This document shows, in pieces, positions 1 to 64,000 of a stretch of 64,000 nucleotides of DNA. The position numbers and the translations under genes are program-made. Source of the stretch: Brassica napus (taxonomy: Eukaryota; Streptophyta; Magnoliopsida; Brassicales; Brassicaceae); the NCBI RefSeq assembly GCF_020379485.1, contig NC_063448.1:45951218-46015217 (forward strand). Direction: 5' to 3'. Under the pieces are notes generated by a model, which saw nothing but the letters and a program-made list of their open reading frames with translations, made no database searches and was not told the origin of the DNA. The stretch's first letter is position 1. Every line of letters starts with the position of its first letter.

Positions 1-2690
1 ATAACTACTACTATTACTAACACACAAATCCAAATCGTCGTCCATATTTATTTTAACATTACTTGTTAGGATTACATTAGGCTAACAAATCTTACAACTG
101 TTTCGATATGGACTGCCAAATATAGAAACGTGTGGATTATAATGTCAAAATAAGTACGTAATGTTAATTATTTTTTGAGAAAACGAAGCAGAAATGGAGA
201 TGGTGATTGGTGGGGCCCAGTCTTCTTAATAATGAAAGAAGATTTTTTGGTTCAGGAAATTGCCAGCCAATATCTGCTCTGTAACTCTTCTTATGCACGT
301 CTCCGGTCGTGACTTGCGGACCCCCAAACCATTGACGTTTCATAAAACTAATTCATTATTTTTTAAGGAAAACAATCATCAAAACTGCTAGTTGAATGGA
401 CACAGCTGTATATGCCCCATCTCATGTTAAGGCCCATTTATACAAGTAACCCTTGTCTTGTGGGCTGGAAATTTTGGCCCGTTAACATGTAGAGATAGTT
501 TTTTATGTTGTTTACCGACGGGCCCCGTTAGCTAAACATATATTCGGTTCAAGTGCACATCTAACAATACTAAAAAAGAGATATGCTCAATGGATAAAGT
601 GTCCACCCAGAATAAAAAAATCAACCAATAGAAATGTTTTTTTTTGCCACGTCAGGCTGGCTAAAGTCGAAACTCGAAATAGATTAAATACCGTGCTTTT
701 TAATTCCCGTCAAAGCCCAAAAAAGCCCAGAAAACATATTCACATTTCTTTCTACATCTATGATGATCTATCTTTTCATCTTCCTCTTCCCCATTATCAC
801 CAAAAAACCTAAAGCCATTAAGAAACTTCTCGTGATGATGACCACCGTCGTCTACATTAACCCGTCAAAATCATTAATTAACACTTTGAATGGGTACAAC
901 TCTTCATATTCCCTCTAGCTCACCATTATAATATCCTCACCGCTTTCATTTCTCGCCTATTCCATCCACCACCTAAACACATTCCACCGCTTGGCTTCAA
1001 CAACCTCCGCCTAACCCTTTGATTGATGAACAGGTCAACCAAAGTTTTATATTCCCATGTTTTAGTCTGTCAATTCATGTATACTCACTAATCTCAGACA
1101 TGGACTGTCATACAAAAGTTAAGAAGGTTCCCATCAGCTGAAGCCACAAATGAAGAAAGCCATGATGTTGTGATTGTGAGGAGGGTGAAGAAGAGGAGTA
1201 TCCAGGTGGTGCCATAGGATGCGGCTATGGTGATTAGTTCATCGTCTTTCCCGTGAAGATTGGAGAAAAATATAAAAACAAGACATGGATCTTGGTTCGT
1301 TGCTATGTATAAACAAACGGTAATGATTACACTACTAATATATGGGTTTTTCGTCTGCAATTAATTATGCTCCATATTTAAGTTCAAATACTATCTAAAC
1401 TACGTTCTGCTTTTTAGGAAACCTTAGACTTTCACTTTGTCAAACAAGTAGTTACAACACAACATATGTTGGTCTTACTCACTCTCATGTGAATACCAGT
1501 TCCTCTCCTTGCGAATGCAATTAAACAGATAAATATGAATCTTGGTTTAGGTCTCAAGCATAACAGCGTGGTGTCATATCCACTGATCATCATGCTTTGA
1601 AATAATTGTATATATTGATATTGGGTTTAGATAGATCTGGCACAACAGAACATGTTTGATAGTTTATCTTCTTATTGTCTTGAGGACTCTTTGGTAGCTC
1701 AGTTTATAGACATGAAGATTTCTGGAAACATGATTAGGAACCTTTAGGCTTTCAAGGGGAGATTTCAAATCGAGGAGTACAATATCTGCTACTAGAGATA
1801 CTAAGCTTTCATTTAAGTGTAAACCTTGCACACTGTTTCCAGGCTCAGTGTTTATGTTTTCTGCTCCAGGTTTCTAAAAAAACGGTGAAGGCTGTGATTG
1901 GGTCAGGTGGACAGAGATAGGGAACAAAACATTTCAAGCTCACACATTTCGAAGAAGTAAGATTTCAATCCTTTATCACAAACCGCTGGCGCATTGGTTC
2001 CACTTAGATTCTGGGTAAAGTGATTGCTTTTGTCATCAGTGTTTTACAAGTCACCACTACACTCACTGAGTTACTATTTAAATCATTTGGTTAGTAAACC
2101 TGTATTGGTTGAATATCGACTTTATTTGTTAATTAGGTATTAACTGGTATACGATTGAGAGAGAATGAGTTTATCACGACTAATGATATTTGTTTCGAGA
2201 CAGACATTTGTTGACGTTAGCTACTGTTTTATTTTCCAGAAAATAAGCTCGGGATAGAGCGAAGAAGAATTCCTGGATCTACAAATCCTACACTTTGAAG
2301 GTTGGATGGTAAATTTTATTATATGTGTTAACTCTTTAGGTCTCTCTTTATCTTTGAGGAAGTTGATGCGGATGCAGCCAAGTGTTTGGTGTACGTCAGT
2401 GATGTGTTGTTATAGTTGTTTCTGAACTCATAATACTAACTGTGGCTGAGTTTTACTGTTCAACTATGCAGTGTTCTTTAATTATATGAGTTTGATGAAG
2501 CAGGAGAACATGAACCTAATGCGAATATGTTGCACAGATCCAGAAGTCGTGGATTCACTGTGTTGTCTACATGTTCTTACTCTGATGAAGAGTGAAAAAC
2601 AATAAAGAAGAGTGTCATGTCTGAAAATTGGAGGTGGAATAAAAACTCATTTGGTTGATTTTGGTTTTCTTCGTTGTCCCTTTTGTAATG
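1..2690. other. Gene-poor AT-rich stretch, no supported gene
   Basis: I see no coding region I can defend here. Short frames exist (for example 1094-1360 on the minus strand) but show no recognisable domain and no convincing splice structure. A patch near 1870-1915 can be read as a KH-like glycine motif, but stops surround it. The stretch may contain decayed genic or transposon remnants. Confidence 0.5.
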
Positions 2691-2696
2691 TTCTAA

Positions 2697-3250
2697 AACG
2701 CGGCCGCCGCGGGCGACTTTCCGGCGATTAAACGGTCGGCGGTCTCCGAACGTGGCGATTTGGTTGTATGCGGAGGATTAGGCGGTGTGGTACAGAAAGT
2801 TTAGTTTTTTTGTTAATCTGAAGTCGAAAATCGGTTTATATGTGGTAGATCTACAAGCTTATAATGCAAACTACAGTTAAAACCCAAAGGATTTAAAGAT
2901 TAATCAAAAAAATATATGGCGGCCGCAAAAAGTTGTTTCAGAAATCGTGAAGCCCTAAAAGAATTCTGAGGAAGACGATGAGTTATTTACATAAATGCCA
3001 CTCATTTAAAAAAAAATCGAAAAAGATCAACATTGAGTCAAATGGGACTCGAACCCGGAGTTGGATAGGAGGCGAACACTCCTATAACCACCAGACCATG
3101 AGAAGTTTTTGTGATTTAGATACATAGTATTATAATAACTTAAAAACAAGTCGGCGATTAATCCCCGTATACTCCCCGGTTTTTTCATTAGGCGCTAGGC
3201 CCAGTCCGAACGCCCGACTAACGCCTAGCGTAGTTCCGAACAAGGAGTTT
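2697..3250 (-). repeat. SINE-like retroposon region with tRNA-type promoter
   Basis: Read on the minus strand, about 3036-3105 contains an A-box-like TGGTCTGGTGG and a perfect B box GGTTCGAGTCC at roughly tRNA spacing. The flanks do not pair as an acceptor stem, so this looks like the tRNA-derived head of a SINE rather than a functional tRNA gene. Two GC-rich patches (2697-2770 and 3150-3235, with GGCGATTAA and GCGCTAGGC-type motifs) flank it inside an otherwise AT-rich region and may belong to the same composite repeat. The element ends and target duplication were not resolved. Confidence 0.5.
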
Positions 3251-3826
3251 TTACTGAGAAACTATTGTACAATTTGCGATTTCACATTCGTTTTTTGCCA
3301 AGTGAGTGTGTATGAAGATTTGCTAATACGAATATCTCCGATTTGTTATCTATGGTTATCAGTATTGTAAACTCTTGCAGGCCTTTTATTATATCTGAGA
3401 AGCAATTAACTTAAATTTTGCAAATAATTAATATTACCTTAAGAAATTTCATAGATTTATCTCTGTTTCTGTTTTCAAAAAAAAATTATGCTTTTTAATT
3501 ATACTTTTTTAAAAAAAATTGTGCTAATCTTCTGTAAAGCTACCATGAAGCATTATAAAGGATTAGTTCTTTAGAAAGGACTCACGAAGAAAAGTATATT
3601 GCTGAGATAAATAGGAAATATGTTAACACATCACTTGGTTCATGTTTCCCAAAAACAAAAAAAAACAGCCAAAACTCTTTAAATTCATTGTTATAAAATC
3701 ATGATATTTTATTAATTTATACGAAAATTTAGTTTAATTAAATATTTTCACATTAATTACTTCTAAATATGTTTTACGTCAAATACTAATAATAATATTT
3801 GATTTCATATATTTAGTTATTAATCG

Positions 3827-3891
<65 letters not shown>

Positions 3892-4415
3892 TGTAGATAT
3901 GTTTTAGATGTAGCATTAAACTATTAAACTAACACTAAAATATTAAAAGTTGATGATAGAGCTCATTGAAAAGAAAACAAACAATAGAATTTCTTATACG
4001 TATAAATTTTATATTCATAACTATTTATTTATCATTTTAATAAAATTATAGAAATATATTTCTATATGATTTCTTAGTTAATTGCTATCTTATTATTATA
4101 CTAAATTACGTTCTATTTTGAATAAATTCATTAATTTACAGTGTTTATTAATTTATTAAGTTTATAATGTAAATTATGTTTTGCGTTTTTTATTGTCTGA
4201 ACCTCTCACTTAAGAATAAAAAAGTTTTTTTTTTTGTTGATGGGTGATGGACTGGATATTTCATAAAAACGGTGTGTATGCAGAGTAAGTTTATGTGAAC
4301 GGAAAAAAGTACATTTTACTTGCTATTTTCCAAAATTGGTGTAAAATAAGATATTTACATAAATAGGTGAATACGCTGTTGCAATATGAATGAGATTTGT
4401 TTCTAATTTATTTTA
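3251..4415. other. AT-rich intergenic stretch
   Basis: No gene is seen. The stretch holds long A/T runs and the dinucleotide microsatellite listed separately. Confidence 0.6.
3831..3886. repeat. (AT)28 microsatellite
   Basis: An uninterrupted AT dinucleotide run of 56 bases. It is self-complementary and likely to vary in length between accessions. Confidence 0.97.
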
Positions 4416-4423
4416 GTTGTGGT

Positions 4424-4619
4424 CAGGGGCGGACGCACTAACAACGGTACAGGGTCACGTGCCCCTACTGATTTTTATTTTTTTTCTTAAGTAACATAAA
4501 TTAATTTGATGAACTATTGTTAGTTTACTGAATAAAATTGAAAATGTGCTACCATCAAAACTTTTTTTACTGTTTCTAATATTGTGCCCCGATTAGAAAC
4601 GTTTCTAAATTCGTCCCTG
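4424..4619. mobile_element. hAT-type MITE with 8-bp target duplication
   Basis: The 196-bp insert begins CAGGGGCGGA and ends TTCGTCCCTG, giving short imperfect terminal inverted repeats. It is flanked by a perfect 8-bp direct repeat, GTTGTGGT, at 4416-4423 and 4620-4627. An 8-bp duplication and a CAGGG terminus are typical of hAT-superfamily elements. There is no coding capacity, so it is non-autonomous. Confidence 0.88.
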
Positions 4620-4627
4620 GTTGTGGT

Positions 4628-5770
4628 CTATAGGCTGTTGGCAGTTTGACTTTGACAATGTAAATATTGTTAAGTGCATTATTGGAAAACATTTTCTTCT
4701 CATGCATGTCTTTGTGACGAAATATCGATTCTTTTCGACTAAGATCAAGTATTAGACGAAACAGCAAAAAAAAAAAAAAAAACAAACTCTGTCTTCTTCA
4801 CTTTTTATTTTATATAATGGAAATAGGTTTAACAAAAACTTTAACTCCGTGATTTGGTGAAAAAATAAACTAAAATTATTTATTTATACAATTTTTTTTT
4901 TAAAAAAAGGTAGAGATGAAACAAAAAAAGTAAGAGAAAGATTTAATTAAAGGCTCATTCCGTTGACAAAAAAAAGCTCATTCCGCTTCTTAAGAACAAG
5001 AGTTTAATCTACGATGTATGCAAATGTTTTCTAATTTAAAAATATAATCTAAGTGAAGATTTTGTTGTAAATATTTAAAACTTTAGCAAAATATAATCAA
5101 GATGAAGAAATTTATAATTTTTAATATTTAGTAGTTATGTGGTTTCTTTGAACTCGAAAATGCAACAATTCTAGAAATATTCATTTTTTTTTTGTTAAAA
5201 TATCTATAATGTAAAAAATATTTTTTCGATCTGCAATAAAATTTTAAAACTGTCATTAAAATTCTTTTAATATGTAAAAACTATTAATATATATTAGTAC
5301 GCATATCTTTATTTTAGATTTATGATTGTACACACATTTTACTATATATTTTAAGAATATTTTAATTCAAAAACAATTGTTAGGTCATGACCATTGTAAG
5401 ATAAAAGTATATGTAATATTCAAACAAAAAAATCCATATATGTCTTTCCTCTTATACTATATCTTATACACTAGATAGTTTATAAACACAGGAAGATTTT
5501 ATAATATTTGATTTTAACATAGCAAAATTATTACTAAAATTTAAATAGAAATTATCCGCGCAGAAAACGATCTAGTCTAACAATACTAAAAATTCTAAAA
5601 CTAGAGCAAGGGAGAGTGTACACGTCGTTTCAAAAAATCGTCCAATCATGATCTTCAAAATGGCAACGTCATACCGTTGTTTCTCAACACAGAATAATAG
5701 CAGACGAATTCATATGGGCCGATAATATTTGGTTGTGGCCCGTTTTAAATCAGTCCAATTCTTATTCCAA
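4628..5770. other. AT-rich intergenic stretch
   Basis: No gene is recognised. A 4576-4785 minus-strand frame overlaps the MITE and low-complexity DNA and is not credible. One tiny poly(A) insertion lies inside (listed separately). Confidence 0.55.
4953..4985 (+). mobile_element. Tiny retroposed insert, 13 nt, 10-bp target duplication
   Basis: The direct repeat GCTCATTCCG (4953-4962 and 4976-4985) flanks a 13-nt insert, TTGAC followed by eight A residues. A poly(A)-ended insert between direct repeats is the signature of target-primed reverse transcription. It is read here as an extremely 5'-truncated LINE or SINE copy. Confidence 0.7.
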
Positions 5771-5779
5771 ATACAATGG

Positions 5780-7720
5780 TCGTCGAAACGTGTGACCCTT
5801 CCACTTCGCCGTCATCTTTTCCGATTTCTGCAGATTGCCGTTTCTGTTGAGTTATTATGATCCATTTTCACTCATTCAGTCCCGTTATTTTCGTCGAAGG
5901 TTACAGCAAAGACGATCAATAGATCTTATCTCACATCCCAATTTCATTTTATTTTGATCGTCTCTCGCCGTTACACATCCTAATCTACATCTCTGGAGAA
6001 ACCGATGGCTGATACATCTCAAGATCTCACTTTTACGGCGTTTCGTTTAATACAATGCTGCAGTTCTCGCCTCTACACCCTTCAAATCTGAGCCGAAATG
6101 GTATCTCAAATGCATGGTATTCATCTGAGACATCTTTTTCCCACTGATATGGCGTCTTCTTCGAGCGGGAAGAGGGCTTCGCGTCGTACCCGGTCAAACT
6201 ATTCATCTTCACTGAGAAGGGATATGACGGGGGAGAAAGATGAAAAGATAGTCCCAAATCTGATAATAATCTTTTCTCAGTCTCCCTTATTGATCGTTTT
6301 CCAGTTTTTGTAGGAATACAATTGCTTTTGCATATTAGTTAGAAATTGACATTGATGCTTTGCTTTAGGATTTCAACATAAAGTGTAAAGATTAGTTTAT
6401 TTATCATTTCTCGATATTGAAGGGATTAACTTTCATCTCGGCTTATATATTTTCTTCTGCTATGACTGGACCTTTGATTTTTTTTTATTCATGTTTAAGA
6501 CGAATCTTACATTGCTTTCCACGATTAAGAGTGTAGAGTTCATGTCCATGATGACAAGTATGTGGTCAACTCTGTTTTCCTTACCCTGCTAAAAGATGCT
6601 CTTTGTGGATTATAAACACTCTTATTTCTTAAATTCAGTTTCGAGTTATTAAGCATGTCTGTGCCCTTGCGTAAAGACTCTCTTTCCAAAAGACAAATAT
6701 TAAGGTAACTAGAATCAAACTCTTATGGCAACATCTTCTTCTTACGACTTTGAATCTCAAGTGCTTTTGCTTTGTTTGAACATGGGAGTTTTCCTAGACT
6801 TTGATCCAATAGCAACATCTGAACTAACAAATAGACAACATCCCCTGAGATTGCAACCCCCTCATTACTATTTACGTGGGAAAACCAAATTGGCAAGGTA
6901 ACTTAATACTTATAATCATGATCATTGTTTGAGTAAATTTAGCTTTTGCTACTTAGTTTGTTTTACAGTCAAAATCCTAACGTTTTGGTTTCGATCAGAA
7001 ACATTTACAAAAAAACTCTACATTGTTGTTGCCATCATTCCTTAATTGTTCCGCTTAGCTCAGGTACTATACTAAATTCATACTTTTGCATCTTTTTGAA
7101 ATAAGCAATGTTTGCATCCTTTCAAAATGTTAGACACTATTATTTTTTTTTGCAGTGTGTATGGAAGTTGGTTGAGGATAAGGAAAACAATGAAAGACCA
7201 AATGAACTGAAGTATCTATCCACCATGTTAGTGGTTGCAGCTAGAACAAAATTCGAAGAAATGGACTTACTAGCTTATGGTTTTGTTGGCTGTAACCATT
7301 TCGAGCCTCGCAATAGTGTTCACTATTTACTGGGACATTTTCAAGGATTGGGGTCTCATGAACCGCAATTAAAACAATTACAAGGAGGAGCATGGGATGA
7401 TGAGTATGAAAATGATGACGATGATTATGCTGAGAAGTGGAGGAGGAGAGGAAATGATGGAAACGGGTCGGCCAGTGGGTCATTTGGGTCGGGTAGTGAA
7501 AGATCCAAAGTCTGGAAACCAGTTTGATGTTAGTGAACTTCGAGATGAGGAAAATATTTCTCCTGCTAAGAAGAAACATTACTGTAGACATACAAATTCT
7601 CAGATCCAAGCAAATGGAAGTGTAAGTTTAGTTTCTTTTTTTTCTTTTTTTTTATCCTCTCTGTGTGTAACTCATATATCAACTTCATTTTTCTGCTTCA
7701 TCATTCCAATCTGAAAAGCA
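5780..7720 (+). pseudogene. Unidentified transcription-unit-like region, probably broken
   Basis: This region is less AT-rich and has gene-like composition. A short frame starts ATGGCTGATACATC at 6004 and closes within about 30 codons; a second frame lies at 6098-6313. The longest piece, 7108-7527, has an acidic tract (DDEYENDDDDY) followed by a Gly/Ser-rich tail. The overlapping +2 frame continues to about 7621, where a GTAAGT donor-like site follows, suggesting either a frameshift or an exon in the other frame. I do not recognise the protein. Pieces do not join into one clear reading frame, so a decayed gene or a transposon-captured fragment is the best description. Confidence 0.3.
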
Positions 7721-9140
7721 TGAATGTGTAGATATGGGGGAAAAGAACGAATGGATGGTTTCTTTTCCATGTAGTCATAACACCGAAAGTTGTTAAAGAC
7801 TATAAACTGGTATGTTTCGTTAAATCTGTAGCTTTATGAAATAAGATCTCTTTAATCACAATACTCTACTGCAAAATATTATTGTTTATAACAAAGACTG
7901 GTTATAGATATGACAATGTATGAGAAAAATCTTCTTTTAGGATGTTACATAGAGTTGTGTGTAAATTAATTATCGTAACGTTGAAACTCTTTAGCTTTGC
8001 CGAGTACATAGAGTGTTCAGTTATTCACATACAACTGAACATATATTCATTGGTCATCTTCCTTCTACGGAGTATGGCCCTGTCCGGCGGTGATGCAAGG
8101 CGGAGTTGCAATGGTAAAGTCGTGACGTCTCACTTCTTTTTTCAGGCCTTGAGTGGACAAGTGTGTACACACACCTTTGCTTTAACACAAGCTCTAACTG
8201 CAGTATTTTGAAAAGAAAAGCTTCAGCTTTCAAACGCTTACCTGAATCAACTGATTAGGATGATTGTCTAATTGTGGAAACAGATATCATTTATCATAGG
8301 TTCTTACTTTAGGACATTATGATAGTACAGGTTTAAAGAACGATTCGTCTTTGGTTATATAGATGTTAATCTTTGTTTCAACCGTCGATTGATCTTCTCG
8401 TTGGGCTGTTAGTTGGAGCCCGTTTGTATGACTAATCACAATTGGAATTTGTTGTTAGGAAGCGAAGATTATGGGGTTGGTTAATGAAATCGTTTGGATG
8501 AGCTCTCGATTTAAATTGATTGACGCTCTTTGAAACTCCGGCGTGTGCGTTGCAGCTGTTGAATCCCAAAAACCTCCAATACAGTCGTTGGAGGTGTTCT
8601 TCGGTGGTCAGGGTCAAGTTTCCCGGTAGATTCCGGTGGTCTTCTAAGTCGATGAAGACGGTGGAGGTTCGAGGTTCTGGTGTCATTTTGGAGTGGTACG
8701 GCGGATTCCGGTAAATCGTCGGTTCAGTTATCCGGCGTTGTTTCTTGAAGCGGTGATGAGGTGGAGGCATTTGCGACGCGTGGTCTCCTTAGGCTGAGAT
8801 ATAAACACGTGTTCCACTCCCGCTAATCTTCTGACGCGTGTTGTTGATGGGCGTCTTATCTTTTCGGTTGCCCCTGTTGGGCTTGTTGCTTTGGGTGGCT
8901 CTTTTTTTTTGTTTGGGCCTTGTGTTGGGTTTTTTTGTACGGGCTTTGAACTGGGCTCTTAATAAAAATCAGATGAATTTTTTTTTTTTTTGACAAGACA
9001 TAAAACCTCGGGTTTTGATTTCACGGAAAGAAAAATAAATAGCATGCTTGGTAAGTAGTGGAGTAACTGAGATTAAATAAAATAGAGTAAATGAGAGAAA
9101 ATATGATAGAGTAAAAAGCAGAAATCAGAGGAAAACAAAT
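7721..9140. other. No gene supported; mixed GC-richer and AT-rich DNA
   Basis: Between 8440 and 8880 the sequence is GC-richer with short frames on both strands (8432-8770 minus, 8520-8714 plus) that overlap each other and show no domain. Two GACGCGTG motifs (about 8774 and 8832) and a CACGTG core lie nearby. It could be a decayed promoter or untranslated region. Confidence 0.35.
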
Positions 9141-9141
9141 A

Positions 9142-9379
9142 CTCCATCTGTTTTATATTAAGTGTCATTTTAACATTTTTCACGAATGTTAATAAAATTG
9201 TATTATATACTAATATATATTTATTTAATGTATGATTAATTAAAGAAAAATTATTTAAATAAAAGCTCATTGGTTATTCAAAAGGATAAAAATGAATTTA
9301 ATGTACAAAGTTACATTGAAATTGTAGAATGACACTTATTTTGAAACGAAAAGAATAAATCTATATAAAACAGATGGAG
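9142..9379. mobile_element. Stowaway-like (Tc1/mariner) MITE
   Basis: The 238-bp element starts CTCCATCTGTTTTATAT and ends ATATAAAACAGATGGAG, giving near-perfect terminal inverted repeats. It is flanked by TA on both sides (9140-9141 and 9380-9381). The start and the internal AAGTGTCATTTTA motif are typical of plant Stowaway MITEs. No coding capacity. Confidence 0.9.
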
Positions 9380-9489
9380 TAAATGAGAAAGAAAGAAAAA
9401 ATAATAAATGGTGTTAGTGTTACTCTCACTAAAACTAGAGTAAAAAATAGTGTGTGTTTTACTCTCTCGGTGCCTAGCCGCTTGCCTAT

Positions 9490-9890
9490 TTATATTTTTA
9501 TATATTATGTTTGCAATAACTAGATATACATATTATTTTTGTATTATCTATTTTTTGCTTCACTAAAAATCATATATAATATTTAAATTGATAGAAAACA
9601 TATATATTATTAGTTTATTTTATTTTTTATTCTTGTTAATAAGTAATATAATTAAAATAATTAATACTTGTTTAATAGTTTTGATTTTCTAATATTTTCC
9701 ACAACTTATTCTAATGAATATATCTATGATGGTTGGTAATTTATATTTCATTATTTATAAATATGTATTTGTATATTTGGTTTAAATATTTAATTTTTAT
9801 TATTATTTTCTAACATTAAATAAAATATGATAATTTAGTAAGATGGTTTGATAAATAAATCTACAATTGTTTTGTACAGTATTTTGAAAC
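9490..9890 (+). repeat. Left arm of a large imperfect inverted repeat
   Basis: This AT-rich arm matches, as reverse complement, the stretch at about 10945-11345. Shared landmarks include CTTCACTAAAAxTCATATAT, TAATAAGTAATATAAT, AATACTTGTTTA, TATGATAATTTAGTA and ATTTGTTTTGTAxAGTAT, in the same order. By eye the arms differ at perhaps a quarter of positions, with indels. Confidence 0.72.
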
Positions 9891-10315
9891 CGGACCAAAC
9901 CGACCGGTCAAACCTTGACTCCTCCATCTTGTCTACTTGAGGTTGCTCTAAAAACCAGATTTGAATTAACCCATAAAAAATTGTAAAAACCGGTAAAAAT
10001 CGTTAAACCCGGTGAACCATTTCAGTATCAAAATCCAAATTTTCAAAAATTAAAGTAAAAAAAAAATTCAACAATTTGGTAAGAAAATGTTCACATTATT
10101 TTAAGAAGTTACATAATTATAATATTTTGAGATTATAATATTGATGAAATGTATATAAATTAATTATATAATTATAATTTATTTTTTTATTAATTGAAAA
10201 TAAAATAAAGATCTTGGTTGAACCTGTTAGACCCGTCCAACAATTGACTCAATCACCATGCCGAGTCAATGTATGGTATGGTTTTAAATTATTTATTATG
10301 TCTTCGAATGAGATG

Positions 10316-10415
10316 CATATCAAAAAAATACAGACCAAACTGATAATGCAGATAAAACAGATCAAATGCAGATCAAACTGAAATGCAGATCAAATGCAGA
10401 TCAAATACATATCTT
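10316..10415 (+). repeat. Short tandem ATGCAGATCAAA units, inverted relative to 11600-11705
   Basis: Units of roughly 12-16 bp built on ATGCAGATCAAA and ACAGATCAAA are repeated here. Complementary units (TTTGATCTGCAT-type) occur at about 11630-11700. Together with the 9490/10945 arms this makes the 9.5-11.7 kb block a nested inverted structure. Confidence 0.6.
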
Positions 10416-10944
10416 CAAAGAGTATTTAATCAAGTAAAATCAAACCAATTAAAATTAATTCGAACCGAACCGAATAGAAAATGGGTTTGTATTTTGGTAA
10501 TGCGAATAAGCCGAATATATGTAATTTTTAAAAAACGCAATCCAACCGAATTAACCAAAGAAACCGAATAATTATAATATATTATCATACTTATATGTAG
10601 ACTTTCTAATAAAATTAATAAATATACATAATTTATTTTACTAATATGATATTCATAAATTGAACATTTATTTTAATAATTTTCCTTTTTTCTTTAAGTT
10701 AAAAGGTTATTTTGTTTATATTATATTTCATAAAATTAAATTAAACATAATTTTTATTGGTAGATATTTGTGCTAAGTATAGTTATTTAATAATTTTATG
10801 ATATTATTTTTTTCTTATTTTATTTTAATAGTTATAAAATATTATAGTTAGAAGTTAGAATAAGAAATATATATTTAGATTTTAATAAATCTGATTTCTA
10901 ATCATATAAACTAATTTTTTTGTAAAATATAAATATAATTAAAA

Positions 10945-11345
10945 ATGCCTAAACTATACTATACAAAACAAATGTTAATTTCTTTGATAAATAAATACTA
11001 AATTATCATATTTGTTAATTATAAAAATAAAATAATAAAAATGAAATATCTAAACTGAAAATACAAGTTCTTAAATACATTTAATAAATTTTAAATTACC
11101 AAATAACATATATGAATTCATTAACTAAGTTATATAAACTATTATAAAATAAAAATTTATAAACAAGTATTATTTATTTAAATTATATTACTTATTATCA
11201 AGAATAAAATTAAAATAACTATAGTATATATGCTTTTTAGCAATGTAAATATTATATATGACTTTTAGTGAAGTAAACAAATTAGATGATACAAAATAAC
11301 ATATATATGCCTATTTATTGCAACAATATATTTATAAAATAGAGA
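10945..11345 (-). repeat. Right arm of the large imperfect inverted repeat
   Basis: Reverse-complement partner of 9490-9890 (see that entry for shared landmarks). The spacer between arms is about 1.05 kb of AT-rich DNA. It could be one foldback element or two head-to-head copies of one old repeat. Confidence 0.72.
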
Positions 11346-11705
11346 TACATTAAACATATATAATTTTACGTAATTTTCTTTGATATTTATATGGTAGAAA
11401 ATAAATTCGTTAAAAAAATTAGATTTTTATTCATTGGCCCTCTGCATAAATTCCAGTACTTTTTTCTTGGCTTTTGCGGATCAAATTTTTTTCTTACAAT
11501 AATAATCTGTATGCAGATTGGACTGCATATAAAGTGATCGGCGTTTAAATATTGAATGGTATAAAAATACAGTATAATCTGCATATAACATGATCTGTAT
11601 TTATCTTGTATATATTCTGCATTCCCTTCAGACCCTATGATCTGCTGCATTATTGGTTTGATATGTGATCTGTATTATTGGTTTGATCTGCATTTTGTGA
11701 TCCTT

Positions 11706-12615
11706 GTTCTCTATTCAAAGCCGTAGACGTTTTGCATTGAATGTGACTTGGCCAATTTAAAGTTTAAGGTATGATAGTGGTCGCATCATCTGCTAATCAT
11801 TGCATTCGTTCACTGTAGTATTGAAGTTGTTGTGCTTATAGATTTGTAACATAAAGCTCAAAAAAAATGTTTGGATAAAACTTGATAAGTAGATTATGAT
11901 TACTAGTTAGATATCATGAGTGATGTTTTTTGCCTAGTTTTTTACCAATTAAATAAAATAATAATTAAATAGAAGAGAGAGAGTAGAAAGAGTTTTTTTC
12001 TGAGAAATTCTGGTTTTTGGAAATAAACTTATACTCTCTCTCTTTCTAAAAGATAAATATCTTAAAATAAAATCATATTTCAAAAAGATATATGTTTTAC
12101 ATTTCCTATGAAATTCTTAGTCATTAATAATGGTAAATTATAAACTTCAAAAAGTTAATGTTAATTATTTAAATAATATTATCTTAAACTTATAAAAATA
12201 GCTAAACAATTTATAATTATTTTTAATTTATTTTCTTAATATGGGTAAAAACACAAAAATGCATCATTTAGGAACATATATATGGAATTTTATGTGTTAT
12301 TTAATTAATCAACTAATTCTTGTAAAAAATATAAATAATTGTATAATTAAATATTAATATTTTTCTAGAAACCCACATGGTTTCTAACCAATGGTAATGC
12401 CTTTAAAATAATCAAAGTGGTACATTGATTTTTTTTGGTATTATAATTTTTTGTTACTTGATGATATTTTGTGTGTAGTAATGTAAATGTTCATTCTTTT
12501 AAGAATCATAGTTCTCATATGTCATAATATCCCTAACTGTTTATCATAACAATTCATAGAAGATTAAAGACATATGTTAAGGGTAACAATGTTGGGTTAT
12601 GATTTCGATTTAGTC
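11706..12615. other. AT-rich intergenic stretch
   Basis: No gene or structured element is recognised between the inverted-repeat block and the Copia-type element. Confidence 0.55.
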
Positions 12616-12620
12616 ATTAA

Positions 12621-12964
12621 TGTTATAAATCATGGAGTGGATTGTCATTAACCAGACCCGGTCCAAGACCGGCCAAATACCTAGAAGATGGAAAGATGGC
12701 CGAAGCCTAGAGAGAGGAGAGAGAGAGCCGACTTTAGGAGAGAGAAAAGCGGCCACAAAGCTTGGAAAAAAAGAAACCCTTTCCTTTTCCTAGTAGATGT
12801 AATCTTTCCATTATTATGTATTAGTAGTTTTCCTAATCTTAGTGAATTTAGGTTTTTGGATACTTTTCATTTATCTTCATCTTGTAATCCTTATATAAAA
12901 GAACTCCCTTGATCATTAATAATAACACAGAAATATTCAGTCTCTAAACTCTCTAATTACAACA
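12621..12964 (+). repeat. 5' LTR of Copia-type element
   Basis: 344 bp, TG...CA termini. A TATA-like CTTATATAAA lies near its 3' part (about 12890). By eye roughly 20 differences separate it from the 3' LTR, about 94% identity, so the insertion is not recent. Confidence 0.92.
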
Positions 12965-12985
12965 CGTTATCAGCACGATAGACTC
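12965..12985 (+). promoter_or_regulatory. Primer-binding-site-like sequence
   Basis: CGTTATCAGCACGATAG directly follows the LTR terminus, at the position where reverse transcription primes. The TTATCAGCACGA core is familiar from plant Copia elements; the priming tRNA was not identified. Confidence 0.6.
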
Positions 12986-14616
12986 CAAAACCCTGAGACA
13001 AAACCTAACCTAAAATCCGTCACACATAAACCCTAAATCAGGCGCAACTTAAAATCGATATATCTCTCAAACCCCGAGGAACCAGATGACGAGCCACATA
13101 TCAAATTGAAGCTCTGGACGAGAAGAATCCATCAGCGCAAACCGTTCATCGATCCAATCTCAGATGCGTTATCACTCGGAGGAACAAAACGCGGCGCCGT
13201 CTTGGTCTTTTGGAACCCTAATCCGAACCAACAAGATTTTCTAGCCAAATTGAAATCCTGTGAAAGATAAGTTTATCATACCTTAGTTGTTTGATGATAT
13301 CTTGTTCAGATTATGGTGTTCATGTAATCTAATACTCCTTGTTTTTATTTCATGAGCTGAGAGGAGTTGGTGCAAAGATCTCAAACACAAAGCCGTTCGC
13401 GATCCATATACTGACCATGAACCGACGATCTCAAGCTTGACTAGCTCACGGTTCTTCTCATATTGCTTCCTGTTCACAACAGAGCCAGCCCACGTTCGCA
13501 TCACAGCCAGCTCGCAATTCAGATCAGCTGCTTCCAAAGGCAGCAGCGCGCGAACTAGATAAGAAGAAGACGCATCCCGATCGCGTCCGACTACCTCAGC
13601 ACACATCTGTGACCAGACGCAAGACCGTTCCAGACAGCTCGCGTCCCGTCCCAGCTTGCGACCCAATAAAGAGCCAGCTCGCGTCCGTGTGCAACTAGAG
13701 GTTCATATGAGTTTGGTGGTCCGGTTCGACCCTACAAAATAAAGGTAATTCGAAATCTGATAACAAGAATCGAACCTGGTTGTTTTGTAAAGATTGAAAC
13801 CATAAAAGATAATCTCTAAAACTAAAGGCCATAGGTTAAATAGATCAATCCCCTATGAGTAAATCGAAACTCTACAAGTTCGATCTAAAACCTAAAAACG
13901 AGATTGATCCGTTGATCAATTAAAATCAGAACCTTAAAGGTTTTTGAATCTCAAATCAAATCCCCTTGATCAAAGATAAAAGTTTTCGAAATCCCCTAAA
14001 ACCCTAATTTTGGAAAATCGGTTTTAATTTTGTTTTGAAACTTGAGTGTTTGATTGATCGCCTAGAGCTATGATTAGGATTGTTTTAAAACTTGAATCTG
14101 AATCTTGTTTAAACTAAAACCCTAATCTCGAATTTTAAAATTCCTAAAGGCCTTGAAACCTTAAATCTCTCATTACTTAAAGCTTGAAAGATTGATTTAA
14201 AGAATTTACATATTGAATGAGAGTTAGGTTGCTAGATTATTTAATTCTAATACCTAATAGATATGCAATTAAGAAATAGGATTGAATGCATCTAGATCCC
14301 GTTTTGTATATGGCCGTGTGGCCTAATACATTGTTCATACTTGCGGCCTTGTGCCCTTGATTGATTAAAAGCTGTGTGGCTTAGTTCATATCAAAGTGAC
14401 CATGTGGCCTAGTATCCGGATGGTTATATAAACCGGATTGCATCATGAACCAATCTTTAGGATTGCTGTATCACACCAAGATGGCCGTGAGGCCTAAGCA
14501 TCACAATACATGACCGTGTGGTCCGAAGTATCATAGAGAGACTTATGAAATCATATGCACTGATTATTTGAATTGGTTGCAAGAATTCTAAATCATGAAT
14601 TGATTGATGATTTCAG
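12986..14616 (+). other. Long untranslated leader of the Copia-type element
   Basis: No credible coding region. 13480-13690 holds repeated AGCCAGCTCGC-type words. 14310-14530 holds repeated TGGCCGTGTGGCCTA-type words, which recur in altered form at 15900-16250. The minus-strand frame at 13283-13666 is a by-product of this GC-rich leader. Confidence 0.55.
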
Positions 14617-15284
14617 ATGCCGAGATTTAACCCCATGGATTATGCCATTCTAAATCTATTTGGAGATAATTATCTAGAATGGGAAATGAACACTTCAGTT
14701 ACCCTGAAATCAAGAGGACTCGGAAGGAGTATCATTCAGGGTGATTATGCAACTGAAAGTGAAAAGTTAAGAGCCATTACAATAATGTGCCATCATCTCA
14801 CTGAGTAACTGAGAAATCAGTATATACATATAAAGAATCCTCGTGACCTTTGGACAGAATTAAAGTCCAGGTACACTATTGTGTTATTACCAAAGGTCAA
14901 ACATGAATGGATGAGTCTCAGATTCCAAGACTTTGAGACAGTGCCCGAGTTTCACTTTGCCTTGTCCAGGGTTGTGTACCAACTGAGATTTTGTGGAGAA
15001 GAGGTAACAGATAATGATTGTCTATTCAAGACATTTGTCTATTCAAGACATACTCCACATTCTATCCAGAAGATTTGTTGTCAAAACATATCTACATAGA
15101 AAGAGGTTCTACCACTTACAATGACATGATCTCTTGCCTAACGGTGATTGAGAATGACAAGGTACTAAAGAGGAGCAGTGAGATGAGATATTCTGATACA
15201 AATAAAACTAATATAGATCAGGATGAATCCAAGGGAGCCGTGTCCAATATAACTCAAGGAGTGGCCGACATGTCTATTGACTAA
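14617..15284 (+). pseudogene. Copia-type gag (UBN2-like) pseudogene
   Basis: The frame opens MPRFNPMDYAILNLFGDNYL and contains residues typical of plant Copia gag: the NYLEW start, LKSRGLG, a PKVKHEWMSLRFQDF segment, and the ISCLTVIEND stretch. Plant Copia gag forms the particle that packages element RNA. The gene is broken: an in-frame TAA ends the first part at 14806-14808. Near 15020-15050 a short local duplication of a TCTATTCAAGACAT word shifts the frame, so the C-terminal part reads in another frame to 15284. The zinc knuckle normally downstream was not found. Confidence 0.82.
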
Positions 15285-18200
15285 GAGGGATCTCGACATT
15301 TTATTTTAAAGTCCTTGTTTTGTGATTTGCTTTTAACCTACTTGATGGTTCACGATTTTATATATACAATGAAATTGGTTTTGAATTCATTGTCTTGCCT
15401 GATCTTACTTGAACATATAAATGATTTTAAAGAGTTGCCGAAAGGGCATAAAACCAAGTAAGAAATCATGAATGGGTATAGTAAGCATAGTAAAGAAACT
15501 ATGGCTAACGCATTGCCTTACAAGGCATTATACACACACAAAAGAACATGTGACCCATTGAAGTTATAATGTATGGTTTCCAAGTAGAAACAATGGGTAA
15601 GGAAGAAAACAAGTTCCTTTAGACTTTAAGAAGAAAAACGCCTAAGACCTTGAAAGAAAGTGGTCGAGACTATACCTATGATCTCTACTGATCAAAAACT
15701 ATGCTACAAATCTGTATGATAAAGAGGCAAGAGATGTGGTAACCATATTGAGATAACACCACGAAATTTTACACTATATGGAATGATAGGATTAGCCATC
15801 CTAAAATCTAAACTTGATGCAAAGATTGAAAAAGCACAGAGTTATCCCGTAAAAGATCTCACGTTGTGAAACATGTACACAAAGGAAAACTCATTAGGCT
15901 TAATTGTCTCAAGCACCACGACCTTATAGTATGGTCATGAGGGGGAGAGAGGATAAACCCATGATCAATACTACAAGTTCGTGTATGGTCTACGACCATG
16001 TTATATGGCTCGGTCATTACTCGGCCATAAAAGACCATTCCTCGGCCGTAGAGGCCATGATACAAACGGCCAAACTGAAGAGGCCATTACTCGGCCGAAG
16101 AGACCATGTTATGGTCGGCTGCAAAGACCATCACCTATAAACGGCTTGGCCACGACTTGGCCATGTCTTGGCTATATAGTGCAGGCTTGGCCGCATATAA
16201 GCCATTACCTATAAAAGGTTCGGCCATGTAAGCCATTATCTATAAGACTAAGATTCTAAGGTCTATAAGCTTGGAGACATTATATTTTACATGTATAGAA
16301 TGATAATATGATCATATGCATCAGGCCATATAAGTGAGCATAGATATTCCCATCTCAGATTGAATACGGGTCATAAAACGAGACATACACCATCTTAAGA
16401 GATTTTGAATAAACCACCACATACATACATGTGCCGTCTAAGATGGAACCTCAGAAGAGGATTGGGAATATATAAGAATAAGATCTTCTCCACAAAATCA
16501 AAAGGACCGAGAGCCAAAACTTGGGTGATCAAATAGTGGCCAGGTACGGATTGCATGAAACAAATGAATCCGAATATTAAAGGAGAAAGATTATAAGCTG
16601 GATAAAGAAAAAGTACGAATGGTTTTAACCATCATTGTCTTGGCAAAGATCCTCGGACTAGAGATTATGATTTAAGACGTCCAAAGAAAGATTATATAAA
16701 GCTAGCTAATTGAGAAGCTAATCAAAATGCCAGACACTGACCCGAGAAATGACTAACCAGCTTAGCACCAAATGAATGTCCTAGAAGAGACATAATCAAG
16801 TTGCTATAGAGTCTATACAAGATAGACCAAGTGTTCCATAAGATAAAGGAATCTCGGATAGAAAAGAATGGTGCATAGAATACAGATCCTAGATTATAAG
16901 AGAAACCATACCAGACATTGAGAAAAGGCTGCGCAGCTACACATCTAAGGTACCAAACCATGTAGTCTTGGGACGCCAAGCTACTAGGTAATAAAGGTCC
17001 TGGATAATAAGATCTCAAATCTATAAATCATGTCTAGAACATAATGGAACCACATGAAAGTGTCGACACACACACACATTTGTATAAAGAAACATAAAGT
17101 TATAGCACTTGAACATAAAGAGATAAGCGAGGATCACGAACCCATGAAAGAGTACTCATACAATCATAAAAGATCATAGAGATTAGAAAAGATAAACGTG
17201 GAGGTTCAAAGTATCTAAAAGAGAGATGAGCGTATTGGCCATATACAAATACAGAAACGCCATCTGATAAACCAGTGAAATAGATGGATCTTGTGAGAAG
17301 TAAAGAAACCGTGAGAGATGTACATGATGTAAGAGTATTCATGTTTTCCTAACTAACATCATTCGATTATAGCTTGTTACACAAGGTACTCACAGAGATC
17401 AAAGGAACAAATTATAGGGAGATGAACTCCTATGTGGTGGTTGCTACTACAGATTTCGAAATTGACAATGGCCTGGTCATAAGAAAGAAATTAGATACAA
17501 ATGATGTAGTAAGCAACATATGGATCACTGGATAAGATAAAAGAACAAATTCGTTCCTAAGCTGATTCATGGACTGAAACCGAAAGCAGCTGCATATAGT
17601 ATGTAAAAGAAATTGATCATGCATGATCACTGATCTTGGAGTTGTATAAAAGACAATCCAATACAGTCCATATATTTGAAATTCCTTGTGATTATGCTAA
17701 ACCTAAAAGAGGTTAATAGGCATAGAATAACTATGTGGGTGTCCGACCAAAAGTGTCCGGCCCCGGTCCTTCAAACTAAAGATGTCCGACTCTGTCCGTC
17801 TAAGGGCGTCCGGCTCTTCAGCAAAGAACGTCTAGCTCTTCTACTAGACGCGTCCGGCTTTTAATACTAAAAGGCGTCTAGCCCTTCTTCTTGATCACGG
17901 GCTAATAGAGGCAAAGGATCAATCGGATACAAATGTATTGTAGTCCATAAGCTTGTGAAAGCCGAGATTCATGAACTAATAATATATACTTAGCGTGTGA
18001 TATGATCCACAACAACTAAGGTCATGAGACGCCATCATTAAGATAGGAATGCAAAATGAATACGACATTACCTAAGGAAAATAAATCGATGTCCACATCA
18101 ATGAGAGTGTTCGGCCGCAGAGCCATAATAAGAGATTATAAACTCACAGCAATGATCATTGATCTTGAACACTCATGAGACAAGTAGTGGACATGTATAG

Positions 18201-18718
18201 ACGAGGTCTATGACCCAGACAAGGATCGGCCAGATCGAGACATAGGTTCATGATAACCATGTCTAGTACACTGTCCATAAGTACTTGGTTTATCCGACCA
18301 TAGTAAAGAGTTAAGAGTAGACGATCACGTCTAGACTATGGACACATGCAAACACGATTTGCAAAGACCCAATAGTGATCCCCGAGAACAATATGGTTCA
18401 CATTGTTTAGCACACATGCTTTACCAGGACACTCAATGTCAAGAGACATGAGAAACGACCTACTAGGTCAAAGTGGTCTAGATACGGTTTAGTAATGAAC
18501 TTGTCCGATTACTCCCTTCCTACATATACAGGAAAGATCACGCACCAAGATGCGAAGAATGTAGAACCTACACTGAGGTTCACATCAGGGGGAGTAGTGC
18601 GTGTTGTACTCTTTTTCCTTCATCATGATTTTGTCCCACTGGGTTTTCCTGATAAGGTTTTAATGAGGCAACATGAGCGTACTACAAATCCTGTATGGTT
18701 ATGGCGTCCAAGGGAGAG
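15285..18718 (+). other. Non-coding interior and 3' tail of the Copia-type element
   Basis: No pol domains are visible in any frame. The interior holds words built on GGCC pairs (15900-16250) and repeats of GTCCGGC and GTCTAGC (17740-17890). From about 18560 the tail resembles the Copia 3' region, including a frame with VRVVLFFLHHDFVPLGFP, and ends in the purine-rich CCAAGGGAGAG just before the 3' LTR (minus-end DNA primer site by position). Confidence 0.6.
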
Positions 18719-19064
18719 TGTTATAAATCATGGAATGGATTGCCATTAACCAGACCCGGTCCAAGACCGGCCCAATACCTAGAAGATGGAGAGATGGCCG
18801 AAGCCTAGAGAGAGGAGAGAGAGAGAGCCGACTTTAGGAGAGAGAAAAGTGGCCACAAAGCTTGGAGAAAAGGAAACCCTTTCTTTTTCCTAATAGATGT
18901 AATCTTTCCTTTATTATGTATTAGTAGTTTTCCTAATCCTAGTGAGTTTAGATTTTTGGATACTTTCCATTTATCTTCATTTTGTAATCCTTATATAAAC
19001 GAACTCCCTTGATCATTAATAATAACACAGAAATATTCAGTATCTAAACTTTCTAATTACAACA
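18719..19064 (+). repeat. 3' LTR of Copia-type element
   Basis: 346 bp, same termini as the 5' LTR, followed by the ATTAA duplication. Differences from the 5' LTR are mainly single substitutions and one GA expansion. Confidence 0.92.
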
Positions 19065-19239
19065 ATTAAATGTTTATTTAAAGATTATGATTTAGGTTTA
19101 TATTGCGCTCACACGACTACTGCATTCTACTACTGAACAAGCGTCTTTATATTCATTTTTAACATCAAGCATCTTTATATTCATTATTGATGTGAATGTG
19201 TATTGATGTAAGTTTGGGTTAGTTATTCCAGTTAGGGTT

Positions 19240-19590
19240 TAGATTTTTGTTGTTATATGTTTTTGTGATTACCATATTTTAGGTAATTTAATTGTTTTCT
19301 ATTTTCCATATTCACTATTTCTCATTTGAGATTTTTTTTTATCATTATACATCTTTTTGACAATATTTAATGTTGTTCGATTTAAGTTTGTTATTTTTCT
19401 TTAGCTTTTAAATGTTTTGTCGTTGTACATGTTTTTATGATTGTCATATTTTATGTAATTTAGTTAAGGTACATTGTTTCTTATGTTTACTAATTTCATA
19501 TAAAATTTGAATTTTTATCTTTTATGATCTTTATTTTCCTACATTTAGCATTATTTAATTTTGGTTTGGTATTTTTCATATTCAAGATTT
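19240..19590 (+). repeat. Diverged tandem duplication, unit about 175 bp
   Basis: Two AT-rich units share, in order, ATGTTTTTxTGATTxxCATATTTTA, xGTAATTTA, a cTTTTTxTCxxTxAT segment and GTTxGTTATTTTTC/GGTATTTTTC endings (about 19240-19410 and 19420-19590). A third partial, diverged unit seems to continue at 22310-22370, on the far side of the LINE. Confidence 0.55.
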
Positions 19591-19717
19591 GATAGAGTTT
19601 AAATTTAACATATAAAGAAGGTGTAAGCACATGCATTTCAAATTCATGCTTGTCTATGTTAACACATGTTCATTATTACCAATCTATTTTTTTATTATTA
19701 AATTTAATATTGGTTAA

Positions 19718-20645
19718 TCAAAAAATAAAGTGGCATAACATCACATCCTTTCTTCTGTTTTCATCTGGTTTTAGAGCATTATCAATCTTTTCATAAACTG
19801 CCTCATACACTCTTCTGCCTCGAATTCTCATTTCCCAATTACCATTTCTACAAGCGTCAGCCACCAAAGCATGACGAGGAATTCCAAGATACTGAGGTCC
19901 CATATCTCCAGTTTCCTCTATTAGCCTACCCGTCCCTAACCAGTCATCAAACCAGCTGAAAAAGTGGATTCTCCATTTCCAACTGCACTCCTTATAAAAC
20001 CAGAGACCAAAAGTCTGAGTTTCAAAAGTTTTCGCCAGAGCCAAGACCCCTTGTTTGTTTCCTTTACCTCCCATAATGATTCATCCTTTAGCAGCTCGAC
20101 TTGGGTCCAAGCAACCCACAAGGAACATGATAGCGAAAATAGTTTCCAGAGCAGTCCTACTGCAAAAACCTCAGAAGTTTCTCGCAATTTTCGGATCCCC
20201 AATCCACCTTTCATTCTGGGGCAAACAGAGTTCACTTCATGCAACCTTAACCTTATGGTGGTCATTTGGCGACCCTGATCATAGGAAAGCACTGCAAAGA
20301 TTTTCAATTTACTCCAAACAAGCGATTGGTAAGATAAATGCTGCACACCAGAAGTTGATGATACTTGAAATAACAGATTTGATCAACTGAAGCCTCCCTG
20401 GAAAAGATAGAGATCGATGCGACCAGGCCAGGCACTTACTTTTAATTCTGTCTGTGAGCGGCTCATAATCCACCTTATTCCAAGCCTTCGACGTGAGGGG
20501 AAATCCCAAGTACCTGAAAGGAAACTTCCCACTGACAGCCCCTAGCTTCAGAAGCTTGCTGCACTGAATGCTTGCTCTGACTTGCTTGGTAGAGGGGACT
20601 TTGCGACGTTGGTATGCAGACCTGATCTTCGGGCAAACTGGTCTA
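19718..20645 (-). pseudogene. LINE ORF2 C-terminal fragment (reverse transcriptase tail to zf-RVT region)
   Basis: Several frames on the minus strand make up one decayed LINE polyprotein piece. The order is FARRSGLH near 20630, then KFPFRYLGFPLTSK, CLAWSHRSLSFPGRLQLIKS and INFWCAAFILP (end of reverse transcriptase). The connection continues with GGLGIRKLRE and SLWVAWTQ, then GSWLWRKLLKLR and SAVGNGEST, and finally FFSWFDDWLGTGRL, which resembles the start of the zf-RVT region. Frame changes occur near 20560, 20310 and 20000. Catalytic YxDD and the endonuclease are missing because the copy is 5'-truncated. Confidence 0.85.
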
Positions 20646-22199
20646 TCTACTTTATTAAAATAGAAGTACAAATAAGAAATAACCCTAACACTTACAGTTT
20701 AATTACAATACAATGCAATCGAAGTAATTAATAAACTTAAATCTAAATTAATTTTTTTCCTAAATCTACTCCACAACAAATTCATAATACAAATATTACA
20801 CTTAATGCACATTAATAAAATAAACCTTAATATGTAAAGTAGAAAACCTCTTTCCATAAATTCGCAAGTATTATCCTCTATTAAATAATGTTTCTTACAT
20901 TTTTCAAAATTTTATTGTTAATGAAATCAATTAACAATATTTTAAAAAAGTAAAGGATATGCCGTATTTGGGAATAAAAACTTAATAATGAGAACATATT
21001 TAAAAAGATCCATTTTACTTGATAATTCTAAATTTGTACCTAATTAAAATTTTCAAATAACCAATTTGACTAGTCTATTTAATTGACGATATTGTTTTAG
21101 ATATATATAACTAAAATGCTATTAGAAAATTATTTTTAAATTATGTATGATATTACATATGTTCAATTGAATTTTACCTTAAGTTATTTTTCTTTAGTAA
21201 GGATTTGAATATTAGATTTTGTAATAACATGTACATTTAAGTATTAGTATTAAAAATTTAAAAACACCTAAGATTTTTCTTATGAGAAAACTGTAATAGG
21301 GAAAGTTTCAAAAGAATATTCTTCAAGTTTTGTATGTAAAGAAAAAAATTTAGACAAGATAACAATGTTTAAAAAAAAAAGAAAAAAAAGTTCATATAAA
21401 ATAAAAATCCTTCATATATTAAAATGTTAAAGTCAATAAGTTAAAATAAAATTAATTTGATAATAACATAAATACAAAAAATGCAATTACTCATTCTAAC
21501 AAATTACTCGTTTTAATAAGTATAATATAAATATTTTACTAAAAATGCATGATGAATATTTATAGATCGGGTTGAGAAATTAAAAATTAAGACTACTTAT
21601 ATAACGAGTTAGAAATTTAAATATAGTTATCATTTATGACCAAAAACCTATCAAAACATCTCAAATATTATTTTCGCATATATATATTTTAGTTTATTGA
21701 AAACACACACATAAACTAAAAATAAACTAAAAATATATATTTTAATTATTATGCGTAATGTCATAATATACGTGAAAAATAAATAAATATTATATTATTT
21801 ATAGAAAACAAAAGTATATTTCTAAAAATTGAAAAAGTGGTTTCTCTTTTTTACTGGAAACCCAAATGTTGTAAATAATTCTTTTCAACGCGTATCAAAC
21901 TCGACCAATGAAAGGCTACTAGCATTTCCTTTACCACTAGCCAACTCGATATTGAGTAAATAAAAATGATATCGGTTAAATAAAAAAAATATTCGCGTGA
22001 TATTTACATTTAGAGTTATATAAATTATTTTACTTTTACTATTAGTGGAATTATGTAACAGCAATATATGTATTATGTGATGTATTTTTATCACCATTTT
22101 ATTATAATTTTTTTTAGATTATATAATGGTATAAAAAATATTTAGTTACATTACGTAAACAAAAAAAACACCCGTCCGGTCGCACGGGTCCAGCTCTAG
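20646..22199 (+). mobile_element. Small non-autonomous Helitron
   Basis: The element begins TCTACTTTATTAAAATAGAAG, preceded by A at 20645, and ends CTAG at 22196-22199, followed by T at 22200. Ten bases or so before CTAG is a 6-bp hairpin, ACCCGT...ACGGGT (about 22170-22189). TC start, 3' hairpin, CTRR end and insertion between A and T are the Helitron rules. The 1.55-kb interior is AT-rich with no Rep/helicase. LINE-like sequence appears to resume on the right (22200-22240, a DGKVSS-like word on the minus strand). Confidence 0.82.
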
Positions 22200-22271
22200 T
22201 TACACTTAATGTAACATCTAGTGATGATACTTTGCCATCAGTATTCTCAATCCCAGACTTGTCTATGTTAA

Positions 22272-22818
22272 TAGAAGTGTATTATTATTATTATCAATAT
22301 TCTCGATTTTTCATATACGGATTTTTTTTTCCATTATACGTTCTTTATAGTAATGAATAATTTAGTAACATTATCTAATTCTATAACCTAATGAATCCAA
22401 TAATTCTTTTTGACGTCTCTTGGTTTACACATTGCTATGTGATGTGAATGCATCAGTTATGCCTGACACAAACATCAACAATCACATTATCAATATCTTA
22501 AGAATTTTTTGTGTTCACAAAAATTTTGGTTTTATTTAGACCTATTTGTATTAATGCTTCCAATATTTTAAACCATAATCATTTTATTACTATTTATGTA
22601 ATTCATTATCCACTTTTGTAAATCCATATAAAGGCGTTCATCATATTAGATTAATGCTATTGTAGCATTGATATATATAACTTTGGCAAAAAAGCGTTGA
22701 TAAGTATATATATGTAATATGTGGTCAATACTATGGCTTGTGTCAATATTTTCATTAGTTTAAACAAATTCAATCAGTTCATGTAGAGTAACATAAACTA
22801 TAATACAAATATGATAAT
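22272..22818. other. AT-rich intergenic stretch
   Basis: No gene seen. The start resembles the tandem AT-rich units left of the LINE (19240-19590), consistent with one interrupted array. Confidence 0.5.
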
Positions 22819-22868
22819 GAACAAGTTACAAGTTTTTTTTTTTGTGTGAACGGAACAAGTTACAAGTT
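22819..22868 (-). mobile_element. Tiny retroposed insert, 18 nt, 16-bp target duplication
   Basis: GAACAAGTTACAAGTT occurs exactly at 22819-22834 and 22853-22868. The 18-nt insert reads, on the minus strand, CGTTCACAC followed by nine A residues. Same architecture as 4953-4985, opposite orientation. Confidence 0.8.
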
Positions 22869-22872
22869 AATA

Positions 22873-23736
22873 ATCTATATTCATATGACAGTCAATATTC
22901 CTTTCAAACAGCAATACATATTGTCTTGTACACAGCTTCTTTATCGTCGTTAACATAAATGATGTCATTTATGCATCAAGTAAATATCAATTATCAAAAC
23001 AATACCAATATCAGCTCATTGTTATGTGTGTATCACAAGTACAATAATTTCAAACACCAATCTACTAATAACACTTTTCTTGATAATATTAGTGATGGAT
23101 ATTAACTTCGCCAATGTTGTTACTTATACAAATCGTCCTTTATATTTGTTTATCATACGCTCTTTAATGGAGTTTGTCACATAGGTTATCTTCATATGGC
23201 AGTCGATATTCCTTTCAAACAGCCATACGTATTGTCTTTTACACTTCTTGTTTATGCGTCTTTACGTAAATGATGTCATTCATGCATGAAGTAGATATCA
23301 ATTATCAAATCAATACAATATCAGCTCATTGTTATGTGTGTATCACAAGAACAATCATTTCAAAAACCAATCTAACATTAACACTTTTCTGAATAATTAT
23401 TAGTGATGAATATTAACTTCGTCAATGTAGTTACTGAAGGCATCTCCATTCCCATTCCATTTTTTTCCTCTAAAATGGAGTAAAAGTGAATATGAAGTAA
23501 GAAATACTCTAACCCAACTTCATATCTCACTCCATAAATGGAGTAATCTATTTTTTGTTTGTTCATCACTCTATTATGGAGTGGAAAATAAAGTAGGGCT
23601 GAAGCAATTTTACTCTATTTTCACTTTTGCTCCATTTTGGAGGAAAAAATGGAATTTTACATTGGAGATGCTCTTATACAAACTATCTTTTATATTTGTT
23701 TATCATACGCTCTTTAATGGAGTTTGTCACGCAGGT
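22873..23736 (+). repeat. Tandem duplication (unit about 310 bp), second copy holding a MITE
   Basis: Copy A (about 22873-23184) and copy B (about 23185-23736) share many landmarks in order: TTCATATGxCAGTC, ATTCCTTTCAAACAGC, AATGATGTCATTxATGCAT, ATCAGCTCATTGTTATGTGT, AACACTTTTCT, TATTAACTTCG and CATACGCTCTTTAATGGAGT. Copy B is longer only because a 230-bp MITE sits in it. No coding frame runs through either copy. Confidence 0.88.
23440..23671. mobile_element. MITE with GCATCTCCA termini, inside copy B of the duplication
   Basis: The ends are inverted: GCATCTCCATTCCCATTCCA on the left and TGGAATTTTACATTGGAGATGC on the right (as reverse complements), with inner CTCCATTTT-type inverted words. 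Copy A has GTTACTTATACA where copy B has GTTACT, the element, then CTTATACA, giving a paralogous empty site. The duplicated target is short or degenerate and I could not fix its length. GCATCTCCA ends are common among Brassicaceae hAT- or Harbinger-type MITEs. Confidence 0.8.
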
Positions 23737-23847
23737 TACTTAAGGCAACAATGTTTGCTTCACTTTCTTAATGTATGAGAAAGCAATAGATGTCCTTATT
23801 TATTTCTTGTAACTTATATATTCTTGTTTATTTTCCCACAGATAAAT

Positions 23848-23894
23848 GCATAATTATCCCGATTGCTGCCCAAAAAAAAAAAAGCATAATTATC
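23848..23894 (+). mobile_element. Tiny retroposed insert, 25 nt, 11-bp target duplication
   Basis: GCATAATTATC occurs at 23848-23858 and 23884-23894. The 25-nt insert is CCGATTGCTGCCC followed by twelve A residues. Same architecture as the other tiny inserts in this window. Confidence 0.75.
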
Positions 23895-23932
23895 TACACT
23901 GTAAAGGAGAGATGTCTTTTACAATATCACTA

Positions 23933-24156
23933 CTCCCTCTGTTTTAGTTTAGTTGTCGTTTTAGAATAATTTTTTTTTTCAAAATAAGTGTCGTTTTAGA
24001 ATTTCAATGCAAAATTTATTAATATTATTCTCCAGTTTATTTATTTTTATTGGTATAAATATAGTTAAATTTATAATTAATAATGTTTTTATTTTGAAAA
24101 TATGCAAAATTAAATTATTTCTTAATTTGTGTAAATAAACCTAAAATGAAATGGAG
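23933..24156. mobile_element. Stowaway-like MITE
   Basis: 224 bp, starting CTCCCTCTGTTTTAGTTTA and ending TAAACCTAAAATGAAATGGAG, with TA on both sides (23931-23932 and 24157-24158). Subterminal AAGTGTCGTTTTAGA is typical of plant Stowaway elements. It lies about 460 bp upstream of the H1-like gene start and could contribute to its promoter region. Confidence 0.85.
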
Positions 24157-24618
24157 TAAATATTTTTTAATTTAGTTTGCTAAAAAATGTGGGCCAACAA
24201 ATCCCAAAAAAGATTAAAACATTAACAAAAAAAAGTCATCAATCTTAGTCAAAACTGCATCTTAAAACTATTATTCAAATGGTAAGTTTAAGGAAATTCT
24301 TTAGTCAAATGATTCAAATCATATTCCTAATTAATCTATCACAGCCTATCATTTCAACCCAATTTTATCTATTTAATCTCCCAGTTATTTACATTCATAT
24401 TTCACATTTACAAAACAAACAATCACCAAAAAGAAATCCCTTAGAAAAAACGAAATCTCACTTTGTTGGATTCAATCTCTAGGGGTTTGCTTTACTTGTT
24501 AGCTCTGTGTTGTGTTAGTTGTGTAGTTTATTTGGTTGTTATCATAATCAATATAATCTTCCAGTGGAATTTTTTTCTCACTTTTAAACGTTTTTTTTGT
24601 TTCAGTATTTCTTTCCAG

Positions 24619-26736
24619 ATGGACCCTAACCATCCTTCTAATGCCTCCTTTGTCCCCGGTCATGTCACTCCTCCCAACCAACCCGTTCTCCATGTACGAC
24701 CTATTAACCTGTCTAACAATGTCTATTCCCATCCCGAGTTCCAGCTCCAGCCTCAGTTCCAGCCCAGGCCCCAGTTCCAACCTAGGCCTCAGTTCCAGCC
24801 CTGTCCCCAGTTCATGCCCCAGCCCCAGCAGCAAACGGCTCCTTCTCAGTTAGCTCTTGTTCTGGTGCAGGCGCAGCCTTCCATAAACTATCCTCCTTAC
24901 GACGACGTAAGTTTGGATCTAACTTCTTATAGTTTAAACTCAATTTGGTTTGGTCTTCTTCTTTTATGAAATGCTGACCTTTTTTTATGTGTGTAGATGA
25001 TTTTTGAGGCAATTAGGGACTTGAACGAACCTGATGGTTCAAGCAAGTCGAGGATCTCGAGGCGTATCAAGAGATCGAACGCCGTTTTGCCTCCTAGTCA
25101 CGCGGTTTTGGTGACTTACCATCTCAAGACGTTGAGGAGGAGTGGCTTTCTCACCATGGTTAACAACTTATACAAGATCGCTGCTGCTGCTCCTCCTCCT
25201 CGGCAAAGAGTGGCTGTTGCGGCAGACCTGGTCGCTCCCAGATATGAGGTTCCTCCGATGAACTCCTCTCCGCTTGATATGCTAGGACAGTCAAGCCGTG
25301 AGCTACCCGAGTTGCCTGTAACAGATCCGAACCAGGTGGTTACTGAGTCGGCAAACAGACGACCTGACCGTCCAAGGAGGGACGGATCTGTTCCGATCTC
25401 TCCAACTGCGGGTGCAACTCTAGGTCTTCCATATCCGAGTATGTATGCAAGCATGCTACAAAGGGGGAGGCCACCGAGTCCTAGAGCTGCTGTGAGCGAG
25501 AGTAAGAGGCTATGCATAGGTGAATCTAGCGGTGGAGTCGTCATCGCTGCTCCAGCTGGTGGAGAACTGTGGCCGTTGCGTCAAGGATGTGGCGTGGACT
25601 TGGATGTACACCTAACATCGTTTGGAACAGGCCTAGAGAGGTAATTTCTTATCCCATATATTAGAGCACCCGCAGCGGTATAAATTCTGCAAAGTTTCTC
25701 TTGACAAAAAGTTTAATATTACAAAAATATAGAACAATAAATAACAGACAAGTGGCCAACGCTTCTCATGACTTCGGACAAAATCTCTTCATAAAGAGAC
25801 GTTTTCTTGTCTCTCTCATCTGTTTCTTTACCTTCTTTTTTTCATGTATTATTTTAATTACTGAGAGATCTATTGAGAATTGCACCAATGCTGATGGCCT
25901 TACAATCTTTGTCATGTTGATTGAGATAGATTCGCGATATCTCTGTAAAGGCTATTTCTTTATTGCAATCATTTGTTAATTAAAATCATTGCCGGGTTGT
26001 CTGTTTTCGAAATTTTAAAAACTGACTAATTTCGAGATGTTGTCTTATTATATTCATGTCCCCTCGCTTTTGTTTTTTTTTTTTATCTGGTTGGTGTTGT
26101 TTCGCTTTATCTTGTTTATTGCATCTTTTTCTTCTCATTAAAAATGTATTTCAATAGGTATAAGAGTTTCTAATATTTTATTTAAATATTTATTGTCTTG
26201 TCTTGTTTTGAATTTGGTGAAGAACTTTATACATAACTTGTTTGCCTTTTATGAACCTAGAGTGCCACACCATCGTCCATCAGGGCAGCTACTGGGACAT
26301 CAGAGTCTGCCTATGGAGAACTCAAGAGAAAGCTTGACTTTGCTGTAAGTTTAGTTGATTATGATGAAAGAGTCTTGTCCTTTATTTGATTTGTTTATTA
26401 AGGCTGAAGCATAACTTCTTTTGCTTTCAGTGCGAGAAAGCAAAAGAAATCTTGGATATGTTGAATGCTGGTATTGAGAACTACGACTTTATAGAAATGT
26501 TGCAAGCTAGACAGGAGGTGGAAGGACTAATACGAATGTTGAGTGTGGAGCCACATGCCATGAGACAAGTGCAGCCACAGGTCGTGGAAGAAGTGGAGGC
26601 ACCACCCGTGGAACAGCCACAAGCCGTTGAAGAAGTGCAGTCAGGGGAGGCAGCAGCACAGACTGGAGATGAAACCCAAGGAGAGGAACATGGACAAGAA
26701 GTTGTGGAAGGAGAACAAGCACAGCCCCAGCCTTAG
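24619..26736 (+). CDS. Linker-histone-like (H1/H5 winged-helix) nuclear protein, 4 exons
   Basis: Exons by splice sites and phase are 24619-24906, 24997-25640, 26263-26344 and 26431-26736, giving 439 residues. Introns are GT...AG. Residues 1-96 are Pro/Gln-rich with tandem QFQPRP-type repeats. About residues 91-160 form an H1/H5-type winged helix: YPPYDDMIFEAIRDLNE, then SSKSRISRRIK, HAVLVTYHLKTLRRSGFL and a final YKI. Such domains bind linker or nucleosomal DNA. A Pro/Ser/Arg-rich linker follows, then a probable helix (YGELKRKLDFACEKAKEIL) and a Glu/Gln/Val-rich acidic tail. The lysine-rich tail of canonical H1 is absent, so it resembles the plant winged-helix/H1-domain transcription-factor-like proteins rather than core H1. 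The ATG follows a CAG splice-acceptor-like site, so a 5' UTR intron is possible. No breaks seen; the only intact non-transposon gene found. Confidence 0.88.
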
Positions 26737-28116
26737 CCTCAGACCAAAGCTGAGGCAATGCAAGGAGCCCTGATCTGATTTCTGAAGAATAATTGTCCGA
26801 GAAAGACAGCCTAGACAATAGCCTTGGTGTTTATGTTTAGGAGTGTTCTTTTTTAATAGTTGTTGCATCTATCTTTATTTTAAACTCATTTTTCATTTTT
26901 AGTTTAATAGTTTGGTATAGAAGGCATTGTGTTGTCGTTGTGTCTCTAACTAACCGAACAGTAAGAGGTTGTTGTAATTAAGAGGGATATTTCCAGTGTT
27001 GGATGTTTTCTTTTTTACATCAATCTAAGTTTCTTTTTCTCCAATCTTCCATTCTATTCTCATTTGTTTATATGCTAGTTCAGGGAGGTTGAATCTTAGT
27101 TCCATATTATTGTCTTTACTCCGGAGAACTATCTTCTAGTTTTAAATCTGTTATATTTTGTAAAATGGATAAAGTAGTTGATGTATTATTCTTTTGTTAA
27201 AGCTGAGAAAATCCATTCTAAATATAAACAGAGTTAAATTCGTAGGGAAGCTTGAAAGAAGATTAAAATGACAATAGGCATCATACAAGAAAGCTCCCAA
27301 CAGCAGATAACAAGTTCAAGAAAATAGAGAGAAAGGGACCAAGAATGCCATCCATTGTAATATAAACAAAAATAGGTCCAAACCAAGAGCATAAGGTCAA
27401 TGATCTGCAGGCAGGAGGTTTTGTAACCAAGGAAGACTTTTTCTAGCAATGTATGATTGGTACCAGTGATCATGGCTATCTCCATCGCAGCCCTATTACC
27501 TGCAGACAAAGTATTGTGTAAAGACAATAATCTCATCCATGAGACTGCGGAGAAGTGGGAACTATTAAGGCTGAAGCATAACTTCTCTAGCTTGGTCCAT
27601 AGAATATTCAAAACTACTAAAGCTTGACCTGCACGCCCATGCGGATTTGATTTTTACATTTTTATAAATTATTTAATGACATTTTTAAGTATATAGGTTA
27701 TATATATTTTTAGATTCATACAAACTTACCCGACTAGGATGAATCCAAACTATACCATGTCAGAAAATTTATAATACCCGAAGATAATTTAATTTTAAAA
27801 TCCAAAAATTCGATTCCCGTCATAATTGATTTGTATCCGAACGTATACTTGAGTACTCATGTCTAACTGGTTAGTTAAATAAATAAAAACAATTTTGTTA
27901 ACATATTTGAATTTTTGTCACTAATGGATCAATTTCATTTAAACATGTGAAATTATTATGGTTAATAAGTAAAATAAATGACATTGAATTATTATGGTAA
28001 ATATAATTAATAAAATAGTTTGAAAAAGTGAAAACAAAATGTAAAAGTCATAATAAAACAATTAAATGAAAATAATAAATGAACTGGTTAGAATTTGTTA
28101 AAAAGAAAATGAAAAT
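26737..28116. other. 3' flank of the H1-like gene and AT-rich DNA
   Basis: 26737-27100 is likely 3' UTR and downstream DNA. A minus-strand frame at 27234-27611 is hydrophobic (LMLLVWTYFCLYYNGW) but matches nothing I know and probably is not a gene. A 24-bp word, TATTAAGGCTGAAGCATAAC plus TTCT, is shared exactly by intron 3 of the H1-like gene (26396-26419) and by 27563-27586. The rest is AT-rich with no gene seen. Confidence 0.45.
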
Positions 28117-28160
28117 CTGTAAAAATTCATTTTTTTTTTTTGGCGACCTGTAAAAATTCA
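28117..28160 (-). mobile_element. Tiny retroposed insert, 18 nt, 13-bp target duplication
   Basis: CTGTAAAAATTCA occurs at 28117-28129 and 28148-28160. The 18-nt insert reads, on the minus strand, GTCGCC followed by twelve A residues. Fourth example of the same architecture in the window. Confidence 0.8.
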
Positions 28161-28794
28161 CTTAAAAATAGACAAATATTATTTTATATTTCAATTTTAA
28201 TGAAATATATAGATGTCTCATATTTGGATTGGCTATTAAGATGACTCAGCAGTTCTGCCTCGACTAGAGACTGTACTAATGAGAAAGACCTTTAGGCTTC
28301 AGCTGTGAAACAACGTAATTCCTTCGTGATCTAGTACAAGCAAGTGATACACGATATGTTTTGTATCTGCTCGACCAAGAAGCCCCTATATATATTGCAT
28401 TTGTATAGTTCTAGGTCCTTAAAAAGCATGTATTAAAATGGTAACAATTTAGTTCGGTGTATTATTATAAAATTTTCTTAACTGGGTTTATGTATTTCTT
28501 CAAATATATTATTCTTTTACGATTAGTTTTATCAGTCAATTGCTAAACTGTTTCTAGGTATACCAAAGCATATAACCTTATGTTCTTGCACTTCTAACAT
28601 AGATTAGATATGAACTAAAACGAGTACACGAAAGCAATAGATTTTGAAACATGGAAAATATTTTTGGAAAATATAAGAATAGAAACATCTTAGATATTAT
28701 ATATATATATATATATACATATATAATGAAGCATTAAACATGATTTAAATTGAAGTAATATTATATAAACATTATACAGTTTAACCAAAGTCGG
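28161..28794. other. AT-rich intergenic stretch
   Basis: No gene seen. A short TA-repeat lies at about 28695-28720. Confidence 0.55.
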
Positions 28795-28802
28795 TTCTTA
28801 GA

Positions 28803-29311
28803 CCATCTCCAATGTATTTCTCTATTTTTTCTTCTAAAATAAAGGAACTCTATAATATAGATGGATTTGTCTCCAGTGTATTCATCTATTTCTTCCTCTA
28901 AAAAGGAATATTCTTGATATATATTTTTTTAATTTTACAAATAATACATTTTATTTGTGAAAGTTGAAAACCAACCCCATTTAGTTTAACATTCATAAAA
29001 TTATGATATTATTTACACTGAATATTTTTATAGAAACTATTATGTAAATAAAAAGTATGATTATATGTTTATATAAACAGTATATTTCACTAAAAAGTAT
29101 TTATTTTGGTTATAATTGTTAAACTAAAAAAATATTTGATCATTTTGTGAATAAAAAAATATGTCTCTATTATAGATGAATGTTATTTTTTCCTCTAAAT
29201 ATAGATGTGAAAATAACAATCTCTATTTTAGAGAAAGAAATAGAGTAGGATTGGAGTGATTTTACCTATATATGTTATTATAGAGGCAAATATAGAAGTG
29301 AGTTTGAGATG
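28803..29311. mobile_element. hAT-type MITE, about 509 bp
   Basis: The ends CCATCTCCAATG and (inverted) GTTTGAGATG form short terminal repeats, followed inward by inverted TCTATTT and CCTCTAAAATA-type words. Flanks TTCTTAGA (28795-28802) and CTCTTAGA (29312-29319) match at 7 of 8 positions, consistent with an 8-bp hAT duplication. The left end carries a local tandem repeat of its own terminus (CTCCAATGTATTTCTCTATTT and CTCCAGTGTATTCATCTATTT). Confidence 0.75.
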
Positions 29312-29319
29312 CTCTTAGA

Positions 29320-30127
29320 AGTTACGAGCAAGTACACTATCTTAGGTCCATAATCTGTTATACTAAAAACACTAGTGCCACAGAGAAACAGATAAACAAA
29401 TTCAGTTGATGAGATATAAAAAATTTTGAATTAAAAAAGATGTAGAAACCAGAAATATAGAGGCATCTATTAAGAAACGTAAAAATATGATTTACGGCAG
29501 TTAGAACAATAAATTAAGTTAGTTTTTCTGAATTTTTTTCTTTTTAATAACGTAGTAGTTTCGAATATTTGACTCATTGGTCTCCATATTCATCGTTTTG
29601 AAAATTTCCATTTAAACACAACTGAGGATTTTAACCCAGGGAAAAACATAACTATTGTTTTATGTTAGGGAAATTGGGCTGAATAGCTAAAAAATTAAAC
29701 ATATTTAAGAATCTAACTAAAAAAAGAGTCACCATTATTACTATATTATATATTATATTGCCTTTAGTAGCCGGTCACTAAAATATCAAACACTTTCTTC
29801 TTTAATTACCAGTCACCACCACCGTCGTCTATTTCTTAATCACCATTGCCTTTTTTATTGTCGACACTTCCACTACAATCATCACAAATCTGTAATCTTT
29901 GTTCAGTACTTTATATGTTTCTAAGCCACAATCCTATCAACCATCATTTCTTCCTCCATAATCACCACCGCCTCCATCAACTCTGTTATTTTGTCACTCG
30001 GCCACCGCTATGTCATCATTTTTTTTTGTTGAATTATTAAAATCTGTAATCTTCGTTTTCATATTTTTGTCATCACATCCTTCAAAACACCTCCATCTCT
30101 TTGATATCATTCACCACACGTATATAC
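29320..30127. other. Intergenic, no gene supported
   Basis: The short plus frame at 29846-30040 is a low-complexity Leu/His/Cys-rich translation without a domain. The stretch around 29815-30110 has repeated CACCACC words. Confidence 0.5.
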
Positions 30128-30500
30128 TATGATATTTGAACAATATGTACTATGCTATTTCGTTGTTATTATTTTATTTTAATAATGCTTCATATTATGT
30201 ACTATGTGCATGTTTTGATATTTGAATTAGGGTTTATATTCTTTTTTAGGGTTCAGTGATTAGTGTTTTGGGTTTAGTTTACGGACGGTTTGGTTTGACA
30301 TTATGGTAAATATTACATGTTTCTCTTCAATCGTACACATTTCAAAATTTGAACAATAAGTACTATACTATTTTGTTTGTTACTATTCTATTTTGGTAAT
30401 GCTTCATATTATGTACATAATGCATATTTTGATATTTAGGTTAGAGTTTATATTTTCTTTTAGGGTTTAGTGATTAGTGTTTGAGTTTGGGTGTAGAAAT
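30128..30500 (+). repeat. Diverged tandem duplication, period about 213 bp
   Basis: Units at about 30128-30285 and 30341-30498 share TTTGAACAATAxGTACTATxCTATTT, AATGCTTCATATTATGTAC, TTTTGATATTT, TTTAGGGTTxAGTGATTAGTGTTT in the same order. Just downstream, 30825-30915 holds a smaller duplication (ATTATCGATAGTTTTTTTTA then TGTGATCATTTTATTTATAT, twice). Confidence 0.75.
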
Positions 30501-31024
30501 CAGCCATAGATATCAAGGAGGTGAACACAATATGGTCTTATCCAATTAAAATATACAATATCAGTTTACAATGCTACTAGTTTACCATAGGGTTAATTTG
30601 CCAACTAACCAATTTTGGGATCAATATTAAGAATATAGTTATCGATTTGACATAATTAAATGATATCACTTATTTTCCATTTCCATCCGGTTTTAACCTT
30701 GTGTCTTACAGGTACACGGTAAATAAAATAATTAATGACGTTAAAATTAAAAAAAATGAGAGGAAGTTACGAGACATGGGTAATGATAGTGATGGAAGAA
30801 AACAGTGACGGTTATGAAAAATATTATCGATAGTTTTTTTTATATATGTGATCATTTTATTTATATATATTATCGATAGTTTTTTTTATATGTGATCATT
30901 TTATTTATATATATAAAATATTTTTTGTTGTTATTATATAATTTTTTTCCGATGGATCGGATCAATTTTTATTAAAAATATGGAACAAAAATATAATTAA
31001 TATATCATGGGTTGATCAGATTGG

Positions 31025-32869
31025 ACATTAAACAAATTATGACATAAAAACCTTATTTTTTCCATCGAACACATTTTTCAAAAAAGTGAACAATATTGTT
31101 TTCACAGTTGAGTTATTTTGACTTTTATTTTCCATATGGTTTTGAAAGCTTTCAAATCAACCATCGAATTGATACATGTCATTTTAATGTTTTTAGTCGT
31201 ATACTTAAGAAAAACTTACATTTTTGTAATTTAAAGTCGTTTTAAAAAATTCAAAATATAACATCTAAGAAAAAATCTAACATATAAGAAAATTCTAACA
31301 TATAAGGTATCCTCATTTTTGTATTTTAAAGTCATTTAAAAAAAAAATAACATATAAGGTATCCTCATTTTTGTAATTTAAAGTCATTTTAAAAAATTCA
31401 AAATATTACATATAAGAAAAAATCTAATTTTTTTATTATATGGTTAATGTGATTGTTTATTTTTTTAATAATATAAAATTAAACAAAATGAAGGAAGATG
31501 CAAAAATTGTTATCAAATCTATATTATTCATAATCATTAATTGCCATATATATTTAAATCATATTAGGTAATTTCGTAGCTTTTATTTAGGGAACAAATA
31601 CACACTTCTTATATTTTAGGTTAATATAATGTTCTCTAGTGAACATTAAACAAATTATGACATAAAAACCTTATTTTTTTCCTCGAACACAATTTTGAAA
31701 AAGTGAATAGTATTATTTTCACAGTTGAATTATTTTGACTTTTAACTTACATATGGTTTTGAAAGCTTTCAAATCAACCATCGAAGTGATACATGTCATT
31801 TTAATGTTTTTAGTCGTATACTTTAGGAAAACTTACATTTTTGTAATTTAAAGTTGTTTTAAAAAATTCAAAATATAACATATAAGAAAAAATCTAACAT
31901 ATACGGTGTCCTCATTTTTGTATTTTAAAGTCGTTTTTTTTTAAAAAAATAGCATATAAGATTTCCTCATTTTTGTAATTTAAAGTCATTTTAAAAAATT
32001 CAAAATATAACATATAAGAAAAAATCTAATTTTTTATTATATGGTTAATGTGATTGTTTATTTTTTTAATAATATAAAATTAAACAAAAATGAAGAAGAA
32101 TGCAAAAATTGTAATCAAATCTTTATTATTCATAATCATTAATTGTCATATATATGTAAATCATATTAGGTAATTCTGTAGCTTTTATTTAAGGAAAGAA
32201 TACACACTTCTTATATTTTAGGTTAATATAATGTTCTCTAGTGGACATTAAACAAAATATGACATAAAAACCTTATATTTTTCTAACGAACACATTCTTG
32301 AAAAAAGTGAACAGTATTGTTTTCACAGTTAAATTATTTTGACTTTTATCTTCCATATGGTTTTGAAAGCTTTCAAATCAACCATCGAATTGATACATGT
32401 CATTTTAATGTTTTTAGTTATATACTTAAGGAAAACTTACATTTTTGTAATTTAAAGTCGTTTTAAAAAAATTCAGAAGATAACATATAAAAAAATTCTA
32501 ACATATAAGAAAAATATAACATATAAGGTGTCTTCATTTTTGTATTTTAAAGTCGTTTAAAAATATATATATAACATATAAAGATTTCCTCATTTTTGTA
32601 ATTTAAAGTCATTTTAAAAAATTCAAAATATAGCATATAAGAAAAAATCTAATTTTTTTATTATATTGTTAATGTGATTGTTTAAGTTTTTTTAATAATA
32701 TAAATTTAAACAAAAATGAAGAAGGATGCAAAAATTGTTATCAAATCTTTATTATTCATAATCATTGATTCTCGTATATATGTAAATCATATTAGGTAAT
32801 TCCTTAGCTTTTATTTAAGGAAAGAATACACACTTCATATATTTTAGGTTAATATAATGTTCTCTAGTG
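31025..32869 (+). repeat. Threefold tandem repeat, unit about 600-625 bp
   Basis: Units start at ACATTAAACAAA(T/A)TATGAC at 31025, 31643 and 32245 and end about 32869. Each unit contains, in order, ACATAAAAACCTTAT, GTTTTGAAAGCTTTCAAATC, ACATGTCATTTTAATGTTTT, repeated short ACATATAAG / TCCTCATTTTTGTA words, a AAACAAAATGAAG segment and TTATATTTTAGGTTAATATA. Units differ by scattered substitutions and small indels. No coding frame persists, so this is an AT-rich satellite-like array. Confidence 0.9.
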
Positions 32870-33303
32870 TTATATAATTATGGAATAATATGACACCATT
32901 AGATTAAACTATACTTTATATTAGATGCTCTAGAATTCTTTGAAATGGAATTTAGAAGGCATTTAGAGTGTTGCCTAGGATTTAAGGTTTTTTTTTTCTA
33001 ATTTTTCAAATGATTCTCAATTAATATATAGGGGATATATATATATATATATATATATATCAAAATTAACCATATAATACACCAAACGTACTGTATATGA
33101 AAGTGAAGTCTGACTATGTCATTTATATGTTCACATGTAAATAATATCAAGTCTAAATATATGCCTTATTAATTTGAACAGTAAAACCGGTCGGGTTAAT
33201 ATAATTGATACTCGGGAGGGTGAACCGGACTGTTTGCTGTAAATTAATTCGATTTGTTTCAAATCTGTTTGCAATGGTCTTGATGAATCACTATTGAAAA
33301 AAG
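32870..33303. other. AT-rich flank between the tandem array and the MULE-like block
   Basis: No gene seen; an (AT)n run of about 22 bp lies at 33039-33060. The minus frame at 33131-33346 is not credible. Confidence 0.5.
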
Positions 33304-34204
33304 GGAGAATTGCCAAGTGTGACTCAAAACTTGGAGTCAAATCCAAAACAATACCCCAACTTGGGTCAAAGGCAAAAGTAACCTAAAACGCTATTGAAAT
33401 TACAACTATCCCCTTGTGATCAAATAAGAAAACGAAATTTTTTTTACGTTTCTACCCCTCGCAAGTCGTCTGTTTAGACGACTTGAAAATAAGTCGTCCA
33501 GACGACTTAACTGAAAGTCGTCTGGACAGTTAGTCTTAAACATAATTTAAAAATTTTGTAAAAAATATTTTGATAAGTGAAAAATGAGAATTATGTAATT
33601 AACATATGTCTTAGGAGGTATAAATTAAGATATAACAAATTTCAATTGTTTTCAGCATAGATGAGTGAAAGTAGTGAGTCATGATATTCTTAAGTTTATG
33701 TTTCATCAACATATGTTGTAGTATTGTATGTGTTCTTAGGGTTAGATTTTGGAAAGCATTAAAACCGTTTTTGAAAATTTTTAAAATTACTTATGCGTGT
33801 TCATTTCTGTGTATAGTAAACACTATTTAAGTATAATTTGATTTTATAACGTGGTTAGTTAGTTAATCTAGTCATTTTAGTTTAGGGGTTCATTTTAGGG
33901 TCTAGGACGACTTAATATTTTGTCGTCTGAAAACAGACGACTAAATATTAAGTCGTCTGTTGTACATTATCAGCCAGAATAAGTCGTCTAAACCGGACCA
34001 AACCTTAAAGTTTACCAATGTACTTTTAAAGCTAACCGGATTATTTACCCAATATATAAGGTGATTTTTATTTTTTTTGTTTCATTTTTCGCGAAATTCA
34101 GAAACCCTAACAGTTCTCTCTCAAAGGCGATTTCGAATTCCCACGATTTCCGAACAAACCATCGTTCTCAACGTCGGCTATCTATCTCACCGTTGTCGCC
34201 GCAG

Positions 34205-34445
34205 CTTCTTCTAACCCTAGCGCCGCCGATTCCTCTAAACCCTAGCGCCGCCGATTCCTCTAAACCCTAGCGCCGCCGCTTCCACTATTTCCGAACAAAC
34301 CGTCGCCCTCGCCACCGTGGTCACCAACGTTCTCACCGCCGCTTCCTCTAAACACTAGCGCCGCCGCTTCTTCTAAACCCTAGCGCCGCCGCTTCTTCTC
34401 TGTAAACCTTAGCGCCGTTTCTCTGTAAACCCTAACGCCGCTAAG
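34205..34445 (+). repeat. Telobox-containing minisatellite in the Ulp1-like gene leader
   Basis: About seven imperfect units of 24-30 bp built on TAAACCCTAGCGCCGCCG are seen at about 34207, 34234, 34260, 34350, 34374, 34402 and 34424. AAACCCTA is the plant telobox, common in promoters of translation and cell-cycle genes. The array lies just upstream of the first proposed exon (34543), where a promoter or 5' UTR is expected. Confidence 0.8.
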
Positions 34446-34542
34446 TCATCAATCTCGAGGAAAAGATGAACATAAAACGTTGTCTCTATCAATTTACTCA
34501 TTCTCACCGTTTCACGTTTATTTTTTCAGATCTATAACCGCA

Positions 34543-37500
34543 ATGACGAGTACTCCAACTCCTTCTGCGACTGGAAGACTTGTAAGTAATTTAAGTCGTC
34601 TGGAAAGTCTTCCAACTGGACGACTTAGTAGATGATTTAAATATAAGTCGTCCATTTGGAAGACTTTCCAGACGACTTAATTATAAGTCGTCTACTAAGT
34701 CGTCTGGACTTATATTGTTGTCTTTGATTATTTTGCAGACAAAAAGGATGGATATTCCAGAACCCCCCGTAGGTTATACACATCAGGGGAAGAGCCAGAA
34801 GCCCACAATAGCATTTCGTATCATACGGATAACAGCAAGTTGCATACTGCTCTTAGGAAAGCTCTTACTGATGACGAATTTGAAGAGCTCAAGGAGTCGA
34901 GTTTGGGAGTTTTCATCAAGTTCAAGGAGCAGGGATTTGGTTGGGCTTCAAGGCTGGTTCACTACATGCTCAGTTTCAAGCTGGACATTAAGAAGAAGTA
35001 TGAGATGTGGTCTCTCGTTGGTCCAGAACCTTTGAGGTTTTCACTGTTAGAGTTTGAAAACCTCACTGGTCTAAACTGCGAGTACATCGAGGACCTTGAG
35101 ACACCAAAATGTGACGTTACCCCAGAGATGGTTTCTTTCTGGGGGATGCTGGGAGTTCATCTGGAAGCTGGGCCAACTACTGATCAGATAATAGCAGCAC
35201 TGAAGAGATGCGGGGATTGGTCCAGGGAAGATCGCAAGCGGCTCGCGTACCTCTCCATCTTCACTGGATTCATTGAAGGGAGAAAGTTTTCAACCGCTAC
35301 ATGATCTACTCTGGCAAGGCTAGTGATGGATTTAGAACGGTTTGAGAATTATCCATGGGGGAGAGTCGCGTTTAAGGTGCTGATGGACTCTTTGTGGAAC
35401 AAAGAAATTGCTGGCTGTTACACCGTGGATGGGTTTATACAAGTTCTTCAGGTCTGGACGTACACAGCTATGCCGGAATTGGGTGCTAGTATTGGTGGTC
35501 CCAGAGCAGACAGTCCGTCTCCACCGATACTGGCTTACGAGGGCAGCAGAGGCCGCAGATCAATGAAAGCTGCTATCTTGAGTCAGGTATTTACTTCAAT
35601 CCAAAAGACTGCGCAGACGACTTATTATAAGTCGTCTGGAAGGTCGTCCAGCTGGACGACTTATCGGACGACTTATAATAAGTCGTCTGGAAAGTCTTCC
35701 ATCTGGACGACTTATTAGACGACTTATTATAAGTCGTCTGGAAGGTCTTCCAGCTGGACGACTTAGTAGATGACTTATAATTAAGTCGTCTATTTAGTAT
35801 TTTTTTTCAAATATCTAACTCGATTCTTCTATTTAATGCAGACCCGCGTGATCAACTTTGTTGAGAAGGACATTAGTGAAATGTGGCCAAAATGGGACTC
35901 TGAGGTTGAGGACCTGCCCGCGGAGAACATCATTAAAGTCATGTATGAGCGGAGACCGTGGAAGTGGACCATGGATTGCGGGGAAGTCACTGGTACTAAG
36001 GTCAATACAAAACCTAAGGTTGTGACTCCATCGAAGAAGGCCAAAGAGATGGTTGTGTTGGAGGAGGAGGAGGAGGAGGAGGAAGACAATCCAAGACCTC
36101 GGAAGAAAGCTCGTAAAGAAGCTCCTAAAGTGGCTAGTGAAGAGGCTAGAGAAGAGGCTAGAGAAGAGGCTAGAGGGGTGACCAGAGAGGAGTTGGAAAT
36201 TATGTTCAAGGGCGTAGCTGACTGCATGAAAAAAGGGTTTAATAAGTGCATGAGGGAGTTTAGGAAGTTGTCCGATAGATTGGAAGCTGTGGAGAAGAAG
36301 GTTGGTGTCACCAATCAGGCTACTCCTCCACCTCTAACCAATCAGGCTACCCCTCAAGATAAACAGCCTACCCCTCTTGCCAAAGAAACCGGGGGTAGAA
36401 ACAAACAGGCTACCCCTCATGCCAATGAAACCGTGGTTAGTAACCAGCCTCCTCCTCATCAAACCAAACAGCAGCCTCCTCCTCCTCAAAAGAAACAGCA
36501 GCAGCCTCCTCCTCCTCAAAAGAAACAGCCTCCTCCTCAAAAGAAACAGCCTCCTCAAATCAAAGAGGTTAGTATCAAATCCAGGGTTAACTAGTTGTCC
36601 AGACGACTGTAAAAGTTGTCTGGACGACTAGTTGACCCTGGACGACTTAAACGTAAGTTGTCTGGACGACTAGTTGACCACGGAAGACTTAATTTTAAGT
36701 CGTCCAGGGTCAACTAGTCGTCCAGACAACTTTTATTTAAGTCGTCCAGAGTTAACTTGTGTGCAACTTTTATTGCAGAGATGGTTGCCGGAGGATACAA
36801 CAACCGAGGCGAACTCGGTAAATAAGATCTTGCCGGAGGATAAAGCTTCCACCGAGCCAAGCGATCCAGTTTCAGAACCGAGCCTGGTTGTATTGGACAA
36901 GCGTGCAAAGAGTAAACGAGCGAAGAAACCTGCTCTCACTGTGAGATCTCCTTATACGGCAGAGAAAAAAAAGATAAAGTGGCAGCCTATAATCCATTTC
37001 CGCCAGTAAACAAAGATAAGTTGAAGGAACTCGCTGATTGGTTGAAAACTGATCCGTAAATGATTGCTTTACCCATAATAGCTTGATTTAGTCGTCCAAA
37101 ACTGATTGCTTTTTTGTTTGCAGTCATTATTTAACTAAGACCGAGGACAAACCACGTACATCACCAACAAGGTGGTACCACTTCCTCCGGACAGCCAGAG
37201 GATGGCTGGAAGACTGCGTAAGTCTTCTGCACACGATTTAAGTCGTCTACAAAGTCGTCCAAGTAGACTACTTTCCAGACGACTTAAAGATAAATCGTTT
37301 GGAAAGTCGTCTACTTGGACGACCACGTAGACGACTTATATTTAAGTCGTCTGGTAACTTCTAACTTGTTATATTTAATATGCAGCATATAGATGCTTGG
37401 ATTAATGTGCTAAGGCAGAGGTATCAGGAGAACCCACAAGCTTTCAGGAGCGAGCGAATGTGCTTCCTGGATCACAACTTTTCCCAGTCTTGGAGAGAGC

Positions 37501-38093
37501 AGTATCAGCTCTTCAAAACATCGGAACCTGATCACAAAGGTTTAGGAAGAGTTCTACCTGGTGGGGCGTCGAATTTTTATGACGGATCAATACCTTCATT
37601 TTGCCAATCAAACAAGAAGTGGGGGGAGGACATTGATGATATCTATGCGCCAGTGAACTTGGACGACAAGCATTGGGTTGCTATTTGGATATCGATCCCT
37701 AAGAGGCACATAGTCGTCTGGGACAGCATACCTTCATCTAGTGTACCAGACGCATGGGATGCGATAATGGAGCCTTTTCTCCAGATGGTCCCTTATCTGC
37801 TTGTTGAGTGCGCAGCCACCGACGAAATACGGGTCAAATACGGGTTGGAGCCATACACATATGAGAGACCGCTGAAAGGTGTACCCACGGCCAACAATGG
37901 TGATTGTGGCGTGTACGCTGTAAAGTACATTGAATGTCATGCTCTTGGCGTCTCCTTTGACCCTAAAGACTTTGCTAGGTGCAACGCGAAGAAAATGAGG
38001 GATAATATGGCGGTGGATATATGGAAGGAGCTTGTTGATCAGCATCTGAAAGAAAATGTGGATGGTGATAAGTTCGTGGGCATGTATGATTAG
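34543..38093 (+). pseudogene. Kaonashi-type Ulp1-like (C48 peptidase, DUF1985) gene, broken
   Basis: Proposed exons: 34543-34581, 34739-35586, 35842-36567, 36779-37055, 37124-37217 and 37386-38093, with GT-AG introns and matching phases. Exon 2 carries a DUF1985-type region (GFGWASRLVHYML, PLRFSLLEFENLTGLNC). Exon 3 is acidic and Lys-rich, then Pro/Gln/Lys-rich with PPPPQKKQ repeats. The last exon is a Ulp1 cysteine protease domain: KHWVAIWI (His), VVWDSI (Asp) and NGDCGVYAVKY (Cys). The glutamine expected six residues before the cysteine is Thr. Breaks: a frame change at a C run near 34769, an in-frame TGA at 35302-35304, and a frame change at an A run near 36965. SUMO-type deconjugation is the family activity, but transposon-borne copies have no proven role. 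Confidence 0.82.
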
Positions 38094-38514
38094 CATTTGA
38101 ACATGATTTTTTAACAAGCGAAGTATTTGTATTTCAGCTTGTCTTTGTATAGATTTGTAAATATATAAGTTGTCTGGAAGAAATAAGTCGTCTGGAAGGT
38201 TTTCCAACTGGACGACTTACAAATAAGTCGTCTAGAAGGTTTGGACGACTTATTATAAGTCGTCTGGAAGGTTTTCCAACTGGACGACTTACAAATAAGT
38301 CGTCTAGAAGGTTTGGACGAATTGAAGGGATAGTAGAAGGTAGTCTAAAAATAAAATACACTTGAAGGGATAGTAGAAGGTCGTCTAAAAATAAAATACA
38401 CTGGACGACATAGTAGAAGGTCGTCTAAAAATAAAATACACTGGACGACTAAAAATTTAGTCGTCTGGACGGGTAATCAAGTCTGGACGACTTAAATTTA
38501 GGTCGTCTGGACAA

Positions 38515-38935
38515 CTAGTCAACTGGTTGTGTACATTGTGGTTTCGTATGGCCAGTTTCCTTGCAGTTTGAGCATCTCCGTGCCCTGTGTTTCTTCCTGG
38601 GTTTGTGTCCTCTCATCCTAGATAGCTCCAACCAAGATTGCCATCTTGATTTCTTCGGTCTCCCCCGACCACGCTTTAGTTCTGGAGGAAAGCATTCTCG
38701 TTCCTCAATATGTTGTGACACGATAGGATATATATTCTCTGAGTATCCTGCATACAGATAATTCTTTGAGTACAGTGGACATACAAGTGTGGAGATATGC
38801 AAACCATCATGTATTCCAGCAGCTATAGCATGAGAGCAAGGTATTTTCTCCACTCCATATACACCACAATCACACTTTGCATGTTCCAAATCAACCACAC
38901 AGTCCATTTTGCCACCTTTGACAAAGAAATGCCAT
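38515..38935 (-). pseudogene. MURA-type transposase C-terminal remnant (SWIM and CCHC fingers)
   Basis: On the minus strand the frame shows a SWIM zinc finger (CDCGVYGVEKIPCSHAIAA), then a linker with YSKNYLYAGYSENIYP, a basic AT-hook-like GRGRPKKSR, and a CCHC knuckle (CSNCKETGHTKPQC) near the C-terminus, a layout typical of plant Mutator transposases. A stop lies just upstream at the intron-like junction. The catalytic DDE core and N-terminal domains are missing: the DNA upstream to 39745 is all AAGTCGTC modules. The element therefore could not supply its own transposase. Confidence 0.85.
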
Positions 38936-39745
38936 CCATCAATTTAAAGGTAAGTCGTCTAAAGAGGTCACTTTTGCAATTGAAAATTAAAAGGGACGAC
39001 TTAATTCTAAGTCGTCCGGCTTTGTTTGTTAAAAAAAAAACTTCAGACGACTTATATATAAGTCGTCTACGAGAAACGGGCTAGTTTTGCATTTGACCGA
39101 ATCGTGTCAGATCTTTGACTATTTCTGGACGACTTATAATTCAGTCGTCTCTGGTAAAGTTAAAATTTCAATATTTTATGAAAACTTGACGACTTACGTG
39201 TAAGTCGTCCTAGGTTAGTTTTGTAATTGAAAAATAAAACTTGAAATTTAACTTTCTCCAGACGACTTAGATGAAAGTCGTCCAGCTAAACGACTTAATT
39301 TAAGGTCGTCCGGGATAAGCAAGGTTTGACCAGAAAATTGGGAAAAATTCTGGACGACTTTGCTTTCCCCGGACGACTTTAAATTAAGTCTTCTGGAGGG
39401 ACGACTTTATATTAAGTCGTCTGGTTAAAGTTAAATTATGAAGTTTTATTTTTCAATTACAAAACTAACCTAGGACGACTTACACGTAAGTCGTCAAGTT
39501 TTCATAAAATATTGAAATTTTAACTTTCCCAGAGACGACTGAATTATAAGTCGTCCAGAAATAGTCAAAGATCTGACACGATTCGGTCAAATGCAAAACT
39601 AGCCCGTTTCTCGTAGACGACGTATATATAAGTCGTCTGGAGTGTTTTTTTTTAACAAACAAAGCTGGACGACTTAATTTAAGTCGTCCGTTTGACCAGA
39701 AGACTCATCAGTAAGTCTTCTACATACAGATGACTTACTAGTAAG

Positions 39746-40230
39746 TCTTCTACGCGAACAGATCTTGAAGAAAAATTCAAATTCGTACCTTAAACGAATT
39801 TATATAGAAAAATCGATTTGTAAAATACAAAAATCGATTTTATATACAAAAATCGATTTTATAAATACAAAAAAAATTAAAAAATTCTAAATCAATTCAA
39901 CAAAACAAATTATTCAACCAAATTATAATTCTAAACCTATTATACAACCAAATCACAATCCTAACCAATCACCCTAACAAAAATCTATCAAAACTACACA
40001 AAAACCTAACAAATAGAACCTAAGAGAGTGGGATAGGGTCCTTACATGATTTGTGTAAGAGAAGGGGGAGATCGCCGGAGATATCGTCGGATTTCAGGGA
40101 GATATCGTCGGATTTCAGGGAGATATCGTCGGATTTCAGGGGGAAATCGCCGGAGAGAAGAGAGGAGTCGCGTAGAGGAAGAAGAGAGAAATGGGGAAGA
40201 AGAAGGGGCTCGTGGTTATAAAACCTAGGG
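39746..40230 (-). promoter_or_regulatory. Probable promoter and 5' leader of the lost MURA gene
   Basis: Read on the minus strand, a TTTTATAA-type TATA element near 40215-40225 is followed by a pyrimidine-rich leader, a 21-bp triplet repeat and a GTAAGG donor-like site near 40045, then AT-rich intron-like DNA. This is the position where a transposase gene running toward 38515 should start. Function is inferred only from composition and position. Confidence 0.4.
40080..40142. repeat. Three 21-bp tandem units
   Basis: GATATCGTCGGATTTCAGGG plus A is repeated three times exactly or nearly so (40080, 40101, 40122). The plus-strand frame over it (repeating RYRRISG) is a by-product. Confidence 0.9.
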
Positions 40231-40785
40231 TCCGACGGACATTATCCGTCAGAATTCTAATTTTAATTTTCGCGAAACATTTGCCCGGTAAAATGAAAAT
40301 ATTCCGAGGAAATACCGAGGAACTAGTGTTTGGGGTTTCAAAACATCAATTTTTTTTGCCGTATTTCATTTCTTATACAATTGTAATGCATACCATTGAG
40401 GATTCTTTGTATAGATGAGCATAAACCATGAAATAACAAATTTCAAAACTAATTGAAAGTATTCCCTTTACCGTTCTTTAAAAGGTATAAGTGTTTCTCT
40501 TATGTTGTGGGATTTCGTTCATACAATCGGAAAAGTGTTAATTATACGGTAAGGAACAAATATTTGACTTCATAATGAACGTAAGACACTTAATAAGGGT
40601 TATATAGGTGTTATTCAAACCGTAAAACGTTGTTTTCTGTTTAAAAACCCTATTTTCTCGGAATTTCCTCGGATTATTCCGAGGGAACTCCGAGGAAACC
40701 CTCTTCTTCCTCGGAATTTCCTCGGAATATTCCGAAGAAATTCCGAGGAACTAGTGTTTGGGGTTTCAATACGTCAATTTTGTTT

Positions 40786-41235
40786 TATAAACGGATCGAT
40801 CGATGGATATATGTCCAAAAACGCATCGATCGATCACTAAGATGGACCAAAGCGTAAGAATGTGATCGATCGATGAGATTATCCCATCGATCGATCGAGA
40901 ATCTCAAATGTTCCTCGGAATGTCCTCGGAAAATCTTGTAAGTTTTTTTTATAAACATATCGATCGATGGATATATGTCCAAAAACGGATCGATCGATCA
41001 CTAAGATGGACCGGACCGTAAGAATGTGATCGATCGATGAGATTATCCCATCGATCGATCGAGAATCTCAAGTGTTCCTCGGAATGTCCTCGGAAAATCT
41101 TGTAAGTTTTTTTATAAACGGATCGATCGATGGATATATGTCCAAAAACGGATCGATCGATCACTAAGATGGACCAAAGCGTAAGAATGTGATCGATCGA
41201 TCCGTATTTGTTCAAAAACGCATCGATCGATGCGT
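40786..41235 (+). repeat. 164-bp tandem repeats rich in CGATCGAT, 2.7 copies
   Basis: Units begin TATAAAC at 40786, 40950 and 41113 (periods 164 and 163; the last is partial). Each contains several palindromic ATCGATCGAT words, GGATATATGTCCAAAAACG, CACTAAGATGGACC and the CACTA-type TTCCTCGGAATGTCCTCGG. It lies in the left subterminal region upstream of the ATHILA-ORF1-like gene, where CACTA elements usually carry transposase-binding repeats. Confidence 0.92.
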
Positions 41236-41743
41236 GTGCGGGAAACAGAATTATAAGGCAAAACCCGACCTTTGTTGGATCTAAACCTCAGAACTCTCAT
41301 CCCCTCCGATTTCCCCTATAATTCGCCCCCCCCTTTCTCTCTCTATAATCATCCGATTTGAACAATTTTGGGCTCTATTCCCCTTGATTTTTCGAGCTCT
41401 ACCTGATTCCTACACTCGTTTTCACCCTAAGACAGGTATACTCCACGAATCTCCACATTCTGAAATCGTGTTCTTGAGCAATTTTTTGGGTTTTGTGAAT
41501 TTCTTATTTCCGTGTTGATTCCTTGATCAAATATGCATGAAACAGATGTTTAAACATGAAATATAACACAATTGTCTGTGATCAACGAGTTTGGAACAGG
41601 ATTTGAGATGATTTAGGGATTGAGAATTTTTTTCAATTTGGTTTTTTTTATTCACAACTCGATTTCGCCTTTCATTTTCATGTTGCTTTGAGTTCTTAAT
41701 TGATTATAACCATGTTGAGAGCAATGATTCTATTTTGTAGAGA

Positions 41744-43192
41744 ATGAAGCGCACGAAAACATCAGCAAAGAAGAACACACAAGAAGAGGGTTCGTCTCAG
41801 CGAGAGAAGCAAAGGCCAGAGAAGTGGGATAAGTCTGATACCACCCACTACAACAACATGAAGAAGGTAGCCGTTCCGGCTACACAACTAGCATGTCCTG
41901 AGACGATGACAATATTGGGAATCAAAGCAGACATTGAAGGGCTGTTCTAGAACATGGGTCTAGGCCAACTATGCAACCTCAACGAACCCACTTATCCGGA
42001 GTTGGTACGCCAGTTCATAGCATCCGCATACGTCAGCCGTCCCGATGATAGCCATCAGGAAGGTTTTCTGGCATTCGTAGTGCAGAAAGTATACTATGAG
42101 GTATCTTTCAGAAACCTCTGCGGACTATTTGGATTGAGTGTAGGGGAGAGGACATCTGGTCTTTATTGGACTTCAGAGCTGTTGAACTTCTGGGAAACGA
42201 TTGGCACAGGGGTTTATAGATCTTCTCAGGCAAAGGAGTCACTTATCCGGAGCCCAGTACTGAGATATGCCACACGCCTCATTGGCTCATTGCTATACGG
42301 GACAACCACAGCCGCATCAGTCACGCAATGGGAGTTGTGCCTCCTGTACCAAGGTGTGAGGCATTTGCTACCGGCATTTGGAAACTCTACATTCCCACCT
42401 GCTACTGCCTTCAACATGGGAGCGGTGCTGGCCGTAAACTTAGCAGGATACAAGGGGAAAGTAACCAAATACAAGAGCAATGCATGTGGATTTGGTGCAG
42501 TGATTACTCGGATCCTTAGACATGTGGGTGTAGACTGCGAGAACCAGCAGGTAGCACTGGACAGATCGAACAACATTGCTTGGAACTACCTGGATGTCAT
42601 TTCTCTTGTAAGTAAGGAGTTCATAGCTGGTCCCCACTCGAGGATCGATCGGGATGGTCCTTACGTCTACGTATTCCAGGACCGAGCGAAGAAAACACTC
42701 TACTGCCACCTGCCTCAGATCGGCCTGACTGCTCTACTTTCAGAGGCTGCAGTTGAGTTCCTACCCCCTACTACCGCACTAGTAGACAAGCCATCCTTCT
42801 TCACGCCAAAATATCAGACCAAAGGCAAGGCCGTGGTTGATGAAGAAGGAGAAGATGAGGCTACACAAGCCATTTCAGATGATTCACAACCCCATCAGCT
42901 ACTCCCATCAGACTCCAGCCAGTACAAGCTGCAAGAGCTTCCACCGAACGCCACTTCGCGCCAGCAACAACATTGGAGAGATCAGAGCATAAAGACAAAC
43001 AACGACATGCTACACAAGATCTGGGCTGCCATTTCACGTATCAGGCCGTGTCGTTGCCAAAAGGATGATGTAGTTCATCGGGACAACTCTCCATCCAGCT
43101 CTGGTTCGGGTTCGAGTGGTACACACAGGGTAAGAAAGAGGTCCAAGAGACCCAACGATGCAGGAACATCTGGAGCAGGAGACGAGGAGTAG
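41744..43192 (+). pseudogene. ATHILA ORF1-type protein gene inside the CACTA element, one in-frame stop
   Basis: The frame runs 482 codons with a single TAG at 41948-41950; both sides stay in the same frame. The protein resembles the Arabidopsis retrotransposon ORF-1 (ATHILA) family: GLGQLCNLNEPTYPELVRQF, FRNLCGLFGLSVGE, NFWETIGTG and PVLRYATRLIGSLLYG. The tail is Ser-rich, then basic (RVRKRSKRPNDAG). Function of the family is unknown. An upstream non-coding exon is likely, since CAGGTATACTCC (about 41435) and TTTGTAGAG before the ATG look like donor and acceptor. It converges on the TNP2 gene, with CACTA-type words on both sides, so it belongs to the CACTA element rather than to a separate Athila remnant. 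Confidence 0.75.
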
Positions 43193-43494
43193 GAGCTATC
43201 ACCAGCCAGTATTGCCATTTGATTTCCGACCGCGCTATTTTATTTTCTTTTCTATTCTAACGTTTTATGGTCTTATTTTCTGTTAATTTTGAACTTAGTT
43301 TTTTTTTTCTTAATTATGAGTTCGTATTTCTTTTACATGGTTTCTTCGTTTTATTTGGTTGTGTTTTGAGTAGTTTTTAATTCGTATTCAGCTTTGCCTT
43401 GCTAGATAAACCAAATAACTAATATCCGAGGAAAGAGGTTATATCAAGTGTTCCTCGGAATTTTCTCGGTATTTCTTAAAAAAAAAAAAAAAAA

Positions 43495-44857
43495 TCAATG
43501 GTAGTCTGTTTCCGAGTCATCATCACCAGATGAATCTGAATCTGGATCTTGGTGAAACTCTCCAATCACTGGTTCATCCTCTACGTGAACGACGGCTTCC
43601 TCTCCAAAGTCGGTTAAATCGACAACAAGGCCAACTCCAGCTAAATCTTCTGCTGCACTTAAGTTGCCGGATGTGCTTGGTTGTAGTGGGTCTTCCAGCT
43701 CAGAACTTCCCTGAACTCGGCCTCTCGGGTTGAGTCTTGTAACAGTAACCCATGGATCATCTTTGTTCCTTACCCGGGGGTACTTAATATAACAAACCTG
43801 TAACATTTAGAAAATTATAAATTAATACACATGATGATGAATCATTCTGAATAATTAACATTTAATTACCTGATCGGCCTGAGAAGCAAGAATGAAAGGA
43901 TCATAATATTGCAGCTTTCGCCTCGAATTTACTGATGTAACACAAAATGCATCTGTTCTCACACCTCGATCTGGAGTGTTGTCGTGCCAATCACAATAGA
44001 AAACAGTACAGCACAATCCAACCATGCCCAAATACTTGATTTCCAAAATCTCATGTATGTGTCCGTAGTATACATCATCTCCTGATGCAGAACAAACGCC
44101 AGCATCATAAGTCGTACTCGAACGTCTCCTCTTCTGAGTTGTGAATTCATATCCTCGAGTACAAAATCTCGGATATGACTTCACAACAAAGTTTGGTCCA
44201 ACAACCATCTCACGTATCCAATCGTCAAATGTTTCACCTCTGGCCAAACCAGCAAACACCTATTAATATCACATATATATATGTTATATCAATAAATGTG
44301 AATTAGTATAAATATGTGATAAAATATATTTTAATTTGTTTAAAGCACTCACATAAGTAAACATCCATCCAGTAAATTCTCTCTGCTTCATTTCTTCTAG
44401 TTCGTCCTCTGTGGCGTATCTATACTCGAACCGCTTTTCTGCCATGGAAATCATGTATATGATGACAATAATGTAATTAATTAAGATTTAAATTTCAACT
44501 TGTTAAAATAAAAATTTGTAAGCTCATTTATTTACCTCTCATATTGTAGAACGTCTTCGCAGTTGGTGAGCAAATATGTTTGCAAATGACTGCGCTCCTG
44601 CTCAGTAAGTCGACGGTCCTTTGGTTTTCCGCTAAGTCGTCCAATGTCTGTGAAAATGTCTGGAACCGTAACATGATATGTTGCCCGTTCGCCTCTATCA
44701 TCATGCCGAGCAGGTCTTCTGTTTTTGGTCTGAACTTCTGCTGGAAAGTAGTACTCGGCAAAGTTTGAAGTTTCTTCATTGATCATCTGTGCGACTATAG
44801 TTACTTCCACCCTACTTAAATTTTTCACCATCTTCTTCAAATGGAACATATACCGCT
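43495..44857 (-). pseudogene. TNP2 transposase gene, 3' part (DUF4218 end, DUF4216)
   Basis: Minus-strand exons are about 44857-44535, 44445-44354, 44262-43870 and 43799-43495, with GT-AG introns. They encode the end of a DUF4218-type region (FAEYYFPAEVQTK, HLQTYLLTNCEDVLQYER), a short linker exon (GWMFTY), a DUF4216-type region (YYGHIHEILEIKYLG, VFYCDWHDNTPDRGVR, FILASQADQ) and an acidic tail ending SGDDDSETDYH. CACTA TNP2 proteins cut at the element ends. This part looks intact but is cut from its 5' half by the gypsy insertion at 44857, within the DUF4218 exon. Confidence 0.85.
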
Positions 44858-45359
44858 TGTGAGAGACAAGGTTTCACTTCTTAGATTTAGGTTAGGTCAA
44901 GAGAGATGAATGAGAATCGTGGGCTGAATCCCGTAAATAAACTTGAAGAATGAATATGATTTTATTGATGAGTTGAAAGATGATGAATACAAAGGAATGT
45001 ATCTTGAGATGATTACTAAAGAATACGTAATGCTTTTAATCTAGTACAAAAGTTGATATATGGAAAAGAGATGGCTTGTCTTTTATCTTCTCCGTCTTTA
45101 TATAGTCTAGGTTTCGTTGGCAACCCTTCAACTGTTCTCCGAGATATTCGGCTTCAATTACGGAACTCGCTTTAGGCTCCTCTTGACCGAGTCTCTTAAG
45201 GTGTTAGCTCACTTTCTGTCGTGACCTCTGCTATGATGTCTCCCAGGTCCAGTCGTCAGCTCGGCTTTCAGCTCCCTTTGTTATGATGGGCTTATCGCAA
45301 CCCACATGCTAGCTCACGCTTATCGGTACCTCACCTGAGGGTCATATTCGGGTCCAACA
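44858..45359 (-). repeat. 3' LTR of gypsy element 1
   Basis: On the plus strand it runs TGTGAGAGACAAGG to GGGTCCAACA; on the element strand it therefore starts TGTTGGACCC and ends CTCTCACA. A CTATATAAAG TATA box on the minus strand lies at about 45096-45106. Confidence 0.96.
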
Positions 45360-45377
45360 GTTGCCCCCAGCTTCCGA
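45360..45377 (-). promoter_or_regulatory. Polypurine tract of gypsy element 1
   Basis: Read on the minus strand, GGAAGCTGGGGGCAA directly precedes the 3' LTR, where plus-strand DNA synthesis is expected to start. Element 2 has the same tract at 60169-60186. Confidence 0.7.
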
Positions 45378-45562
45378 ATAAAATCCTTTGTCTCGGAAGC
45401 TAGAATCTAGCTATCGATCTTATCTTTTCGTTAAGATAATGATTAGTTCTTATCCTATTTAGATTCAGCTTACTCGATCTAACGGTCTTTATTACGTTTG
45501 GCAGAATCTACGGTTCAGATGGAGAGGGTTTGAAATGACTTTTCCGAATCTCGAGAGGTGAT

Positions 45563-45574
45563 GGGATATAAAGC
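45563..45574 (+). promoter_or_regulatory. TATA-like element for the antisense gene
   Basis: GATATAAAGC on the plus strand, about 175 bp upstream of the antisense ATG and outside the LTR, suggests the antisense gene has its own promoter. It is conserved in element 2 (about 60376). Confidence 0.5.
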
Positions 45575-45746
45575 GGTGAACATTAACTGCTAGCCTCCCA
45601 CTTTCTCCACGCCTCCGTTCGGTTTTCAAGGTAACTTCTCTCCTCTCTCTTTATTTTACTGCGATTTTTTTATCTTCCTCGTTACTTTTCTCTGCAAATT
45701 CTCTCCCAAACCTTGCAATCGATTTTCTCCTTAACCTTCCCATACT

Positions 45747-48241
45747 ATGGATCATCCGAAAGAAGGTTCCGGGGAATCCGGGATGCCTCCCTCTGCTTCT
45801 GGAGCTAAACTACTGAAAGTTAAGCAAGAAGTCGGAGCCAAGATGAGGAAGGGGAAAAAGACAGCCAGGGAGGCAATCGCGACCAGAGTTTCTAAACGGA
45901 AGAAGAAAGACGATTCTAGTGGGAGCAGTCCTCACTCGCCTTCGTTGCTGAAAAATCAAGACGTGGTTAACCTCATGGTTCAAGCTCTCGGCCAAAAGGA
46001 GCTTGGCCGTGCCTGTAATTCCGACGAAACCCCCGAGACCGCTCCGGAGGGTTGGTTCTGTTGCCATGAGAAGTACATCTCCAAGTCTCACTTGAGATTT
46101 CCTCTTCCGACCCTACTGCTTGATCTACTAGATCATTATCAGTTAGCCCTTTCCCAACTCTGTCCCTCGGTTATCCGGGTGATAAACGGCTTTATCACTA
46201 GGTCCAAAGAGGAGGGGGTTAGCGTCGGTCTTACCGAACTTATGAGCCTCTTTTCCCTGAAGGAAAGCGCCTCTAAGGAGGGTGGTACCGGGACCTACTA
46301 CCTCCCTAGTCGTCCCAATCATGTTATCTTCAGGTTCTCTAGTAGTGATGATGACTGGAGGAAGAAGTATTTTTACGTTAAAGTTGATCCTTCGACGGTT
46401 CCTGTGGGTCGGAACCTTAGGGTCACTTGGACTAATCCATCTGGTTAGGAATTCTAGGGATATGCTTTTTCCGTTTTATTCATTTATGGCCGAGTAACCT
46501 TTTTGCTCTGATTTACTTGCAGAAATCGAAGATCCTCCGAAGCTCTCTACCAAGCTCACCAGGGCTCTATACCGCAAGTTGCAGCAGAGTCCCTGTACCT
46601 GGGTAGCCTACACCACTTCTCGAATAAGTGCAGCCAGATTCCCAGATACCTACAACGCCTCTTTCCAAGATCCCATTCCTGCTGAGAACCTTGAGAGTGA
46701 GTTCTTGTCCGAACCTTTTCAATGATTTTATCGCTTTGAAGTTTTTAAACTTAAGGATTTCCATTGTTCCAGTTTCGGCAGGCGATTCGGTTGTATCGAT
46801 CTCAACTGGTGCTAGTGCTTCGGGAACTGAAAAGTCTCAGCCAGGTGACATGACTCTGCGACCATCATTCCGTTCTAGGGGTAACCCCTCTAAAGCTGCC
46901 AGTGCTTCTCGTGGAAGCGACAGGAACCAAGGAGGATCGTTCCTTATCTCAATGAAGGAAGTTTTGGACGACGGAGGATCCAAACCTGTTGTCGAGACTA
47001 CTCCAACTGAGGTTGTAGCTCAGGATGCTGCTCCTCTCCCTGAGGTCCAGGTGCCGGAGGCTGACTACCAGGCTCCGAAGGGTACCTCTGAGGTCGAGCC
47101 GTCGAGACACAAGAGGCCCAGGACCGATCAGGGCGGAGCTCCCACCCGTTCTTCTTCCTCGTCCTCTAGAGGAGGGACTGTTGGGTGGAGCTTTACCCAT
47201 TCGAAGCCTGGGTCGATCCTGGACGACTCTTGGGGCCTAGCTGCGATAATGAGGCACCTGAAGAGCGTGGGATGTCCCCTTCCAGCGCTCAAGGACCTGA
47301 CTAACCGAGATGAGTATCTCGATATTGCCCACTGTATGGGTCAGGTACGTGATCTCTATCTGTTCTTTGTTTACATTCTTTGGAGACGATGATATATATA
47401 TATTTTTTTGGATTTATTGCAGTTGGCTGGGGCTGTTAACAGGGCCCAGCTCAGGTTTGAGAATGCTCTGTGTGCTGCCCCCAATGCTGGTGAACTTGCT
47501 GAGGTTACCGAGATGGTTAAGGCAGCCAAAGCCGATCTTGACCAAGCCCGGGTTCGAATTTCTGAACTCGAAGCCGAAGTGACGAGGCTAGGCTCGAAGG
47601 CCGATGCTCAGCAAGGAGAGATCGAGAGTCAAAAGCTCGATATCCAGGTGAAGAGCAGGAGGATCAATGATTTGGAGGCTGCTCGAAAGATAGCTGAGCA
47701 TCAAGTACGTGAGCTCATTGCCTCATCCCAGGATAGCCAGAAGAACAAGGAAGCTGAAGTCAAGCTGGCTGTCAGGGAAGGGAAGAAAGAAGTCGCCGAA
47801 GCTTACGGCAAGATCCTGGTCTGTGTTAAGGAGAAGTTTGCTAGGAAGAAAGATGAGGTCAACGCCTTGGTGTACGCTCAGGAGCTCCAAGCTAATGCCG
47901 ACCTCTTGAAGGATATGCTGAACAACAAGATCCAAAGCGTTGAAGAGGAGTACAACCAATTGGTGGCCTTATTACCAGAAGCGACAACTGCGTATGAGAA
48001 GGCTCAAGTCTCTGACTTCTCGGTCAGCAAGCTTCCTCTTCCCCAGATCTCGGAGAGTTCAGGTACTTTCGAGATTAACATGTTTAATCCATCCTTTTCT
48101 GGGGAGTATGGCTCTAATTTGGGTTTGATGGCTCCTGACTTAGCTCCAGTCGAGGCAGCAATAGGAGGTGATGGCAATGTGGTCGATGAGGGAGTTCCTG
48201 CCGGTGCTGGTGATCCGATTCAGGAAGAGAAGGAAGATTGA
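45747..48241 (+). CDS. Antisense ORF of Tat-type gypsy element (Transposase_28-like plus coiled coil)
   Basis: Exons 45747-46443, 46523-46696, 46773-47344 and 47423-48241 join in phase through GT-AG introns to give 753 residues without a stop. After a Lys-rich N-terminus (KMRKGKKTAR), residues 95-230 resemble the plant 'putative gypsy type transposon' family (Pfam Transposase_28): KSHLRFPLPTLLLDLLDHY, VIRVINGFI, RPNHVIFRFSSSDDDWRKKY. The middle is Ser/Pro-rich with a basic stretch (RHKRPRTDQ). The last exon is a long Glu/Ala/Lys-rich coiled coil with an acidic tail (IQEEKED). It is opposite in strand to gag and pol and lies between pol and the 3' LTR, as described for antisense ORFs in Tat elements. 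Its molecular role is unknown. Element 2 carries a broken copy. Confidence 0.85.
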
Positions 48242-48729
48242 GAGCTACGGCTCTTTTAGCTTTATGTTTTGTGTTTTTAAGACTTCGGCCTAAGGGCTTT
48301 GTTTCGTTATGCATTATGACTTAGTGCCTGAGGAGGCCTTTAAACCTTAACACTTGCTGGATTTCAATAGCCTGGGGAGGCTTTTAAACCCTTTCTTATG
48401 TTTAAATCGTGGCTATTATTTCTGTTTTAAGTTTTTGAACTTAACCTCGTTTCATTTAATCATAGTGATTGCGAATCTCAGATGAGTTGTGTGCTGTCAT
48501 CGTTGAGTCGGATTAGGACCTTTAGTCTTAATTTATGATAAGCATTTAGCTTAATGGATATTCGGTCGTGATAACCTTAAAGAGAAGTTCTTGATTTTAG
48601 CTCGGGGACCTGAGTCCGATTCGAAAGGTTCTGGGACCTGGTTGTTCAGGTTCGTAGGAACCTGGATTTAGATTCATAGGGACCTGAGTTAATTCGAAGG
48701 ACTTCGAGGCCTTTGAAGTTTAACGGATG

Positions 48730-48960
48730 GAATTGAGGAATTTCGGGATTTTCCTGATTCTTTAGGATTTTAAGACCTTTCGATTTTGATAAGGGTTTCA
48801 AGACCTTTGGTTTTGATTAGGATTTTAGGACCTGGTTGATTGTTAAGGATTTTAGGACCTTGCTGATTGTTAAGGATTTTAAGACCTTAGTTTATGTTAA
48901 GGATTTTAAGACCTTTGGGTGTATTAAGGATTTTAAGACCTTAGGTTCAGGTTTTCAGGG
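48730..48960 (+). repeat. 27-bp tandem repeats, about 7 units
   Basis: Units on AAGGATTTTAAGACCTT with variable 10-12 bp linkers (TTGCTGATTGTT, TTAGTTTATGTT, TTTGGGTGTATT). They lie between the antisense gene and the 3' end of pol. Element 2 has three more units at 63560-63840. Confidence 0.9.
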
Positions 48961-49270
48961 ACCTGAATGTATTCGAGATTGTTGAGCTTAGGTCCCGATT
49001 TAGGGGGACCTAAATTTTCTTGGAGGGTTTTAAGACCTTTGATGTTTATGAAACTGAATCAATCGTTTTATTAATATCAGATATCAGAGAATACATGATT
49101 CAGATTATTTACACAGTAACTATTTTTAGGCTAAGTGTTCTTGGTAACACCTGCCCCTTTGGCTTAGGTGAGGAGGTTGGTGAGAAGAGGTTGGGGCTGC
49201 ACTCATGACGGAGTTGCCTACGTACCCAGTCAAGGGATCAAGCCAAACGTAGTTCAGGGGTTTTAGGTAC

Positions 49271-52200
49271 CTAATGATAGTATCTTTTGAGGTTCGTGGC
49301 ATTCCACGATCGGATTTCAGGTACCCCGGTTCGTACCTTCTGGAGTTTGTAAACTCCGGGTCGTACTATGTGGATAATTCGGTAGGGTCCTTCCCAGTTG
49401 GTTCCTAACTTTCCAGCTCCCGGTTCCTTTGTTCCTTCGAACACTTTCCTAAGCACTAGGTCCCCTACGGCGAACTGTCGGGGCCTTACTTTGGAATTGT
49501 AGTGTCGTGCCATTGCTTGCTGATAATTTTGAATGCGAAGCAAGGCTTGGTCTCGTCTTTCCTCGATCAAGTCGAGGCTATCCATCAGGAGCTGGTTATT
49601 AGCTGCGGGATTTGAGGTGCAGAGCTCCCGTCTGAGGCTACCTGCGGTGGTTTCTGCTGGGACGACAGCTTCCATCCCATAAGCTAAGGAGAAGGGAGTT
49701 TCCTCTGTAGCTTTTCGTGGGGTGGTTCGGCAGGCCCATAGTACTTCGGGTAGTTTTTCCGACCAAAGCTCCTTTTGGGCTCCTAGGCGTTTCTTGAGGT
49801 TTGCTAAAACTGATTTGTTGGCAGCCTCCGCCTGTCCGTTCCCTTGAGGTCGCCGAGGTGATGAGAAGGTGAGGCGGATGTTCCATTTATCGCAGAAACT
49901 TTTGAAGTCGTGGGATATGAACTGTCCTCCATTGTCGGTTACGATTTCGTATGGGACGCCATGCCTGCATACGATGTTTTTCCAAACAAATCCTTCGACC
50001 TCGAATCTGTTTATTTGTTGGAAAGCTTCAGCTTCAATCCATTTCGTGAAGTAGTCGGTTAGGACCAGGAGGTTTAGTAACTTCTTTCCTTTCCCTGAAG
50101 GTACTAATGGACCTATAATGTCCATAGACCACCTCATGAATGGGTAGGGAGCTGATATGTTAGACAGCTTTTCCGCTGGTTGGTGTATGATCGGTGCATG
50201 CCTTTGGCATTTGTCGCACGATGAGGAGTAGACCTCACAATCTGCGATAATGGTAGGCCAGAAGTAGCCTTGTCTTTTTATTCGGATGGCTAAGGCTCTG
50301 CCTCCGGAATGGTTTCCACAGGAACCGTCGTGCATTTCCTTCATGAGTTTCATAGCTACTAGGCCGTGAACGCATTTTAGGTAAGGTCCGGAGACACTTC
50401 GTTTGTGGAGGGCTGACTCGATTATACAGTATCTTGCTGCTAAAGCTTTGAGTTTTCGAGCCTCCCACTTGTTGGGTGGAATTTTTCCCTCTAGGATGTA
50501 ATCCATGATCGGTATTCTCCAGTCTTCTCTCCCTACAACTTTGTTGTGAAGAGAGGAGGGAGATTCCTGTTCGGGACCTGGTGCCGTGGTGCCCCCGGAG
50601 ATATTCGTTGGAGTAGGTTCTGGGTTCTGAGGAATATCTCCAATTTCCTCGTTATCCCCTGTGGTTTGTGTAGCGTTCCTAGATGCGTTTTTAAGAGCGG
50701 TGCGGCTTCTTGTTTGGACTTTATAGACAAGTGGCTCCGAGGTCTGGATGGTGCCCCCGGAGGTACTCGTAGAGTTAGGCTCTAGGGAGTCTGAACTTCG
50801 GTGAGTACCTTCACTTTTGTCGTTGTTTTCCGGGTTCTGGGTTGCTTTCCTGGAGGTGTGCTTTCTAAAGCTGCGTGTTCTAGTTTTCGGGAACCAGAAT
50901 GTCGTGAAAACTTGGGTAGCTACCGTCGGGAGGCTGTTATCCTCTATTTTTTCCTTTGGTTTGCTATCCATCTCAGCCTTGGTAGCTATGTCGATACTTG
51001 GCTTCTCGATTCCTTCCACGGGTATAATTCGTTTTACGAGAGGGTCGGATGTGGAAGCTAATGCGGCGAGCGCGTCTGCTGAGGAGTTCTCCCCTCGTGG
51101 GATCCTCGTTAGCTCGAACTTGTCAAACTGCTTTGTGAGGTTTAGGACGACCTCGAGGTATGCCCCCATTCTTTCGTCCCTTGTTTCGTATTCCCCGTGA
51201 AACTGGCTAGCTACCAGCTGCGAGTCGCTGTAGGCGTTTAGCTCCCGAATTCCGAGGCTCAGGGCGAGCTTTAATCCAGCGATTAGTGCTTCGTACTCGG
51301 CCTCGTTGTTGGAAGCGTTAAATCCAAGTCTATAGGATTGTTCGATGGTTTCTCCGGCTGAGGAGGTTAGTCTTAAACCGACACCGGAGCCTTGCCTTGA
51401 CGAGGCTCCGTCCACGTATAGGCTCCATTTCGGAACCTCTGTTTCCTGGTCTAGATGTTCGGATGCTAGCTCAATAACGAAATCGGCGAGGACCTGAGCT
51501 TTTGCTGCTGCTCGGGGTCTGTACTCGATGTCGTACTCGCTGAGCTCTATAGCCCATTTTGCTAATCGTCCGGATTGGCTAGGGCTATGCAGAATCGTCC
51601 GTAATGGTTGTGAGGTCATTACGATGATCGAGTGCGATTGGAAATAAGGTCGCAGCTTCCTGGCAGCTGTCACGACTGCTAGGGCTAGTTTTTCCATGGT
51701 GGGATATCTCGTCTCGGCGTCTATTAAGCTTTTGCTAGTATAATAGACAGGTCTCTGTTCGTTTTGTTCCTCTCGTACTAGCACTCCGCTGACTGCAGCT
51801 GCCGACACGGCGAGGTACAGGTACAGTGGTTCTCCTACTACAGGTTTGGATAGTATCGGAGGTTCCGAGAGGTAAGCCTTCAGCTGTTTGAAGGCTTCTT
51901 CGCACTTTTCATCCCATAAGAACTTCTTATTATTTTTCAGAAGTTTATAGAATGGAAGGCATTTATCGGTGGACCTGGAGATGAATCGATTTAGTGCTGC
52001 GATCCGTCCGGTCAATCTTTGTACCTCTCTGGTCGTTTTAGGTGATGGCATTTCCAGGAATGTCGCTATTTGTTTCGGGTTGGCTTCGATGCCTCTTTCG
52101 GTTACGAGGTAACCTAGGAATTCGCCGGAAGGTACTCCGAAGGTACACTTAGCTGGGTTTAGCTTCATGTCGTATTTGTTGAGGATTTCGAAACATTCTC

Positions 52201-52951
52201 TTAGATGGGAGATGTGGTCCTCCCCCTTTGAGGATTTGACTAACATGTCGTCGATGTAGACTTCCATGGTTTTTCCGAGTTGTCCAGCGAACATTTTATT
52301 TACTAACCTTTGATAGGTAGCTCCCGCGTTTTTCAAACCAAACGGCATGACCTTGTAACAATAGGTTCCTCGTTCAGTTATGAATGCGGTTTTCTCTTGA
52401 TCCTCAGGATCCATCATAATCTGGTTATATCCTGAAAAGGCATCCATAAAGGACAAGAGCTGGTGTCCAGCCGTTGCTTCGACCAAACGATCGATATGAG
52501 GTAACGGGAAGCTGTCCTTAGGACAGGCTTTGTTTAAATCGGTGAAGTCTACACAGATTCTCCATTTCCCATTCTTCTTTTTTACTACCACTGGGTTAGC
52601 TAGCCAATCGGGGTATTGTACCTCTCGGATGGACCCGGCCTTTGTTAGTCGATCGACCTCGTCGTTGACAGCTTGGGCTTTTTCTAGACCTAGCTTACGA
52701 CGTTTCTGTTTGATCGGTTTAAAAGTAGGGTCTACATTGAGCTTATGAGTGGTGACATTTGCATCTATGCCTTTCATGTCGCTGGTGGTCCATGCAAAGG
52801 TTTTGATATTCTGTTTTAGGAATTCGACGAGCTCCTTTTTGGTTTCGAGAGGTAGCTCGGATCCGATGCTCACCTGTTTCTCAGGATTTGAGTCGTCGAT
52901 GCTAACTTTTTCGGTGAGGTTCTTAGGGGGACCTCGGATATTTCGTTGCAT
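49271..52951 (-). CDS. Gypsy pol polyprotein: RT, RNase H, archaeal-type RNase H, integrase
   Basis: 1226 codons counted from the ATG, open upstream to the gag stop in the same frame. Reverse transcriptase covers about residues 75-280 with YIDD at 232-235. The connection-type RNase H follows (about 365-490). A second, archaeal-type RNase H covers about 508-635 (YVDGASS, NNEAEYEAL, YSDSQLV, SADALA). Residues 640-805 are a low-complexity tether with an internal duplication. Integrase has a zinc-binding H2C2 set (H874, H881, C912, C915) and the DDE triad at about D944, D1006 and E1042, and ends KLQKVRTGVPEIRSW. The products copy element RNA into DNA and insert it. All catalytic motifs are present. 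The ATG is probably not the natural start, since the frame is joined to gag through a UAG. Confidence 0.95.
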   Translation of the reverse strand: MQRNIRGPPKNLTEKVSIDDSNPEKQVSIGSELPLETKKELVEFLKQNIKTFAWTTSDMKGIDANVTTHKLNVDPTFKPIKQKRRKLGLEKAQAVNDEVDRLTKAGSIREVQYPDWLANPVVVKKKNGKWRICVDFTDLNKACPKDSFPLPHIDRLVEATAGHQLLSFMDAFSGYNQIMMDPEDQEKTAFITERGTYCYKVMPFGLKNAGATYQRLVNKMFAGQLGKTMEVYIDDMLVKSSKGEDHISHLRECFEILNKYDMKLNPAKCTFGVPSGEFLGYLVTERGIEANPKQIATFLEMPSPKTTREVQRLTGRIAALNRFISRSTDKCLPFYKLLKNNKKFLWDEKCEEAFKQLKAYLSEPPILSKPVVGEPLYLYLAVSAAAVSGVLVREEQNEQRPVYYTSKSLIDAETRYPTMEKLALAVVTAARKLRPYFQSHSIIVMTSQPLRTILHSPSQSGRLAKWAIELSEYDIEYRPRAAAKAQVLADFVIELASEHLDQETEVPKWSLYVDGASSRQGSGVGLRLTSSAGETIEQSYRLGFNASNNEAEYEALIAGLKLALSLGIRELNAYSDSQLVASQFHGEYETRDERMGAYLEVVLNLTKQFDKFELTRIPRGENSSADALAALASTSDPLVKRIIPVEGIEKPSIDIATKAEMDSKPKEKIEDNSLPTVATQVFTTFWFPKTRTRSFRKHTSRKATQNPENNDKSEGTHRSSDSLEPNSTSTSGGTIQTSEPLVYKVQTRSRTALKNASRNATQTTGDNEEIGDIPQNPEPTPTNISGGTTAPGPEQESPSSLHNKVVGREDWRIPIMDYILEGKIPPNKWEARKLKALAARYCIIESALHKRSVSGPYLKCVHGLVAMKLMKEMHDGSCGNHSGGRALAIRIKRQGYFWPTIIADCEVYSSSCDKCQRHAPIIHQPAEKLSNISAPYPFMRWSMDIIGPLVPSGKGKKLLNLLVLTDYFTKWIEAEAFQQINRFEVEGFVWKNIVCRHGVPYEIVTDNGGQFISHDFKSFCDKWNIRLTFSSPRRPQGNGQAEAANKSVLANLKKRLGAQKELWSEKLPEVLWACRTTPRKATEETPFSLAYGMEAVVPAETTAGSLRRELCTSNPAANNQLLMDSLDLIEERRDQALLRIQNYQQAMARHYNSKVRPRQFAVGDLVLRKVFEGTKEPGAGKLGTNWEGPYRIIHIVRPGVYKLQKVRTGVPEIRSWNATNLKRYYH

Positions 52952-52972
52952 TTCGCGACTCTCCTGGATCTG

Positions 52973-52981
52973 TAATTGCTA
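52973..52981 (-). promoter_or_regulatory. Leaky-stop (readthrough) context between gag and pol
   Basis: On the minus strand the gag frame ends CAA TAG CAA TTA, and the pol frame continues in the same frame without another stop. UAG followed by CARYYA is the tobamovirus-type readthrough signal, and CAATTA fits it exactly. Expected outcome: mostly gag-protease with a small amount of gag-pol fusion. Inferred from sequence only. Confidence 0.8.
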
Positions 52982-55609
52982 TTGGGGGGATTCTTTTATG
53001 ATCTCGAATCCTCCCAGGTAACAGATCCTTGAAATCTTTTGGCTACCGTGTATGGTAGCTATTCCGTTGGTTGTTGGAAATTTCACGCATTGGTGATAAG
53101 TTGAAGCTACTGCTTTCATCTTATGAATCCAAGGCCTTCCGAGGATTGCGTGGAAAGGGGATGGTTTGTCGACAACTATGAAGTTGGTCATTTTCATGAC
53201 TCCGCCAGCTATAATTGGGAGCTTAATTGTTCCCAATGAGGTGGCTGTTTCACCTGAGAAACCTACGAGGTTGGATTTCTGGTCGACAATTTCGTAGTCG
53301 TCTATTTCCATTCCCTTTAGTGCGTTGTAGAAAATAAGATCGACGGAGCTTCCGGTGTCGATCATGAGCTTAGGTACCTCGTACCCTGCTATATTTAATG
53401 TTATGACAAGGGCATCGTCATGAGGTCTATCGAGGTCTAATGTCTCACTCTCCCAGAAAGAGATCTTAGTGTTAGACTCAGGCTTGGTCGGTTTGGACTG
53501 AGTGTTTGACACAGCTTTCCGTACGTGACTTTTAATAGAGTTAACGGAGTCTTGACACACATCGGACCCTCCAAGGATGTAATCGATCCTTGAGCCAGGG
53601 CTCGATTGGGGAGGTGGTTTACTCAAGAGGGCCTCGATTTGTAGGCTTTTTCCTTGTGGAAACTTTCCAAGGATCATATCGACTCTCTTTTTGGGAGCTG
53701 GGGGTGGTGAGTCTGTTTCTTTTTCAGGTGACCTCTCGCGTTTTGGAGAGCTATCTCTGGGACCTCTCTTCTGATAAGGTTGTGGCTTTTTGAGGTCCAC
53801 ATCTTTTATTTCTCCGGCTGCGAATTTAGCAGCCAGTTGTCGTTGGAGGTCCCAACATTCTTCGGTTGAATGTCCCTTTCGATCGTGGTAAGAGCAATGT
53901 TTGCTCTCGTCATAACCTTTGGACCAGGGGGCTTTAGCTGTCGCGGCGACAGGTTTTTCTTCCTTGTCTTCCTCGACTACGTAAGAATGTTCTCCCTGGG
54001 TCTGATTATTTCGGGAGCTACCTCTTTTGTGAGGTCCCTTTCCATCGGAGGCTTCGCCTTTCGGGTGACTCTGGGGTTTTCTGTGGAGCTTATCTAATGC
54101 TGCCATTTCCTCCTCCAAGGTAATGTATCTAGAGGCCTTATGGAGGGCGTCATCGATAGTTGGAGGGGGATTTAGCGTTAGCTCCGAGAAGAAACCTGAT
54201 TTATACCAGAGACCTCTCCTAAGAGCCTCAATGGCTACCTGATCGTTGGGATTCGAGAGTTTAGTTCTTACTGCTCTGAACTTTTCGATGTAGACTCGCA
54301 GTGAGTCTCCCAGTCCTTGTCTGATCTTCCAGAGGTCAGCCTCAGACGCTTGTTTCAGGATGTGAGTTGAATATTGCTTCATAAAGGCGTTAGCCAATTG
54401 ATCGAAACTGTCTATAGAGTTCGGCTCGAGGCTGGAGAACCATTCGAGAGCTGTTCCGATCAGGTTTTCGGCAAATGTTCTGCAATATCCTGCATCACAC
54501 TCTTCCTTTGTGAAGTGAGCTTTAACGATAGCTAATCGGAAGGCTCTTAAATAGGCCTTTGGGTCTGCGTTCCCATCGTATTCAGGAATCTTAATTTTTC
54601 GAGTATCTCTTATGTAAGAGTTGGCAATTCTATCGGTGAACGGAGTTCCACGAGTCTCCTCAATTAAGCTCTCGATTTCGGGAGCTGAGCTCGTTACCTT
54701 GTGAACTTGAGCTCCCAATTTCTGGAGAGCTGCGTGGGTTCGCTCCATGTACCTGCGAATTGCGTCAGGTCCCTCGAAGGGAAGGACATTTGGGTCATTA
54801 TCAGATACTCGGCGAGCAGGTTCCTGGTGAGACCGAGCTCGGTCGTCTTCCCAGCTAGCTGGCGAAATAGGTCGCTCATTGGTCCTTAGGCTCCGAGCGA
54901 GGTTAGTGCGGAGAGCTGCAGGATCAGCATCCGTCCTTTGGTATTCGTCTGTGCTTGGGGTTGAAACCCTAGCTTGAAACACTGAAGCTGATGTTCTGGC
55001 CCCGGACGGTATGTTGGTTCCTGCTCCAGACCCGGAAGGAGGTGGCGGTGGAGGCAAACGGGTGCTCCCACCGGTGTTTCGATCAGGCATGGAGCTAGTT
55101 GTAGCTACATTGCTCCCCATGGTGCTGGTGATAGGAGGGGTAAACGCAGGAGCTGTCCTAGCGCGAGGCGTTTGGAAAGCAGGTTCCTGCCCTTCTGCAC
55201 CTGGGCTATCAGGGGAGAAGTTCAGGCGCTCTCTAGGGAAGGAAGGGTCAGCTAACCGTTCATGGAAAGTGACTCCTCTTCCCTGGTGGACGGACGGTTG
55301 GGTCGTTGCGGATTGAGATCTGGTTATCTCTTCGAACTGTTGCTGCCGTTCGGCTAACTGTTGCACCGTTCGCTCGGTCTCTTGAGCTTTGTCCACTAAC
55401 TGGAGCATCATCCGACGGATCTCAGAAAGCTGATCTTCCGTTTGGTTCGGAGCGGATTGATGCGATGGGTTATTGAGGGCTGAGGACCCAGAGTTGGTCC
55501 CTCCGGAGGCTCTCGGGTTATTTGCCCCCGGAGCAGTGCGATTCGGTGAGCTATTGCTCTGGTTCGATTGATCGGGGTTAGATGGATTCGTTCCGTCTAA
55601 TGGATTCAT
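52979..55609 (-). CDS. Gypsy gag-protease polyprotein
   Basis: 876 residues. The N-terminal third is Asn/Ser/Pro/Gly-rich. A Retrotrans_gag domain lies at about 340-490 (AYLRAFRLAIVKAHF, NLIGTALEWFSSL, ADLWKIRQGLGDSLR). A zinc-knuckle-like CSYHDRKGHSTEEC follows near 565-580. The C-terminal part is a retropepsin-type aspartic protease with DTGSS at about 751-755 and ILGRPW near 822. Gag forms the particle and packages RNA; protease matures it. ATG at 55609 is chosen because it opens the frame 56 bases inside the 5' LTR boundary, directly after the leader. No breaks seen. Confidence 0.94.
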   Translation of the reverse strand: MNPLDGTNPSNPDQSNQSNSSPNRTAPGANNPRASGGTNSGSSALNNPSHQSAPNQTEDQLSEIRRMMLQLVDKAQETERTVQQLAERQQQFEEITRSQSATTQPSVHQGRGVTFHERLADPSFPRERLNFSPDSPGAEGQEPAFQTPRARTAPAFTPPITSTMGSNVATTSSMPDRNTGGSTRLPPPPPPSGSGAGTNIPSGARTSASVFQARVSTPSTDEYQRTDADPAALRTNLARSLRTNERPISPASWEDDRARSHQEPARRVSDNDPNVLPFEGPDAIRRYMERTHAALQKLGAQVHKVTSSAPEIESLIEETRGTPFTDRIANSYIRDTRKIKIPEYDGNADPKAYLRAFRLAIVKAHFTKEECDAGYCRTFAENLIGTALEWFSSLEPNSIDSFDQLANAFMKQYSTHILKQASEADLWKIRQGLGDSLRVYIEKFRAVRTKLSNPNDQVAIEALRRGLWYKSGFFSELTLNPPPTIDDALHKASRYITLEEEMAALDKLHRKPQSHPKGEASDGKGPHKRGSSRNNQTQGEHSYVVEEDKEEKPVAATAKAPWSKGYDESKHCSYHDRKGHSTEECWDLQRQLAAKFAAGEIKDVDLKKPQPYQKRGPRDSSPKRERSPEKETDSPPPAPKKRVDMILGKFPQGKSLQIEALLSKPPPQSSPGSRIDYILGGSDVCQDSVNSIKSHVRKAVSNTQSKPTKPESNTKISFWESETLDLDRPHDDALVITLNIAGYEVPKLMIDTGSSVDLIFYNALKGMEIDDYEIVDQKSNLVGFSGETATSLGTIKLPIIAGGVMKMTNFIVVDKPSPFHAILGRPWIHKMKAVASTYHQCVKFPTTNGIATIHGSQKISRICYLGGFEIIKESPQ

Positions 55610-55644
55610 CCTTTAAGCTTTAGAGAAAGGGATTCGATTATTTG

Positions 55645-55664
55645 TCCCCACAGACGGCGCCAAT
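55645..55664 (-). promoter_or_regulatory. Primer-binding site of gypsy element 1
   Basis: On the minus strand TGGCGCCGTCTGTGGGGA follows the 5' LTR after two to three bases. This sequence is familiar at the same position in plant Tat-type gypsy elements. The priming tRNA was not determined. Confidence 0.75.
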
Positions 55665-56166
55665 TGTGAGAGACAAGGTTTCACTTCTTAGATTTAGGTT
55701 AGGTCAAGAGAGATGAATGAGAATCGTGGGCTGAATCCCGTAAATAAACTTGAAGAATGAATATGATTTTATTGATGAGTTGAAAGATGATGAATACAAA
55801 GGAATGTATCTTGAGATGATTACTAAAGAATACGTAATGCTTTTAATCTAGTACAAAAGTTGATATATGGAAAAGAGATGGCTTGTCTTTTATCTTCTCC
55901 GTCTTTATATAGTCTAGGTTTCGTTGGCAACCCTTCAACTGTTCTCCGAGATATTCGGCTTCAATTACGGAACTCGCTTTAGGCTCCTCTTGACCGAGTC
56001 TCTTAAGGTGTTAGCTCACTTTCTGTCGTGACCTCTGCTATGATGTCTCCCAGGTCCAGTCGTCAGCTCGGCTTTCAGCTCCCTTTGTTATGATGGGCTT
56101 ATCGCAACCCACATGCTAGCTCACGCTTATCGGTACCTCACCTGAGGGTCATATTCGGGTCCAACA
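55665..56166 (-). repeat. 5' LTR of gypsy element 1
   Basis: 502 bp, apparently identical to 44858-45359. The minus-strand TATA box CTATATAAAG is at about 55903-55913, in the right position to start genomic RNA toward gag. Confidence 0.96.
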
Positions 56167-56171
56167 CCGCT

Positions 56172-58440
56172 CTACATATACTCCATCTATACTGCACAGG
56201 ACCCCAAGGTTCCAATTTCTTCCTAGGTGAATAACAGATGCTCCCATAACTAAAAATGATGGAGGAAATATCTTCTCAGTTTGCCTGAATCCGGCTATGT
56301 TAGTCTTCAATTTTTCAACTTCAGAGTCACTGCTCGTGCATAAATCGCGGAAAAAACCACTTATCCCCCTGCAATTGCTTTCATGAACATTTCGTGGTAA
56401 TAGTTTCCTTGAAGGCGAACGGAAGGAGGCGCTGCATCATACATGGCAAATCGTGGCTTTTCAAGCCAGAAACTTTCCTTCCTTTCTGTCGATACAGTTA
56501 CGCAAATTTGATCGTACCGTCTGGAAATTCCAATCGTTTGAAATCCAATCAAAACGCATCTTTTCCCGCTGCATCAAGTCGGTATATGGGAAAAGGAGTC
56601 CTACCATTCTCATCAACATGAAGTTCTGAACGAGCACATATATCGACTAAATCCAGTCTTGACTTCAAATTATCCTTTTTTTACCTTGAACATTAAGGAT
56701 CGTGTTCATGAGATTGTCAAAAAAGTTCTTCTCAATATGCATGACATCTAAATTATGCCTTAGCAGATGATCCTCCCAGTATGGCAGATCCCAGAAAATA
56801 CTTTTTTTGTGCCAGTTATGTAGTTCTCCAACAGCATCTACCGGAAAACGCTCATGTCCACCGACGTCTGGCGTCCTTTCTGCACCAAAATCTCTTAGTT
56901 GTATCTTCAAATCTTTCCCACAAATTTCCGGAGGTGGACTGTCAAACACCCTCTTGTTCTTCGTAAACAAATTCCTACTCCTACGATATGGATGATCAGG
57001 TGGTAGGAATCTCCTGTGACAGTCAAACCAACACGTTTTCCTTCCGTGTTTTAGTTGGAAAGCATCAGTGTTATCTTGACAATATGGACATGATAGCCTT
57101 CCATGCGTTGTCCATCCAGACAACATACCATATGCTGGAAAATCACTTATTGTCCACATTAGTACTGCCCGCATTTGAAAGTTTTCTTTACACGAAACAT
57201 CGTATGTTTCAGCACCTTGAGCCCATAGTTGTTGCAACTCATATATTAGTGGCTGAAGAAACACATCAAGTGATCTCTTAGGATGCTCTGGTCCGGGAAC
57301 GAGAATCGAGAGAAACAAAAACTCTCGTCGCAAGCACAAGTTTGGGGGTAGGTTGTATGGTGTAAGAATGACAGGCCATAGAGAATACTGTCTTCCACTC
57401 TTGCCAAACGGACTGAAACCATCAGTACATAATCCAAGATAGACATTTCTTCTCTCATACGCAAAGTCGGATACTTTGATTGGAAATGCTTCCACGCTTT
57501 TGCATCTAAGGATGTCTGATCTCACCATCTGTTGAGTGCTGCTCCGCATGCCATCTCATTGGTTGCGCTGTGCGTTCAGACAGATACAACCTCTGCAACC
57601 TTTCTGTCAAAGGTAAATACCACATCCTATTATATGGCACTGGAACTCTTCCACTCGTATCTTTATAACGAGGCTTTCCACAAATTTGCATGTAACCCGC
57701 TGTTCATCCGCCCTCCAATAAATCATGCAGTTGTCGCTGCATACATCTATTACCTGATACGATAAACCAAGACCAGCTACGAGTTTCTGAACCTCGTAGT
57801 ATGAACCAGGAGCTACATTATCCTCGGGTAGAATACCTTTTACAAAATCAGCAATCGCATCCACACAGTCTTCAGCCAAATTATAATCTGTTTTAATGCC
57901 CATCAATCTTATTGCAGATGATAAAGCTGAATGACCATCTCTGCAACCTTCGTACAATGGTTGCTTTCCAGCATCCAACATATCATAAATCTCCTAGCTT
58001 CTGCATTGGGTAAATCTTCCTCTCTAAAATGATCATTTACCATTTGCTCAGTACCTACACCATAATCTACATCCGTTCTAATTGGTTCTTCTAATCTAAC
58101 CGCTGACTGAGGTTCGCTAGTACTACCATGTTATAATCAGTTTCCCCATGATGATACCAAATATTGTAACTTCGTGTAAACCCACTCAAATATAGATGAG
58201 TCCAAACATCTCACTCTTTAATAACCTTTCTATTTTTACAATTAGAGCAGGGACATCTTAACATACCTGTTTTTTCTTCCGGTTGTCGGTGAACTAACCC
58301 CATGAATTCGGTTATACCTCGTTGGTATTCTTCCGTAAGCAATCTCGTGTTCGGATCCAAATGAGGTCGATCGATCCAAGAACGAAATAATTTGAAGAAG
58401 ACATATTTTTTATGAATCAAATTCGTGTGTAAATAGAGTA
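56172..58440 (-). pseudogene. TNP2 transposase gene, 5' part (Transpos_assoc, Transposase_21), decayed
   Basis: Minus-strand pieces in order: a Transpos_assoc-like N-terminus (RSWIDRPHLDPNTRLLTEEY, LRCPCSNCKNRKVIKE); a stretch at 57981-57610 (GYCL-type IDVCSDNCMIYW); and a Transposase_21 region at 57549-56665 (NVYLGLCTDGFSPFG, PGPEHPKRSLDVFLQPL, GWTTHGRLSCPYC, HNLDVMHIEKNFFDNL). The start of DUF4218 is cut by the gypsy insertion at 56166. Breaks seen: a small insertion near 58390 shifting the first residues, an in-frame TGA near 58208, and frame changes near 58000, 57690, 57480 and 56670. TNP2 would be the transposase of this CACTA family; this copy cannot make it. Confidence 0.85.
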
Positions 58441-58504
58441 AGAGGAGGATGAAGATATGGAGTGAATGAAGAGGAAGAGGAGTGCTTGTATTTATAGTTA
58501 AATC

Positions 58505-58824
58505 CTGCCGACAGACCGAGGAAATTCCGACGGAAACGGCTAGTTCGTCGGAATTTCCTCGGAATTTTGTAAAATCCCCCAACGGTTCTCCAACGGCTAT
58601 AATATTTCCTCGGAACTCATCGGTTTTTCCGAGGAACCCATTTTTCCTCGGAATTTCCTCGGCATATTCCGACGATTAATATTTCCTCGGAATTCCGTCG
58701 GTATATTCCGAGGAAATTCCGAGGAAACCCAATTTTGTGTTTCCTCGGAAATTCCTCGGATATTCCGAGGATTTCATTTTCCGTCGGAATGTCCGTCAGA
58801 ATACCGCTGTTTTCTTGTAGTGTA
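58505..58824 (-). repeat. CACTA right terminal and subterminal repeats
   Basis: The terminus CACTACAAGAAAACAGC (minus strand) ends at 58824. Inward lie many direct and inverted TTCCGAGGAA, TTCCTCGG and TTCCGACGG words, the expected binding region for element-coded proteins. The probable TNP2 transcription start lies at the inner edge (about 58450-58500). Confidence 0.9.
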
Positions 58825-59663
58825 TGCTCTTTATATGGCCTGATGCATATTATCAGTTTATACATGTAAATTCATAATGTCTCCAAGCTTATAGACTTTA
58901 TATTCTTATCCTTATAGATAATGGCTTATATGGCCGAACCTGTGTAGGTAATGGTCTTTCCGGCCGTTATGGCCTTTACGGTTGAGCCATTTATGACATG
59001 GTCTCTTCGGCCGAGTAATGGCCTTTATGGTTTGGCCGTTTAAAACATGGTCTAGACCATAGTAGTACACGAACTTGTAGTATTGAGCATGGTTTATCCT
59101 CTCTTCCCCTCATGAACATACTATAATTTCGTGGTGCTTGAGACAATAAAGCCTTAATGATTTCCCTTTGTGTACATGTTTCACAACGTGAGATCTTTTA
59201 CGGATAATTCTTTGTGCCTTTTCAATATTAATCTTTGCATCAAATTTAGACTTAGGATGGCTAATCCGGTCTTGCCCTAAAGTTTATGATTTCGTGGGAT
59301 ATATCAGTATATAGTCACCACGGCTCTTGCCTCTTATCATACTGATCTGTAGCATAGTATTGATCAGTAGAAGAGTACATAGGTATAGTCTTCCACTTTC
59401 TTTTAAGGTCTTAGGTGATTTTCTTTCAAATCTGAGGAACTTATTTCCTTTGTTTGCCCATTGTTCTATTTAGAAACCATTATATAACTCAATGGGTCCA
59501 CATATTATTGGGTGTATCTAATCCCTTTAGACAATGCCTTGGCCATAGTTTTCTTACTAGGCTACTATACCCCATTCACGATTTCTTACTTGGTAATGCC
59601 ATGCCCTTAGGCGATTCATTATCAATAGAATCATTCATATATTCAGTGGTCAGGCAAGGTAAT
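58825..59663 (-). mobile_element. Inverted internal fragment of the Copia-type family
   Basis: This stretch matches, as reverse complement, about 15395-16335 of the 12621-19064 element. Shared words include TATATGGCCTGATGCATAT, ATAATGTCTCCAAGCTTATAGA, GGTTTATCCTCTCT, TTCGTGGTGCTTGAGACAAT and CACAACGTGAGATCTTTTAC. It has no LTR. The CACTA right end abuts it at 58824/58825, and gypsy element 2 begins at 59664. It is thus a remnant of the DNA into which both inserted. Confidence 0.88.
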
Positions 59664-60168
59664 TGTGAGAGACAAGGTTTCACTTCTTAGATTTAGGTTA
59701 GGTCAAGAGAGATGAATGAGAATCGTGGGCTGAATCCCGTAAATAAACTTGAAGAATGAATATGATTTTATTGATGAGTTGAAAGATGATGAATACAAAG
59801 GAATGTATCTTGTGATGATCAAAGAATACGTAATGCTTTTAATCTAGTACAAAAGTTCATCCATGAAAAAAAAGAGAGCCCTTGTCTTTTATCTTCTCCA
59901 TCTTTATATAGTCTAGGTTTCGTTGGCAACCCTTCAACTGTTCTCCTAGATATTTGGCTTCAATTACGGAGCTCGCTTTAGGCTCCTCTTGACCGAGTCT
60001 CTTAAGGTGTTAGCTCACTTTCTGTCGTGACCTCTGCTATGATGTCTCCCAGGTCCAATCGTCAGCTCGGCTTTCAGCTCCCTTTGTTATGATGGGCTTA
60101 TCGCAACCCACATGCTGCTAGCTCACGCTTATCGGTACCTCACCTGAGGCTCATATTCGGGTCCAACA
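59664..60168 (-). repeat. 3' LTR of gypsy element 2
   Basis: 505 bp with the same termini as the element 1 LTRs. Differences include loss of a few bases near 59818, a changed stretch near 59858-59880 and an added GCT near 60117. Confidence 0.93.
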
Positions 60169-60556
60169 TTTGCCCCCAGCTTCCGAATAAAATCCTTTGT
60201 CTCGGAAGCTAGAATCTAGCTATCGATCTTATCTTTTCGTTAAGATAATGATTAGTTCTTATCCAATTTAGATTCAGCTTACTCGATCTAACGGTCTTTA
60301 TTACGTTTGGCAGAATCTATGGTTCAGATGGAGAGGGTTTGAAATGACTTTTCCGAATCTCGAGAGGTGATGGGATATAAAGCGGTGAACATTAACTGCT
60401 AGCCTTCCACTTTCTCCACGCCTCCGTTCGGTTTTCAAGGTACTTCTCTCTTCTCTCTTTTTACTTTACTGCGATTTTTTTATCTTCCTCGTTACTTTTC
60501 TCTGCAAATTCTCTCCCAAACCTTGCAATCGATTTTCTCCTTAACCTTCCCATACT

Positions 60557-63047
60557 ATGGATCATCCGAAAGAAGGTTCCGGGGAATCCGGGATGCCTCC
60601 CTCTGCTTCTGGAGCTAAACTACTGAAAGTTAAGCAAGAAATCGGCCAAGATGAGGAAGGGGAAAAAGACAGCCAGGGAGGCAATCGCGACCAGAGTTTC
60701 TAAACGGAAGAAGAAAGACGATTCTAGTGGGAGCAGTCCTCACTCGCCTTCGTTGCTGAAAAATCAAGACGTGGTTAACCTCATGGTTCAAGCTCTCGCC
60801 CAAAGGAGCTTGGCCGTGCCTGTAATTCTGACGAAACCCCCGAGACCGCTCCGGAGGGTTGGTTCTGTTGCCATGAGAAGTACATCTCCAAGTCTCACTT
60901 GAGATTTCCTCTTCCGACCCTACTACTGCTTGATCTACTAGATCATTATCAGTTAGCCCTTTCCCAACTCTGTCCCTCGGTTATCCGGGTGATAAACGGC
61001 TTTATCACTAGGTCCAAAGAGGAGGGGGTTAGCGTCGGTCTTACCGAACTTATGAGCCTCTTTCCCTGAAGGAAAGCGCCTCTAAGGAGGGTGGTACCGG
61101 GACCTACTACCTCCCTAGTCGTCCCAATCATGTTATCTTCAGATTCTCTAGTAGTGATGATGACTGGAGGAAGAAGTATTTTTATGTTAAAGTTGATCCT
61201 TCGACGGTTCCTGTGGGTCGGAACCTTAGGGTCACTTGACTAATCCATCTGGTTAGGAATTCTAGGGATATGCTTTTTTTCGTTTTATTCATTTATGGCC
61301 GAGTAACCTTTTGCTCTGATTTACTTGCAGAAATCGAAGATCCCCCGAAGCTCTCTACCAAGCTCACCAGGGCTCTATACCGCAAGTTGCAACAGAGTCC
61401 CTGTACCTGGGTGGCCTACACCACTTCTCGAATAAGTGCAGCCAGATTCCCAGATACCTACAACGCCTCTTTCCAGATCCCATTCCTGCTGAGAACCTGA
61501 GAGTGAGTTCTTGTCCGAACCTTTTCAATGATTTTATCGCTTTGAAGTTTTTAAACTTAAGGATTTCCATTGTTCCAGTTTCGGCAGGCGATTCGGTTGT
61601 ATCGATCTCAACTGGTGCTAGTGCTTCGGGAACTGAAAAGTCTCAGCCAGGTGACATGACTCTGCGACCGTCATTCCGTTCTAGGGGTAACCCCTCTAAA
61701 GCTGCCAGTGCTTCTCATGGAAGCGACAGGAACCAAGGAGGATCGTTCCTTATCTCAATGAAGGAAGTTTTGGACGACGGAGGATCCAAACCTGTTGTCG
61801 AGACTGCTCCAACTGAGGTTGTAGCTCAGGATGCTGCTCCTCTCCCTGAGGTCCAGGTGCCGGAGGCTGACTACCAGGCTCCGAAGGGTACCTTTGAGAT
61901 CGAGCCGTCGAGACACAAGAGGCCCAGGATCGATCAGGGCGGGGCTTCCATCCGTTCTTCTTCCTCGTCCTCTAGAGGAGGGACTGTTGGGTGGAGCTTT
62001 ACCCATTCGAAGCCTGGGTCGATCCTGGATGACTCTTGGGGCCTAGCTGCGATAATGAGGCACCTGAAGAGCGTGGGATGTCCCCTTCCAGCGCTCAAGG
62101 ACCTGACTAACCGAGATGAGTATCTCGATATTGCCCACTGTATGGGTCAGGTACGTGATCTCTATCTGTTATTTGTTTACATTCTTTGGAGACGATGATT
62201 ATATATATATTTTCTTTGGATTTATTGCAGTTGGCTGGGGCTGTTAACAGGGCCCAGCTCAGGTTTGAGAATGCTCTGTGTGCTGCCCCCAATGCTGGTG
62301 AACTTGCTGAGGTTACCGAGATGGTTAAGGCAGCCAAAACCGATCTTGACCAAGCCGGGTTCGAATTTCTGAACTCGAAGCCGAAGTGACGAGGCTAGGC
62401 TCGAAGGCCGATGCTCAGCAAGGAGAGATCGAGAGTCAAAAGCTCGATATCCAGGTGAAGAGCAGGAGGATCAATGATTTAGAGGCTGCTCGAAAGATAG
62501 CTGAGCATCAAGTACGTGAGCTCATTGCCTCATCCCGGGATAGCCAGAAGAACAAGGAAGCTGAAGTCAAGCTGGCTGTCAGGGAAGGGAAGAAAGAAGT
62601 CGCCGAAGCTTACGGCAAGATCCTGGTCTGTGTTAAGGAGAAGTTTGCTAGGAAGAAAGATGAGGTCGACGCTTTGGTGTACGCTCAGGAGCTCCAAGCT
62701 AATGCCGACCTCTTGAAGGATATGCTGAACAACAAGATCCAAGCGTTGAAGAGGAGTACAACCAATTGGTGGCCTTATTACCAGAAGCGACAACTGCGTA
62801 TGAGAAGGCTCAAGTCTCTGACTTCTCGGTCAGCAAGCTTCCTCTTCCCCAGATCTCGGAGAGTTCAGGTACTTTCGAGATTAACATGTTTAATCCATCC
62901 TTTTCTGGGGAGTATGGCTCTAATTTGGGTTTGATGGCTCCTGACTTAGCTCCAGTCGAGGCAGCAATAGGAGGTGACGGCAATGTGATCGATGAGGGAG
63001 TTCCTGCCGGTGCTGGTGATCCGATTCAGGAAGAGAAGGAAGATTGA
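60557..63047 (+). pseudogene. Broken antisense gene of gypsy element 2
   Basis: Nearly identical to 45747-48241 but with frame changes: about 60645 (two bases lost), 60799, 61063, 61239, 61476, 61498, 62357 and 62743 (one base lost at each), plus an in-frame triplet gain near 60925. The single-base losses are within runs of the same base. Splice sites at 61330, 61500, 61580, 62151 and 62230 are kept. No full-length product is possible as sequenced. Confidence 0.88.
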
Positions 63048-63555
63048 GAGCTACGGCTCTTTTAACTTTATGTTTTGTGTTTTTAAGACTTCGCCTAAGG
63101 GCTTTGTTTCGTTATGTTTTGTGACTTAGTGCCTGAGGAGGCCTTTAAACCTTAACGCTTGCTGGATTTCAATAGCCTGGGGAGGTTTTTAAACCCTTTC
63201 TTATGTTTAAATCGTGGCTATTATTTCTGTTTTAAGTTTTTGAACTTAACCTCGTTTCATTTAATTATAGTGATTGCGAATCTCAGATGAGTTGTGCCGT
63301 CATCGTTGAGTCGGATTAGGACCTTTAGTCTTTATTTATGATAAGCATTTAGCTTAATGGATATTCGGTCGTGATAACCTTAAAGAGGAGTTCTTGATTT
63401 TAGCTCGGGGACCTGAGTCCGATTCGTAAGGTTCTGGGACCTGGTTGTTCAGGTTCGTAGGAACCTTTATTTAGATTCATAGGGACCTGAGTTAATTCGA
63501 AGGACTTCGAGGCCTTTGAAGTTTAACGGATGGAATTGAGGAATTTCGGGATTTT
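63048..63555 (+). other. Spacer downstream of the broken antisense gene
   Basis: Counterpart of 48242-48730 in element 1: non-coding DNA with repeated GGACCTG words. No gene seen. Confidence 0.7.
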
Positions 63556-63559
63556 CCTG

Positions 63560-63840
63560 ATTCTTTAGGATTTTAAGACTTTTCGATTTTGATAAGGGTT
63601 TCAAGACCTTCTGGTTTTGATTAGGATTTTAGGACCTGGTTGATTGTTAAGGATTTTAAGACCTTGCTGATTGTTAAGGATTTTAAGACCTTAGTTTATG
63701 TTAAGGATTTTAAGACCTTGTTGATTGTTAAGGATTTTAAGACCTTGCTGATTGTTAAGGATTTTAAGACCTTAGTTTATGTTAAGGATTTTAAGACCTC
63801 TGGGTGTATTAAGGATTTTAAGACCTTAGGTTCAGGTTTT
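63560..63840 (+). repeat. 27-bp tandem repeats, about 10 units
   Basis: Same units as 48730-48960 with an extra block of three consecutive units (81 bp) whose linkers repeat the order TTGNTGATTGTT, TTGCTGATTGTT, TTAGTTTATGTT. The open frame across it (repeating VKDFKTL) is only a by-product. Confidence 0.9.
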
Positions 63841-64000
63841 CAGGGACCTGAATGTATTCGAGATTGTTGAGCTTAGGTCCCGATTTAGGGGGACCTAAAT
63901 TTTCTTGGAGGGTTTTAAGACCTTTGATGTTTATGAAACTGAATCAATCGTTTTATTAATATCAGATATCAGAGAATACATGATTCAGATTATTTACACA

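Follow-up and report, generated by a model that had tools for sequence, protein, structure and literature searches.

A UAG codon that separates gag-protease from pol in a Brassica napus LTR retrotransposon stands in the exact context of the leaky tobamovirus stop, and it is very likely that the element uses it as a programmed leaky stop, with readthrough of the tobamovirus type yielding Gag-Pro plus some Gag-Pro-Pol. Judged from its sequence, the element would probably make a little enzyme by means of ribosomes that pass the stop. In the proposed mechanism, most ribosomes would halt at the UAG and release Gag-Protease; the CAA-UAG-CAA-UUA context would weaken termination, and a minority of ribosomes would decode the UAG with an amino acid (tyrosine being the likeliest in plants) and carry on through the sequence for reverse transcriptase, RNase H and integrase. 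From a single mRNA, Gag-Pro could in this way be made in a fixed excess, with Gag-Pro as the presumed main product and Gag-Pro-Pol as the minor one. The readthrough itself and its rate are inferred, as are the amino acid inserted and any contribution of the predicted RNA stems.

The element and its gag-pol junction

The window, i.e., the whole stretch of 64,000 nucleotides of B. napus DNA that was analysed, contains one complete element and part of a second copy of the same family:

44858-56166, minus strand: complete Retand-type Ty3/gypsy LTR retrotransposon, 11,309 nt, with TG..CA ends, identical LTRs, target-site duplication and domains
55665-56166, minus strand: 5' LTR, 502 nt, identical to the 3' LTR
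44858-45359, minus strand: 3' LTR, 502 nt
44853-44857, unstranded: target-site duplication CCGCT, one side
56167-56171, unstranded: target-site duplication CCGCT, other side
55645-55662, minus strand: primer-binding-site-like sequence just inside the 5' LTR, a putative primer-binding site
45747-46448, plus strand: antisense ORF with Transposase_28 (TRP28, PF04195), a hallmark of Retand, located between pol and the 3' LTR
47408-48241, plus strand: second antisense ORF (DUF1633)
48755-48947, unstranded: listed element part, 3' of the pol frame
59661-64000, minus strand: second copy of the Retand family of the studied element, cut by the window end before the gag-pol junction

The LTRs are identical over 502 nt and the 5-bp duplication CCGCT is present on both sides, in agreement with the intact gypsy element described in the earlier note. 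The further argument made there, that identical LTRs make the stop more likely functional, is weak on its own even though the LTRs are indeed identical, since a mutation can also be spread by a young burst.

Protein domain searches, which were run on the gag-pro and pol pieces separately, gave the order RT, RH, RVT_3, H2C2, rve in pol. RVT_3 (PF13456) at 523-640 represents a second RNase H (aRH) besides RT_RNaseH at 383-482, and a second RNase H in the polyprotein distinguishes the Tat clade of the Ty3/gypsy OTA elements in the excerpted text of PMC6317226. The aRH sits between RH and INT, which is the Retand order and is common to Ogre too. The region between pol and the 3' LTR holds a 27-bp tandem array alongside the antisense Transposase_28 ORF, two features for which the comparison was taken from an excerpt of PMC11963269. 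By the extra RNase H, the antisense Transposase_28 ORF and the tandem array, the element matches the Retand lineage of the Tat clade, so far as sequence features can place it.

The junction itself is made up of the following parts:

52979-55609, minus strand: gag-protease ORF, 876 codons plus TAG, with Retrotrans_gag and DTGSS at residue 751
53129-53401, minus strand: retropepsin-like protease (PF13650, E 4e-4, 21.4 bits, just under the curated cut-off of 24.3)
52982-52984, minus strand: CAA codon preceding the stop, with adenines at -1 and -2
52979-52981, minus strand: UAG stop, proposed readthrough site
52973-52978, minus strand: CAATTA, type I (CARYYA) readthrough hexamer, context per an excerpt of PMC3542737
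49271-52978, minus strand: pol frame, 1235 codons plus stop, with RT, RNase H, second RNase H (aRH) and integrase
52949-52951, minus strand: first ATG of the pol frame, 27 nt past the stop, with G at -3

The observation from which the analysis started holds in full: the gag-protease frame terminates on the minus strand as CAA-TAG-CAA-TTA, and pol follows in phase and without an internal stop over 1235 codons counted from the stop, or 1226 counted from the first ATG. With CARYYA after the UAG and an open frame in phase behind it, the junction has the sequence form of a type I readthrough site. The tobamovirus context as printed in the excerpted PMC3542737, A-UAG-CAA-UUA, is matched exactly, and adenines at -1 and -2 are said in the same text to stimulate readthrough. 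According to the excerpted PMC2754532, the TMV-TAG context gave 32% readthrough in leaves with tyrosine inserted at the UAG; readthrough was abolished when the C after the stop was changed, was lowered when the 5' base or the third 3' base was changed, and was still significant when the whole 5' CAA codon was replaced. The window junction matches the positions tested there, and the match at the 5' CAA is the less telling one because readthrough survives its replacement.

The bare motif is common: the window contains six TAG-CARYYA 9-mers against 3.5 expected, and 15 of 100 shuffled sequences reach six, so that it is the position and phase of the site that carry the argument. Within gag-pol of the element, in-frame CAR-YYA codon pairs occur five times in 2109. 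These figures bear on the possibility that the UAG is an ordinary nonsense mutation (for instance, CAG to TAG in a methylated element) spread by a recent burst, while other copies or families provide pol in trans. Elsewhere in gag-pol, three of the 890 one-base routes to a stop lie before CARYYA and none of these three gives TAG, which speaks against a nonsense origin, under which the exact hexamer would need explaining. We consider such an origin improbable, and further evidence on both of its sides comes from the other copies of the family.

Copies of the family and related junctions

The B. napus assembly (997 Mb, 3116 contigs) was searched with the 21-mer that spans the junction, CCCCAATAGCAATTACAGATC. 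There were 70 exact matches and one match with a single mismatch; 19 further places were found at two or three mismatches, and a reversed control gave 13 matches at three mismatches or fewer. Twelve of the 19 places were fetched and had no protein homology to the junction region (in one, there was just an 18-nt match). L061, the copy with one mismatch, belongs to the family and reads TAG-AAATTA, with the first base of the hexamer changed. A search independent of the stop used the 110 residues after it as the query, and 150 of 2485 candidates were scored. Among the scored matches, 70 belonged to the family (85-100% identical, some of them partial), and those beyond the family were at most 63% identical, partial family matches aside. 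By coordinates, 69 of the 70 are exact CCCCAATAGCAATTACAGATC junctions and L061 is the seventieth; an exact junction on contig C485 is missing from this set. A sense codon at the stop position was found in none of the 70, and each of the 71 family junctions located in the genome has the stop. The family-level prediction of the earlier note, which expected the stop and its context to be kept among copies, is therefore borne out, with one changed hexamer base against 70 exact junctions. The stop cannot be the defect of one copy because 71 family junctions carry it and none has a sense codon.

The pol frame measured from stop to stop is exactly 1235 codons long in 42 of the 70 family matches and longer in none, and such retention of the full frame also argues against a nonsense mutation. 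The copies are, however, very much alike. With 400 nt upstream of the junction as the query, 40 places were scored out of 214 candidates; all were 100% identical, and all fall at exact CCCCAATAGCAATTACAGATC junctions, two of them on C485. Thirty of the 70 exact copies were fetched, and their junction-spanning alignments are 99.47-100% identical to the window (L012 was aligned over 1876 of 3021 nt). Copies that are at least 99.47% alike, as in the 30 compared, are so young that a shared hexamer is expected with or without selection, and within-family conservation was rejected as proof of selection for this reason. The very recent common source that this identity implies for all 30 compared copies is also what a nonsense mutation spread by a burst would leave.

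Other Retand families of the same genome have no stop through this region, and their frames run, for example, over 1964 and 1975 codons. No stop was found in the protease-RT linker of 12 sampled junctions from these families, which were hand-picked from the better matches and come mostly from one group of families; in three of them (L077, L079 and L081), the translated sequence has a stop at another place. The stop is thus neither general in the lineage nor needed by it, and the stop-free sampled junctions and single-ORF copies are the second point in favour of a nonsense mutation. The comparison of related junctions proposed in the earlier note accordingly has a divided outcome within the B. 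napus genome: TAG is kept within the family but is absent from all 12 junctions of other families. The same holds for the interpretation offered there, that readthrough sets the ratio of Gag to Gag-Pol. It is supported by the family-wide stop and the exact context, but only in part, given the stop-free junctions of other families and copies too young to reveal selection.

A sister family provides a different comparison. Out of 160 matches, 30 loci (L031-L060) were fetched, and their ORF1 reaches to the alignment column at which gag-pro of the studied element ends; the codon there is TAA in 22 loci, TAG in 5 and TGA in 1, and is not a stop in 2. CARYYA follows the end of ORF1 in none of the 30 loci, and no pol homology was found in any of them with about 1.5 kb of flank each. 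The sister family is apparently gag-only, non-autonomous and Retand-like, with plain stops. The position at which ORF1 ends is thus widespread, and in this genome the leaky context was observed only in the family where an in-phase pol lies behind the stop.

We collected 278 proteins (the first search contributed the best 120 of 208 matches, and the gene models are noisy), of which 52 are of the ORF1 type, ending near the junction and lacking pol. Forty-five of the 52 end at alignment columns 107-111, the last residue of the window protein being at column 110, and seven end elsewhere. The 45 come from sources that include Capsella, Eutrema, Arabidopsis suecica, Camelina, Spinacia, Silene, Acer and Tagetes, and among them are P0001 of the window family and the gag-only P0212. 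Many relatives end ORF1 at the domain boundary on which the stop falls, and this counts against an ordinary nonsense mutation; the column is shared with the gag-only family too, so the position alone does not prove recoding, and the conserved ORF1 end was rejected as such proof.

P0001, from a cluster of 52 members, matches over 808 of 810 amino acids and ends exactly at the stop; P0121, from a cluster of 54 members, matches over 1224 of 1226 and begins at the first post-stop ATG. A Raphanus homologue, P0122, is 88% identical and is annotated from the same ATG, one more point against a nonsense mutation. In 92 of the first 210 proteins collected, a gag-pro tail and a pol head are joined in one model, and a motif search of all 278 found none that reads on from the end of the window gag into the post-stop peptide. 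The Eutrema model P0261 jumps to QLQKQEE, which resembles the post-stop QLQIQES of the window; this jump would fit a TAG taken by the annotation as a splice acceptor.

A few matches came from outside plants. The pol protein P0204 is filed under Escherichia coli from a 4-kb contig; its identity is 71% over half of the query stretch, and it is probably plant contamination. A search of plasmid records gave only distant reverse transcriptases in three records at less than 60% identity; these are NZ_CP065945, NZ_CP065944 and NZ_CP087956 (Bacillus licheniformis and Wolbachia plasmids), with reverse transcriptase matches of 26-41% identity, possibly due to host contamination. No DNA relatives of the element were found in viral contigs or prokaryote genomes.

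Predicted RNA structure and other possible routes to pol

Two RNA structures are predicted next to the stop, both from a single sequence:

52882-52966, minus strand: predicted extended RNA stem-loop, starting 13 nt past the stop
52983-53016, minus strand: predicted RNA hairpin whose end lies immediately before the stop

The 90-nt segment that follows the stop has a folding z of -3.96, and none of 200 shuffled sequences is as stable. In a scan of gag-pol by 211 segments of 90 nt, the four lowest z values are at the junction, two of these four segments (+3 and -90) having been placed there deliberately. In a scan at 9-nt steps with the same segment length (n=695), starts near the junction make up 6 of the 11 segments with z of -4 or below, and with 120-nt segments (n=519) the two lowest z values are near the junction; with 60-nt segments, none of the top 12 starts there. 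Folding peaks are also present about 880 nt upstream and about 1020 nt downstream, and at the junction the opposite strand has a peak as well. The modelled RNA stems at the junction are a lead. It is conceivable, though rather unlikely, that they form part of a composite signal in which a hexamer of the tobamovirus type is set between strong RNA stems, and that a single Brassica Retand lineage acquired this signal, its sampled relatives in the genome having gag-pol as one ORF; the acquisition may be linked to the recent success of that lineage (about 70 near-identical copies).

Pol could also be reached without passing the UAG. One such route is a spliced RNA lacking the UAG, as in Ogre elements, which splice an intron between gag-pro and RT (PMC6317226, excerpted text); two Microthlaspi models, P0002 and P0003, go straight from the end of gag-pro to pol-head residue 25, as a spliced product would. 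In the studied element, however, the ORFs abut and there is no non-coding spacer that would correspond to the Ogre intron. The best in-phase pair of splice sites is equalled or beaten at 97 of 367 sham sites (the splice-site weights are approximate, and the sham sites were unfiltered for in-frame stops), and it starts 396 nt before the stop, so its use would cut out the DTG motif of the protease at 378 nt before the stop. Splicing was rejected on account of the weak splice sites, and we regard it as extremely improbable.

The other route is separate production of pol, with ribosomes reinitiating or entering leakily at the AUG 27 nt past the stop. This AUG is in frame and has G at -3, and the database entries P0121 and P0122 begin there. 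Against it, reinitiation following an ORF of 876 codons is inefficient in plants without a viral helper. A Pol made without Gag would, moreover, have no clear way into particles, and the hexamer would be left unexplained. We consider this route very improbable, and readthrough of the UAG remains the preferred explanation.

Known systems and neighbouring repeats

Among the closest known systems are tobamoviruses with their 126K/183K replicase, which share with the element the A-UAG-CAA-UUA sequence, the flanking CAA codons and the arrangement of a short protein and an extended one that bears the polymerase. Tobamoviruses need the local context only (PMC3542737, excerpted text). Here, in contrast, it is an integrated LTR retrotransposon that has the context, between protease and RT, and RNA stems are also predicted.

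In gammaretroviruses, the protease lies after the stop, whereas in the studied element it precedes it. An in-frame UAG between gag and pol is common to both (PMC2194720 and PMC3542737, excerpted texts), but the gammaretroviral context is of type III, UAG-G with a compact pseudoknot (PMC3542737), and the present one is of type I. SIRE1, a Ty1/copia element of soybean, is likewise a plant LTR element with an in-frame stop (PMC2194720, excerpted text) and stop suppression (PMC2829016); its suppression links pol to an envelope-like ORF and not gag-pro to pol. Ogre belongs to the Tat clade as well and is controlled at the same boundary, but it does so by splicing out a separate region of 274 bp on average (PMC6317226, excerpted text), whereas a single stop codon is all that separates the frames here.

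Within the Retand lineage itself, recently active elements have gag and pol in one ORF in 37 clusters (59%) and in two ORFs in the rest (excerpt of PMC11963269). RIRE2, a gypsy-type element of rice named in the Retand lineage in an excerpt of PMC6317226, is a readthrough candidate too: the excerpted text of PMC2754532, a 2009 paper, cites rice gypsy-type retrotransposons (the RIRE2 paper, Ohtsubo 1999) as candidates only and describes all experimentally verified plant readthrough as viral. Since RIRE2 had already been named, the Brassica family would be a clean new case of a known phenomenon; no published account of the junction of this family was found in the literature searched, whose scope left most subscription papers outside.

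The family offers a young, high-copy and exact context of the tobamovirus type in the genome of a crop plant, and its single-ORF relatives and gag-only sister family are natural comparisons within one genome. These comparisons allow a direct test of whether, and with what frequency, plant retrotransposons change from expression through one ORF to readthrough or back. It can likewise be tested whether genome annotation wrongly splits or splices such genes.

The second copy at 59661-64000 is 97.6% alike over 4.1 kb, and its 27-bp array is longer, with about 9.9 units against about 6.8 in the first copy; a Transposase_21 (tnp2) ORF lies between both Retand copies at 56665-57549. In the region 34587-38323, the motif AAGTCGTC/GACGACTT is the basis of several arrays and inverted pairs, and at 39031-39652 there is a foldback or MITE-like element, an inverted repeat with 219-nt arms that are 97% complementary and spaced by 184 nt.
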